A stretch of 64,000 nt of DNA from Hyaloperonospora brassicae. Taxonomy: Eukaryota > Oomycota > Peronosporomycetes > Peronosporales > Peronosporaceae. The notes beneath the pieces were generated by a model. It was not told where the DNA came from and did no database searches. It was given only the letters and a program-made list of their open reading frames with translations. Positions 1-64,000 of this stretch are shown piece by piece. A program made the position numbers and the translations under genes. The stretch lies in assembly GCA_947650285.1 (NCBI GenBank), contig CANTFL010000550.1, positions 62,001 to 126,000 of the forward strand, given 5' to 3'. Every line of letters begins with the position of its first letter. Position 1 is the stretch's first letter.

Positions 1-287
1 AAACCACGACCCTGCCCGGATCCCCGCCGTTTCAAGAGAAGGCGAACGAGCTCATAAAGCAGAGCCTTACATGCAATGTGTCACCTCTAGCCGCAACTGG
101 ATTCCTATGAATGTACGCGAACCTACGTAAACGAAACCATCGGAATAAGGTAGGACCGTGATCCGCCTACGGCATACAAATTGAGGCTCTGAAAAGTAGC
201 TAATTATTTCTTCTGCAACTTCAGGGCGATATGTAAAAGTTGACGAGCTGTCCTGTGACTAAGCACACTTTCTGGCAGAACAAGATG
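1..287. other. Left flank of the first retroelement, no gene recognised
   Basis: No coding region or repeat is recognised here. The last six bases, AAGATG (282-287), are the left copy of the target-site duplication of the element that begins at 288. Confidence 0.6.
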
Positions 288-1599
288 TGTGGTAGAGTGG
301 TGATCACAATTTTCTTGTGATCCCGACTCTCCACTGGCGCCCGGACGACCGACTAACGGAAGGGGTACCCCGATTCCGTGTTCTGTATGTTCTTGCTCAC
401 CTTGTGTACCCGTCGGTGGGGCGGGTTGCGTTCTTCTTGGTGGACTTGAGCTGATGCTGAACTTGACCGTCTTAGGGATAGGTGTTGATCGGGTGAAAAT
501 GCTTCACCCGGTCAAACGTAGGTGCGGATCGCGTGGAAATTCTTCACTCGATCGCTTGTAACTTGGTCTCTTTCCTAGAGTCGTCTTTGTCAGGGGTGAT
601 GCTTGATACGCGAGCCTTCTGACCAGTTGAGCCGTCTCGCGATCTTGAATCTGAACCGTAAGGTTCATTGCGTCCTACCGCAGTTGATAGGGGTGTGAGA
701 ATTGACTTTCCGCCTGGCCAAACAATCCAAGGGCGAAGTTCGCTGAGACGTGGGTATCTCTCTTTTTAACGGGAGGCCAAAGATCCTGCCCGGGAGAAGT
801 CGACGCGTGTCTTTCGTTGCAAATTCAATTCTGCTTAATGTCAACCAACCAAATACAAAACCTATGACTATGCCTATCTGTTCGCTAGATCACTGTTGCG
901 TATCGCCTGTCTATGTCATTCATCTCTTACCTCATGCGGTCCACAGCATACATTCCGTAGTGGATCGCGGGCAGCGGATCGCTAGGTAGTGGTTCGCTAG
1001 GTAGTGGATCGCGGTATGTGATCCACACCAATTATGTGATCCACCTCGAACCGCTCCCTAGTGGATCGCTCCATAGTGGGATCGCGGTGCAGTGGATCGC
1101 GGTGCAGTGGATCGCGGTGCAGTGGATCGCGGGGTAGTGGATCGCGGTATGTGATCCACACCAATTATGTGTCCACACAATTAAGCATTACACACCCAGT
1201 GTGGGTCGTGATCAATCTTTCGAGTCTCTGATCGAGCATCTACCGTCGGGTCGCAGTCATTTCTGAGACCTCGCATGTTTGATGATTTTGGCGATACACT
1301 CCTCCAGCTTGATTCCATATTCACCTATCTTCCATTGCCGTTAGCGATCCAGTACTCCGGTTGATGCTCACCCGTTGAGCGATCCGGTCCTTGTAATTTG
1401 GCGATCCAAGCCCTTGTAATTTGGTGATCCAAGCCCTTGATCGCGGGTCGCGAACGGTCAATTATCGATCCTCGACGATACTCATTCTCGACCGTTAGGT
1501 AGATCCATCCGAATAACTTAACAGTCATTTCTGTCACGCATTCGTATATTTACATCCTGCGTCACAACACCACGGTTAAATGTCGTGATCACTTTACCA
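288..1599 (-). repeat. 3' LTR of the first Ty3/Gypsy element (left copy)
   Basis: This copy matches 10789-12096 at an offset of 10501 bases. It begins TGTGG and ends in ACCA, giving TG...CA ends. It is 4 nt longer than the other copy near 1503 and differs at only a few bases. Because the element reads on the minus strand, this is the 3' LTR. No convincing protein is encoded in it. Confidence 0.92.
957..1176. repeat. Tandem GTGGATCGCGG-type repeats inside the left LTR
   Basis: A core GTGGATCGCGG recurs many times with 13-15 bp spacing, including three near-identical units (GTGCAGTGGATCGCG) around 1088-1130. Copies of TATGTGATCCACACC sit on both sides and are partly reverse-complementary to the GTGGATC core, so the array could fold. 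The same array lies at 11458-11677 in the other LTR. A promoter or enhancer role in the LTR is only inferred. Confidence 0.75.
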
Positions 1600-1614
1600 C
1601 AGTCGCCCCCTGCA
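1600..1614 (-). other. Polypurine tract next to the 3' LTR
   Basis: Read on the minus strand, the bases just before the 3' LTR are AGGGGGCGACTG. A G-rich purine run at this place is the expected primer for plus-strand DNA synthesis in LTR retrotransposons. Confidence 0.6.
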
Positions 1615-1863
1615 CCGTTAGTCGACAAACGGTATCGACCTAGCTGTGCGTCCTCTTAAATCTTGACCTCTATTGACTTTCAGACCTCTTCGGTAGTGCA
1701 ATCTCACTGGTAATGCCTCATCTTATCGATACCCACGATCTTTATTTTCGTGTAGACGCCATAGGCGTTCTTGTTGATCGTCGATCGTCCTTGTTGAGCG
1801 GGTTTTGCAACCTCATATCTTCGGTTGGGCTTTCGTCTTGCTGATTGCTGGACCGGTCTTGTG

Positions 1864-2440
1864 CCCCACAATTTTAAACCATGATCCCATCTGGATGATT
1901 GGTGGACTGTCTATGAACCCGACCAGACTCATCAGAAATGCTGTCACTGATGACATTCGACTCGCAAACTAGTTGCTTGGAACGGTGTTGCGCTTGATCG
2001 CTTCCCTCATAGGTTCGGACCAATTAGATCACCGCCAGTGACTTTACCGTCTCCTTCCTTCCAAAACGTCGTCGGTTAATATCGCCACAAATCTTTTAAC
2101 CTGTCTGCTTCACCATCCTTGACCCCACAATCCTCAACCATGATCACGTCGTGGTGATGGGTGAACTGTCTATGAACCTGACTAGCCTCATCAGAAATGC
2201 TGTCATTGATGACATTCGACTTGCAAACTGGTTGCTTGGATCGGTGTTGCGCTTGACCGCTTCCCTCATAGGTCCGATCAAATACATATCCGCCAGTGAC
2301 TTACCTTCTTCTTCGTTTCGAAATGTCTTCGGTAGTCATCGCCGCAAATCTTTTGGCCTTATTTTCTGGATCATATTTGTTTCTTACAACCCTCGACCGT
2401 GATCGCGTCTAACTGATGGGTGGACCTTATATGAACTAGA
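1864..2440. repeat. About 259-bp tandem repeat, two full copies and a partial third
   Basis: Copy 1 (from 1864) and copy 2 (from 2123) share long matching stretches, for example CTCATCAGAAATGCTGTCA and TTGCGCTTGA; a third partial copy starts near 2387. They lie between the integrase end and the 3' LTR. Reading frames inside differ between copies and contain stops, so I treat this as non-coding duplication within the element. Confidence 0.8.
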
Positions 2441-3013
2441 TCAGCTATCTCGTGATAGGCATCCTCATGCAACGGTCTCTACAACACCGACCACTTCACT
2501 TGATCTATCACGCGCTCAAAAGCCTTTAATTATCTCTTTTTCAGTATCGATCGGCAAAGCTACCTCCATTTATCAAAGAGCTTACATCAATTCTTCTTCG
2601 TCGATCGTCACATAAATTCATCTCATTTTCCTTTTCATATATATATATCCACTGCGATCCGTTTGGATACCCTGGATAGCCACACAAAACCCTTCCCTTT
2701 ATTCACATCTGCAACCTACTTGCAGGCAACTTCCGATTAGACACATCGGTTATTCATCCACCGCTGCTTCGCGTGATTGCATCAACTCGATGCGATTATT
2801 GCTGACTCGATCGCGATCGAACTCTTGCAGCAAGGCCCCACATTTCACGTCGGCCTCATCTATCCAAGTCGGATCGACCGATCCCTTCCGTCTCACCAAA
2901 TACTGGCGCTGCACTCTGCCAAAACCGGTCCGTCAGCCGGATTGCACATCCAATATCGTCTCGACTTCAAATTCATCTTCATCCAATGTGCGTTCCCAGC
3001 GATCTTCCGGCAG

Positions 3014-4327
3014 CTAGGATTCGTCAAAATCGAAGTGCTCCGCCTCCTCAACGTTTAACAGGTTTTTTGGCCGATCCGGGAAGTTTTTCACCCGCTTAAT
3101 CTTGGATATAGGTACCAATGGGAATAATCGATATGGAGTATTTGAGAGCTCCAACCATACTGCGTGTCTCCTGCAAAGTTTCCTTACCCAGAATGGCCCA
3201 TGCCACATATGTGCCAGCTTTCGGGCGTATCCGTCTTTCACTCGATCCAAATAGAGCCACACTTGCGATCCAACTTCGATATCATGCGATCCGTCTTCAG
3301 TATTGTGTCGATCGGCCCGATCTTGGATTGCGATCCGTATACGATCGTTAACGGCTTCTCTCGCTCTCTGGTAATGACGTTGCATATGATAACGCCATCT
3401 TCTTGGATCTTGGTCCCGTCGTTTGGTGCTTCCCAAAGGCAAATTTGCTTCCAGCGTCGATCGTGAGTCCCAACCGTGGATCAGGTAGAATGGCGTATCT
3501 CCTCGTACGCGATCCTGTGCCATATTGATGGCGAACGTCAACCTTCTTGCGTACTCGTCCCAAACCTTCTGATCCGTATATGTAATGTATATCTTCAACG
3601 CCTTCGTCAGGGTCTGCACCATAATGTGTGATGTTCAATTCGATTAGGGTCGATATGCCATATTAGCACGCTGTTTCTGCCCCGCGATCCGGTTGAAAGC
3701 TCGTAAGAAATCGGACATGAATCCTGGCTCTCGATGATGACGGATCGCTTCACTGGCTCCAAATCTTTAAAACACACACTCTTCGTAACTTTCAGCGATC
3801 GTTTGCGCAGTTCTGGATGGACTCGCCTTGGCGATCACGTACCCTTAGAACATATCTACCCACAGCAACAACTCAGTATTTCCCTTGAAAGATCGCGGTA
3901 ACGATGGAATGTGATTTATAGAAATTATCTGAAACGGATAAGTGGCTTAGACATTCCCCCGCGATTCGCCGCGCAGGATATGTATACATTTTCCCGTCGT
4001 GCAATTAACACATTCTTCCACAGAATGATGGACACTCCGATAGAGCCCTCTCAAGTGGAACTTGGACCGGATTCGGTGATATGCTCTGCCGATACGTTAT
4101 TGTCCGCCCTCCAGACTTGTATGATAATGATGCAGGAAATCTTGCTGCAGTAGTTCCAATACCACCAAACGAATCAATTCCACGAGGCTATTTGGATCTT
4201 CCGTCGATCGCGGGCAGAAAATCAATAGTCCGCTTTCGTCAACTTCATAATCGAACGAGATCCGAGCACATACCTTTGCTTCTTCAATACTCAACTTCGT
4301 TTTGTCTCCGATCAGAAATTCCCTCAA
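3014..4327 (-). pseudogene. Integrase remnant of the first element
   Basis: Integrase would insert the element cDNA into host DNA. The N-terminal zinc module can be followed across a frame change (HHYHTSLEGG near 4100-4130, then ECVNCTTGK near 4030). The core has VDMF for the first acidic residue, but the second is His (HHREPGF, codon 3734-3736). The third, in a stretch broken by TAA and TGA just upstream of 3622, is no longer Glu. The C-terminal part, 3014-3622, is open and carries the GPY/F-type module (HMWHGPFWVRK). It encodes no active enzyme as read. Confidence 0.85.
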
Positions 4328-4559
4328 GTCGGCGATTTAACTCTCTTTATCCTGTGCTTGCTTAAATCTCTCGATTATGAACCTCTGAACGACTTCCTCT
4401 TGCACCACTTTATATGATCGTCGTCTCCTCACGGCTGATCTAGTAACGGCAAATGTTTTCGCGACCCGATCAACATTTTTGGGTGTCAATAACTCGTCCA
4501 ACCGGTTCAATGAATGTAAATTTTAACGATCTTGATCGGATAAAGGCATCGTGACCTTC

Positions 4560-4956
4560 TCTTTTTGTAAAGAGTTGCTTGCCAGTTGATCAACAGTCTT
4601 ATTCCAGTCCCTCTTCATCTTGAAAAATTAGTGGACCGGCGACGATCGGAGTTTCCCCATATCTTTGTGACGTATCAACTGTAATCCAAGCGCCTTGCAG
4701 TCGATTTATTCGCGCATCTGCCGAATCACCAAGTTAGAATCGCCACATATGATGATGCGCCCCCGCGCCTGATCATCCAGAAGATCAAAACCTAGTATCA
4801 GGCCACAATATTCGGCTTCGTTTACTGTCGGGTATTTTCCGTTTTCGGCTGCGACATTCACGATCTTTCATTCTGGGAGTTTCCACAATATTGCACTTTA
4901 CGCCCGCCTTTTTGTTTGGTTCGGGCCGATCCATCGAAAGTAACCACTAAAAGAAT
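4560..4956 (-). pseudogene. Second, archaeal-type RNase H domain (aRNH), interrupted
   Basis: Downstream of the normal RNase H, and still before integrase, a second RNase H fold is visible: FDGSAR (first Asp), then in other frames VNEAEYCGLILGFDLL (Glu), GDSNLVIRQM (Asp) and DWNKTVDQLAS (last Asp). All four acidic positions remain, but two stops and at least one frameshift break the reading. Extra archaeal-type RNase H domains are known in some oomycete and plant Ty3/Gypsy elements. Such a domain degrades the RNA strand of RNA:DNA hybrids. Confidence 0.75.
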
Positions 4957-5418
4957 GTCAACTTCCTCCACCGTTGGTGGTGGCATACTTATGGTATGTT
5001 TCGGCTGCTTCCTCAAGGCGATCGCAATCAACATCTCGTCAGCCTCTTTGCGCGGGGTAGTGCTGGCTGCAAGCGTACCATGTAATTTTTCTTCTCCCTT
5101 TTCACACTTCTTGATCTCCAGCGTCAAATTTGATAGCAACTCTGCCCATCTCCCCAGCCTCCCATTAAGGCCTGAAGTTTGTACTAGCCAGGCCAACGTT
5201 GAATGACGTGTGAGTACCTTGATCTCTCGTGCAACCAACAAAGTGTAGCCGATGTCCAGGATGCGCAGCATAGCTAAAACGGCTTTCGTTACCATTCCAT
5301 AGATAATCTCGTTAGGTGTTAGCGTTCTGATAATGATTGTTACAGGCCAGTATACTCCATCGTGTTCTTGTAGCAAAGCTGCACATACTGCCCATTTGCT
5401 AGCATAGACCACGATCAC
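4957..5418 (-). pseudogene. Original RNase H / tether domain of the first element
   Basis: This open stretch of about 155 codons has the layout of a Ty3/Gypsy RNase H. The first catalytic Asp position is Lys (YASKW, codon 5395-5397) and the usual Glu position is Ala (MVTKAVLAM, residue 46). In families with a second RNase H the original domain often decays into a structural tether, so these losses may be a family property. The frame runs directly into the second RNase H. Confidence 0.75.
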
Positions 5419-5529
5419 TGGAGGGCGACCCGGATCAAATTGTTTATAATTGGAATCTTAGCGATCTTATCCTTCAACATAGTGAGCGAAATTATCGCCT
5501 TCTACCATCAATTTATGTCCGTGCAGGTA

Positions 5530-5655
5530 GGATCGCCCCCTCCAACACTGGAAAACGTTATAACGCACCCTGTAACACTGTTACGGTTCGGATCGCCCCT
5601 TGCAACACCGTAAAACTTTAATTCTCCCCCTGTAGCACCGTTACTGTTTGGATCG
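5530..5655. repeat. 60-bp tandem duplication inside pol, in frame
   Basis: Units start at 5530 and 5590 with GGATCGCCCC and a third begins GGATCGTG at 5650. The period of 60 keeps the minus-strand reading frame and yields a roughly 20-residue repeat rich in Gly, Asn and Asp (GDPNRNSVTG type). It lies between the RT thumb/connection and RNase H. Confidence 0.75.
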
Positions 5656-5699
5656 TGATCACCACGACACTTCCTATCGTCAGCTCTCTTTTCATTCCG

Positions 5700-6660
5700 T
5701 GTTGCTGATTCCGCCTCATTCATACGTCGGATCTCGTGGAAGTCGGCTTCGCGTAATTCGTATAGCACTGATGCATATATCGCAAAGTCTTCAATGAATC
5801 GGCTTTAGTCATTCAAACTCCCCGAAAACGACTGCATCGACCGCAGCGGTCGAGGTAACGGAATGTTGACCAGCGATCCGAGATCCTTCGGGTGTGCTTC
5901 CAGCCCAGCGAGTGATACTTGTTGACCGAGATATTCCGCTTTGCGTCTTTTTTAAAAACTTTTGGTCAGGCTGATCGACAGAGATCACTTGTCGCATGCA
6001 CGTAGCAATCTATCCACTCTTTCGTACAAATAGGCCCACGATGTAGCTGGAATCAGTATGTATTTGATGTACGGTCTTTGACCTAGCCCAGATGGTGTCT
6101 GACTGGTTTCCGGCTCTCCTTCAGTAAACACGTCGATCCGTTTGGACGATTCCGTAAAGGAGGTGTCCGGATCAGCGCCGATTCCCATATATCCATACAA
6201 TGCATTGTCGGTCAGGCGTTGATAAATTTGTGGAGCGTTTTTCAATTTAAACGAAATCCGTATCCATTCAAACATGCCTGACGGCGTGATGAATGCCGAA
6301 ATTATTCTTGCCTCTTCGTCATCTCCACCACCCAAAATCCGCTTGCCATGTGCAGTGAGCAGTACCACATCGCTTTGTCCATGTCTTGTAAAGGTTCATT
6401 GATCGATGGCATTGGGTACACCATAAGCCTTGTCAACTGATTAACCCGCCGATATTCGATGCACAATCGAATGTCCTCGCCATTCTTCTTGATGACAACG
6501 ACGATCGCCAAGACCAATGTGATGTGGAAGGTCGATTAATCTTGGCCGATAGCAGTCCTTTAATCAATTCTGCTAATTTTTCGAAGAACTTGGTGCTACT
6601 GGCCGTACACGTCGCGCGATCGGGCTCGCTCCTCACACGTCAATATCGCATATCTCCCCT
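5700..6660 (-). pseudogene. Reverse transcriptase remnant, active site YIKY instead of YxDD
   Basis: RT copies the element RNA into DNA. Recognisable blocks follow in order on the minus strand but in several frames: VVVIKKNGEDIRLCIEYRRV, FKLKNAPQIYQRL, then PYIKYILI where the catalytic YxDD should be (6060-6071), and a connection block ending SRFIEDFAIYASVLYELREA near 5770. The two catalytic aspartates are replaced by Lys-Tyr. With the stops and frameshifts this copy cannot make active RT. Confidence 0.9.
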
Positions 6661-7343
6661 CGTGCGGCTGGAGGGAGTGCGTTTCCTTTACCAATAAGAA
6701 GGTGTTTTTTTATCCAGATCCATTGTCGCAATCGTTCTTGGTCATCAGTCAGCGGTACACCTGAATCGCCTACCTGAATATCGTCGATCCCAACTTCGGC
6801 AGTGGGAAAAACAATGTCGAGCAGTACCGCCATGTGCTGATCCACATCCTCCGCATACGACTCCCCACTTACATGACAATAGGTAGCGACGTCCAATTTT
6901 CCTGCGATCCGGTCATTATCCGGACCAAGCTCTTCATCGGTCGTCAAACCTGGTAAAGATCCGGCCTTATTCTTCGACTGATCCCCTGCTTCATCGTTCG
7001 TCGTGCGTTCGTGAATCGTATGAACCACGGGAATGACACTTGTAGGTCGGTGATCAACTTGTCGATCGTCGATCGCGTCATGCGATTTGTCATGCGATCG
7101 ATCGGTATCCATGTCTTTATTCATCGTGACCTCTTCCATTGGCCTCCTGGGTGCTCGAACGCTTCCGCTCTTCTCCTCGATCGTGTTTAAAATGCGTGGC
7201 AGTGGGTCCACACGTGGAACCACTTTCTCGTCTCGGGTCGTGCTGACCTTCGATACACTATTCCTCGTAGGCCGACTTAAAACCTTCTTTGGTGTGGGGT
7301 AAGTCGGGTGGTGTACCAGCGGTCCCGCGTATGCGGGCGGCAC
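6633..7343 (-). CDS. Protease-RT linker region of pol, first element
   Basis: This is an open stretch of 236 codons, hydrophilic and rich in Asp, Thr and Pro, ending in a block (HLLIGKGNALPPAARGEICD) that leads into RT. It is probably the spacer between protease and RT in the polyprotein. I see no catalytic motif in it. It is the longest undamaged frame of this element, yet the domains on both sides are broken. Confidence 0.6.
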   Translation of the reverse strand: MPPAYAGPLVHHPTYPTPKKVLSRPTRNSVSKVSTTRDEKVVPRVDPLPRILNTIEEKSGSVRAPRRPMEEVTMNKDMDTDRSHDKSHDAIDDRQVDHRPTSVIPVVHTIHERTTNDEAGDQSKNKAGSLPGLTTDEELGPDNDRIAGKLDVATYCHVSGESYAEDVDQHMAVLLDIVFPTAEVGIDDIQVGDSGVPLTDDQERLRQWIWIKKHLLIGKGNALPPAARGEICDIDV

Positions 7344-7682
7344 TTCTTACTCTCTTTCAGTCGTAACTTTTTAAGGCTAGTGTCTGACACTCGTTGTACC
7401 GTCGGGATCCAACCGAGACATAGCCTGGGTATCGAGGCACCATGTCGGCAGCCATAATTCAGCCTAAGGTCGGTCCGCGGCCGAGAGAAACTACCTTATC
7501 ACTGAGATTTGTCAGCTGCAAAACTTGATCCGACCTATCCCAGTGGTTACGGTGGAAACCCACGTAGGATATCGCCTCACCCAAAACTTGGAGTTAGACT
7601 GGACGTTGCCGATCTATATCTCCGCCGATCTACCGACCGGCAGCAACAAGTGCTGTTCTGGGGTCACGATCGGCTGCATGTA

Positions 7683-8051
7683 TTATCCGTACAGAGGTCT
7701 GCAACCTTCTAGATGAATCCTCACTTCATCTGGTAATACCAGCGTCCCTTCAGCCAACTCCAGACGTATACCTGCGGGTACCATGAAGTTCATACCCAGG
7801 ATGACCTCTTGACCGACTTGATCACCCACCCACACATCAAAATAGTATACCAGCGATCCATTGAGGGTGATATTGATCTTGGTACGTCCTTCGGTCATGT
7901 ACGTGTTTTTACCAATCCCCACACACTCTTGTTTCTGATTCTCGTCATAGACACATCCTACCTTACGAGCAAAGGCGGTGTCTACGATCGAGATCTCAGC
8001 TCCTAATCCCAGTAGCATAGTGACCTTTTCGTTGTTAATATTTCCAACCAC
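7683..8051 (-). pseudogene. Aspartic protease domain, catalytic Asp lost
   Basis: The 122-codon frame has the size and layout of a retroelement aspartic protease: an active-site strand (TMLLGLGAEISIVDT, residues 11-25), a flap region, and the second hydrophobic strand VILGMNFMV near residue 84. The catalytic D-T/S-G triad reads G-L-G (codons around 8001-8009), so the Asp is missing. The protein would normally cut the Gag-Pol polyprotein. Confidence 0.85.
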
Positions 8052-8334
8052 TTAAGCTTGCTTGAATCATTTTTCAGGTGTAAGTTATTTCCGTTATCCC
8101 CTTGACTCATTCGGCGCTGAGACAAGTTCCATCCTTGTGGGCGATCGGGTGTACTCATCATGTCTTCTTAGACTCGACATGGAACGCAGACCGTTGGAAA
8201 AATCACATGTATTTTGCCGATCATCCTGCTTGTCCTCGCCTCCGTCGACCCACTTCCTCTGCACAAATGCATATACGCAGAGCCTAGAACGCTCGGCTAG
8301 TACCAGGTTCCATCCTGGCTAGCGTCCTAATTTA

Positions 8335-10306
8335 GCATATTCTTGGCTTGTTCCGGCAACACCCCTGCATGCTTAGAAGGCACACACCACTGACTGAACG
8401 TGTTGTAAAACTGTTCCGTCGGGCACTTTTCATCCTCTTGTACTTCCTTGCATACTGAACACACGTAGTATCACTTGTTCGCAGGATGACCCTTACTTCC
8501 TCACTTCTAACACGTAAGTCTCTTCCAACATCCGCGATCGTCATGTCCCTTTAACCCATAGTGCGTACACACTGTTTGAGGCTTTCCCCGATCGTAGGGC
8601 GGATCGCGGTCGAGTTGATTACTTCGAACGAGGGGGTTTCCCGGGTTCTGAGCGCAATCCGCAGCTGTCTCCATTTACCCATTGTGTCGATCCGGCTTCT
8701 GAGCGCGTTCCGTAGCCGTGGCCATTTACCCGTTGCGTCGATCCGAGTCGGATTCCGATCCGCAAGAGTCTATATCTGATCCACTGCTCTATCTTTCCAC
8801 TTGGATCGCTCTCACCGCTCGCGCTGGTTTTTCTGGCACTTGGACCGCCTGTGGTGCAACACGCTGTCGAAATTTGATCGACCCCATAGAGGCGTGAACT
8901 TCTCGAACTCATATGTTCTTCCGTTCTTGCAGCGTTTCCTTCATATCATCTACAGCTCCAAGGCGTACCATCGTTAGCATTCTAGCCAGATCGCGATCGT
9001 CCAGGGTACCAAATTAATGATTCACATGTTCCTTGCGAGTGGCGGGCGAATTATATCGTATCGGATCTTTGCCCGGATCGCGGCCACATTCAGACAGTAC
9101 AAGTACTCCAATGGAGTCTCGCTCGATCGCTTTCGCTCATGGTAGTAGAGTATCCCAAATGAAACACTATTCTTTCCTCCGTATTTGGCCATGAAGCCTT
9201 CCAGGAGTGTCTTCCACGAAGTCCTCGTTGAGCGACTGAGCTGGTTATACCAATCACGCGCCGGTCCCTTAAGATGATAGCTGAACACTTAGCACTTCTC
9301 CGCGTATGGCGCTTGATCGCGTAGTAACGCCGACTTCAATTTACTGATCCAGTTCCTGTCCCATTCTTCGTTCTTCTCTTGGCCGGAGATGGCTTTCAGT
9401 TCGGCCATGGCAGACATTCGAATCCTTTGGTTAGAGAATCCGCCAATCTCTGCCGCTTCTACCGTCACCATCTGCGGAAATCTATTGCCTCCTTGCTCCC
9501 GATGCTCATGACTATATTCATGCGATTTATTAAGACACGATCCAACTGATTCCATGTCAATGTCCAGCATATAGATCTCCGGTTCGGGATGGCAGTTAAC
9601 CGATCGTCCAGCGTTCATGTGAGCTTGTTTCTAGCTCTTACTTCTTCATGACTGCTCGAAAATAGGAATTCATTTGTTCTGACTCCACCATGTTCATAAT
9701 TTGCGCTGCCGATGGCCTTCCCGCTTGCGCTTCAGCCTCATTCCGTTCAAATGTATTCCGCAACAGATCCGCGCTCTTTGGTCCTAGAGACATCCGTTGG
9801 ATCTCGAACGAATCGTTCGAGTCCTCTTCCGATTCCGTTGTAGCTAATCGGGACGATCCAGTGTGTTCTTCCTTGGTAAAATGATTGATCGGCGTGAAAA
9901 CTTGATCCATCGTGATCCGCGGCGTAATCGGTTGATCCGAGATGCCGATCGGCGGGGTAGGATTGTCTCTGGGGTCGCGTATGCCTAGAAGCGGACTCAA
10001 CGTCTTAAACAGCGACTGTCTGGCAGCGATCACTCGATAGTGGTTGCATTCTAGTAGAGTTTGTGCGTTGAACCTCTCATTCGTAAACTTCGCCTCCGTT
10101 AGCAGATTGATTAGACGTCGGAGCGCCTCCAACACGTTGGGAGTTGGTTTGGGCGCTGTTATCGGTTCGCGTAGCAATACGGTCAGGTTGAGCTTGATCG
10201 TCTTGAGTACTGGATCGCTCGACAGTATCTTCTTCAGCTCCTTCAAGCGATAGTCTCGGCTGAAATCGTCGAATCGCCAATCTTTAAACTTTACTTCGCG
10301 ATCCAC
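8335..10306 (-). pseudogene. Gag remnant of the first element
   Basis: Gag forms the particle that packages element RNA. Frames at 10306-9638, 9618-9289 and 9288-9022 together make a Gag; the last two are one frame cut by a TAA at 9289-9291. The retrotransposon Gag core is visible as SYHLKGPARDWYNQLSRS just after that stop. Near 8340-8570 a Cys/His zinc-knuckle array can be traced (GCWKRLTC, KGHPANK, CSVC, EKCP), with several Cys positions turned into stops. Between 8619 and 8912 the frame has shifted. Confidence 0.8.
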
Positions 10307-10771
10307 TGACTTTGAGCCTTGATCTATCGTCTCCGTCTTGACCTAGCATCCGGATGGCTTGTTCTTGTAAGCATCTCGATCTTGTTTCGCCTCAGCCAGC
10401 TTCCTAAAGTCTTCCGAATATATTGTCTCTCTCTTCATCGTCACTAATAATTTATCTAATATAAATGAAAATCGTTCGGGGATTCCCTTAAGACTTTGGT
10501 TTGACGATCGCGCTTTGTAGTGCGATCCGCGGCGGCCCCCGAAGGGGCTTCAGGAGGGAGTTGGGGCTTTACTTCCAGATCGTGCGAACGATCTTCCTCT
10601 TTTCATTTTTTGTCGTCAAAGCCCCTCCCAAAACTTTGACGATCTGGGGATCCTTCTTCTTCACCCGTATGCGACGATCCTTCTGCCGCTGGCGCTTCTG
10701 TCCCAGGTTCAGTCTTGATCTTGCCTTCTTCGATCAGGAACGCACGGTGAAATCCCGAGTCACAAGAAGCC
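10307..10771 (-). other. Untranslated leader between primer site and gag, first element
   Basis: About 465 bases between the primer-binding site and the first Gag frame. No motif is recognised with confidence; packaging signals would be expected here. Confidence 0.5.
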
Positions 10772-10787
10772 CCGGTCACGCGCACCA
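10772..10787 (-). other. Primer-binding site of the first element
   Basis: The plus strand reads CCGGTCACGCGCACCA, which has the form of a tRNA 3' end (terminal CCA), one base before the 5' LTR. The minus strand therefore offers TGGTGCGCGTGACCGG as a site for tRNA priming. I cannot name the tRNA. It differs from the GCTACCA type used by the two other elements. Confidence 0.7.
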
Positions 10788-10788
10788 T

Positions 10789-12096
10789 TGTAGTGGAGTG
10801 GTGATCACAATTTTCTTGTGATCCCGACTATCCACTGGCGCCCGGACGACCGACTAACGGAAGGGGTACCCCGATTCCGTGTTCTGTATGTTCTTGCTCA
10901 CCTTGTGTACCCGTCGGTGGGGCGGGTTGCGTTCTTCTTGGTGGACTTGAGCTGATGCTGAACTTGACCGTCTTAGGGATAGGTGTTGATCGGGTGAAAA
11001 TGCTTCACCCGGTCAAACGTAGGTGCGGATCGCGTGGAAATTCTTCACTCGATCGCTTGTAACTTGGTCTCTTTCCTAGAGTCGTCTTTGTCAGGGGTGA
11101 TGCTTGATACGCGAGCCTTCTGACCAGTTGAGCCGTCTCGCGATCTTGAATCTGAACCGTAAGGTTCATTGCGTCCTACCGCAGTTGATAGGGGTGTGAG
11201 AATTGACTTTCCGCCTGGCCAAACAATCCAAGGGCGAAGTTCGCTGAGACGTGGGTATCTCTCTTTTTAACGGGAGGCCAAAGATCCTGCCCGGGAGAAG
11301 TCGACGCGTGTCTTTCGTTGCAAATTCAATTCTGCTTAATGTCAACCAACCAAATACAAAACCTATGACTATGCCTATCTGTTCGCTAGATCACTGTTGC
11401 GTATCGCCTGTCTATGTCATTCATCTCTTACCTCATGCGGTCCACAGCATACATTCCGTAGTGGATCGCGGGCAGCGGATCGCTAGGTAGTGGTTCGCTA
11501 GGTAGTGGATCGCGGTATGTGATCCACACCAATTATGTGATCCACCTCGAACCGCTCCCTAGTGGATCGCTCCATAGTGGGATCGCGGTGCAGTGGATCG
11601 CGGTGCAGTGGATCGCGGTGCAGTGGATCGCGGGGTAGTGGATCGCGGTATGTGATCCACACCAATTATGTGTCCACACAATTAAGCATTACACACCCAG
11701 TGTGGGTCGTGATCAATCTTTCGAGTCTCTGATCGAGCATCTACCGTCGGGTCGCAGTCATTTCTGAGACCTCGCATGTTTGATGATTTTGGCGATACAC
11801 TCCTCCAGCTTGATTCCATATTCACCTATCTTCCATTGCCGTTAGCGATCCAGTACTCCGGTTGATGCTCACCCGTTGAGCGATCCGGTCCTTGTAATTT
11901 GGCGATCCAAGCCCTTGTAATTTGGTGATCCAAGCCCTTGATCGCGGGTCGCGAACGGTCAATTATCGATCCTCGACGATACTCATTCTCGACCGTTAGG
12001 TAGATATGAATAACTTAACAGTCATTTCTGTCACGCATTCGTATATTTACATCCTGCGTCACAACACCACGGTTAAATGTCGTGATCATTTTACCA
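10789..12096 (-). repeat. 5' LTR of the first Ty3/Gypsy element (right copy)
   Basis: It starts TGTAGTGGAG and ends ACCA, followed at once by the target duplication AAGATG. It carries the same GTGGATCGCGG array (11458-11677) as the left copy. As the 5' LTR on the minus strand it should hold the promoter, but no core promoter element can be named. Confidence 0.92.
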
Positions 12097-12102
12097 AAGA
12101 TG

Positions 12103-13763
12103 TAAATGGTATTGGGTTTGCATACTAGTGGTCACCTACGTCGTTGGTGTACAGGGGTCAGTGGACAACGCTAGGATCTAAAGGAGCTCGCAAGACAAGA
12201 ATTAAAGGAAAGTGACAGACTGTTTTGCTCAGCATGACAGTATTGTGATTATGTTTTCGACGCGCATGTCACTACAAACGATGACAGTATGCAGCTGCGA
12301 TCTAATGTTGGGCATATCTGTATCGTGACTGACAGGACGACTGGATAATCAGTGTGGATACGCCGACGCTCTCAAGATGCTGATAAGCCTACGTCATGAA
12401 GAGTGCTAGGTTGCAAAGGTACGTAGGCGACCCTGTTATTTAAATATATTTATATACTTAAGCGCTCCGGGGTCAATGGTATGCAGTGGACTGGCGAATA
12501 CGTCTACAACCAGCAGATGCTAAGGTAACGAATCCACGGTTGTTACCGCAGCTCTTTACGAATATCTAACGGATACTCGGCGCATGTAAATAAATATTTC
12601 AGAGTCACTTATTCGTCGAATGAATTGTCCAGCCTCGAGCGTATATGGATACTAATAGCTCGAGATTTGGCAGACGAAGGCACTACGGAACGCACTCAGT
12701 GAGCTGCAGCAACAACATGACGCGAGGTCCGGATCACGCGTGTCTATAAAGTACTGCACTTCACTCTCCAAATAGTTATGCTCGAAATAGCTGTCATTAC
12801 CATGAGCAACGTCCAATGAATTTTGACTCAGACTTAGGTTTCTGTCGTGCCCTTCAGAATTGCATCTGTACTTCGCTCCAGTAGTGGCCACACATAGTAT
12901 CGACTTTCTACATACATCCGACACGTCAGGATGCAAGTTTCCATCAATCTCGGACTGCTGCCGATACGTATTTGAGCTGTCTTTGTCTCGTTGACGAATA
13001 TCCATCCAGAAATCTGAATCCAGTAGATATATAAGTCGAGATAGGATCGAATGAAGGTATACAATAAGCTTTGCAGCACGTATTTAGCTCGGACCTGTAT
13101 ATAGTCAGTGCTGCACCTTGTATATAGCCTGTATTGCGTTAGTGTAGACCCTTGGATCGTACTTGTCTTACGTCAGTGCAGCACCTTGGATCGAACTTGT
13201 CTCACGTCAGTGCCGTGGTTTAGCGCGTATTTCTTGGTGGTTGTTTCCAAATGCTAAGACGTAACGTTTAGCACTGATGTGTGGGGGAGCCTTTACATAT
13301 ACATATTCATATATAGATCTGTACATATATGTTTGTATTGATCGCAAGACGCAAGGCTATGTACCGCTGTCGTTTTGCCATCTGTCAATACAAGCACAAA
13401 CAACGACCCAAAAATAATTGATTATATGTCTTTGTGTAGTTGGGGATAGGCTTGGGGACAGGTAGTCTTTCAGTTGAAAATGTAAAATCCGTCCCGTGAT
13501 ATTCGCCAGTATTGCTATATTGGAACTATTAGGTCTAGATGAGATATATTTAGGATAGGGTGTATATTAATGAGACGTAAATAGAAACATATCTCTTTTT
13601 TTACTTCGAGCGCATCCTGCGTTCTCAATATTGCGCTCCGATTGCTAGAAATGAAATGCACCATAAAGGCATTTATTTTTGAGGTCAACGGGCCGTGTTA
13701 TATATTAGTTTACAGGTCTTTTGAACAAGGATTAACAGCTGTACGAGCTTGAGTGACTCTCTG
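12103..13763. other. AT-rich DNA without recognised genes
   Basis: Only short random-looking frames are present, with no family resemblance. The direct repeat GTCAGTGC/GGATCG...CTTGTCT near 13140-13205 is a short local duplication. The start marks an abrupt end of the GATCG-rich composition of the first element. Confidence 0.55.
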
Positions 13764-14237
13764 TGTTACGGTATTACTCATTTCTTGATAAACGATATAA
13801 CATATGGAGATTTTCATCAGGGATGATATCCCATTAAAAGTAATATTAGAACCTTATTAGTTGTGAGGGATGGCGTGTGTCAGCCACCGGATACAATATT
13901 TTTTAAAGGGAGCTAATTCAGAACAATAGTATCTAGGTTAGGCACGTTTTGGCTGAGGTCTCCTTTGACACACTCAAAATCTAGTCCAGTTCCTCATTTA
14001 GTCTATTAGAGACGCGTACCTTGTTAGAATATCTCAGGTCATATAAAGAATAAGTCTGGTCTTGTCAAGGCGCCGACTTCGAGCACTCTGTGCTGTTAAT
14101 TTCACTAAATCGTTTGGTCCTTGGATCAAGAACTCTCAGCTTTAGCTTGTTGACTCGTTGAGTCGTTCTTATAAAACTAAATTTCTCGTTGATCAGGAAG
14201 ACTTACTCGTGCAAGAAGCGAATACAGATCCGCTACA
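13764..14237. repeat. Solo LTR, TGTTACGG...CCGCTACA family
   Basis: Over its length it aligns with 42668-43146: shared blocks include CAGGGATGA, TGTGTCAGCCA and CTATTAGA. It starts TGTTACGG and ends GATCCGCTACA. The flanking pentamers CTCTG (13759-13763) and CCCTG (14238-14242) fit an aged target duplication with one mismatch. No internal domain is adjacent, so it is a solo LTR. Confidence 0.8.
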
Positions 14238-17200
14238 CCCTGAGTTAAAAGCTACTTAGTCTTACAAGACTTGGTGGAATGAAAGCCGTTCAGTAAATTT
14301 CGTGGAATTAAAGGCTTTTTAATCCTTTCGGCCTTCTCTGAATCGTAAGATAAGCTAGCCCTACTACACCCCTATCTCACACTGGTCTCAGTACTACTCT
14401 GTGCCGACCACTATCTCCCACATCTCATCTTTGCAATACAATGAATCGAACGACAGCTCTCAGATCTATCCTTTGCATTATACTAGATCATATCTAGCTC
14501 CTAGATCTGGTCTCCAAATTTACTTTGTGTACGCCGGTACCAATCAGATTTGGTTTCCGAATTCCTCTTTCTAAAGACTTATTTGCGGAATTTTGTAAAT
14601 GAAGCCAGGTGGCCTAAACTTATCAGCCTATCACAGACGCATGTCATCATCCCAAGACTAAGGAGTAAATTCTAATGGGATGTACAAATGCGAACGACTG
14701 CTGGCCGAAATGACCAACTTAAATTAATTATACGAAACGTACGAACACCGACCACACGGATGACTGTCAGAATCGCCTTTGGACTAGTTTATCACTTCCC
14801 CGGCGTATACAGTTATCATACAGGCCCACCTAGTGCTTAAAGGAGATAAAGAGGGTCATGAGACCAAATGATTCAAAAAGGTGGTGGCCACTATGTCAGG
14901 TGTGCATTATTGTCTTATGGATCAAGCGATGCCGGGCATATTCGTGAGCAGATAGTACCGTATAATGCAGCGCTCAAGAATTTCTTGAGGTGGACTAAGC
15001 ATCTAATCATGTGTTGAGCGAGAATGGAGAAGGGCTCACACAGAAAAGTACAAGGTTCGCGCTTTTTACAATGCTTATGTGTTCTTCATACAGCCTAATA
15101 GAAAACCGCACAGTTATTATTTACTTATATATACATGATCGATAGTCGACACCAGCGCAGCTCCTCTGGTTTTGGCACCGATCGATATCTTGCGAGTGCA
15201 ACGTCTCCTAACAGACAGCTCTTTTGCTCTTTGTTCTGCACGAAATGTGTGTCGTCTTCAAGCAACAGGACCTGGTCCAAAAACTTTCGGGTTTCAAAGA
15301 GTGACGATCGTTATGTTTATCACCAGACCGAGGTAGACATATCGGATGATATAGTACAAACCTTGCCTTAAATCATGTACGTAAGACGCGCGTGTGTATT
15401 TCTAGCTACGCATTTCGTGAGGCTAAATGGTACTGCCACTAGATGCACGCACTGATTATATAATGACGAGTCTACGGAAGCTAGTATAGAATTTTCTCAG
15501 TCTGGATCAAATAATATCGACGCTACATCGTTCATATTCCGTCAGTCTCAGCACATCAATAATATAAGTGGATAATACGACACGTACAGGAAGCAAGGTA
15601 AGCATGACACGAGACCACTCGATATCCGAACGAGGCTGCACGAATGATGCACAATATATGAGGCGGCTTACATGCCAAAGTAAAGAATGGTGTACAGCAT
15701 GCAACCATTCGACGAGGCTAGACTGATTAGAGTAAAAGCGTATATACATCATATGCTATGCAACGGTTGTCCATTAAAGTGAAGCAACCACGTTGTATAT
15801 ATATATATGGTAATGAACATGACGAATAAAAAATCAAATGTCCTATAGTATGATATGGTGGACCAATAGGGGTTTGTCATATAATATAGCTAACACCTAA
15901 TGAATGATTTTGCAGTATTAGCTAATCGGACATATCAGAGAAGGGCTATCACTTCGCGACAGCGTTTCGACGTCTTTCTTACGAACAACGTTAGCATAAG
16001 TTCTTAGTGTCATATAATTGTCAAGTGCGAAGTAGAATGTGTTTCATACCATCAATCATTCCGGCAAAGTTGGTCCCTCTGTAATTAAATTATTGTTTTA
16101 ATTATCCATATATCAGCCACATGCATATGCGAGGTATTCTTCCTAATAATAATAAAACTTTACTTATTTGAGATATGTATGAATATTATATAGATGCTAC
16201 ATAAATCTGCAAATTGCTAGACCTAAACTGACATGTCTTCGGCCGGGTGTCTAAAGGGACATTTGTCCTTCTGAAAAGTTTATTCGTTAACACCAAGAAT
16301 AGACTCCTTGTTCGGCTAATCTACATCAAGACGTTCAAAGAATCGAATATATCATTACTCAACGGTCGCGAAACGTTTGCTTCATGATCCGTTCATGCTA
16401 TATCTGTGAATCTGCTCAGGCCTTCCACCCCATGCATCTCGCTGCTGCTTTAGCTTTGAATCAAGTACGATCGTACCTACTTTTGCGACTACATTCTCGA
16501 TCCCTCTAGTATAGCGTATCGACTGTGGATGCAATGTAGAAGGTGGAATCGTTCATGGAGCGTCTAACCTACCAGCAGCAATTCTTAGGATAGCCGCCCA
16601 CAGCCACGCGAAGAGAGAATCTGAAGAATTGACAAATGAGGCAGGTATGAAGAGCGAGCTGGCGTCGCACTTGATGAGATGTAGGAAGAGTAACATGCAA
16701 ATGAAGATAAATATCTTAGCGGGCATTAGATTCTCGACCGAATTTTTTTGTGTAGATAAACACATTCAAAGCGTGTTCTGACGTCTATAATATTATATGT
16801 GAATACTAGAAGAATGAGCGCGCATTAAGAGGTCAGGAAACGAAAGAATAAACCTGCAAGTCATGTTTTTCGACTCAAATTGTTTATATACTTTTTATGA
16901 CCACAGATGTTTTTGATTATAGCACATGCAGCAAAGTTAATGTTAGCATAATTCACATCGACCAAGGTGTGATCGAATATTGTGCAGCATATATATTCTC
17001 TTCTGCGTTTGTTAAATTTTCTAGACTCAATATAATTTATTTACAAGCGCCTGATAGAATTTATTTTCGCTGCAACGTACCGATTACGCGATTGTAACGA
17101 AGGCTAACACGTGAATAAAGTTGTGCAGCGATTCAATTAGTGATAACGTCATATATCAGCAAAAGATAATAAAAGGACTATCCAGATCCAAGGGGCTGTA

Positions 17201-20200
17201 ATTTGGATCAATAAGTGCTCGGAAGATCAATTTATAACAATCTAAATTGATATAGAAACCTTATTGACGACATTAGCTACTGTCCATATATTTACAAAGT
17301 AAAATATTTCTGAATGTGTGCATAGTTTCATGTGTCAAGAATAAATAGAAAATAGATTGCGGCAAATCGCTATTTGACGGTGTGTTACAAATAGTTCACT
17401 TGCGCAATGCTTGTATAGAGGTATGATACATTTAAAAAGCAGGTATAAGTCTATATAAACAGTTTTGCCTTCATTAATGTGATTTTGGTGAACAAATACA
17501 AACTCTATGAGAAGCATATATTTTAAAAAAATGGATTGAGTCGAATATTGTGCAGAAGCATGTGCTAAAATTCTATCCAAGCACCAAACGATTGCGTCGC
17601 GTAGTATCGATATAATATGGAACGAATGTGCGTTGCTCACCGAGAATGAGCTCGATCAAAAATAATTATGGCGTACAATGCTAATTACGCAACAAAGCAC
17701 CACGATTCTATATTTTTATATAATAACAATAGCAGCAAATAGAATGCGATACCATAATTACATTTTACACTATATCAATCTAGTACAGATAATCTTTTTG
17801 TTTCTTTTGTCTTTGTTTATGCATCAAGTAGCAACGTCAGCGTTCTTTACCATATACGTCTCATCGCAAAGCTAATAAGACTTTAATCGACTGTCTACGT
17901 CACAAAAGCGTCTTTAAATCGCTTCATCTGTAGTTGTAGATCACATAAGAGAGATACAGGAAGTAGCAATGACCTCAGACCGTCCTACCAATTAGTGGAC
18001 TACTATCTATTCCAGATGCCGACATGGTCACTAACAAGTGTCTTTGTAGCATACGCTACACAAAAAAGATTTTATGCGCACTGGTCTACAGCACAGCCTC
18101 ATGCTCTCATGTGCATACCCTATTATAAACAGCTTGTGTCGAGATTTAAATTTGACCAACCTGTCAGTCGCACCTCATTGTCCTTGGCTGTCATTACCTT
18201 CTACGTAAAAAGCGCTGTACTTGCCCTGTATAATTATATTGTGGCAGCGTCTGGAGATGATTGTGTCTTACTTGCGCGTGGCGTAAGAACTGTACTGGAT
18301 GACGACACCGGCCAGGTCCTTTAACAGCGAGTAGCGTATCATCACAAATATGTATAGCTTTTTTAACAATAGATACCTTCTTTTATAACGACTTTACTAT
18401 GATTTCAGAATTATTTATCCTAACCAACACTCATTCAACTTTTTTATGATACATTACGTGTACCCTATATCATATAACGTCGTACATGTCAGGGTTGTAC
18501 TTATACCGTTAGCTGAGGGCTGACGCCCGACTACCATCCTCAAAGATAAGTATCATATTTTATCCCTGTTGGGGGTTAAAGTTTATATACCATATCTCGC
18601 ATCCAAATTTGTAAGTGACACATATTGTATCTCTTATTAAAATAAATAAGTGACACTTGCCTTGCTTAGCCGCCCGTTGAGCACAAGAAGCGGAAAGCCT
18701 TTTTTAGTCATAAGCGCTGAATTCTAACGAAAGTCTTATTATCTTTGTTCCTTAAATCAGGCCTTAAAAGTCTTTTATCTTGCAGAATCACATATTGTAA
18801 AGCGTTGGTAATTCGAGCAACTAACCTATTCAAGACGTCATATTTTTTAACTATTTGACAAGGGTTTAAGTCAAAATCTTTGAGGTAATTGATGCACCAT
18901 TTTTTCCTGAGATTAGAAAAAAAAGTAGGGAGTTTTTGATCTTAACATCAAACTTAATACTCTCTCTGGAAATGTATTGTGGTCGACCGGCTACACTTGG
19001 TGGCACCGATAGTCAATAAAAGCCTGGGTCCGTAGCGACTGATCTTCTGCAAGAATGGAATAATATGCTCCACCATTTGTGTTTTAAAATATGTCGCGTG
19101 TTGCGATAATTGAATGATCAGGCTCAGATCATCTTGACTTTCTTGTATGGCGAAGCCTCATCCTTGATATACACACATTTTGACCGCTAGAAGCAATATG
19201 ATTACTTCCTAGTAAATTAAGGTCAAGCCCAGATAGCATCAGACATGCCAACACGCTTAATGTGTGTACTGGAAAAAGCACTCGGCCTAGTTCGACTAAA
19301 CGAATTATAAAGCGACGCTGTGTAAAGAAGGAGTAGAATTGCAATCTTTGGATCATATTTGAGTCATTGTCCTAGAATACGGCATGCTTTGTAAGATTAT
19401 CACCGAGAAGTACTGATTATCGCTAAAATTTATGGGAGATACAGGAAACGAGAACTTACATTTGAAAGGAACAAGACGCTACATTTTTCATATACATTCG
19501 ATGAAAATATAGGATTTACATGTGTTGGTAGGATTTACATGTTTTTCGCCGCCTGATCTGTCGAATTGCAGCCGTTTACGTTTCTAATCTTCCCGTAAAA
19601 GCAAGAATCAAAACTTGGCGGAAACGTTTCTAGCAAAATAACGCGTATGGCTGCTAACTATATGTACACATTTCAATGGTGAATCGTTTTACTGTGAATA
19701 TGTAAATAATTTGTGCTGGCATTGCAATATTCGAAGCCAACCTCATCACCTCTTTCTTTATGACAAGGCTGCGCAAATAGCACTGAATGATATATTTAAC
19801 TTTAAGGCATATATGCTTGGATCGAACGGGTTAGATCGAGCTCGACGCGATTGAGCTATTTATCCTTATCGAATTAGACAGATCCTATAATCCTTAGCAG
19901 CACTAATCATTTGTTTAAAGTTGTTCTTGAAAATTGCTACGCAATAAAGTGACATCCATTGATGCTATTTGCGGGTAATTACTAATCATATGCGTAGCAA
20001 TTGTCCTATTGCATATAGCTTAACGCTCCTGTAGCCGATTCCTGATAAAACTTGAAGGCTACTACGAGGAAAACCGTTACTCGCATTAGAGTCAGGATGC
20101 CCTGCTTGGGCAGACCTTGATTATGTTGTGCGCGGAGGATGTTCTGGCAAAATTGATCTAGGCTGTCAAATACATGTAATTATTGACCTTGAACGTGTGT

Positions 20201-22215
20201 GCAAGCCGGCATGATCGCAGTGAAAGCGACCGTACCTCTTTGACCGTTTTAAGAACATCATTTATATATATTCTCAGTGTTATTCTCTGGAAGTAATCCA
20301 GCAATTTGCTGATGCACTGAAATTGTATGGTAGGAAGGCTTTTTCCATTCATCTGTTGACAGGGCACGCGTGAAATTGCGCTGAATGTTTTATACACGGA
20401 GGCTTGAAGAATTTGTATGCATGGCAGCGTAAAAGGATGATTACCTTTTGACTGATACACGAGGCATATTCATCATAAGTCTTAATAGGCTCTTAAATAA
20501 GATCAAGTATAATTTACTGGAGGCCTTGGATTTATGCTTTATGATCTTTATGATTAGTGATATCGCGAAGATTCATGGCTTACCCTTCACTAGAAAGGAA
20601 AATCGCTGCGCGGCACAATCAACTGCCCAATATATTTAGAATGATGACCATTATATTGCAGTTACTTAGTGTACATTATCGACACAAAGAAATAAGCTAA
20701 TCTTAATGACTTAGCGTAGAACGGAACTATTCTCATCCATATGAGCTACTTATTGTGATCATGGTTCCATTCAGGATGAAAGTAATTGCGCCTGAGGCTG
20801 AAGCATCCTGATCCAAGTTCATGTATGTTCGTGGAGTGGAATGCACAATACACATAGACTGTTGGATATAAAATCGACTTATTCAATTTCAGTGAGGACA
20901 TGTTCGGTATAATGACGCATCATTCTGAACTATTCCCGCTAAATGCGCGTTGTTTAGGTAATTAACTAAGTTAGGTGCTCGGGATACGTATCGGTGAGCC
21001 AGATGTGGTTCAATATATCGCTTCTTAAGTAACGCAAGATGACATTATTGACAACGTCGAGGGCTACGTCATCACGGCGGCTACGAGGTCTGTAATTTCC
21101 ATTTAAAAGACTGCAATATTGTCTGACTGATAGCTGCAAGACGTGAATCGAATATGATATCACAGGGCAATAAAAGTACCACAGTATACGCAATTGCCAA
21201 TAGCAAAATCGGCAATTTGATCGAAAGTATTGATCCTATGGCTGTAAGACCTTCGGACCCTTTCTTAATTTTAGCTGATTCATCTAATATGGGGGTTATT
21301 TTGGCATCAAATAAACGCTACCTCTCCGATATTTTAGTCATTCGACCTGATCTTATGCTGATCGCATCCTCATTAGAAAGGAGTCGTTTCTTTGGTTTAA
21401 AGTTGGCACAGTTATTTTACAATTGATTTTGCGACCTTAATGATCCTCTCGATTTCTTTTATCTGCGGCCAAAGATTTTTGAAAAGCGTGTGTCATAACT
21501 CAACGTCCATCTTTTTTCAATATAGGTGTACCTCATTTTACTTTCGAATTTTTTGAGCGCAACTTATGAGATGCATGGCATTGTATGTATAAAAATAAAA
21601 CTTAGCCGTCATAGACAATGATTTTATTGCCGCAAAACTCGGAAAGCATGTTGATGGGGATCTAGTATCCCCATTGCATGACTACTTTATTTGTCGGACA
21701 GCCGAAGGGAAGTGGCACATATCCATGCAAATTCTAATGTAAGTACGGATTTAATCAGACACAAATGCCAATTTCTAGCGAGTTTATGCTGCAATATGAT
21801 ATGGTTCAATGTACTGTAGTCAGTGTAATTGTTTCAGTCGATGTTTGATTCCAGCTGCTTTGGTGAGCTAGTAATATTTCACTGACAGCACTTAGCACTC
21901 CGATTGATATGTTATGGAAGTGGATCGGGATGTACTAAGGGTATCTTACGCCCGGCTGCTTTTTAACGTCTCGTATCGCATTTGTGTAGACATCATCGAT
22001 GCTACGAACAAGCATATGTGCTTACGGTTTTTGTTTATAGTTGTGTTGAAACGGTCAATCCGATGTGGAAAATAGTATAGGTCATCAAAGATACATAATT
22101 GAGTACTTGCGCACCGAAACTCTGCACGCTTATGCTATAATTGTATTTTAGGTGTTAAATGGCTTGCGTTTAAAGAATCAATCAGTATAATTGAACTATA
22201 AGAGCGAATACATAA
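14238..22215. other. 8 kb AT-rich gene-empty stretch
   Basis: I recognise no gene, RNA or complete mobile element. Frames stay under about 110 codons and look random. A short AT dinucleotide run lies near 15798. This is probably decayed transposon DNA, but no family can be named. Confidence 0.55.
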
Positions 22216-22684
22216 TGTAACGGGGCACGCTCTTGCTCAGATAACTGAGCAAGACCTTACTTGTGTCGATAACAATACAAGGATACGTGCACCCGACGTC
22301 ACGTACACGTGTGGTGAAGAAGCGCGACTAGAACAATACAGAACCAGAAAGCTTTGTCTTAAGGAAAAAGTAGAAATTTATTTTAATATAGTCAAGTCTT
22401 CCTAATAAAACTGTCTTTATCTTGAGCTAACTATATTAAAGTACAATATCCTATGTGGGTTTCTTGCTCACCATCCATTGCGCGCGTCTAGCAGCGATTG
22501 GTGGTAAATCTGATTGACGTCGTTACATAAACCAGGAGTGGAGCACCCAAGAATATTACCCTCAGAGGTAATATTCTGCCAACATCACGTCTTCTAAAGT
22601 GACGTTGATTGATATATCGAAATAGATAACACCAAAAATTGGTATATTGGTATCAAATTTATGTAATGGGCTCACCCCATTACA
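22216..22684. repeat. Solo LTR, TGTAACGGGG...CCCATTACA family, with conserved hairpins
   Basis: It starts TGTAACGGGGCAC, exactly like the LTRs of the 43270-51287 element, and contains the shared block TTGCGCGCGTC-AGCGATTGGTG. It is 469 bp long and otherwise diverged. It holds perfect inverted repeats: TCTTGCTCAG/CTGAGCAAGA (22231-22254), GAATATTACC/GGTAATATTC (22551-22576) and TGTAATGGG/CCCATTACA at its end. The flanks CATAA and ACTAA are at best a worn target duplication. Confidence 0.8.
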
Positions 22685-25600
22685 ACTAAGGTCAAAGCCT
22701 GTTGTTGACTGGCCATTTTGAGGTCACAAGAGTGCTTGCGCCAATTTATTATTCTTTTAACTACGTGCAAAAGTGCCTTGCGGATACGCGGCCATGACGT
22801 TCCATCGTCAAACGCAAATAAACAAGGGCGAGGATTACTTCAAAATGGCACACGAAATGAAGACGGGTATGCTGTAATGTAAAGTCTTCATTAGGCCCGA
22901 TCTTTTTATTGGTACATCTGTCGCGGCCTTTTGTGTCATCTTTGACGATTTGCGTTTTAAGTAGGCAGCAATTAGCATCAAGCAGGCAATGATTGATATG
23001 ACGCTTTGTTTCGTATTAATTGCGCTAGAAGATATCTGCACAACGAGATATATAAGTTCTCACAAAGAGCTACATGCAATATAGTATTTTATAATCAAAT
23101 ATAGAGTTCATCTTTCTGTCTACACTTATTTTGCAATCGATAAAATTTGCATATATGTTTTCGTTGCAACACAGTCGTCTTATCGATCTTAGATAATGGC
23201 TCATTATATTTGTTCCTTAATCTTTTGCAATTTTGCGCTAAATCATAATTCGAGTTGGAAAGATGCATTGACCGGTAGCTTATCTGACAGGCCGTCCGTT
23301 ATCGTACTCGAGCAATTTTTTATCGGCGTTCGTCCCGGATATTTGTGTAATTTATGCCCGAGATAAGCTATGTGCAACCCTGCTACGTATATTCTTAAGC
23401 GTGAGGTTTAACAACCCACAAATTAAACATTCATTTTAACACGTTTGCTCGCAAGGCTTCATCGTCATTACATCGTTCAACATCTTTTGTGCTACTGCAC
23501 GGATATTAATGATACTCCTTTCAGATTATTTGTGATGACGCCGTAACTTTTTATTGACAAGGCACATGTTAATTCACTATGTTATCGCTCGATAGTGAAT
23601 ATGTCTTTGTCTGAGTGAGAGGCGTTTTGTTGGTAAAAATCTATTAATGGGTGAGAGCATATGTGCGTACGTGGGAAACCCGTGAGCAGGAGAAATTTTT
23701 CGGATCATGCGACTTCGCCACTCGCTAGATTACCTGTAGTAACGTAGTGTTGGGATAATATTATTATAAAGCCGTGTTTGGTGTAATAAACCAGATTTGG
23801 ATGTAGGAACGAGTATTGTGACATTCTGATGAACGATTGACCATACTAGCCTAGTCAGCGGTTGTGCCGATACGATTAGAGACGGAGGTACAGCTAATCT
23901 AATAATGAAAGGCCTTTTTCGTTTACACGGGCCATATGTAAAATAAACTCTAGCAAAGATTCCGGTTTCACTGGAAAGTATGAGAAGTTCATCCTCGAGG
24001 TGCAAGTCACCTTTTCGAACATGGCCATAATAAAGCACTCGCAGACCGATATTAAAGTGAGAAATTAATCGCCTCATTATGGACACCTTACGCAGTATTT
24101 TCTGATGTGTTCAAAGTCTTGGAGGCAAATTTTCGTATAACAACCCCGCACATGTATTTATTGGCTCCAATCTCTTCTATGTAAGCGGCCGCCAACATCA
24201 TCACGATCGGTTTACGCTACTTCAGAGACCAAGTATCACTGATAGCGAAGAACCTACATACCCATGTTGTGTCGACTATCTTTTAAATAAGGTTGAGTCC
24301 GCATACTAAGAGACCGTTACATCTATGGATAAGAAGGGTCTGCTTACACTCTTCATATCGTTGATAAAAGTGTCCACAACAGAAATATGCACATTCTCAT
24401 ACAGGTATACAGCTGACCCTCAACCCAATCTTCAATTTTCTCCATACTAGTAGATATTTCTCTCCTAAATAAAGTGCTTTACTCTCTCGCACACACGTGT
24501 TAATAGGTGCGTCAGAACATCAATATCTTGACGAAGATCAGCATTTAAATCTCATCAATGTCTCTCCTTTAGCTTGTTCTTTCGTTGAGTAAAGTTATCT
24601 CCAATTCCATGTGATATAACGGCTGAAATGATGTCAGCGGAATGGCGATTACCGTACTTGGAGAAGTCACGTTGAACCCCGGAGTCTAAAAATCGTATAA
24701 ATAGCAGAGTACGTTGTAAAAGGTTTGCGTATTTGCCGTTACGTATTTAAATGCCGTTTGCGGGGTGTCTTGCGACAAACGGCTCTTCCCACTGATTGGT
24801 AAATGCGTCGACAAATTCACATTATCAGGACTTAACTGGAATTTAATGCTCGCTGCAGCCGAAGCACCTTTGTACTTGAGAGTGTGGTTGACCCTCGAAT
24901 AAAATTGATGCACCGGTGCCGCCTGGAGGCCCTCATTACGAAAATTTTCATAGTGTAATGAGGGGTCCAGGCTCCGAATGAGTAACAGCGTCACTGTCGT
25001 CGCAGTTTACCTCCGGATGACCAGAGGAAGCCGCGCGACATAAAATCGCTAAAGTACACGTGTATGGTGCTTTCGAGTCACACGAAACAGCTACGGGACA
25101 CATGGGTGAAACGTTAGCTTTACCGACATCCAACCCCTGCTCTTTGTGGATGCCCGATATTTATTCATGTACGTGCCCTCGTGGCCCCTGCCAGTAAAGT
25201 AGATAGGCTGTGCACTTGAGACAGAAGATGCTTAAATTTTTGGACGGGGCTTCGTTCAGCGGCCGTGGAGGATAGCATTGCTCCTACAATAGCCCCGGCT
25301 CCGATGATTCCCCGACCTATCTTCGCCGAAGTTTGGTGACCTGGTATCGACATATTTTGCCGACCCGAAACAGACAAATTGAACAGCCTGTGTTTCGTCA
25401 ACTTTATCCGCACTAACCCCGAGTAACCTCCCCCCCACATCCCTTACGGATGTAAACATACAAACACCGATCCGAGTTATGTGGTAGTTCCAGGAGCGAT
25501 TTTAAATAAGTGCAGAGAGGTCAGCTGTTTTTTAGTATCACAGGGCGGTACAGATGAGATGGCGGAAGATGATATGCGTCCGATAGGTGCGCTTGAAGGG

Positions 25601-26680
25601 GAGTCTCCTGACTGATTGATGATGGGAGGAGATCCTGCTCCCTTCACCGCCATGATTTTAGTCTGCACGCACCCGCGAGCTACGCGGGTAGTGATAATTG
25701 ATATTTTGAAGTGTAACTAGAAATTGAGGTGATTGCAATCGCACCTCTGTAAGTGCGCATTCCTTAGTGCATCGATGAGAAAAAGTTGCTCCTCCAACTC
25801 TTGAACGCAGTGAAATGCGAGATGAATCCGGTAGCTGAGCCGATCAACTGTCAAGGATGCCAAGTGGACCACTTTTGACGCCTACATGAGGCGAATGAAT
25901 TTCATGATGCCGGATCAAACAGCCATTGCTCCTTCAATACAAGATACAGCAGCCAGTAGACATCTATTGCACTTTCAAGTCAGGAATTATTCATTGAAGC
26001 GGCGGCTAGCACACTTTTAACTATTTCGGCGCCTTGTGTGACCTGTACAGCAACATCTGTGATCTCGTAAGTGCTTACACGGCTTGGGGACGTATGATAT
26101 TTACTTTTTCGTGGTGACATTCGACTCAGTGTCCTGTCCCGATTTGCTCAAGCTAAATGCGCACATCTGAGCGTCCAAAATGGCCATCCTCTCTACCATT
26201 TTCTTTACTTTTAGCGCATTTCCTGTTATAAGTGCTACTCACCTTATTATATGAGTGCTAAGTGGCGTTGGCGCGAAGTCATTCCATAAGTTGTGCATCA
26301 CCGCGAGCTCACCTATATGCCAATTGATCCTTCGCTCATCAATAATTTGAATTTTTACCGATTAAATATTGCGCGTTTCCCGCGTCATAAGTCTAGATTA
26401 GCGAATATCCTGATATCGAACACTACGAAGAATCAGGCGGATGGATAGAAGGGTTCCCTTTTCATATTTGTTTCGTGGCCATCTCCCTGAGACGGCAATC
26501 GGAAGAAATCACCCCGTTTCCTCCCCCTGGTGATCCGGCTACAATTGGCGGTGATACCACACCAGTGATCTGTCTATGAATGGTTGGTTTAACCCTGACA
26601 CAAATAAGAAAACGGGCTATGCCTCTCACGGTGGATCTATCTTTTTCAACGTCGGTACCGACTTTAACGCCGCCGCGTCA
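22685..26680. other. AT-rich DNA; possible decayed coding patch at 24686-25668
   Basis: Mostly featureless. On the minus strand 25668-24686 has a higher GC content and four consecutive short frames, including one starting MAVKGAGSPP after a plausible start context. I do not recognise any of them, and they do not join into one frame. A dead gene or transposon remnant is possible. Confidence 0.35.
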
Positions 26681-26842
26681 TCCGCAGTCGAACAGTACTT
26701 ACAGACCTATGAAGTCGCCTGTGCCGGGTCTATATCCGCAGTCAAACAATACTTACATACCTAGCAAGTCGCCTGCGCCGGGTGTACATCCGCTGTCGAA
26801 CAATAATGACAGATCTAGCAAGTCGCCTGCACCGGTTCGATA
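26681..26842. repeat. 54-bp tandem repeat, exactly three units
   Basis: Units start at 26681, 26735 and 26789 with TCCGC(A/T)GTC. Fifty-four is a multiple of three, and one plus-strand frame (26580-26843, 87 codons) reads through all units as an 18-residue repeat of the type YPQSNNTYIPSKSPAPGV. Ser/Thr/Pro repeats of this kind occur in cell-surface and adhesive proteins. Whether this piece is expressed, or is a gene fragment, cannot be told. Confidence 0.75.
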
Positions 26843-27966
26843 ATAAATGACTAGCACAGCCTGATTAACACGTCCAAAAAATTACCTTAATCGTAGAATG
26901 CACGGTTTAAGCTTAACTTAAACGGCCGCGACTCAACCCAAGCCTCCACCGTCCACTTCTATCATGGCAGCAAAAAAGCACACATAGGCGGTTTGTGACC
27001 TCGATTAGATACTTTGTGTTGATCACAAGGTCGCAGCGACTTCTTAAACAACGGACGCTAGGGACGATCCATCGATGCCTTCGAAGTCTTTGCGAGTTTC
27101 GGCGCTTGGACTGTGTATATCACATGATTTGGTCGCACAAAGATTGGTCGAGGTACATACTTCGACAGCCGTGGAGAAGAAGCGCAATACCAATACTAAA
27201 AAAACATAATAAATTTAAGACGAATGCTTAGCCACTCGAAGTGGATGTAGCTAATGAAATTTCTGGTGATGGGGAACCTTATTATCTCGACAAAAGCAAT
27301 GGGGATAGATAATAATGCAGTTAAATGCCGTATTTCAGACGCGGCGGCGAGCAAAGGGGTGGCAACTTTATTGACGTAACGACACAATCAAGAATTAATA
27401 CGCCAATTGGCGAAGATTACAACAAAAAGAAGCCCGTAAGCAAAGCCAGGATTCCGCGATCTGCGACCTCGCCAAACGGGATTCCTGCTGATCTGGCGAA
27501 ACATGAACAGATGGTGGAGTCGGTAGACGATTCTGCCCTTGTTGTCTTCTTATGTAGCCGCTGACGGGACATACCATGCGTGTCGCCCGCGCCATCATCT
27601 AGTGAGATGCCGACTGATGCGGTGCCTTTATCCGGCTGCAATTAATATGCCATGACGTGCCTTTAGGATTCGTACGGGAAACACACATGAGTTTTTGATG
27701 CCACTATGGCGGACAGTAAGAATACGTCTAGACGCACAATGTTCCTGGATAATTTGGCTGTAGAAGCTGTAAGTCCGCCTCCCGCGCCGCTTTTATGCTA
27801 ATCCGGCGTATCTAGCTGAAACAAATCTGGGAAAGCTACAAGTCTCTTCAGGCATTAAAGCATATTCGAAAAGGGTACTTCTAGTCCGACGACACGTTCT
27901 ATTGTCATCCAGAAAGATCCTTATACCCAGATATCGGATCAATCTCCGATGAATCACTTCCGCACT
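26843..27966. other. Intergenic, nothing recognised
   Basis: Short overlapping frames on both strands near 27325-27641 show no recognisable family. The last five bases, GCACT, may be the left target duplication of the next element (right copy TCACT at 35559-35563, one mismatch). Confidence 0.5.
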
Positions 27967-28445
27967 TGTAGCGGATCTACACAGCTCCTTAAATCAGAGG
28001 AATATTTAACGCTCTACGAGTAACTTTGGTTCTACGAACCCGACTCAGAGAGTCGCCAAGCCTAGAGATCTTACGTTCCTTGTTCCAGGAGGACCAAACG
28101 ATTCAGAGAATCAACGCGCAGAGTGCAAGAGTAGTAGATGCCTTAACAAGGCGTTTCTAGCCTCCTCAACGATCACAAGACGCCTCGTAAGGCACGTGTC
28201 TATCGGGTCAAAATGGGAACTGAACTTTATTTCTTCTTTTAACCTAAAATAACACCTTATAACAACGTAATTAACCTACTCGCTAATGTCCTAATTAAAT
28301 CCTCCAACAATATCTCGTAATCAATGGTTGACAGACATCAGTCTTCAGCAATTGATACTGTGATCTAAAATCTCTTTAAGGGGTCCCACCCATTGTGTGC
28401 ACCACACCTATCGTCGACTATCAGCCAACGTGTAACCCCGTTACA
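27967..28445 (-). repeat. 3' LTR of the older Ty3/Gypsy element
   Basis: 479 bp, starting TGTAGCGG and ending CCCCGTTACA, the same terminal type as the other LTRs of this clade in the window. The central roughly 405 bp differ from the right LTR at only two places, but the outer 25-45 bp at each end differ at about 14 positions. Confidence 0.88.
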
Positions 28446-28547
28446 CCCTCCCTCACCAGACTGACGTTACCCCAAACGTCAATCGAAGTCTTTTCTCGAA
28501 ATGTGAGTGTGCTTCAACCTTACGGTATTTGAAAAACGCGAACGACC

Positions 28548-29782
28548 ATGGCATCGCCACCCCATGAGTCCTCGACTCTCTGTTCGTACCTTTACATTGA
28601 TGTGGAGGTGGACTATGATAGTTATGCCAATGTCCCTGGTACAGAGAGGACAATGTCTGACTCACCAGTTCAAGAGGAAGTCCTCAAACTGCACTGAATC
28701 CAATTGCCGATCGTGGCGAAGCAAACTCTCCACTGGTGCCGCATCAAACATTCATCGTGGGCGATGCAATCATCACCAATCCGCTCGATGAGCAACAACA
28801 GCAAGTAATCCAAAAAGACGAGAACACTTGGCGCCGTATGCAGCTTGCTGCAACCCGTGAGGGCCGTCGTGACTATCTGTTCACTCCACTCGGTGTGGAA
28901 GAAAGTATACGCCAAATGATAGGCCGTTCTTTGGCAAAGTGGGCCATTGGCGCTGAGCAATCATCTCCTGATGAGGTTGCGAGTCGACAAGTACTTCGCG
29001 AGAGGTACTTGGAACCTTACTTGACGACTCAAAGTCAATACAAGTTGCGACTTGACGCGCAAGCACGGATTGCACCGGCTCTACCGATAAAGGGTATACC
29101 CATCCTCCGATTCGCATGCGGATCGCAGGAGGAAGAAGAAAATGCTTTTGTTCGCTGGGTGCATCGGAAACGACACCTCACCAGCATGTTCGCTCTAAGA
29201 ACAAGTGCCAATGTGGCAGACGTTCGTCTATACCGAAAGCTTCGGTATGATTACACCAAAATATAGGCCAGAGAACCAATTGCGAACTCGCACACGGTAT
29301 GCTCCGTCTGTGCCGATTGAAGCGAGTGTTTGTCAAGCGGCATCCAGCTGCCCACCTGCTTCAACCACTATGGATGAGAAGCGCTCTCGGTCGAAGGATG
29401 ACCCCTGCCACGATGTTCAAAAACATCAACGGCGTATGGGAAATCATGCCGAAGGAGTACCTCAAACTCCTATGAGCTCTCCGACTCCGAGTACCCTCGC
29501 CACTTCACCAGATATGGTATTGAACCAGACGACGTCGTCTTTTTAGGAGTCTCTCCACATGAAACTGTCGGTTCCCTTGCTCATCGAGCAGCGTCTGATG
29601 AGGTCGGTGAACCGAATGACGAGCTTGCGAAGCTGCGTCGTGAGGTAGTCTGTCTCCGCGAGACCTTGGGTAAGACCCATAGTGCGCTGAGCGCGACATA
29701 AGCTCGCCTTCAGGCGCTCGAGTTGGGTCAAACCCGGATTGAGGCTTTACTTATCCTCCTGATTTGGTCCAGAAGCCGATAA
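28548..29782 (+). pseudogene. Antisense extra ORF of the older Ty3/Gypsy element, broken
   Basis: This region lies on the strand opposite gag-pol, between the integrase end and the 3' LTR. It starts at an ATG in a good context (GACCATGG, 28548). The first 45 codons are followed by a stop and frame change, then a long open stretch, 28736-29266 (176 codons). The end, near 29560-29782, reads as a coiled coil (DELAKLRREVVCLRETLGK) with one in-frame TAA. I recognise no family. The matching position and coiled-coil end in the 43270-51287 element suggest a shared accessory gene. Confidence 0.55.
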
Positions 29783-30936
29783 CAATGCCACATGTCGCAG
29801 CGCAAGCGCCTCCAAGCTCACGTGGGACGGATCTTGATATGGCTTAAGCAAGCCAACGTAGAACACTACGTGTGTGCGCAATTTGCGCGAAAGGTTAAGC
29901 GTATACGCATATCTCTTTCTGTCGACGACCTTAAATGGTCCAATGAAGCGCGGACTCAACTTTTTATCAAAGACAGCGGAAACTACATTTGTAGGTAAGT
30001 TTTTAGCATTGAGTAGAACTTGGTCTCCGACCTCATAACGTTCAATACCACCTCTGCCTTAAGCATCCGCGGGTTCCTTTCGTTTGTCTTGGCTATCAGC
30101 CAGTGCGTCACGCACAGATCGTAAGACATTCGATCGTTTTGAGAGAAAATCGCTTATCTGTTTTTCAACAGTATCAGGGCTAATATCAGCAAGCCGATCG
30201 GCAACTCCTCCCCCACCAAGCCCTGAACCACGGAGTGGGAGCGTTAACGGAACTCGAGGGTATGTGAAACCATTCACGTAGAACGGTGTGTAGCCGGTGG
30301 AGGCATGCACGGCAAAGTTCAACGCATAATCAACCACAGGGAGAATCAAACCCCAACGCTTAGACGTTTCAGCGCAAGCACTACTCATTATGTCACCGAT
30401 GGTGCGATTCACTCGCTTGGTTTGACCATCAGTCTGCCGAAGATCCGCTGTGGACATGTCCAATCGTGTGGCAAGCACCTTGAAGATGGACTTCCAAAAC
30501 GTCCCAGTGAAGCGAGGGTCTCTATCAGAGATAATTGCCAGTTGCAAGCCATGTTGTCGAAACACCCGATCAATAAACAGCATAGCTGTACCTTCACCAT
30601 CAATGGTATCCGGCACCGCCGCGAAATGAGCCATCTTATTGAAACGGTCAAAAAAAGACCACGATACCCGTATTTCCATAAGGAGCAATTAATAAACCAA
30701 ACAGGAGATTCATACTGATGGACTTCCAACACCCCTTGGGTATAGGCAATCTAGCCAGCGGCGTTGCCTCGTGTGGTGAGGGTTTCACCCGTTGACACGT
30801 TTCACACGTACGCACATATGTGCTCACCCATTTCTATAAAATGGGCTACCGATAGCATTGGTAAACTGAGCCATAGGTCCTCTCACGACCGAGATTACCA
30901 CTCAACGCAGTATCATGTGCCTCATCGAGGTCCGAT
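29747..30936 (-). pseudogene. Integrase of the older element, catalytic Glu changed to Lys
   Basis: The minus strand shows the second half of the zinc module (CETCQRVKPS, just above 30720), the core (FFDRFNKMAHF; SDRDPRFTGTFW) and the C-terminal GPY/F module (SPRFIGPFKVVDRKRYAYTL, 29747-29959). The D,D-35-E triad keeps both Asp residues, but the Glu is Lys (DGQTKRVNR, codon 30416-30418), so strand transfer should fail. Stops separate the three modules. Confidence 0.85.
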
Positions 30937-30937
30937 A

Positions 30938-31591
30938 CTATAACTCCTCATCATGAGGGACAACGATACGAGGATTATCCTTAACATATGTGCTACAGCA
31001 CAACAGGCCTTGATCGATGGAAAATCGATGTAACCTCGCACGAAACCGTGCCGGCAATTCTATGTCCGAGTCCTTAAACCACTCGTTCCCAAGAGCACGT
31101 AGAAGATCTACGAAGTGTTCATCCTTGGCATAAGCCATACAAATTAGGTCGGTGACCGACGACGAAAGAGTCGTAACATGAGCAAGCTCATAGTTAGGCC
31201 TGCGAGACAGAGCAACAGCCAAAACATTCTGCTTGCCCGGCTTATAATTCACCTCTAAGTTGTACTCGGCAAAGAAGGAAATCCAACGAGCCATTCTCTG
31301 AGAAAGGTGAGGCGACTGGGTCGCAGTGCGTAGTGACGCATGACCGGTATAAATCACAAATGGCTTGGAGCCAAGCAGATGAACTCTGAATTTGACAAGA
31401 GCATACTTCATTGCACGTAACCCCTTGTCATAAACTGGGTAGTTCTTTTCTGAAGCTTTACGCTGTCGAGATTCAAACGTGATGAAGCGCTCTCGTCCAT
31501 CAATGTCTGTTTGTAATAGAGCACTGCCTATGGCAAAGTCAGATGAGTCACATACGACACTGAAAGATCGATCAGGATTAGGCAAAGCCAA
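30938..31591 (-). pseudogene. RNase H domain of the older element, three catalytic residues lost
   Basis: The 217-codon frame is a full-length Ty3/Gypsy RNase H with linker. The first Asp is present (VVCDSSDFAIGSAL, Asp15). The Glu is Gly57 (YDKGLRAMKYAL), the next Asp is Gly83 (IYTGHASLRTA) and the last Asp is Val125 (VLAVALSRR). Such a protein could fold but not cleave RNA in hybrids. The open frame with selectively lost active-site residues is unusual beside the stop-ridden neighbours. Confidence 0.85.
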
Positions 31592-32572
31592 GATTGGCGC
31601 GTGATGGAGACTCTCCTTTACTGCTTGAAAAGCAGCATGCTCGGTGCTAGTTCAGCACCATTCCACATTCTTTTTAAGGAGATTGGATAATGGCCGAGCC
31701 ATATATGCTTAATTCGCACTGTACTTGTGCAAGTAATTGGCAAGGCCAAGCCACTCACGTAAGTCCTTTTGTTCCTTAGGAGCCGGCCAACCAACTATGA
31801 CTTTCACCTTATCGGGATCCGCTCGAAGGCCTCGCTTACCAATACAGCACCCTAGAAAAGGAATCTCTTCTGCACTTAAGTTTTATTAAGATGCCTTGGC
31901 ATACAACTTATTTGTGCGCATGCACTCGAGCACTGCTTGTAAATGGTAAATATGATTGTCCACATCCGACCGACCGTTCCTAGCACGACTATGGACAAAG
32001 ACGTCATCAAAGTATGTCTGTGCATAACCTCTATGAGGTCTGAACTTCTATGTCACAAGACAATTGAGCGTAGCCGGGGCATTTGATAATCCTTGAGGCA
32101 TGACAAGCCACTCTTAGAGCATACCGCTTGGAGTGCTGACCACTGTTAGCGGAATATAGGTCTCTCGCATGAGAAGTTGGTAGTAACCATCGACTAAGTC
32201 GAGCGCACTGTGCATTGTGCATCCCACCATATTGTTCTGAAGGACATCCTTCCTCGGAATTGGTGTCTGAGCCGGGATGGTGGTCGCATTAAGCTTATTG
32301 TAAGCATGAACAATGCGCCACTTCCCATTGGTCTTTTTAACACAGAAGGTCGGTGTGGAATACGGAGATATGATCTCACGTACCATTCCTGCCGCGTGCT
32401 TTGCACGAAAGAAGTCGTCAATGACGTCACACTGTTTCTTCGGTAAAGGCCACTGCCGCGTTACGCAGTATTTAGTTCCAGGAACCAGGTCAATTTCATG
32501 ACGTACACCTCTATCCGGAGGAAATACAGACGGTGGGTCGTGACACACCACGTCTTGAAACTCATTTACCAA
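31592..32572 (-). pseudogene. Reverse transcriptase of the older element, YFDD intact
   Basis: Blocks in order are HEIDLVPGTKYCVTRQWPLP, TPTFCVKKTNGKWRIVHAYN, LDLVDGYYQLLMRE, EWLVMPQGLSNAPATLN and YFDDVFVHSRA. The catalytic YxDD is unchanged. A TAA follows PSGML (near 32115), another stop precedes the YFDD block, and the thumb part down to 31600 contains further stops. The domain is recognisable but not translatable as one piece. Confidence 0.85.
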
Positions 32573-33381
32573 AGGATATAACGGATCAAGAGGATCCTTT
32601 AGGATCGAAGATTCAGTATGCGCACTAAGTTCCGCATTTGCGTCCTAAAGGACTGACTCGCCCAATGACGAGGATGAGTTCAACTCAACATCGGGTCGAA
32701 TGAACACTAAATCTTATAAATCTCCTGATTTTTAGGCTTGGATGAATTCGCCATCAGACATTTCGTCTGGCTCAAAGAGAGTATTCAAGGAAGGAAGACT
32801 CTCAAGACTAATGTTGATAATAACATGGCCGTTCATTTTATTGACAAGTGTATATAGTATATTATTACTATCATCACTCCTTAACACCTCGGGCGTTTGG
32901 CGCTTAACAGTTGCCACCCGACGCCGAGATTGTTTCCTTAAAGAAACTTTACGCCTCCTAGAGGCCGAAACAGTAGGGTCCCCTTAGTTACTATTTACCA
33001 TACCACGCTTCACACTAGATCTCATGTCTTAAAGAAAGATTGTTGAAGAGCATCGTAACTCGAACACTTCACCCGGTGAATTTTCGCGTACCACTTCACG
33101 TGCATTATGTGAACCTAGCCCTGAATGCTTCAACTTCTTGCCAACAATGTCAGTACCGACATTCAGTGAGGTTCCATCTCGGTCGCCCTCACTCGGTGGA
33201 ATCTGACGTGCCACCCCACTCACATCAGAATATTTACATTCTTGATGACTCGTTCCTAGGCCAACAATGCTTTCAGCATGCAGTGACTCAGTATCACAAC
33301 GAGTATCACTCAACCTTTGTACAACTTACATCACATAAGGTGAAAGAGCTCCGCTCACTATTTATGTCATTAACATTGTAG

Positions 33382-33830
33382 TCAATAAACTCTGACAACC
33401 CAATGTCCAGCACATTGACATCTTCCCTCAAAAGGCTTGCTCCAATAGTGCTTTTGTTGCCTAGCGAAGGTGGGTTCATGACTCTCCAAAGCTTTACTAG
33501 AAACATTGCGCGTTGCACCTAAGGTCTTACACCTCCAATCAATCAATGGCTCATGGCATTCAAGCCAAGCCATACCCAGGATGAGGTCATATCTATAATC
33601 CAAATCGAGGACAAGACAGCGTTCAATGCTGTCAAAGTCTTAAAACTTCACATCTAAGTTCAACGGAACTTTAGGCACTGTGAAGCGACTACCAGTCGCT
33701 AGACGAACGGTGATTGAATCACCCTCATGCGCTTTGAGAGCTTCAGCATATCGCTGACTCCCTCAAGGGAACGACGTCGAGCACAATTTCATGATGCTCC
33801 TGAATCGATATAAATCGACCACTGCTCCTC
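33382..33830 (-). pseudogene. Aspartic protease region of the older element
   Basis: Near 33795-33815 the minus strand reads IYIDSGAS followed directly by a TGA. The triad D-S-G is kept. Downstream, the frame 33603-33382 has the second protease strand (YDLILGMAWLECHEPLIDW). The stop right after the active-site loop makes this copy inactive. Confidence 0.7.
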
Positions 33831-34060
33831 AAATCCTTTCACTGTCGCCTCGGCGACTAACAAGACAGGCTTGTACCCATGCTCTGTGATGGCTGGCACA
33901 GAGCTCAGTGGGAATAGGCCCTGTTTAACTCTACCTCGTAGAGACGTGACAGAACATAGTTCCAGCCCAGTAGGGCGCCCCGCGCCTACTGGGTATCGAC
34001 TTTTCCCCGTGCCATATCATATTTCTGGTAAAGGCCGGGGTTTATACTCGTAGGAGTATG

Positions 34061-35026
34061 TTATTGCTTACGCAAAAGATAAGTGGGAAGCAGGTGTTTA
34101 CTAGTTCCGCACATGTAACAGCGTCTCACATCTTTTCGTTGCTCTGCAACATGAAGCCCCGCTTCACTTTCATCTTCATCATGGCTAAGATCCATCAATT
34201 CTGGATTACAGTAAGCCAAGTTTATCGCAGAGATTGCCACCGCAAAGCTTGGGTTGTATCCATTCCAACCAAGTCTGGCCGACTCGAAGCTATGCTCAGC
34301 ATTTTGATCGATGCTCACAGCCTCCTCAAAAGTAGAGAGATGGACCCGAAATACCCCGGTTCTGGTCACGCCAGTGCGAAGACCATCCATCAAGACAGTC
34401 ACGTAGACGGTCTCAGGGAGAGGGTCGGACTGCATAGCAGCCATTAGAGTTCTCAAATCTTGGACATAGGCCATTAACTTATTCTTACCCTGACGGGTAG
34501 ATAAGAAGAGTGAGCGCACGCGATAAGCCTGGTTAGGCGGCGAGAAAACTCGCAATAGGTCTAACTTGAGCGAATCCCATGTGGGAAACGCCAAGTCGAC
34601 AGACGGGTCACACGTCAGAGCCCACTCTCAAGCTTTTCTATCGAGCTTGGAGATAGCCAGCGAGACCCGCTGGTTCTCAAGTGAGATGAGGCCATATACC
34701 ACGGCAATCTCAATATCACGGATCCAGAGGGTGGGGTTTCCCCCCTCCTTTCCGGAGTAATGTTTAACGTCCACCCGAAGGGAACAAGGCTTAGCCTCTT
34801 CTGGTGGCATTGCCACGGAGCGTGGTGGCATAGCCGACGCAACTTGGTTTTGAACCTGCCTTAAAAGGGATGTTTTATGCTGCATGACGGTCTCGACTTG
34901 TGCTTTTAGCACATCGGGACCTTGTGCAACTAGAAACTCCACATACTCAGGGCCTACGGTCACGGTCAGATTATCAAGCGCAACCTTTTGAGCTTCAGGG
35001 AGAGGTGTGGATTTCTCCATCCTCAC
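34061..35026 (-). pseudogene. Gag of the older element
   Basis: Two open stretches, 35026-34628 and 34594-34061, are in the same frame and are separated by a TGA. The first holds a helical N-terminal part and the start of the Gag core (PTLWIRDIEIAVVYG). The second has [20 protein letters not shown] and ends in a zinc knuckle. The knuckle reads [14 protein letters not shown], that is C-x2-C-x4-H-x4-Y: the last Cys is replaced by Tyr. Gag would form the particle and bind RNA. Confidence 0.85.
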
Positions 35027-35065
35027 AGCGGATCAGTCGTCACCGACTCAGGCTTAGATTGAACA

Positions 35066-35077
35066 CAAAGGCTACCA
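35066..35077 (-). other. Primer-binding site of the older element
   Basis: The plus strand reads AAAGGCTACCA ending at 35077, two bases before the 5' LTR. GCTACCA matches the acceptor end of eukaryotic initiator Met tRNA. The 43270-51287 element has the same arrangement. Confidence 0.65.
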
Positions 35078-35079
35078 AG

Positions 35080-35558
35080 TTTATCCGAGCTACACATCTC
35101 TTTAAGTCAGAGGAAGATTTAACGCTCTACGAGTAACTTTGGTTCCACGAACCCGACTCAGAGAGTCGCCAAGCCTAGAGATCTTACGTTCCTTGTTCCA
35201 GGAGGACCAAACGATTCAGAGAATCAACGCGCAGAGTGCAAGAGTAGTAGATGCCTTAACAAGGCGTTTCTAGCCTCCTCAACGATCACAAGACGCCTCG
35301 TAAGGCACGTGTCTATCGGGTCAAAATGGGAACTGAACTTTATTTCTTCTTTTAACCTAAAAGAACACCTTATAACAACGTAATTAACCTACTCGCTAAT
35401 GTCCTAATTAAATCCTCCAACAATATCTCGTAATCAATGGTTGACAGACATCAGTCTTCAGCAATTGATACTGTGATCTAAAATCTCTTTAAGGGGTCCC
35501 ACCCATTGTGTGCACCACACCTATCGTCGACTACCAGCCGACATGTGACTTCGTTACA
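35080..35558 (-). repeat. 5' LTR of the older Ty3/Gypsy element
   Basis: 479 bp, the same length as the left copy. The start has decayed to TTTATCCG and the end reads TTCGTTACA, whereas the middle is nearly identical to the left LTR. Confidence 0.85.
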
Positions 35559-38500
35559 TCACTCAAGGTGCTCACGATCAGAACTTACGCGAATCAAGAG
35601 CTCTTAAGTTCTAGACACGGCTTCTTCTTCTGTAGAGGCTGCAGCAATGCTGGATGACACTTACCAAATATTAGCATACACAGCTGCAAATTGGGGTATG
35701 GGTAAGTGGGCATAAAGCAGTAGCTGCAGTAAAGGCTACGATGCCAGTCAAATCAAAAGGCCAAATTGCGTTGATAAACCGTGTGATTTGGAGCTGTAAG
35801 CACTTGATTGTGAAGTTCCGTACCCAGTTGCGTATTTCGACACGATGCCAGGAGAAATTCTGTGAGCTTTTGGACATGCTATCGACGGTGAATACGAACT
35901 GGCTGTGGCCCTTTAAACACAATACACGCAGATGAGAAACTTCTCAAGCTTTGCACGGGTTAAGCCGCGACGACGGATGGGCAATTTTTTCCAAGTTTGA
36001 TGAAGAACGACCAACAACAATTAAGGATGGAGCCAATTTGTCAAATTACAACCCGAGACGATGAGTGCGCTGTCGCCGAACCGCTTGATGCGATGGATCA
36101 TTAAGGTTATCATTTTCTTGTGTGTATGACAACCAAAGCTCGTACCTTTCGAGTATCAGACAAACGAGGTGATGCCGCAAACCAAGACTTTGCTATAACA
36201 TCGATCCAATGCGGTTCGTGCGGCAGTCTCCAGTATAGTCTGTAAAACCTGCCAACTGGCAACCAGAGATTGGCATTATCTCCCGAGACGGTCAACACTT
36301 CTGAAACCTCTGTGCTGAGTGCATTTCGGCTTCTCTAGAATCTAACTCTCCACGAACTGCGATTCAACGCCCATTTATTACATTACCTGCAGGGCGATTC
36401 GGTTTCGTCGTTGGGACCAGAATTTTTCCAGTTTCACTTACCAATGCATGCATGCCCCGACTGAGTCGTGGACTTATGTTGAACAAGTTCCGCAGTCTCG
36501 CGAAAAAGCGTCGGCCTTTGTTCGTAACAATGTCGCGGGATCATTTCAAAGCCGAGACACCGTGCAACGTGGTCTATTCAAATACAGCCGCGCAAAGCTG
36601 AGGAGTCCAAACCCATGGTCATTCTACAGTAAATGCTGGTCACTCTTGGTAGGTCAGCAACTATGTAAAATCTGTACAAATCTACTTGTAATCTTTTGTG
36701 GAATAGACCAGACGCTCGATTTGGACAGCATCTGAGCACCCTCGTAGAGAAGCGGCTATTTTTTAAGATCCTAATCATCTGTTGCATTTGTAGATCCGTG
36801 ACACGAGATGCATTGGACATCGCACTGAATGGGCGATCGAATCATAATTATGTGCTCAGCCGTTCTTGTTGTCAACGTTTTTTCTTCTAGGGGTAATACT
36901 GAAAGAGGGACGTTTATGAGAGTCGTATACATCATCTTCTGGAATGCTACTTCCCCTTGTTCGAAGGATAGTACTTCAAAGCACGTTAGTGCCGCGACTT
37001 GACTTCTCTTCTTCTCGTCGCCGTGCAGACCTAATTATTTGACGCTGAGACAGCTTCGCGTCCGGGAGCATGTTAGCGATTATCTTTACGAAGAATATAG
37101 CTAGCAGCAGAATAAAGAGCCATATCATATTTCATACGGCGACGCACATTGTTTTACACCTTTCCAGGCGGCGGGGCGGCTACTTCATGACTTGATCGGT
37201 GGTATTTACGATCTCTACATGCTGATTTTAGTATAGACGTTGACATATCGATACCTAATTTCGCATCCAACCACAACATAAAAAGTATCAGGATGGGGCT
37301 GTCACGTCATGTTGTGCGCGTACTTAAGCCAATACGATTTATCCTATGCCAGCATGTGCCCGCGCACCCGCGAATATCAATTTTGCGTTCATTGATCTGT
37401 TACAGCTTGGAGTTGACGAAGCAATACCTGTTCCGACGTCGGACTCTATCAAAGCTCGGAGAATGGTCGACTGATGGGATGCATGGAAGATCTGGCTTCG
37501 TAAACTTTTTCTAGCGATTACCAAACACGCGCGACAAGATTTGACGAGAAGATATAGGCAGCGACTGGGCTGCTTATGTATCAATATCGATAAGGCGCTA
37601 TTGGTGGCGCGTACGCCAGATATCTCACCAGAGAAGGCTCATGGGAGATGCGGCCTACCTATCCCCGCCGATAGTACATTAGACATTCAACCTTATGTTG
37701 ACGGGTGTCGTAGATCATGGAAAAGGAATGAGAAGGAGCGCCTTGTTTTCTAGCACATATACTGAAACGGAATGGCCCGTTAAATTACATTAGTAATTGT
37801 ACAATATGGTAATAAAGAATTTGATGTTGAATGCTTCCTTAACAATGTCACCAAAATGCAGTTATATTGTTGAGATGACCCAAAGGTCTTCTCATTTAAT
37901 AATATTGTGTTTATATCAACCCACCAATCGCTGCCAGACGCGCGCAATGGGTGGGACTTAGACTTCTTTATAATTTTAGTTATATTGAGAAAAAATAAGT
38001 CAGGACAAACAGACAACAAAAATTATAGGACTCGATTCTATATAATAACAGCTTTACTTTTCCCCTCTACAATACTCAGTTGGTTGGTACCTAGTTTCAC
38101 TCGAAGCGCTTACGGTGTGCGTAAGTTGACAAGGCACTATTTCTCACTCCTATCTGTGAAAACATACTAAGCATTGATAGCAGTGCGTAGATCCAGTGCC
38201 CCGTAACATATACCCTCCAGGCGAGACAGCTCGACTTTTCTGCAACCGAGTGAGTGTCGACCATAGCGCTCGACAATAGCGTCGTTCCCTGAGTAGGAAA
38301 GCTACATCCGATTCGAATCGGTCTCTCAATTAAATTATATAATGGCCGACAATGAGAGCGTATTATTACGCAATATGTTGCTTGTCCCAAAGCTACTGCC
38401 ACATTTTCTATTAGAAACTCCCCTCCAGCTCTTTTGATAGCTTTACCGTGACGTCAATCATTTATTCAGACGATATGAGTGCGTCTTCGCAGAGCATCGA

Positions 38501-39465
38501 TCGTGTGAAAGCCGCGGGCTCGGATGAAATTAACATCATTATTACAGAGATCACGCAAAAGCGCACATGCCTGTTCTAATTGCAATGTACACCAGATAGT
38601 TATATCGAAGTGTCTTACTAGTGTCGCTTGGGTATATTGAACATGCAGCGTTTAAGGAACATTGGACCTACGTGTTTCCTCTTGATCATCGCCCGATCGC
38701 GCTATTTATAATCAACTACAAGTTATTCACCAATATTCCCTCGTTTCGGGTGCGGTCGATGATGTATCAACTGGTTCTAGCAGCTTCAGCTAATTAGTCT
38801 CACAGCCATTGATCCGTTCTTCTCTTCATGTTTTCGTGTCGGTACGCATAGTAGCGACTTTAAACAGTGATCGTCATGTTGCCCTCGTTCTACTTCTAGA
38901 TAATACCCAGGCATCCGACAAGTTGCAACATCCACATCTACTTTATGCGCTGACATGGCTTGACTTTTGCCCCACTTCGCACTCGTCGTGGCGGAATTAC
39001 ACCGCAACACGACCTGCCGATTTCTTGCAAAGGTGAAAGCTTATGTCGCCAAGTACTCAACGGCTAAATTTGACAAGGGTACCCCCTTGCACTACTACTC
39101 TTCTTTATATCCCTTAAAGAGTCTATCGGGTTTCAAGTAAGGTAGGAAATTTGTGGGTACGTCTCACAGCTATGGGCGGAATACCGAGATCAAAGTTACG
39201 TCTAATCTGACGATACTACTGTATACCTTTTCTATCAGTTTGCGGTTACTACGGTTGTAACTATTTTCGATTTATTTTCTCTCACGTGTCGGGTATCCCG
39301 ACAAATTGGGCGAAAAAAATGTTTATTGATCTATACCTTGCGGATAAGTACAACATCTTATTACACGTGGCATCGCTCTGCAGTCTTCCAGAGACTCTTG
39401 CAGATAACTTGGTGTTCTGTTGGGACAGCAGTGTGGTGTAGAGAACCTCAGCTCCGGGATATTAG
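35559..39465. other. Degenerate intergenic DNA, no gene recognised
   Basis: Many short frames on both strands, none with a family I can name. Some stretches near 35671-36890 look like worn coding sequence, possibly transposon-derived, but no motif decides it. Confidence 0.5.
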
Positions 39466-39658
39466 TTCGGCAACTTCAGAGTCGGCGAATTCAGTGTCGG
39501 CGACTCGGGTGTCGGCGACTCAAGTGTCGGCGATTCGGGTGTCGGCGACTCGGGTATCGGTGATTCGGGTGTAGGTGAATCGGGTGTCGGAGACTCGGGT
39601 GTCGCCGAGTCGGGTGTCGGCGATTCAAGTGTCGTCGACTCGGGTGTCGGCAACTCAA
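39466..39658. repeat. 15-bp minisatellite, about 13 units
   Basis: The unit is close to GTGTCGGCGACTCGG with scattered changes. On the minus strand a frame (39905-39462, 147 codons) reads through it as a Pro/Thr/Ser/Glu repeat of type SPTPE. The period of 15 keeps the frame. The rest of that frame has no recognisable domain, so coding is possible but unproven. Confidence 0.8.
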
Positions 39659-42545
39659 GGGTAGAGCAGAATGCGAGAAGATCGAACGACATATTCATCA
39701 CTTTATTTGCATAAGAACTAGAGAATGACAGAGAGCCATTCAAACGGACTCTGCGAGAAAGAAAAAGAGATAAACCAATACAATGCAGAATTTTCCAAGT
39801 CCAAGACACGCGTACACTTAAGGTAAGTCCCTGCGTGGGCTGGATCATGCCTGCCCTCGAACCTCGAGAGGCATAGCTTGTAGAGGTATCGACTGGTAGC
39901 GCCAAGATTTAAGGAAGGACTGGGTTGGGCAGCGCTCGCTACTAGCGAAAGAAGGAGTCTCGTTGTATACGAGCCGGTAATTATCAGTAAAGGGACCGTT
40001 GTGAGTCTCTTCAACGACGAGAAGGAGATTTTTAAGAGAAGGTACCGTTTTCCAAAGACTTTCCTGAGTGAAAAGCCGGTGGGCCTCCGCTGAGAGCACC
40101 GAAATTATTCCAGTCGGGCGTACACTGCGCCCGGTGAACTGTGAAAGCGCGTGAGCGTCGGATTCCATCATTTGGTGTGAAGTAACAGGAAGTGAAAGGG
40201 TTAGAAACTGCTGAGCTCAGGCAGACTTCCGGAGGAATTGGTTGCAAGGAATCTGTTAGGCAAGAGCTACAACTGAACCCCGAAGGGGCGAACCTCGCGA
40301 TGGACTTACCCTCACGTACCATCCCGTGCGCCGACTAAGCTCGGCGATCGTTGTGTTTGTGCGTTGAGACTGTTGTATAGCAGATTTGACTAACTACTAT
40401 ACCACAGCAGGATGCGGTGGATGATACCTGGAAAAAGTGCATACGTACTATATAAAGCCGGCTTTTACTACCTTGAGAGAAAAAGTACCCTGTGAGCAAC
40501 AAGCTTAACTTGACAGTTCCATCTCGGTGCTCAAAATCATTTTCTCCGCACGTCACTGAGAATCTTTCTCCCGCGCCGTGTTTACCCGGCTACGAAGATT
40601 CTTTCCGGACTTTGAGTGAGGCGTCTGTTGTGACAAGAGGTTCCGACCTTGGATTCCTTCCGAGATGGCTGCACTACCGATCCATCAGGGCGAACTAGTG
40701 GTGCCGTATATTCAAACGAAATCGACGAATATGGCGGTGATAGAATCTGGAAAGTGGGCAGATACTGGTACTTCGAGATACTTATAGATTGGTGATCTAT
40801 TGTGGGACTCCAATGAGTTCAATTCGGATTACATCATACCTTCTTGGACGAAAGACAATCGCCTACAATGTCTATCGGCTCTATACTTAACCCGTATGAA
40901 ATTGAAGGTATTTCAGCGGCGCGACACGTCCACTAAGGTGTGGTCAAGGAGTTCTGCCGACGGGACATATCTTTTACAACGATAGCCGAGGCCGACTATA
41001 AGGACGAAGTTGGTGTCATCATTGATGTTTGTCATCGATATGGGTGCTGAACTAGTGACATCACGAAGATTTAAAATGTAGGTGGATATTACATACCACG
41101 CTCAAGGATATGTCGTGGCCGAGGGTCGACCAGGTCCGGCATATAACTCGATCGGAGCTGAATTTGCGAGGGTCAGAATTAACTTGGCTACACAATGGTC
41201 TTAGTGAATATTTAGAATGTCAGTCTTCCTTTTACTCACGCGTGATATGGCGAACCCAATCTATGCCGAAGCGACGATAATTTTTGATCGTTTTGTTTCG
41301 CCTTTCTCTACAAATATCTTCACAAATATATCGGATACTTGATCCGGGGCTATTGATTGCTTAATCGACGAACGTGCTCCAGTTTCATGATTGGAACCTC
41401 ACTGGTGTCGGAAAATCGCTAACACATTTCGATACAGACTTAAACTGCAGAATAAAACCAGCATTGTCGATGTCGGAATGCAATATAGCCGCGTCCACGA
41501 CCAGTGAGACTTCTGTCTATTTTGGAGATCATCCGGCTCTCGCGCGCATTGTACACATTCGGGCTGAACGCCGGCGATGGCGTCGCACCTTCAGAAAGCT
41601 CAAACTGACTTTGTCTCGGCGGCGCCGTGCTGAAGGCAATATAACTATCGGTGAAGTGAGGCGAAGACGTACTTTTACGTGATCTCGAAATTTGCACCGT
41701 TGATCACTCCAAGCGATATTCGCAAAATACGAGCTTCCTTTCCCACCAACGCAAAGACGTTGTCCCGTCTGATAAGAGCTTTTTGATCTGCATGGGGGTA
41801 ATCTATATCTGTCGTGCCTTGTACTTGAGTTTGAGGCTACTATTCCAGCTATGTCAAGAGATGTATTCTGGAACTGTCCTAGTGCACGTTTCCACTGAAA
41901 ATATCTGATATATTGGTGGAGATGACAAGCTATAATTTCTAGATTTGACCCAATGCACGTCGCCACTGGGAATATCTGATTGATCTGTGGCGATGGATCA
42001 GAGCTTTCAAGGAGCTTGAATTGAACGTCTAGGTGCTTTGCATGGGCATCCCAGAAATTCCGCAACATGCCCGGTATGCTATCAAACAATCTTTTGACCC
42101 AGTCGCAGATTCGTCGAGAGCTCAGGCTGCGGTCTTCCCAGCAACTCTGACTGTAGAGTTTTGTGTCTACAGCACTTCATGCCAAATTGGTCGAGCTCCT
42201 CCGACGCATGGGAGATTCGTGTTTGCCACAGAATGTACACGCAGACAGAACCAGAACTCTCCTTCGACGGTCGGCTAGACGATTTCGTTGATAAACATAC
42301 CAGCCTAGCATAAGGGAACACGGGCGACCCTTTTCGCAAGTAAAGTCGGCTTTGGGTGATACTCGACTAATTATGATGATTCACCTTAGTCGCAAATGAG
42401 GTCTATCTGACAGTGCCTACGGGTGCTTTACCTCCTACTTTTTGATAGAGGATACCAAGAAAATTCTGGTCCGGGCGTAGCTGGCACCTTCATTGTCCAA
42501 CTCTACATTTAGACGCACGTCGCATGCACTATGTGAGTATCGAGT
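39659..42545. other. Degenerate DNA, probably old retroelement material
   Basis: No gene is recognised. A protease-like phrase (VIDMGAELVTS, plus strand near 41035-41065) is too short to prove a retroelement protease. The RNase H remnant starting at 42546 suggests that at least the right part belongs to an old plus-strand retrotransposon. Confidence 0.4.
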
Positions 42546-42667
42546 ATGGCTCCTATTTCTACAGATTCCTCAAACAATATTGTGGAGTACATGGAGATCG
42601 TGCACGGTCTTCGACAAGCGAAGGCAAGCGGCTACTCACCCCTGTATGTCTCTGGAGATATTGTTCT
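42546..42667 (+). pseudogene. Old retrotransposon RNase H remnant, first part
   Basis: The plus strand reads SSNNIVEYMEIVHGLRQAKA and then SPLYVSGDIVLV, the pattern around the catalytic Glu (NNxxEY) and the next Asp (GD) of retroelement RNase H. The reading stops exactly where a solo LTR begins (42668) and resumes at 43147. Confidence 0.65.
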
Positions 42668-43146
42668 TGTAACGGGGTTTCACATCGGTTCGTAACCGAC
42701 ACAGCATATGTGCTTTACACCAGGGATGAACTCCCAATGGAATTGATATTAGAAAACCGTATCAGTTGTTGAGGGCTGAAGTGTGTCAGCCATCGAATAC
42801 GAGATCTTTTGAGAGGTATTAATCCGAACATTAGTGTCTAGATTAAGGACGTTTAGTCTGAGGTGTTCTTTTAGATAGCAACAGATAAGGTTCAGTTCCC
42901 CTTTTGATCTATTAGATACACGCGTCTTCTAAAGGCAATTTTGATCATAAGAGAGTCAAGTCTTCTTGAGACACAGACTCGTTAGCACAACGTGCAGCCA
43001 ATTCGCTGAATCGTTAAGGTCCCTTGAACAAATACCTGGAAATGTAAGCTCGTTGGCTCATTGAGTAGAGTTCTTGTAAAGAGCTGCTTTGCTCACTGAG
43101 CATATAAAGCCTTCCTCTGGCTAGGAGCTGTGATAGCTCCGCTACA
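42668..43146. repeat. Solo LTR inserted in the old RNase H
   Basis: It starts TGTAACGGGG, ends CTCCGCTACA, is 479 bp long and is homologous along its length to 13764-14237. The flanks GTTCT and ATTTT could be an aged target duplication. It interrupts an RNase H reading frame, which shows that it is an insertion. Confidence 0.75.
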
Positions 43147-43269
43147 ATTTTAGTGCTTTCGCAACATCGAACTCGACACCCTCCACGCAAGACACACTTG
43201 TTGCGGTTACTTCGAGAGGCACGATACATAGCTAATGATATCGATGTCTCCAGTTGGAGACATTATTGT
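43147..43269 (+). pseudogene. Old retrotransposon RNase H remnant, second part
   Basis: It continues the RNase H frame after the solo LTR: LSQHRTRHPPRKTHLLRLLR, then ANDIDVSSWRHYC. The frame is cut again by the 43270-51287 element and resumes at 51293. The last five bases, ATTGT, are the left target duplication of that element. Confidence 0.65.
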
Positions 43270-43661
43270 TGTAACGGGGCACACCCTTGCGTGACCTTAA
43301 CTCAAGGGTTTCGGTGCCCCGACAGACGTACACGAGGCAAACGAGGAAGCGTAGATAAGGTAAAAGCAGAACTGTTATATTAATATAATTAAGTCTTTCA
43401 ACCACTGTCTCTCTGTTTGACTTAACTTAATTATACTAATCTAACTGAGTGTATGGTGACGTCTCGTCACCACTCGTTGCGCGCGTCTTGCGGCGATTGG
43501 TGGGTTGATATCATCAAGATATCAACCAATGAACAGACTCTTTGGTCGACCCATCAATATCACCACTTTGGTGATATTCTTTAAAGAATATCCAACTTCA
43601 TATTCTTTATTGTCATTGTCTTTTAAACGACAATTTCCATGTAACGGGCTGCCCCGTTACA
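43270..43661 (-). repeat. 3' LTR of the hairpin-rich element
   Basis: 392 bp. Internal inverted repeats include GGTTGATATC/GATATCAACC and AATATCACCA/TGGTGATATT. One hairpin that is perfect in the right LTR (50908-50934) is partly spoiled here by ACGC changing to ACTC. Confidence 0.95.
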
Positions 43662-43672
43662 CCCCCCCCCTT
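43662..43672 (-). other. Polypurine tract of the hairpin-rich element
   Basis: The plus strand has a run of C just after the LTR, so the minus strand reads AAGGGGGGGGG immediately before the 3' LTR: the expected plus-strand primer. Confidence 0.75.
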
Positions 43673-43791
43673 AACTGATAGTCACCGTGTGGCTATCGAA
43701 AATATGGCGGCCACCCGTTGGCCACCATTGGGAAAGGGAGCACTTGTTGGGTCCGTTCCATTCACTTTCCGCTTGACCTCGCATAGTTAAC

Positions 43792-45398
43792 ATGTCTATG
43801 CGAGGTGACTCAAGGCACACAGAGTCTGTGCCTGTGCCAGACTCTGCGGCAGACGATTCGTCGTCTGCTGCTTCTTCTTCGCCTGCAGCAACAGGTGCTG
43901 CAGGTGCACGCGGCACCTCACCGCGTGCGCATGATGACCCCGACGTTGAGGTCATCTATTCTGGCGAGTCAGACGTGTCTGACTCAGGCAATGCTCCAGA
44001 ATCGTCTCGCTCACCGGCGACGCCTCAGTATTCGCCAAGGCCACTGCCGAACGAACGGACTCGTGATTTGCATCACAGTCTATTCGGCAGTGATGACGAT
44101 GATCAGGGCGGTGAGGAATATTTTTCCTTACCACCACCGGCTCGTGCGTCTTCGCACGAGCGTGATGACGATGGCGCGAGCCGTCGTCAATCTGGGAGCC
44201 GTGGTACCGACAAGGGTACCACTGTGAAGCGTGATGAGCTGAAGCCGTGGCGTTTTCCCGATCGGCTCATCAATAGCTTGTCTCATGAGACAAGCCAACA
44301 CCATCGAATACCCTTATTCGATGCGACTGAGCTTCACGGCTTGAGTTCCAGCGCGCAGAACTTTCGCGCTGAAGAAGATTTTTATCTCGATGTCTTTCTT
44401 AGACATCGATGGTACAACAGCAACCAAACGCGTGACAAGGCCTCGCTTTTGGCTGCGTGGAACGCGTTCGTCCAAAACGTCAAGAATTTTGGACGAGAAG
44501 GGTGGCTCAAGAAACTTGAGGCGACACGCCTCAGGTTCGAAAAACGAACGCCAACCGGTGCTACTTACCGGTTGCACTGTATGTCGAGTGAGGCAGACAT
44601 TCCTTGCCTCACATAGGGAGACCCTTGTGCGAGTTGTGTTGACAACTCGCAGCGTGCACATAGGGACGTGTATTCCCTAAGTTCACCCTGGGGAAGGGCA
44701 CACATCTCGGCTGAGATGCGTGACGCGATTGCAAACTTGCAATCCGCCTACAAGCGCCAAAAGCGCGTATTTATCGATGGGCATGAGGACCTATCGCATG
44801 AGTCTCGTCATACGGGCGGACGAGACCTTCAACATCCACCAACAGCTGAGAGCGGGGCTCCCAGCTGTTCCAAGAGGATGGATACCCCCGCCACTGGACG
44901 AGGTAGCTCGTCCTTAATCCTGAATCGTCACGGTTATTCAAGATAAGCTCCACTAGAAAGCGTTGATCACCGTGAGAATCCACCAAAGGATGTGGTGGAG
45001 GAGGAAAGACCTCCTCCAGATGATTCGGTTCACCATCTCGACCCTTACGAGATGGATCGCGCAATCGATGAATTGCGCGATGACTTGAAGCACGAGCGCG
45101 ACCGGCGCTACGCTTTGACTGATACCGTGCGGAAGAACCGCAAGGATCACGAGGCTGATCGGGCGAGGGATCGCGCCGATTATGCCACAGCGCAGCTTCA
45201 GGTCGAGCGGGATATCCGCTCCTTTTTGGCGAGCTGGCGACAGCTCGCGGGGAGATATCTCGGTTGAGTTCCGAGGTATCATATCTGCGCGACCAGACGG
45301 ATCGTCTGGAGCGCGAACGCAAGAAATTGATGGATGTTCTTCAACGTGGGGGCTATCTTCATCGGAAGAAGAAGGCTCGTACTGACAGTACGACCTAA
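43792..45398 (+). pseudogene. Antisense accessory ORF of the hairpin-rich element, about 535 codons, broken
   Basis: This region runs opposite to gag-pol. One frame stays open from the ATG at 43792 to 45267 except for a TAG (44614-44616) and a TAA (44944-44946); a frame change near 45230-45265 restores the last 40 codons, ending at a TAA (45396-45398). Parts in order are an acidic Ser-rich start; a block LKPWRFPDRLINSLSHETS and a Trp/Leu-rich helical region; a Cys-rich patch (HCMSSEADIPC, then DPCASC after the TAG); a coiled coil (DELRDDLKHERDRRYALTD, later LRDQTDRLERERKKLMDVL); and a basic tail HRKKKAR. No known family is recognised. The shape suggests a nucleic-acid-binding or oligomerising protein, by inference only. 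Confidence 0.6.
44771..45322 (-). pseudogene. C-terminal chromodomain of pol, hairpin-rich element
   Basis: The end of this frame (about 44968-44790) reads RFLVELILNN, then SYLVQWRGYPSSWNSWEPRS, a typical chromodomain with the aromatic/WEP pattern. Chromodomains at the integrase C-terminus of chromoviruses steer insertion toward modified chromatin. The upstream Ser/Arg-rich linker is in another frame than the GPY/F module, so a frameshift separates them. The plus strand of the same bases belongs to the antisense reading frame. Confidence 0.75.
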
Positions 45399-45399
45399 G

Positions 45400-46003
45400 C
45401 CTCCCCACGTAAAACGTAGGATGCGTGCGCATCCTACGTGGCAATTCGAGTGTGTATGCATTGCCCTTGCGATGCAACACTCGAAATGGCCCAATGTATT
45501 TCGGCAGTAGTTTACTACGGTCGACACTAGTGACTGCATGTCCAGGTAAGTTTACCGTAGACAGTAGTACTAGGTCATTAACTTTAAATGAAAGAACATT
45601 TGCTCTTCCATTCTTGTCTGCGTTCCGTTTCTGACGGTCCACCGCATTTTCGATGGAGTCCTGAACGAAACGGACTACCGCTTCTCGAGTCAGCAGAAAG
45701 TTCTCTGCTGACTCTTTGTTTTGTCTTAGCAGTGCGCTTCGTGCGCACTGCTAAGAGATTGCTCTCTTCTTCAGCAAGGTTGTCTTCTTCCTCGCTGGAA
45801 TAATCGTTGACGATGCTGAATATCCCAGCATCGTCATCATCATCCGAGTCAATAATAGCGTCATCGCTATTATTGAGGTGATCTTCTTCATCGATGTCGA
45901 CCTGATCGACATCGGCATCATACGTGACGACATTAGCGTCGACACGTGATGAGCAAGAGCCAAAACGGTTTTTGCTCGAGCGAGTCCCTCCCCCCTTATT
46001 CAA
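45400..46003 (-). pseudogene. Acidic insert and GPY/F module of integrase, hairpin-rich element
   Basis: After a TGA near 46000 and a frame change, the minus strand encodes a very acidic segment (DQVDIDEEDHLNNSDD, then DSDDDDDAG and SSEEEDNLAEEE) and a basic tail. A second frame change near 45640 leads to the GPY/F module (LLPKYIGPFRVLHRKGNAYT, then RTHPTFYVGRL). The acidic insert between integrase core and GPY/F is not something I know from typical chromoviruses. The region also holds an inverted repeat with 13-nt arms (45725-45755). Confidence 0.75.
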
Positions 46004-47322
46004 GAGTCACACTCGAGAAGGGTTGGCACACGTGGATGGCGTAAGCCATTCACGTAAAACGGTGTGTGCTGTGTGGAAGCATGCACCGAATTATTGATGG
46101 CGAATTCCACCATGGGTAGGAATTCGCTCCAACTCGGAAACGAGTGGACATATCCTCGAAGGATCTCTTCGAGGACACGGTTCGCACGTTCCGTCTGACC
46201 ATCTGTTTCGGGATGGTCAGAAGTAGACATCTTCAATCGTGTTCCAAGAGAACGGAAAAAGGTTTGCCAAAATGCCGCCGTGAACCGAGGGTCACGGTCG
46301 GATACGAGTTCACGGGGTAACCCGTGGAGTCTAAAGACCGTGTCGAGAAAGACACGAACACAACCTTGAGCCTTGATCAACTCGGGTACAGCGGCAAGAT
46401 GGACCATCTTGCTGAATCGGTCAACAAACACAAGAATACCATTATTCTTGTGAGCGTCTTCGGGGAAACCGAAGACGAAGTCAATTGAAACGGACTGCCA
46501 GCACTCTGTCAGAACAGACAGAGGCTGCAATGGCGCACGGGATGAAGGACTAGGCTTCACCCGTTGACAAACCTCGCAAGCATGTATGTACTTACGAACA
46601 AACTGATACTGGCGTGGCCAGTAAAAGTCACGACTTACCGTGAGGTAAGTCTTTTCTCTACCACGATGGCCGCCTGTTGGGGCATCGTGACACTCATACA
46701 TGATGCGAAAACGCAAATCAGGATGAGCGGGTACGACGACACGAGGCGTGTCGTCGGCAACATCTGTATAGTACAGCAATCCGTTGCGTGTACTATACCG
46801 ATCCGATGAGGATCGGTACAAAGCCGGTAAATCCCTCATGGATTTACTGGATGAATTCACCAGATGATCCATCAATCGCAGAAGATCCTTATCTTCTGCG
46901 TATGCCTTTCGTACGTCGTCAAGTAAACTTGACGTCGGAACACTGACTGACAGTGTCGCAACAGTGGGCTTATCCTCACTGTCGAATTGTACGTCTGGCT
47001 CGAAATCGGGCCAGCGCGAGAGCGCATCAGAGACGACATTAAGTCGGCCTGGTTTATACTCTACGGAGAAGTTATACTCCGCGAAGAAAGACAGCCACCT
47101 CGCCATTTTTTGCGAGAGGTGCGGGCTGTTTACGGCCGTGCGTAATGACGCATGATTCGTATAAACAACAAACGGTCTATCTCCCAATAGATAGACGCGA
47201 AACTTAGCCAGTGCGTGCTTCATGGCAAGGAGTTCTTTGTCATGTACTGGGTAATTGCATTCAGCTGCTTGCAGCTGACGCGACTGATAACAGATGACGC
47301 GCTCCGCGCCATCTGCATCGTA
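46000..47322 (-). pseudogene. RNase H and integrase core of the hairpin-rich element
   Basis: It continues the RT frame after a TAG (47323-47325). RNase H keeps the Glu (VHDKELLAMKHAL) and the last Asp (VVSDALSR), but the middle Asp is Asn (VYTNHASLRTA, residue 23 after the Met at 47223). The integrase zinc module is complete (CHDAPTGGHRG and HACEVCQRVK). The core has all three catalytic residues: VDRFSKMVHL, SDRDPRFTAAFW and DGQTERANR. It ends at a TGA near 46000. The integrase itself looks able to fold and act. Confidence 0.88.
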
Positions 47323-49068
47323 CTACATTAACGCACAGCCGATTGCAAAATCGCTGGCGTCATAGACCACATGAAATGGTCTGTCCTGATCTGCAATCGC
47401 CAAGATCGGCGATTGCATCAAGCTTTGCTTGATACCCTCAAAGGAACGCTGGCATTCAGCGCTCCATGACCACTTGACATTTTTCTTGAGCAGACAAGAA
47501 AGATGAACATTCATCTTGGCGTAGTTGCGCGAGTTCTTGTGCAAGTACGCCGCTAGCCCAAGGAACTTCCTTAGTCCCTTGACATCGACTGGCACTGGTA
47601 AGTCGGTGATCGCCTTGATCTTTTCGGGATCAGGGCGTACGCCGTGTTTACCCACGATGCACCCAAGAAGTGGTATTTCGCTAGCCGTGAATATACACTT
47701 CTTGAGGTTGGCGTACAACTTATAATTGCGCATAAGTTGAAGAACCTGACGAACGTGAGTTCTGTGAGCTTCAACGTCCGTCTTTCCGTCCACAGCCCGG
47801 CTATGGACGAACACATCGTCGAAGTAACTCGGTGCGAAGTCTCGCACCGGTCTCAACAGATTTGTGACACATCTGTTGAGTGTTGCAGGGGCACTACTCA
47901 GCCCCTGTGGCATCACTAGCCACTCCCACAGCATCCCGCTGGGGGTACTCACTGCTGTGAACGGGATGTCCCGTTCACGCATGAGGATCTGATAGAATCC
48001 ATCCATCAGATCCATGGACGAATAGATGTTACTCTTTGACATACCATCTATGATGACGTCCTTTCTCGGAATCGGAGTCTGTGCCGGTACCGTTGCAGCA
48101 TTCAACTTGTTGAATGCGTGCACTATCCGCCACTCTCCTGTGGCCTTTCGCACACAGAAGGTCGGAGAGCTGTGAGGGGATGCTGATTCCCTCACATGCC
48201 CCACTGCTAAGCGATCGAAAAAGAACTTGTCGATCGCTAGTAGTTGTTCACGAGGCAGTGGCCACTGCTTCATGACGCAGTACTTCGAGCCCAGTCTGAG
48301 ATCGATCTCGTGTCGAGTGCCTTTGTCCTTAGGCAACTCGCAAGGTACGGATTCAGGGAACACATCCCTGAATTCGATCAGATCCTTATACAAAGAATTT
48401 GCCTGAAGTGACTCCCAGGATTGAGACGTGTATCGCTCAATCCGAGTCTTCTCATCGAGGACACTTTCTTCCATCGATGAGCTGCTGAGAACCCGTTCGT
48501 TCTCAGCAAATACTGATGCCGACCGAATATCGGCCACATACTCATCCTCTGTGACGAGTACACAGATATGCTTGACTTTGCCACTACGCAGATCACGCAA
48601 GAACCGTTTCGGTTCTAGCGTTGGCATCTGAGTTATCTCCGAAGTTAACTTGGTAGGCACAATCAGATCAAGCGTATAAGCGCCTACGCTTGATCCGTCA
48701 TTAACCAAGACGTTCAACGTCTCGGTTTCTTCCTGGGAACTTGCTTCCACAGGTCGCTGAGGGACTGATCCCTCAGCAAATGACTCCAGAGGAATTCCTT
48801 CCTCAAGTACGTGAGGGCTTATTCCCTCGAAGTCTTCTGACTGTGGCTGTGCAACCACAGTCAGGCACCGATCCTCTACGGTCGACTCTCCAGTCGACCT
48901 AGGATATCCATGTTGCCCTTTTAGGCAACGGTTTCTTCTGTCTAAGATGCTGCCCGCTAGGCATGCATCCATGTCCCGGTCCACTCGACTTATTCGAGTA
49001 ATGAACCTTCGGCGCAGCCTGTACTTCTGTACAGCCGCCGGGAGCTTGCTCCACAGTGTAGTGATCAA
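47323..49068 (-). pseudogene. Reverse transcriptase of the hairpin-rich element, otherwise intact
   Basis: A long open frame of 581 codons ends at a TAG (47323-47325) just inside RNase H. Blocks visible are HEIDLRLGSKYCVMKQWPLP, SPTFCVRKATGEWRIVHAFN, SMDLMDGFYQILMRE, WLVMPQGLSSAPATLNR and the active site YFDDVFVHSRA, followed by the thumb (LLGCIVGKHGVRPDPEKI) and the start of RNase H (VVYDASDFAIGCAL). It is in a different frame from the protease, so a frameshift lies between 49068 and 48899. Confidence 0.9.
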
Positions 49069-49612
49069 CTACACTATGATCTTGTGCAGTCGTGCTAACG
49101 ACCGTACCGCAAGTGAGGCGATCGCACTCACTCGCAGAACATCCACACGCTTGTGGACGCTCCAAGATGTTCATCAGATGGCCATCTGATGAACAAGCGG
49201 CAGGCATCTTCACGGATCGATGCTGCCAGCTCATCCTTGGCTCGTACTTTCTGAGCCAAGGTAATCCCAGGATGACATCAAATTTGTCATCCAGATCTAG
49301 CACGATGAAGTCATCATCGTACTGTTCGCCCTCTAACGTGTAGTGGATTCCTACTACACGTTTCTCAACGGTTATCGATGCGCCTGTTGCAAGGCGCACC
49401 GTCGTCCTCATGAGGGGAATGTCCCGCTCAACGAACTTGAGCCTACGACCTTCTAGTGACTGGCGACGAACAAAGTTGTTCGACGCCCCACAGTCTACTA
49501 GGGCACGAAGCGACAAATCATTTGTCGCTTCCAACTTCAAGGTGATGAGCGAAACGTCATCAACAGGTGCAGAGACACACAATGATTGTGTATCTGGAGC
49601 AACTTTCGTCAA
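48899..49612 (-). CDS. Aspartic protease of the hairpin-rich element
   Basis: The 237-codon frame contains ALVDCGASNNFVRR (active-site loop, Asp-Cys-Gly-Ala) and FDVILGLPWLRKYEPRMSW (second strand), as in retroelement proteases of this group. Downstream is a Cys/His-containing linker. The Asp is present. It follows gag by about 50 bases in another frame and overlaps the RT frame, so the polyprotein needs a frame change here or the copy carries an indel. Confidence 0.85.
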   Translation of the reverse strand: MTKVAPDTQSLCVSAPVDDVSLITLKLEATNDLSLRALVDCGASNNFVRRQSLEGRRLKFVERDIPLMRTTVRLATGASITVEKRVVGIHYTLEGEQYDDDFIVLDLDDKFDVILGLPWLRKYEPRMSWQHRSVKMPAACSSDGHLMNILERPQACGCSASECDRLTCGTVVSTTAQDHSVVDHYTVEQAPGGCTEVQAAPKVHYSNKSSGPGHGCMPSGQHLRQKKPLPKRATWIS

Positions 49613-49662
49613 GAGATTTGCAAATTCTCTTGAGGTTGCTGGATCAGTAGGGCGCTCCGCCC

Positions 49663-50850
49663 CTACTGACCCCGACCATTTTTTGATGGTCCGTCTCGCT
49701 GTTGCGGCTTCGCAACAGCGCTGGACCCACGCCCATTGCCCTTTCTGGCGAATGATCGTCCATTTCGCTCAGTACTGTTTGGTACTGGGCGTGGAGCACT
49801 ACACTCGTATGCGTAGTGCCCTAACTTCTGACAGCGATTGAACCTCTGCAACCGCTTGTTGTTTGAAGAGCGAGGTCTCTCGCTCTCAACATAGCAGAGG
49901 TCCATTGGTTTTGGACCTCCGATCTCTTGTCGTCTTGGTGGACGATAAGAGTTTGAGCTAGCATGAGCCTGTCTCATGCTAAAGTCTTCCTGTTCTGCGG
50001 CTGATATCGCTTCTTCAAGCGTATTCAGCTCAAGGCGGAACAGGTGGCTCCTGACGGGCCCTTCTGCGAGCCCTTGCATGAACACCGTAATCAACGTGTG
50101 TTCATGGACTGGGTTGGCAGTTATACTACTCGCGAGGAGTCGTATATGTTGTGCGTAAGCGTGCACATCACGCTTTCCTTGCTTGAGTTTCAGGAGCTCT
50201 GAACGAGCCCTGAACTCAGCCCGTGGCGGCTCAAGCGTTTGTCTGAGCCGGGACTTGAAGTCATCTAGCGACCTAAACACATTTGGGTCGCTACTCTCGA
50301 GCCCCAGGGACCAAGTTTTGGCACGCCCTGCCAAGTGGGTCTGAGCAAATGTGAGTTTCATTTGCTCATCTTCGACGCGACGAGCCCTTAAGGCTCTGTC
50401 GAGTTCGACAAACCATAGTAACAGGGAGTCTTCCGGGACTCCACTGTACTTGGAGATGTCAACTTTCATGACCTCGGGAAGACGCGCATGTGCCGTCCCG
50501 CCCACAGCAGCATGGAATTGCTGCTGTCTCAACAGCTATGTCTGTTGAGCACCGAGTTCTCTCAACTGCTCGGCCTGTTGAGCATCGAGTTCTCTCAACT
50601 GCTCAGCCTGTTGAGAGCCTTGCTGGTGAAGCAAGGCTACTTTCTCCCTTTCGGCAACAAGTTTATGTTGATTGAACTTGGCTATAGCGGCATGTTGTTG
50701 GTCTCTGTCTAGAGACTCCAACATGGCGCTAATGGCGAACTCGCCTACGGTAGAACTCATTCGTTCTACCGCACCCCATTCGATGTCACTCAAATGGGTA
50801 AACCCTTCACGCGTGGCGTGAAAGGTCTCTTCATCATCCAACATGTTCAT
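49663..50850 (-). pseudogene. Gag of the hairpin-rich element, one internal TAG
   Basis: A single frame runs from the ATG at 50850, with a TAG at 50536-50538, to 49663. The N-terminal 104 codons end in two heptad-like repeats (QQAEQLRELDA, QQAEQLRELGA), a coiled coil. After the TAG comes the Gag core (SLLLWFVELDRALRARRV; QTHLAGRAKTWSLGL; LLASSITANPVHEHTLITVF). The zinc knuckle reads FNRCQKLGHYAYEC: the first Cys of C-x2-C-x4-H-x4-C is Phe. Otherwise the length, about 395 codons, is normal. Confidence 0.88.
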
Positions 50851-50875
50851 GTTGGATGTTAAGGTCCTTGGAAGG

Positions 50876-50892
50876 ACTACAAAGTGCTACCA
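50876..50892 (-). other. Primer-binding site of the hairpin-rich element
   Basis: The plus strand reads ACAAAGTGCTACCA ending at 50892, two bases before the 5' LTR. TGCTACCA fits the acceptor end of initiator Met tRNA; upstream bases do not match well, so the usable pairing is short. Confidence 0.65.
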
Positions 50893-50894
50893 GG

Positions 50895-51287
50895 TGTAAC
50901 GGGGCACACCCTTGCGTGAACTTAACGCAAGGGTATCGGTGCCCCGACGGACGTAAACAAGGCAAGCGAGGAAGCGTAGGTAAGGTAAAAGCAGAACTGT
51001 TATATTAATATAAGTAAGTCTTTTAACCACTGTCTCTCTGTTTGACTTAGTTTAACTATACTAATATAACTGGATGTATGGTGACGTCTCGTCACCACTC
51101 GTTGCGCGCGTCTTGCGGCGATTGGTGCGTTGGTATCATCAAGATATCAACCAATGAACAGACTCTTTGGTCGACCCATCAATATCACCACTATTGGTGA
51201 TATTCTTAAAAGAATATTCGACATAATATTCTTTATTGTCATTGTCTTCTAAATGACAATTTCCATGTAACGGGCTGCCCCGTTACA
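50895..51287 (-). repeat. 5' LTR of the hairpin-rich element
   Basis: 393 bp, closely matching the left LTR. It begins with a perfect hairpin, ACCCTTGCGT/ACGCAAGGGT (50908-50934, loop 7). The right target duplication ATTGT follows at 51288. Confidence 0.95.
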
Positions 51288-51480
51288 ATTGTCGCACCTA
51301 CAAATGGCGGATCGACTGGCGAATATCTCTATGGACGCTGGGGCTTTTGTCTATGTGCACGCTCCCACAGACCAAGGTGCTGTCAAGGTGGCTACGACAT
51401 GTATCGACAATGATGTCGACTAATGGATGTTGCCCTCTCAAGCCGAACACCACGTATACTATAGGGCCTCGAGCTGAAAT
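51288..51480 (+). pseudogene. Old retrotransposon RNase H remnant, third part
   Basis: Beyond the target duplication the plus strand reads MADRLANISMDAGAFVYVHA and, after a stop, WMLPSQAEHH, matching the C-terminal end of the RNase H whose front lies at 42546-43269. The last catalytic Asp (MADRLAN) is present. This proves that the 8 kb element was inserted into this older sequence. Confidence 0.65.
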
Positions 51481-51834
51481 TTGAGGACCTAGTTATCTCG
51501 AGACATGACTTTGCGCGATGGCGCTCTGCTGTCCGAGGACTAGTATTACTAAGTAGATGAAGTAGTAGTCGCTTCGGTAACTTTATTGCCAACCGACAGG
51601 ATATAGCGGGTCGTACGCGTACCCCACCAAGCCCCACCTCCTCACTCACTTCAACAACGTGCACTCTGCACCATGTGTCAATTTGCTCGTTCTAAGGTTT
51701 TCTGCGCCTATAGCAACTTTACTTTGTCATCACTGTTCATTTGAAGTCGCCCATGTTTGCTCCCTGCGACGGCATCTGATTGGTCGATAAATTACTTACA
51801 GGGCCCTCCTTTCACCACGTTCGGTAGCTGCTCG
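51481..51834. other. Upstream region of the transportin-like gene
   Basis: About 350 bases between the last transposon remnant and the first host gene. The promoter of the transportin-like gene must lie here. I see no element that I can name with confidence. Confidence 0.5.
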
Positions 51835-54800
51835 ATGGTCATGACAGAGTACTCGCTCGCAGCGGTTCTAAGCGCTGTACAGGCACTCTACAACATGGTA
51901 CGTCCTTCGTGTTCTTATCTCCTTCGACGCGATCTATTTTGCCGCCAATAGCACTAGTTTCTCGTCTTCATCTCGTCTGGTCTCGTGGGTTATTGTCGAG
52001 CATGTCGACGCCCTGACGATTGGTATGACTTTAACCCTAGGAAGGCGCTGGACGACAGCGAGAAGCCAACGAGTTCCTGAACACATTTGCAGCTTCTGAT
52101 GCAGCGTGGAGTATAGGATGTCAGCTACTGCTGGACGAGATGCTGGTCCTGCCTTTGGAAGCACTCTTTTTTGCAGCCAACATGCTGCATACAAAGATAC
52201 GCAAGGAGTGGGTCCAGCTGTCTGTAGAGACCAAAGAGGCAATACATGTGTCGCTGCAAACATTGATGCAAGCGCTACAAGATCGTACGAGATCAGATCT
52301 CGTGCACGGACCGCTTGTGAGCAAGTTGTGTGCGAGTTACGCGGTAGTGATGATCTCGTCTCCGGAGGAATGCAAATCTCTGTTTTCGCACTTGTTGACT
52401 ACCTGCTCGACAACGGGAAACACCGAACAAGTAGTTTTCTTGCTGGTCTTTGCACGCTGCGTGTGCGAGGAAATGGAAAATGCGGAGCTGCCGTTTGCAG
52501 CAAAGGATGCAATGGAAATGCATCTGGCATCTCTGAGCGGAGACTTGGTGACGTTGATTGGCAAAATCGTCTGCACGCGCGAAGACCTCGACGTGCATGT
52601 GGCTTCGTTGCATGGCGAGGCCTTAACCTGCCTGAATATCTGGACCAGACCGGCAGGGCTATCGCTAGCGTCGTTGTACAGCAAGGACAAAACTATACTG
52701 CTGGCGCTGTTAAACGCATTGCAAACCAAATCTCGGCATTTGCGGGCGAGCTCTGAGATACTCACAAAGCTTATCATCGTATCGTCATACCCGACTCCAG
52801 CACAATTGGAGCAGACGCTGCTGGTTGTGGCACAAGAATTGCTTAAGACGCGCGCTGCAATCGAAAGCGCGATTGACGCGGAAGAGGAGGATGCTTGCCA
52901 TGCTCTTGCGGACGTCATCTCAACGTTTTGCGAAACATTTGCGGATTGGATACTAGAGGGCAAGCATCCTCAAGAAGCTATCGCATTGGGCGAGCTCATG
53001 TTGTACCTTGGCAGCCATCCTCGTCGACAAATTGCGTCGCTTACTCTGGAGTTTTGGATGATCGTTCAGGATGAGCCTGTGCACTCTCGTTTACACTTTT
53101 ATCAGCATGATGCTTTCATCCGCCTGTTTGAGGTTGTACTCAAGCAGTGCTCATTCCCACCAGGAAATGTGGAGGATGTGGGCGAATTTGAGATTGATGA
53201 CCTAAACGCTTTTCGGAGCGACATTCATGGTGCCCCTGACGCTTTCATAGCAATATTTTCGCTGCTAAAGGAGCAATACCTTTCGCGTCTAGTTCACGTT
53301 CTTACATCGGCAGCGTCCAGTGAGTGGCAAAGTGTCGAAGTCGCCTTATTTGCTATCTCGTCGGTTGCGGGCGAAGTCAAGAAAAAGCTAACAAAAGCTT
53401 ACGCCAACACTCCGATGCAGATTGAGCTGGAAAGTATGATATCGCAGATTTTTCGCGTAGTTTTGGACCCGGCAGCTAATACTCATCCCCTCGTGATTGC
53501 CACGGCTGCACGGTTGTTGGGGCAGTTTGCGGGCTGGATCAATGACAGAGCTTTAGCAGCCCACACGTTTGAGACGGTCGGAGCAGTTCTACAGTATTTG
53601 TCCGACGCGCTTGGACTTCGACCAAGTCGTGCAAATGCTGCTAAAAGCTTTATGCAAGTATCAACAAGTTGCATGGCTTGTCTTGCTGAGATGCCGCCAA
53701 GCTTACTTGTGGCTGGTGCGCAGCATTTTGGTGGCACTTTTGGTCGGGAACCCATGCCAATCGAAGAACGGCTACTTGTCGTTGAGGGGCTCGTACGTGC
53801 TGCTGCTGTTTCACCAAACTGCTCCGTGATTTTGCAGACTGTACTAGACGACTCGCTTTCTCGTGTAGATCAAGCGCTTGTCGCAAAGGAAACCAACGGC
53901 GCGGCTTTGTATATCATAGTGTGCAACGAGCTTCAAGTGCTTGGCAAGCTGATGCGATTTCTTGATGCACCTGAGGATACAGCTGGGGGTAAAGCCGTCA
54001 CGGCATGGGCTGCTCAGCAAATTTGGCCTCACTTGAACCCGATTGCACTACAGTTTGACGTCGACGAGGCAATAATGGCGGCTCTATTCGAACTGTTTGG
54101 ATGGTGTCTGCAGAGCTTGCGGCAGCAAATGGCATCACAGCTTGATGGAATTGCTACCCTGATTGTGAGAGTGTTTGAGAAACGGCACTACGCGGCTCCG
54201 CTAGAGTGTGCAATAGTCGCTCTTGATGTGTTTGGAAAGGAGGCAAACGCAGAGGTTGCTGGTAGTTTCCGAGGACTTTTGGGCGCATTGAGTCGATCAG
54301 CTTTTCAATTTTTCACGACGCATTCGCTGGCTGAAAAGCCGAAGGTGCTGCAGTCGTTTTTTGAGCTAGGCTACCGCTTTCTGCTCTCCTGCCCAGCTGC
54401 AGTACTTACTGCAGCCGAGTTTCCCGTGCTGATTGAGCTCGGACTGGCTTGCCTGGGCAACCAGGATCGCGCCTCGACGAATGCGGTTCTCGTGTTTCTC
54501 ACATTCTTGCTCAACGAGTATACGACAAGACTCGCACCATATACGGCAGTGATCAACGCCTGTGTACTGGATGCCGGCCAACCCGAAAAGTGGCTTGATG
54601 GTATCATTGGTGCGCTGGCGTTGAAGAGTCCGAGCACTCTGTACGAGTCGATGGCCAAGCTGCTATACGCACTACTAACTAACTTCACTGGCAACACACA
54701 CGTGCGGGAAGCACTGGTACGGTCTTTGACTCGCGACGCACTGGGTGTGGGAGGCCTGGGACCGGAAGACCGGCAGCAGGTGCTACACTTGTGGCTATCC

Positions 54801-54923
54801 CTCACTGCCCAGCCTTCACACTATTCTGAGCGGCGCTTTCGCGGTTTATGCTCCGACTTTGCTAAGGTTTGTCGCAAGGAGTTAACGGCAGACGCGCTTC
54901 ACTCGATCGAGATGCCCAACTGA
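51835..54923 (+). CDS. Transportin-3/MTR10-like nuclear transport receptor (importin-beta family)
   Basis: Receptors of this family carry cargo, such as SR splicing factors, through nuclear pores under control of Ran-GTP. Exon 1 starts at an ATG at 51835 (a second ATG at 51841 is equally possible) and ends at 51897. The intron 51898-52040 has GTACGT...CCCTAG ends. Exon 2 runs from 52041 to the TGA at 54923, giving about 980 residues, close to MTR10. The N-terminus has the importin-beta pattern: REANEFLNTFAASDAAWSIG, then LEALFFAANMLHTKIRKEW. An exportin-1/importin-beta-like region follows, and helical HEAT-type repeats fill the rest. Which receptor subtype it is cannot be fixed by eye. Confidence 0.85.
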
Positions 54924-55146
54924 GACAGACTTTTTGGGTCGTCATCGGCGCATTACAAGAGAATCGTTACAACGCAACGTGTATTGACTCTGCTGTAGAC
55001 GCGGACGCCTTGGCCGGGTACCATCACAGTTGCTAGCGTGCAGTGCAGCGCCTCGCGGAAGCGCGTTCGCTATCAGGCCAGTTCTCCAACCTAAACAGAC
55101 AGCGCCAAGTCTGTTTAAACCGCAACGAGGACATACAACACCATCA
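54924..55146. other. Convergent 3' intergenic region
   Basis: Short spacer between the transportin-like gene (plus) and the MAPR-like gene (minus). Both genes end here; no other feature is seen. Confidence 0.6.
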
Positions 55147-56121
55147 CTAGCCAATGACCGGGACACGTACGATGGGATACTTTTTGTAGTAGAACGCCTT
55201 CGTCACAGCAAGTTCCTGTTTCTGATTCTCGTTAAAGTCCGAGACGTCGTCGTTTAGGTCCTATACAGTCGCAAGAACACTCACAGACGCGTGGTCAGTC
55301 GATCCAAGCTCGACACTGTCTGTTTGCCCGCAAAGAGCACTCTCCTTACGTCCGGCTTCAGTGACCCTAGTGCTAGAGCACGCGTACAAGCCTGCAAGGC
55401 AGACAGACAGATAGGCAACAGATCATAAACAAACACACAAGAAGCTGCATGAGATCGAGGTCGTGCGCAATGCCGATGCACTGCATTGGCATTGCCTATC
55501 CCGTCTCAGCTGTACCTTTCCAGCAAAAATGTTGTACGACTGTCCCTTGGCATAGAAATTTGCTCCGGACGTCACGTCAACAACCTGTGGCAGCAGCAAA
55601 CAACGATAATATATCAACGGGCTGCTTCTTATCCCGTCTCGCTCGCCACGGCGTACCTTGCCACCAACTGCAAGCAGCAGAGGCTTGTCGCTGTCCGATC
55701 CGTCGTACCTGCACATTGCATCCGCAGCAGCAGCATTAGCAAAAGTAACCGCAGTAGCAGTGTCAGCGTCTAGGTAGTTTAGTATACATGCACACGCATC
55801 CGATCCGCATCAGAGTACGTTCGCATATGTATACAATGTATGCCACCAGCATCCAGGTACGTTCGTGTTCATGCAGGTGGTATACTACAAGCAAGTTGTA
55901 TGTACTTACAGACGAAGCTGGTCCAACGTATACGTCGGTAGCCCCTCCGCGTGTGCGACCGCCTCGTTCTCCGCGCTCTTGTCGCGTAGCAGCGCCGAAA
56001 AAGGATACGGACATTTGTATCCACTAGTGACGAGGTATTGCTCGATCTGCGGCCAAAGCAGCGCCAGGAGCGCCACCACTAGCGCTGCGCCAAACACAAA
56101 GACGCGCTTCGAACGTGCCAT
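55147..56121 (-). CDS. Membrane-anchored cytochrome-b5-like heme/steroid-binding protein (MAPR/neudesin type), five exons
   Basis: Exons on the minus strand: 56121-55910, 55708-55657, 55584-55516, 55391-55350 and 55260-55147 (TAG at 55147-55149). All introns are GT-AG and the phases join to 162 codons. Residues 7-23 form a membrane anchor (VFVFGAALVVALLALLW). The cytochrome-b5-like fold spans about 63-160: TYTLDQLRLYDG, LLLAVGGKVVDVTSG, then FYAKGQSYNIFAGKACTRAL with the Tyr pair typical for heme binding in this family, and LKPDDLNDDVSDF. The C-terminal YKKYPIV resembles neudesin. Family members bind heme and act at the ER or are secreted. An in-frame ATG at 56184 would add 21 residues. Confidence 0.85.
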
Positions 56122-56268
56122 GTCAAGAGTCGGCGACCACTGGAGCTCGTTTGTCGTGGCACTTGGTGTGGTGCACACCCGCATCTACACAGCCACCTGC
56201 ACCTTTTCGGACACCCGTGTGTGTAGCCATCTACCTTAGCGCTGCTTCAAACTCATCGAAAAGCCACA

Positions 56269-56960
56269 ATGGACAACAACAACAACAACAACAACAACGA
56301 GGGGAAGCACAAGTGTGGACGTCGACCAGCGCCTGAGCAGCTCCGACAGGACTTGCGGCGTGCGGATCAACCAGTGTGAATGGCTGCTGGTGGAGATGAG
56401 GCAGTCGCGGGTCTGTATTGAACTTTGCACACGCGTTGTACGACCCGTTTGCTGCTTTTCCACTCGATCTCATGTGTCGGTTAGGCAAACGCGAGTCTCA
56501 AGACGTTGTGTCGTGTAGCTGCCGTTCAACAGGTCATGGTATTGTCAATGAAACAGGATGTACAGGTAATGTACCATTATGATGCGGCGTGCTGCCGAGT
56601 CTTCGGCGGGACTCTCTGGCTCGTGGATGGTACGGGATCTGCGCTAATGCGCTTCGACGGGATCCTCTTCTGCTACAACAAGAGCCAACGCGTGCTTACC
56701 AAGACGCAGATACTGGTTGAAGAGGCGCATGGACTAGAGGAGGTACGACTCATTAGTATCTGCTATACATGTGAGGCCTTACGTGCTTTCGAGGCGAGGA
56801 TGCAAGCACCCAGCACGTGTGCAGACCTCTGCTTGCGAGGCGGACTTTCACGACGAGATGCAGACGCGTTGAATGAGCACAACTCTATCGTCGATCAGGC
56901 GAGGTAGGCTCGTGCTAGCTCGCTATGGTTTTCGCATGCAAGAAGAGGAGAACGTTTCGA
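56269..56960 (+). CDS. Possible intron-containing gene, unrecognised
   Basis: Plus-strand stretches look coding but do not join in one frame. A (AAC)8-9 run after an ATG at 56269 would give poly-Asn. Further on come INQCEWLLVEMRQSR, GTLWLVDGTGSALMRFDGIL with CYNKSQRVLTKTQILVEEAH, and a last block SRRDADALNEHNSIVDQAR that in the next frame continues VLARYGFRMQEEENVSKRAK to a TAG near 56973. Candidate GT and AG sites exist, but I could not build a unique model. It is divergent to the MAPR-like gene with about 150 bp between starts, so the two may share a promoter region. Exon limits are uncertain. Confidence 0.3.
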
Positions 56961-56973
56961 AGCGAGCAAAGTA

Positions 56974-57480
56974 GCAAGACACTAGTAGAGCTGACGTTTG
57001 CTGTGGGTGTAGTGGGCGTGGACATGGCAGCTTCTTGACGACCTCGTTGTGCAGTGCGCGACTGCAGCGACTACCACTCGCTGCACACTGACCCGGCGGT
57101 AGCCGTCCTGCATGATTATTGCTCTACGGGTGCGGCCAGCCGTGCACTGTTCAAGCAATTCCCGCCTCGATGACGCCGCGCGTTGCAAGTCCATGCGTTG
57201 CACTTTGCAACTCAGGGTGACAGCGGCTCGTTCGTCTTTGATCCGCATGCTCGTCGCGTTTACACGTCGTTGCAGAACGCCTACACACGACATGAAGGGT
57301 ATTGTGACATGTGTCGATGTGCATACGCTGCGCATTGACTGACACGGCCAAGAGCTCGTCAAACGACTAACTAACCGACTAACTAACTGACTGACTGACT
57401 GGCTATAGATCACGAGCGACTCGGACTTCTATCCGACAAGCGCATAAAACGTACTGCCGCCAGCCTGTCCGTCGACAGTC
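56974..57480. other. Upstream region of the mitochondrial carrier gene
   Basis: About 500 bases without a recognised gene. A tetranucleotide array (ACTA/ACTG, 57366-57402) lies 80 bases before the carrier start. Confidence 0.5.
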
Positions 57481-58374
57481 ATGAGCTCCTCGCGGACGCC
57501 AACGCCGCAGCTGTCTGTCCGGACAAAGTCTCTAGTCGCTGGCTCAGTGTCGGGCATGGCGAGCGTCGTGGTCTGCCATCCACTGGACACCATTCGTACG
57601 CGACTGCAGCTGTCCTCCCGTCGCTTCCACGGCTTTTACCACTGCGTGAAGCAAACGGTGCAGCAAGAATCCATGCGCGGTCTCTACAAGGGCTTCCTGC
57701 CTCCGTTCTGGAGCCAGGGCATCTACAAAGCGGTCATCTTCACGACGTCTTCTACGCTGCGCCAGGACGTGCTGCCTCAGGTGGCCATCCTGCAGCCAGT
57801 GCTCACGCCGACACTCACGTCGTTGGTCGCAGGTGCCGTGGCTGGAGGTGTCAATGCTTTTCTCGTGACGCCCGTGGAGCTCGTGCGCAATCGACTGCAA
57901 GTGCAGTACGACACCCAAGTCGAGTCGCGAAGGTACAGGGGCACGGGTCACTGCATCAGGCAAGTCGTGCGGAGTGAGGGGCTCACGGCTTTGTGGAAAG
58001 GGCTGTCGACAACGGTCGTTCGCGACTCGCTAGGCGTGGCGTGCTACTTTCTCGGCTACGACCTTGTCAAGCACCGCATGAGTGCAAATGGTACAGCTGG
58101 AGAGACAGCTACGCTCTTGACTGCTGGGGCTTTCGGTGGCATCAGCTTCTGGGCAGTGGCATTGCCGTTCGACACGATCAAGTCCCTCATTCAGGCGGAC
58201 GGAAGAGCGGGCAAGTATACTGGCCTAATGTCCAGTGCAGCACGCTTGGTGCGCGAAGAAGGCGTGATGCAGCTCTTTCGGGGATGGCAGGCTGCCTTTT
58301 TGCGTGGAATTCCGAGCGCTGCAATGACTTTCTGGACGTTTGATCGAGCGAACAGAATCCTCGATGACATGTAA
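57481..58374 (+). CDS. Mitochondrial carrier family (SLC25) protein
   Basis: A single-exon gene of 297 residues, the usual length for the family. The three-fold repeat is clear: Px[D/E]xx[K/R] signatures at residues 34-39 (PLDTIR), 131-136 (PVELVR) and 229-234 (PFDTIK), each at the end of an odd-numbered membrane helix and followed by an acidic/LYKG-like loop (RGLYKG, TALWKG, MQLFRG). Such carriers exchange metabolites across the inner mitochondrial membrane. The overall look is closest to the acylcarnitine/ornithine/basic amino acid branch, but the substrate cannot be assigned by eye. The start follows GTCGACAGTC and there is no in-frame ATG close upstream. Confidence 0.9.
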   Translation: MSSSRTPTPQLSVRTKSLVAGSVSGMASVVVCHPLDTIRTRLQLSSRRFHGFYHCVKQTVQQESMRGLYKGFLPPFWSQGIYKAVIFTTSSTLRQDVLPQVAILQPVLTPTLTSLVAGAVAGGVNAFLVTPVELVRNRLQVQYDTQVESRRYRGTGHCIRQVVRSEGLTALWKGLSTTVVRDSLGVACYFLGYDLVKHRMSANGTAGETATLLTAGAFGGISFWAVALPFDTIKSLIQADGRAGKYTGLMSSAARLVREEGVMQLFRGWQAAFLRGIPSAAMTFWTFDRANRILDDM

Positions 58375-59240
58375 GCAAAGAAGACACACGAGCGGATCCC
58401 TTTAACAACAGCGCGTGGGCACATTCGGCAGACTTTGGGTCGCCAGAAGGAACTCTGAACGCTGCTGGTGATCGGTGGGGAAAGCACACGACAATTGGAC
58501 TCGACATTGCGATCGGTTGATGTCGATACTGATCGGCACCGAGTGAGCTGACATCCAGCAAAGTGGTTGTCATTGTCGGCAGATCAAGTGCAAGCGAGCA
58601 GATGGAGCTGAGGAATCGACAGCAGCACATGGAAATTCCATGAGGAGTGCGAAGACCTTTTTGGACGCTGGGCCACACCGTATTACGAGAGATCGATTGG
58701 TCTCCAGGACCTGTGCACGTCAATGCACGTGATTTGTGTGCTGCATGGCACGTAATGTACCCACCTGCAAAGCTGGCAAATAGGACGATTGCGTGAACCG
58801 CTACCGAAACAGCGATGCCGCTGTCCGGCGACGGATTGCCCATGTTGTGTCGTTGTGTGGACCCTCCGTCTCCCACACCATTTCGATCGACCACACACAT
58901 TGAGAAACACGCACACAGTCGAGGGCAATGACGGGACCTGGCGATCTGTTTAAAACAACATGTCATCAGACGCTTCGTCGACGCAGACGGTCCTGCGCAG
59001 TGACTCGAGTCTGTCGACGAACGCGATTGGCACATCATTGCCGCACATGTCGCACACGTGGCGCCAGTCACGCGCGGGCTATAAGCCCCTCGTAACGTGC
59101 ATGTTCCGATCCCGACTTCCATAGAAAGTTCGTCGCCGCCTCAAGTTGCAACCAATCGCGATCCACCTCGCCAAGCCCACAACCGCAGCTTCTAGCCCTA
59201 CCCGCGCTCCTAACGTCCTGTAGTATCCGACAGCATACCA
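58375..59240. other. GC-rich intergenic region with a long, doubtful minus-strand frame
   Basis: A 311-codon minus-strand frame (59122-58187) crosses the region and overlaps the carrier gene end. From the ATG at 58843 it encodes a possible membrane segment (GIAVSVAVHAIVLFASFAGG), and GTGGGT...GCACAG could be a small intron. I know no family for it, and GC-rich DNA gives long frames by chance, so I do not call it a gene. Confidence 0.35.
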
Positions 59241-59362
59241 CCCGTCACCACCGCGTCCCGTCTGACGCAGTATCCTGTCTCCCACCCACCCCGCGCGCCC
59301 GTCACCACCGCGTCCCGTCTGACGCAGTATCCTGTCTCCCACCCACCCACCCACCCCGCGCG
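59241..59362. repeat. 57-bp tandem duplication upstream of cystathionine beta-synthase
   Basis: Units start at 59241 and 59298 with CCCGTCACCACCGCG; the second is lengthened by extra CCCA repeats. C-rich on the plus strand, ending about 170 bases before the CBS start. A TCCG run follows at 59467-59486. Effect on the promoter unknown. Confidence 0.8.
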
Positions 59363-59530
59363 CCCGTCCACGACCAGGGCGCAGGCTTCAACAACACTCG
59401 TCCGTCATTGCGTCCAGAAAAGAGACGACCCCTCCACCCCCTCCACCCGTCCACTCCCCACCAGTCAGTCCGTCCGTCCGTCCGTCACTCAGTCATTCGT
59501 CACTCCCTTTGGTCGACACGCAGTGTAGCC

Positions 59531-61042
59531 ATGTCGTCGCCCACGTCGTGCTCTATCGCGCCACCGCAGCCGCAGCCACAGACGTCGGCGCCCCGCTCGC
59601 CGCCGCTCAAGATCCTCAACTCTGTCCTCGAGCACGTGGGCAACACACCGCTCGTGCGGCTCAATGCCATTGCCCAGAAGGCCGGTCTCGCGTGTGAGCT
59701 GCTGGCCAAGTGCGAGTTCTTCAACGCCGGCGGCTCCGTCAAGGACCGCGTGGGCAAGCGCATGATCGAAGACGCCATGGCGAGCGGCCGCATCCAGCCC
59801 GGGGACACGCTGATCGAGCCCACGTCGGGCAACACGGGCATTGGCCTCGCGCTGGCCGCAGCGCTCTACGGCTTTCGCCTCATTATCACTTTGCCCGAGA
59901 AGATGTCGCTCGAGAAGGTGGACGTGCTCAAGGCATTGGGCGCAGAGATCATCCGCACGCCCACAGAGGCGCCGTGGGACTCGCCCGAGTCGCACATTGG
60001 CGTGGCCAAGCGCCTGGTCAAAGAGATCCCGAATGCCCACATCCTCGACCAGTACAGCAACCCGTCGAACCCGCAGGCGCACTACGACGGCACGGCCGAA
60101 GAGATCTTGCAGGCCTGTGACGGCCGCGTGGACATGGTCGTCATGGGCGTCGGCACGGGCGGCACGCTCTCGGGCGTTGCGCGGAAGCTCAAGGAGCGGT
60201 GTCCGCACTGCATTGTGGTTGGGGCCGACCCCATGGGCTCGATCTTGGCCCAGCCCGAGAGCCTCAACGACGCGCACCGCCTGCAGTCGTACCAAGTGGA
60301 AGGCATTGGCTACGACTTCATCCCGCAAGTGCTGGACCGGTCGCTCGTCGATCGCTGGATCAAGACGGGCGACCAGGAGTCGTTCTTGCTCGCGCGTCGA
60401 CTGATCCGCGAGGAAGGACTGCTCTGCGGCGGGTCGTGCGGCGCAGCGGTGGCAGCGGCGTTGAAAGCGGCGAAGGACCTCCGCGCCGGTCAGCGCTGCG
60501 TCGTTGTGCTGCCCGACTCGACGCGGAACTACATGTCCAAGTTTCTCTCGGACGACTGGATGTACGAGCACAAGTACGTGACGGACCTGTCCAAGAGCGC
60601 GCTCAGCGCCACGTGGTGGGCCCAGAAGAACGTGTCGGAGCTGCTGCTGCAAGCGCCCGTGACCATCACGCCCGACCTCACGTGCAAAGAGGCCGTGGAC
60701 ATTCTCAAGAAAGAGGGCTTTGACAACCTCCCGGTCGTGGCCAACGACAACTCGATCGTCGGCGTCGTGACCGAAGGGAACCTCATTGCGCAGCTCATGC
60801 CCGGCCGCGTGCGGCCCACGGACGCAGTCGAGAAGGCCATGTTCACGCAGTTTAAGCAGATCAGTCCGCAGACGTCGCTGTACGAGCTGAGTCGCATCTT
60901 TGACCGCGACCACTTTGCGCTCGTCGTGACGGAACAGAAGCGGATCTGCCGCGGCGGCAGTGTCGAGGTCAAGTCGGTCATCTTTGGGGTCGTCACGCGC
61001 ATCGATTTGCTCACGTACATTACGCGCCACAACGAGCAGTAG
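59531..61042 (+). CDS. CBS: Cystathionine beta-synthase
   Basis: The enzyme condenses serine and homocysteine to cystathionine with PLP, in transsulfuration. I chose the ATG at 59531 (503 residues); upstream codons to 59408 are open but consist of low-complexity Pro/His/Ser. Conserved parts are GNTPLVRL (37-44), NAGGSVKDR with the PLP lysine at about 71, TSGNTG (98-103), the phosphate loop GTGGTLSG (208-215) and the PLP-binding Ser in PDSTRNY (about 330). Two CBS motifs follow at about 372-425 and 430-498. The N-terminus is short with no Cys/His heme motif as in the human enzyme, so it resembles the heme-free yeast type. No introns. Confidence 0.93.
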   Translation: MSSPTSCSIAPPQPQPQTSAPRSPPLKILNSVLEHVGNTPLVRLNAIAQKAGLACELLAKCEFFNAGGSVKDRVGKRMIEDAMASGRIQPGDTLIEPTSGNTGIGLALAAALYGFRLIITLPEKMSLEKVDVLKALGAEIIRTPTEAPWDSPESHIGVAKRLVKEIPNAHILDQYSNPSNPQAHYDGTAEEILQACDGRVDMVVMGVGTGGTLSGVARKLKERCPHCIVVGADPMGSILAQPESLNDAHRLQSYQVEGIGYDFIPQVLDRSLVDRWIKTGDQESFLLARRLIREEGLLCGGSCGAAVAAALKAAKDLRAGQRCVVVLPDSTRNYMSKFLSDDWMYEHKYVTDLSKSALSATWWAQKNVSELLLQAPVTITPDLTCKEAVDILKKEGFDNLPVVANDNSIVGVVTEGNLIAQLMPGRVRPTDAVEKAMFTQFKQISPQTSLYELSRIFDRDHFALVVTEQKRICRGGSVEVKSVIFGVVTRIDLLTYITRHNEQ

Positions 61043-62253
61043 CATCGATCGGCAGCGATGGGTTGCGGTCGAGAGTACATTGGGCGACACCTACGCACGA
61101 GGAGACCGGAGCCGTTTCTTGCTACGACTCGCACTACACGCATGACAACATGAGTCATAGGACGACTGAATCAGGTTAGTACGAGAGCGAATGCGAGTGA
61201 GTCAGGATAAGGCGCTATTTGGAGAGGTATTAGGAGAGTTGGTCGAACTTGCAGCGATCGAGACGTGAGAGCGTTTCGTGTGGTATGTCGTCGTGAGGAC
61301 TTGAGATTGTGCTGAGAGGAGACGACTGTTGCTCAAAATCGAGGCTGAAATAGTTTTTGTGAGAGGATGGGCTCCGTTAAGCTGTCACGACGGATAGCAG
61401 CAGCATTGGTCGTGTGATATAAGCTTGATTGATCATAATTAGTTCTGGAGGGCTCTTGGATAGATAGCCAAGTAGCTCCAGGACATGCGCTTCTTTAGAT
61501 GCGAATACCTTTTTGTGGCAATGCTAAGCAAACGATGTTTAAACAGAATAAGTATCAGCATAAAGGTATAAACCTTTTTGTCAATCTTTCGATCGGATAT
61601 GGGTCATGTTGCTGAGACCCTTTCGAGTCGATACCCTGAAGATTCCAACCCTTTTTTTATTCCGACAAATAAAGAATGTCTTTTTAATACGAACGGTTTA
61701 CAATTAGGGGAGCGCTTAAATAGACGCTACATGCCTATTCACTGTAAGTTGGCTTTGGCCTGTGTTGACACTCACAACAGGTTGTGCGCCAACAACAAGT
61801 GCGGCAGGCTCCATACTCGCTGAACGGGGCTACAGGAAGAGACGGGATACTGTACAAGACACAGCTTTTCCTGTAGTACCTATTGGCGGCTGGGATAACG
61901 AGGTGCGACTATAGGGTACGTCAAACGGTTTGATGCCCTATTTCTTACGAACAAGACCAGCTATCAGACATGTACGTGTGGGGCAATGAATTCGATAGGT
62001 CAATCACAGCATGCGTTAATACCGTAGCGTCTGTGAATTGAAACTTAGCGAGGAAGAGCAACGAAGCGGCCGTGCCGTAAGTGAATCAAGCGATAGTCCA
62101 AGTGTTGGCAGGTGCTGTTTGACGTTATTGTTTCTGTTCTGGTCGCTATATCAGTCCACTGGTATTGTTGCTATCAGTTTTCGATCTCGTGTGCAGTCTG
62201 GCGTTGTTCTTGCCGAGTTTGTTGTTGCTGTTGACGCAAAGGCTGTAAATCTG
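61043..62253. other. Intergenic DNA, nothing recognised
   Basis: The composition becomes AT-richer after about 61350. Frames near 61578-61823 and 62038-62274 show no family. A loosely similar stretch occurs in opposite orientation at 61756-61830 and 62150-62240, possibly remnants of one repeat. Confidence 0.45.
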
Positions 62254-62372
62254 TTGATGCTGATGCTGTGTTGATGCTGATGTTGTGTTGATGCTGATGT
62301 TGTGTTGATGCTGATGTTGTGTTGATACTAATGCTGTTGATGCTGATGTTGGTGTTGATGTTGATATTAGTT
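62254..62372. repeat. 17-bp minisatellite
   Basis: TTGATGCTGATG recurs with a period of 17 at 62254, 62271, 62288 and 62305, followed by worn units. Because 17 is not a multiple of 3, the frames crossing it are not maintained coding repeats. Confidence 0.8.
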
Positions 62373-62739
62373 GTGTTGACGCTGATGACGCTGTCGACAC
62401 TAACGCCTTTTGTAACTCCCGCTCTTGTGCGATTGGTGACTATACATGAAAAGATAGAAGGACGCTAGTTAAAAAAGACAATGTCTCTCATTGATATTTT
62501 TTCCATCATCTTTTGTTTATAGAAGCATACCAACTAGATAGAACGCTGACGTTGCTATTTGATGCACTTAACATAGACAGCAGCCTGATCATGCTTACCA
62601 GGTCGATAAGTTGTAATGGAAGGTACTTTCGGTGTCTTCTACTGTGTGCAATGTGTCTTGTGATTTAACGGAGATGGGGTCCGACATAGCTCTAGCTGCA
62701 AGCAACGCCTTGTACGCCACAATTTTCTGTGGAAAGCTT

Positions 62740-63300
62740 TTTCATTGAGGTTGCTGCACGTGCTTAACGTTGTTGGCGCTCACGGACAGATCTTGCTTGC
62801 GGACAAGCGACATCTCAGACGCCCGACCGAAGGCTTGGCACATTAGGCACACAAGTGCAGCGTCCTGGTAGTCCGTCGAACTCGTGGCATCGAGTAAAGG
62901 TGTTCCATAAGTAACGAAAGATCACCTGTCGTACACGATGCAACTTTCTCGATGGGCCCTCCGTTCACTCGTTTCAAGCAGTGCCTTTCCAGAGTGCGCG
63001 CCATCTCAAATAGCTTGTCTTCCACAACTGGTCTTTGTGTCGCGAAAAACTCGAGCAGTCACTTCTTGACTTGTCTGTAATAGGATACCACAGAGTTCTT
63101 TGCCAAAAAATTCCATTGTTGCCCTTGATTTAGGCGAGGTGCATGGCGAACTTCTCCATAACTGCGACGAAGCAGGCACCAGACGGGTCACTGAGGATGG
63201 ACGCGTTGAGCTGTTCGACTGTGACGGACTCCGACGCGAGTAATTTCTTAAAGTTGTTCACTGCCGTAGACATGGCCGACTTGGTGTTGACTGGCACCAA
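62740..63300 (-). pseudogene. Crypton-like tyrosine recombinase fragment
   Basis: On the minus strand and in changing frames I read AVNNFKKLLASESVTVEQLN, FVAVMEKFAMHLA, FEMARTLERHCLKRVNGG and then DYQDAALVCLMCQAFGRASE with MSLVRKQDLSV. This order and the FGRAS block fit the tyrosine-recombinase transposons (Cryptons) common in oomycetes. Stops and frameshifts break it, and the C-terminal catalytic part with Arg-His-Arg-Tyr is not present. Assignment is from pattern memory. Confidence 0.5.
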
Positions 63301-64000
63301 CGACTGAATGCTGATGTTCCTGTGCTGTCTAGTTATTGAAGTGTATAGCGTATGAATTGTCTAAGGTCAGTCCAATGCGGCTGATGACTTAGCCTTTGTA
63401 TGCTGCGCAGACATACTTCAACATAAACATCAGTGATCATGTTGTGGTGGAGATTACTTTGCAGCAGCGTATGGCTACAATATTATAAAATGGAGCTAAA
63501 CAGGTAATTAATTACTAAGCTGCCATATTTGTCGGAATTTTTTGCAATATGCAACATAGTATGCGTTTAACTAGCCATTTGTATGGAGCTCATACACATT
63601 TTTGGCTTCATCTCGACAAAAATATGTCGGAATGATGTCGGAATGAATTTGCCCTGCCCCTAATCGTCCGATTCGCTGAAACTGCTATTGGAAGGACCAT
63701 GGATTGGCTATAATCAAATGGCAATCTCCTATTGGTCCACCATCGCATACTGAGAGCAAATGAATTTTCGTTTGTCGGACTTGTGATCCTATTCATCGAT
63801 TCCGGTGCTGGTCATGTCGAATCAGATGGCACTGAGCTTTTCGTCCAACTCTTCAACTCACATATCTCGTCAGCTGTACGGCCAGCACACTGACGTCACC
63901 GCAGCGTCGTACGGTTACATCGAGCCGATAACACAGTTAAAGCAATCGTCAGCTCGTTCAATGAAAAAGCCACAGCGATCACCGCAACGTCAATAAGCTA
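63301..64000. other. Right end of the window, nothing firm
   Basis: AT-rich until about 63600. A plus-strand frame from an ATG at 63814 (MSNQMALSFSSN) runs about 60 codons to a TAA at the edge. It could be the start of a gene, but no family is recognised. Confidence 0.4.

Follow-up and report, generated by a model that had tools for sequence, protein, structure and literature searches.

Why would an LTR retrotransposon carry short, perfect inverted repeats from one end to the other? The question is raised by an element at positions 43270-51287 of the 64,000-nucleotide stretch of Hyaloperonospora brassicae DNA analysed here (the window), for which the original prediction had proposed repair of near-palindromes by template switching or selection for a highly folded RNA. 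Our tentative answer, to which we assign a probability of roughly 0.4 as a whole, is that both strands are kept self-folded and that this hinders sense/antisense duplexes and small-RNA targeting.

Structure of the element

The element is a Ty3/gypsy retrotransposon with a chromodomain and is transcribed from the minus strand (Table 1); the antisense ORF is the plus-strand frame near the low-coordinate end, which corrects the earlier reading. Protease, reverse transcriptase (RT), RNase H and integrase follow one another in this order, the two LTRs (93.4% identical) have TG...CA ends with a 5-bp duplication on either side, and PBS- and PPT-like sites were spotted by eye. The chromodomain follows the integrase both here and in another copy, L016 (E=1.2e-13). 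In most other fetched copies gag is an ORF of 396 aa, whose zinc-knuckle matches fall below the cut-off. Thus, LTRs, gag, the PR-RT-RH-INT order, a Tf2-1-like SH3 module, the chromodomain and the 5-bp duplication are shared with chromodomain Ty3/gypsy (chromovirus-like) elements. What sets this element apart from them is saturation with hairpins over its whole length, which was lacking in the families sampled in the same genome outside its RT clade.

Table 1. Features of the window (strand "." where none applies)
Feature	Position	Strand	Remarks
Second, older Ty3/gypsy element (L033 family)	27969..35558	-	approximate ends; many short-looped stems of 5-6 bp
Target-site duplication ATTGT, copy 1	43265..43269	.	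read from flanks
3' LTR (pol sense)	43270..43661	-	ends TGTAACGGGG...CCCCGTTACA; contains hairpins
99 perfect inverted repeats	43454..51287	.	arm at least 8, loop at most 24; in LTRs, gag, pol and antisense ORF
Antisense ORF, 279 aa	43777..44616	+	flanked by pol and 3' LTR; runs against gag-pol
Chromodomain	44774..45340	-	Chromo E=1.6e-9
Integrase C-terminal SH3-like module (SH3_Tf2-1)	44956..45750	-	
RNase H and integrase (RT_RNaseH, Integrase_H2C2, rve)	46003..47322	-	
Reverse transcriptase (RVT_1) and RNase H start	47326..49068	-	frame interrupted in the window copy
Aspartic protease region (RVP_2)	48902..49768	-	
gag (Retrotrans_gag, Ty3_capsid)	49663..50535	-	
5' LTR (pol sense)	50895..51287	-	
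Target-site duplication ATTGT, copy 2	51288..51292	.	read from flanks

Hairpin content against shuffled sequence

The original prediction had put the number of perfect inverted repeats (arm at least 8, loop at most 20) at more than 50. We counted 96 in 43270-51287, as against 1.8 ± 0.93 in dinucleotide shuffles (n=20), and 34 against 0.2 for arms of at least 10. Their spacing, predicted at one per 100-150 bp, is denser in fact (mean 80, median 63 nt for the 99 repeats with loops of at most 24), and the predicted saturation extends, as claimed, over LTRs, gag, pol and the antisense ORF. All nine repeats that had been quoted individually are exact (49169-49194, 45725-45755, 49507-49531, 48666-48695, 43776-43806, 47957-47978, 47852-47880, 49697-49720 and 50835-50858), some with longer arms than stated (11 nt at 50835-50858, 14 nt at 49168-49195 and 45724-45756), and five consecutive hairpins do lie between 46734 and 46900. 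Host-gene controls were low, as anticipated, with 2 repeats in 52041-54923 (0.9 expected) and none in 57481-61042 (1.5 expected).

The suggested comparison with codon shuffles (50 shuffles preserving protein and codon usage) gave the same picture: at loops of at most 12, the pol ORF of L016 has 55 repeats against 1.0 (maximum 3 in the 50), and the window's own RT stretch has 17 against 0.6. Along the whole of L016 there are 5-10 hairpins per 500 bp, and 28% of its bases lie in perfect arms of at least 8, or 40% for arms of at least 6. In base composition the arms differ little from the element, and no recognition motif common to the hairpins was seen when the list of 99 repeats was read by eye.

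Copies and related families

Hairpins recur in all 20 of the other copies that were fetched, from a total of at least 105; their absence there would have told against the original prediction. Older insertions, as judged by LTR divergence, have fewer hairpins (Spearman 0.77, p=3e-4, n=17 including the window copy). Within the same RT clade, two more gypsy lineages are hairpin-rich with shorter stems, so that stem length varies from lineage to lineage, whereas hairpins are absent from two distant gypsy families (L030, L036) and five copia pieces of the same genome. Among the families sampled, the trait is therefore confined to one RT clade, as defined by a tree of six rows, all from this genome. 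No relatives turned up in the viral-contig and genome-contig collections searched, but RT sequences of 64-91% identity are on record for public genomes of Phytophthora, Peronospora, Globisporangium and Aphanomyces. In the second gypsy element of the window, at ∼28.0-35.6 kb, stems of 5-6 bp are common, which the test for arms of at least 8 misses.

Hairpin positions turn over between families. Even so, L032 and L031 share hairpin centres at 7 of 26, or at 8 of 17 when compared the other way round (chance at most 0.1), despite a difference of 57% at third codon positions. First-position divergence between families is in excess in the arms (p 0.01-0.05), which may reflect a protein cost, or stems placed at variable sites. 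The third-third pairing phase is depleted within the L016 pol ORF (8/58, p=0.0065), as expected if stems arose under protein constraint; gag, the third frame, L031, L032 and L033 show no such codon-phase bias.

Predicted folding of both strands

Predicted folding energy exceeds that of dinucleotide-preserving shuffles along the element. In the folding check that had been proposed, 35 of 35 segments of 200 nt from the internal part of L016 had z < -2 on either strand (mean z -6.8 sense, -6.6 antisense), and for pol a folding excess of 51.6% is predicted on the sense strand and again 51.6% on the antisense strand. Folded sense RNA of the GORS type contains G-U pairs at normal frequency; here, G-U makes up 5.3% of the predicted pairs as against 12.7% in shuffles, with similar values on the other strand.

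Wobble-type mismatches told less. Static one-mismatch stems were without bias between A-C and sense G-U (18 to 17). Among shared transitions that break a stem, A-C weakly outnumbers sense G-U: 29 to 13 in total (p=0.02), with 9 to 1 in the 3' region and a non-significant 13 to 9 in pol, and 37 to 23 (p=0.09) for arms of at least 6. This hints at the antisense strand instead of both strands equally. Since the initial ratio of 24:6 fell to 29:13 after 18 more RT-region copies, and since the asymmetry is absent in static stems, we dropped it as a basis for argument.

The ORF between pol and the 3' LTR, 540 aa long in L016, is conserved, with homologues in Hyaloperonospora and Peronospora, and bears a coding signature in its third-position excess, which is.252 in its own frame vs.102 and.129. 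Judging by this ORF, the element may be transcribed in antisense as well. The antisense ORF of the L032 family matches that of L016 by BLASTP at E=0.048, a homology that is uncertain. No antisense ORF of more than 98 aa was found in the 2 kb after the pol of L036; the 2 kb beyond the pol of L030 hold a copia-like ORF by reading of the sequence. Pairing in pol is equally symmetric, though an antisense transcript need not reach pol.

We propose that a Peronosporaceae chromodomain Ty3/gypsy lineage evolved dense, short, perfect hairpins along its full length, largely by changes tolerated by the element's proteins, and that these hairpins would fold equally well on either strand. Selection would act on total self-pairing rather than on individual hairpins, since their positions turn over between families. 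With the sense RNA and the putative antisense transcript both locally folded, fewer duplexes might form between them, and targeting by host Dicer/Argonaute small RNAs might thereby be hindered. According to PMC3522703, the two most abundant Gypsy-type elements of Phytophthora infestans are matched by small RNAs of both orientations, which counts in favour of the silencing idea; the same report describes no antisense bias and notes that processes other than dsRNA-Dicer-Argonaute may operate, which counts against it. Also against it are the equal symmetry of pairing in pol and the differences in stem length between families, which it does not predict. It is conceivable but doubtful that the gypsy clade as such represents a two-strand hairpin chain of lineage-specific stem length, in which selection would keep every stretch self-folding in both strands and so shield an element transcribed in both directions from silencing that depends on duplexes.

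Two other explanations likewise start from folding. Single-stranded cDNA or integrated DNA may be what folds, and the hairpins may protect, compact or guide the cDNA or disturb chromatin. Strict Watson-Crick, strand-symmetric and G-U-avoiding pairing is what DNA hairpins require, and such a role would suit both the presence of hairpins in LTRs as well as in genes and the restriction to one RT clade among the families sampled; yet the copia pieces, L030 and L036 also pass through single-stranded cDNA and have no hairpins, and we regard this DNA-level role as unlikely. Slightly more unlikely still seems GORS-like folding of the sense RNA. It would account for a genome-wide, order-dependent folding excess whose pairings are not kept among distant relatives, and for loops that are A-rich in the sense strand (.326 vs.249 overall in L016,.323 vs.227 in L032), a property not found in L031 or L033. 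However, the antisense folding excess equals that of the sense strand, and sense G-U is not favoured over A-C in either one-mismatch stems or shared changes. Sense-RNA structure alone fits poorly because G-U pairs are avoided on both strands, and sense-RNA-only folding was rejected, as pairing is Watson-Crick on both strands without a preference for sense G-U. Of the 'highly folded RNA' originally envisaged, selection for folding thus held up, and the sense RNA as its only object did not.

Variation within stems

When only those sites are counted at which the reference copy carries the majority base, shared (lineage) variants are rarer in stems (46/1890 sites) than elsewhere (233/4623, p=1e-6), most strongly at third codon positions, in line with the selection for folding suggested at the outset. 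Conservation of the hairpins in the replicating lineage goes beyond what the protein code requires. The effect is largely gone when stem masks are slid along the sequence, and inner pairs (variant rate.020) are more constrained than edge pairs (.042). Private variants were without stem depletion overall (p=0.2). They are nevertheless lower in stems at third positions of pol (27/357 vs 97/828, p=0.04), and overall with L011 as reference (p=0.008), and are therefore not a pure neutral control. The pattern of variants argues for purifying selection on Watson-Crick pairing, and against simple correction by template switching.

On the other hand, hairpins might be a functionless by-product of mutation, accumulating as RT template switching in near-palindromes uses one arm to correct its partner. 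This would account for the perfect Watson-Crick arms, the strand symmetry and the single RT clade among those sampled. Compensatory changes in the arms, for which the original prediction had suggested looking, are present: 5 shared doubles are Watson-Crick and 0 non-pairing, and among the private ones the numbers are 5 and 4. Two differences occur in 54 copy-by-hairpin cells; in 25 of these both lie in one arm (9 of the 25 adjacent), in 18 they are split and unpaired, and 11 cells are compensated. Paired double changes are, however, rare: in the 3' region, 3 shared paired doubles were observed vs 20-23 under unbiased conversion, and at third-third pairs 0 vs 3.0-3.8. Single changes are depleted as well, and stems vary less than the sequence around them instead of changing in pairs at an equal rate. 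Besides, 21 of the 25 one-arm doubles fall in four copies (window, L014, L026 and L019), where they break the stems; a one-arm pattern common to several copies was found only at the L016 hairpin 3611-3634, where the two changes are present in unequal numbers of copies. Given the few paired doubles and the depleted single changes, we rejected template-switch correction as the main cause, and a mutational origin is already disfavoured and appears improbable. Chance, base composition or codon usage can be set aside with near certainty in view of the dinucleotide and codon shuffles and of arms whose composition is close to the element's.

Comparison with known systems

A protein-coding element of 8 kb can thus bear a second, whole-length pairing code over its protein code. 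With at least 105 LTR-datable copies (17 dated), related families with other stem lengths and, as controls, hairpin-free gypsy families in the same genome, the role of large-scale nucleic-acid structure becomes testable. If the silencing idea is true, it would represent a new escape route from RNA interference for mobile elements. A two-strand hairpin chain, if real, would to our knowledge be the most strongly self-folded protein-coding sequence.

The claim that no such element has been described agrees with our literature search, which found no precedent for a hairpin-saturated element among open-licence PMC papers. One close likeness is to GORS, in which a folding excess likewise extends across the whole coding genome, selection apparently acts on folding as such and pairings turn over between distant relatives, as described for coronaviruses (PMC7642675). 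According to the same source, GORS amounts to an excess of 7-23%, with 23.4% as the highest value given for vertebrate RNA viruses, as compared with ∼52% in pol here; moreover, the present stems are perfectly Watson-Crick, avoid G-U and are equal on both strands, and they reside in an LTR retrotransposon instead of a positive-strand RNA virus. Yeast Ty3, also a Ty3/gypsy element, has palindromes and structured regions in its genomic RNA, yet the account in PMC11381356 is of six palindromes at the 5' end and an A-rich, mosaic structure, and does not extend to saturation. Finally, the antisense ORF resembles aORF-3R of plant LTR retrotransposons (Grande, RIRE2 and Retand), which according to PMC7264820 is likewise conserved, antisense and located after pol and before the 3' LTR; it differs in its oomycete host and in a protein without Pfam match above the cut-off. 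The predicted structure of this protein (mean pLDDT 46.6) is confident only in a C-terminal coiled coil, and one of its homologues carries, as a name only, the UniRef designation 'Core-binding domain'.

Hairpin saturation and its extent

The element is an ordinary Ty3/gypsy retrotransposon in its parts, transcribed from the minus strand and flanked by a 5-bp target duplication (ATTGT), with Pfam domains in the order gag, aspartic protease, RT, RNase H, integrase, Tf2-1-like SH3 module, and chromodomain. The frames of the window copy are interrupted; several other copies have intact ones, namely a gag of 396 aa, a pol of 1339 aa, and a 411-aa frame carrying the SH3 module and chromodomain.

Features of the element and other repeats in the window
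Feature	Coordinates	Strand	Remarks
LTR	43270-43661	minus	pair identity 93.4%
LTR	50895-51287	minus	pair identity 93.4%
Antisense ORF	between pol and 3' LTR	opposite to pol	279 aa in window copy, 540 aa in L016 (another family copy)
Second Ty3/gypsy element	~27969-35558		LTRs 97% identical; frames decayed; 130 short hairpins in 8 kb (arm >=5, loop <=6) vs ~47 in shuffles
LTR fragments	22360-22504, 37811-38064		70-72% identity to LTR of 43270-51287 element
Several long hairpins	22231-22684		one TGTAATGGG...CCCATTACA, resembling terminal hairpin of LTR of 43270-51287 element
Fragments	14061-14192, 42745-42907		72-73% identical to LTR of second element
Tandem array	39451-39675		15-bp unit (GTCGGCGACTCGGGT-like)

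The original prediction of an element packed with perfect inverted repeats was borne out: the nine examples it quoted are all exact, and 96 hairpins (arm >=8, loop <=20) were counted, as compared to 1.8 +/- 0.93 in 20 dinucleotide shuffles and chance levels in the host-gene control stretches. Loops are mostly 2-10 nt long. In the pol ORF of L016, 55 hairpins (loop <=12) faced 1.0 after codon shuffling (maximum 3 in 50 shuffles). Hairpins occupy the entire length of this copy at 5-10 per 500 bp, with gaps (mean 44, sd 45) resembling random placement. No precedent for such a nucleic-acid architecture was found in open-licence papers.

The family comprises at least 105 genomic copies, the window's included, and all 20 others fetched carry 92-124 hairpins per locus (arm >=8, loop <=20; flanks included). 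Internal hairpin number drops as LTR divergence rises (Spearman 0.77, p=3e-4), as if hairpins decayed after insertion. This covers 17 copies, the window's among them, for which both LTRs were scored; L010, L012, L020, and L026 were unscored.

Among the sampled RT families of the genome, taken as 4-kb pieces, the trait is restricted to one clade. Stems of ~7-9 bp characterize a single lineage (L032, L031, L038), and L033, together with the second window element, is strongly enriched in short-looped stems of 5-6 bp and has few stems beyond that length. Counts fall sharply above a family-specific ceiling (~10 bp in L016 and its family member L011, 9 bp in L032, 6 bp in L033). Hairpins were at or near chance in the gypsy families L030 and L036, in L034 and L039 (other RT types), and in five copia pieces (L035, L040-L043), with a slight excess at arm 5 or 6 in L040, L041, and L042. 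In the RT tree, the hairpin families (63-88% identical) fall on one side and L030/L036 (~28%) on the other; a single origin is possible. RT relatives in other oomycetes amounted to 2341 proteins, the best 120 of these being listed.

Folding excess over dinucleotide shuffles (350-nt pieces; sense/antisense) was 51.6/51.6% in L016 pol, 36.1/41.7% in the window element's own older RT stretch, 17.7/20.6% in L033, 15.1/15.5% in L032, and 8.9/9.0% in L031. Controls gave -1.3/-2.2% (L030), 4.0/0.2% (L036), 0.3/-0.6% (copia L035), 1.1/4.9% (L034), and 2.9/2.2% and -4.3/-9.2% (host genes). Figures given in PMC7642675, for fragments likewise of 350 yet with a different shuffling program, are ~15% for SARS-CoV-2 and at most 23.4% for vertebrate RNA viruses. 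The folding excess is symmetric between strands. On the pol sense strand, loops are enriched in A in L016 (.326 vs.249 overall) and also in L032, but not in L031 or L033.

Selection versus mutation

Hairpins appear to be kept by selection, not by mutation alone, and persist under constraint. Each position of L016 was compared with 20 copies (19 fetched plus the window's); variants in at least two copies (shared) were taken to have arisen in the replicating lineage, and those confined to one copy (private) to postdate insertion for the most part. Shared variants affected 51/1894 stem, 50/610 loop, and 276/4656 other sites. Since hairpins had been called in L016, the comparison was repeated at sites where it has the majority base (43 dropped): stems 46/1890 vs 233/4623 outside (p=1e-6), with 9/357 vs 50/828 at pol and 1/92 vs 27/233 at gag third positions. 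Private variants did not differ (201/1890 vs 544/4623, p=0.2), except that stems had fewer of them at third positions of pol (p=0.04). The shared rate was.020 at inner and.042 at edge stem positions, and sliding the stem masks largely removed the effect (.041-.062 vs.022-.028). With L011 or L018, another family member, as reference, the shared-variant picture was unchanged; with L011, private variants were also mildly fewer in stems (p=0.008).

Repair of near-palindromes by template switching, also proposed originally, predicts frequent paired double changes, whereas the 3' region held 3 shared doubles against 20-23 expected, and third-third pairs 0 against 3.0-3.8. A search for one-arm patches gave a mixed picture, with 54 copy-by-hairpin cells holding two differences (25 one-arm, mostly in four copies, 18 two-arm, and 11 compensated). 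For some compensated pairs the intermediate is still present.

Third-with-third pairing is depleted in L016 pol (26/8/24 of 58, p=0.0065), and no codon-phase bias was found in gag, the third frame, or L031-L033. First codon positions in RT stem arms diverge more than elsewhere between L016 and L032 or L033 (p 0.01-0.05), as if pairing cost protein conservation. L032 and L031, which differ at 57% of third positions, share hairpin centres in 7/26 and, in reverse, 8/17 cases (chance <=0.1), and sharing between families is near chance (2/31, 2/17, 1/10); single hairpins therefore last a while, and saturation longer.

Which strand may fold, and why

The original notion of a selected folded RNA is supported as regards selection on pairing, shared variants being fewer in stems, but the data accord badly with sense RNA alone. 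A requirement of that kind would yield more sense G-U than A-C mismatches; the reverse was seen among shared changes (A-C 29 to 13, p=0.02), mainly from the antisense-ORF region (9 to 1). The comparison was 13 to 9 in pol (not significant), 37 to 23 with arms >=6 (p=0.09), and 69 to 68 among private changes. L016 stems with one mismatch have 18 sense G-U and 17 A-C, and G-U makes up 5.3% of predicted pairs in sense (12.7% shuffled) and 5.1% in antisense (11.9%). The candidates left are the two strands together, the antisense strand, and DNA.

Outside the stems of the 3' region, shared variants run at.102/.129/.252 for positions 1/2/3 of the antisense codons, which reads as a coding signature in that frame. 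A protein search (7997 candidates scored) returned eight homologues, among them sequences at 49% from Hyaloperonospora arabidopsidis and at 36% from Peronospora matthiolae. In the L032 family, an antisense ORF of 465 aa lies at an apparently corresponding place; its similarity to that of L016 is doubtful (E=0.048). Plant LTR elements with antisense ORFs at this same location are already described in PMC7264820.

We infer that the benefit comes from self-folding as such. The mechanism we prefer is that self-folding may hinder sense/antisense duplexes and small-RNA targeting: an antisense transcript is probable, predicted folding is equal on the two strands, and small RNAs of both orientations occur along abundant Gypsy elements in a Phytophthora relative. 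PMC3522703, the source for these small RNAs, sees no antisense bias among them and leaves room for pathways of another kind. The main rival is a role for folded cDNA. Lineage-specific stem length is explained neither by duplex hindrance nor by any rival, folded cDNA included.

A neighbouring gene places the host among the Peronosporaceae oomycetes: it has a single match in the genome, and its protein is 96% identical to one further record, 76-79% identical to those of Phytophthora nicotianae, infestans, citrophthora, and ramorum and 71% identical to one of Plasmopara halstedii.
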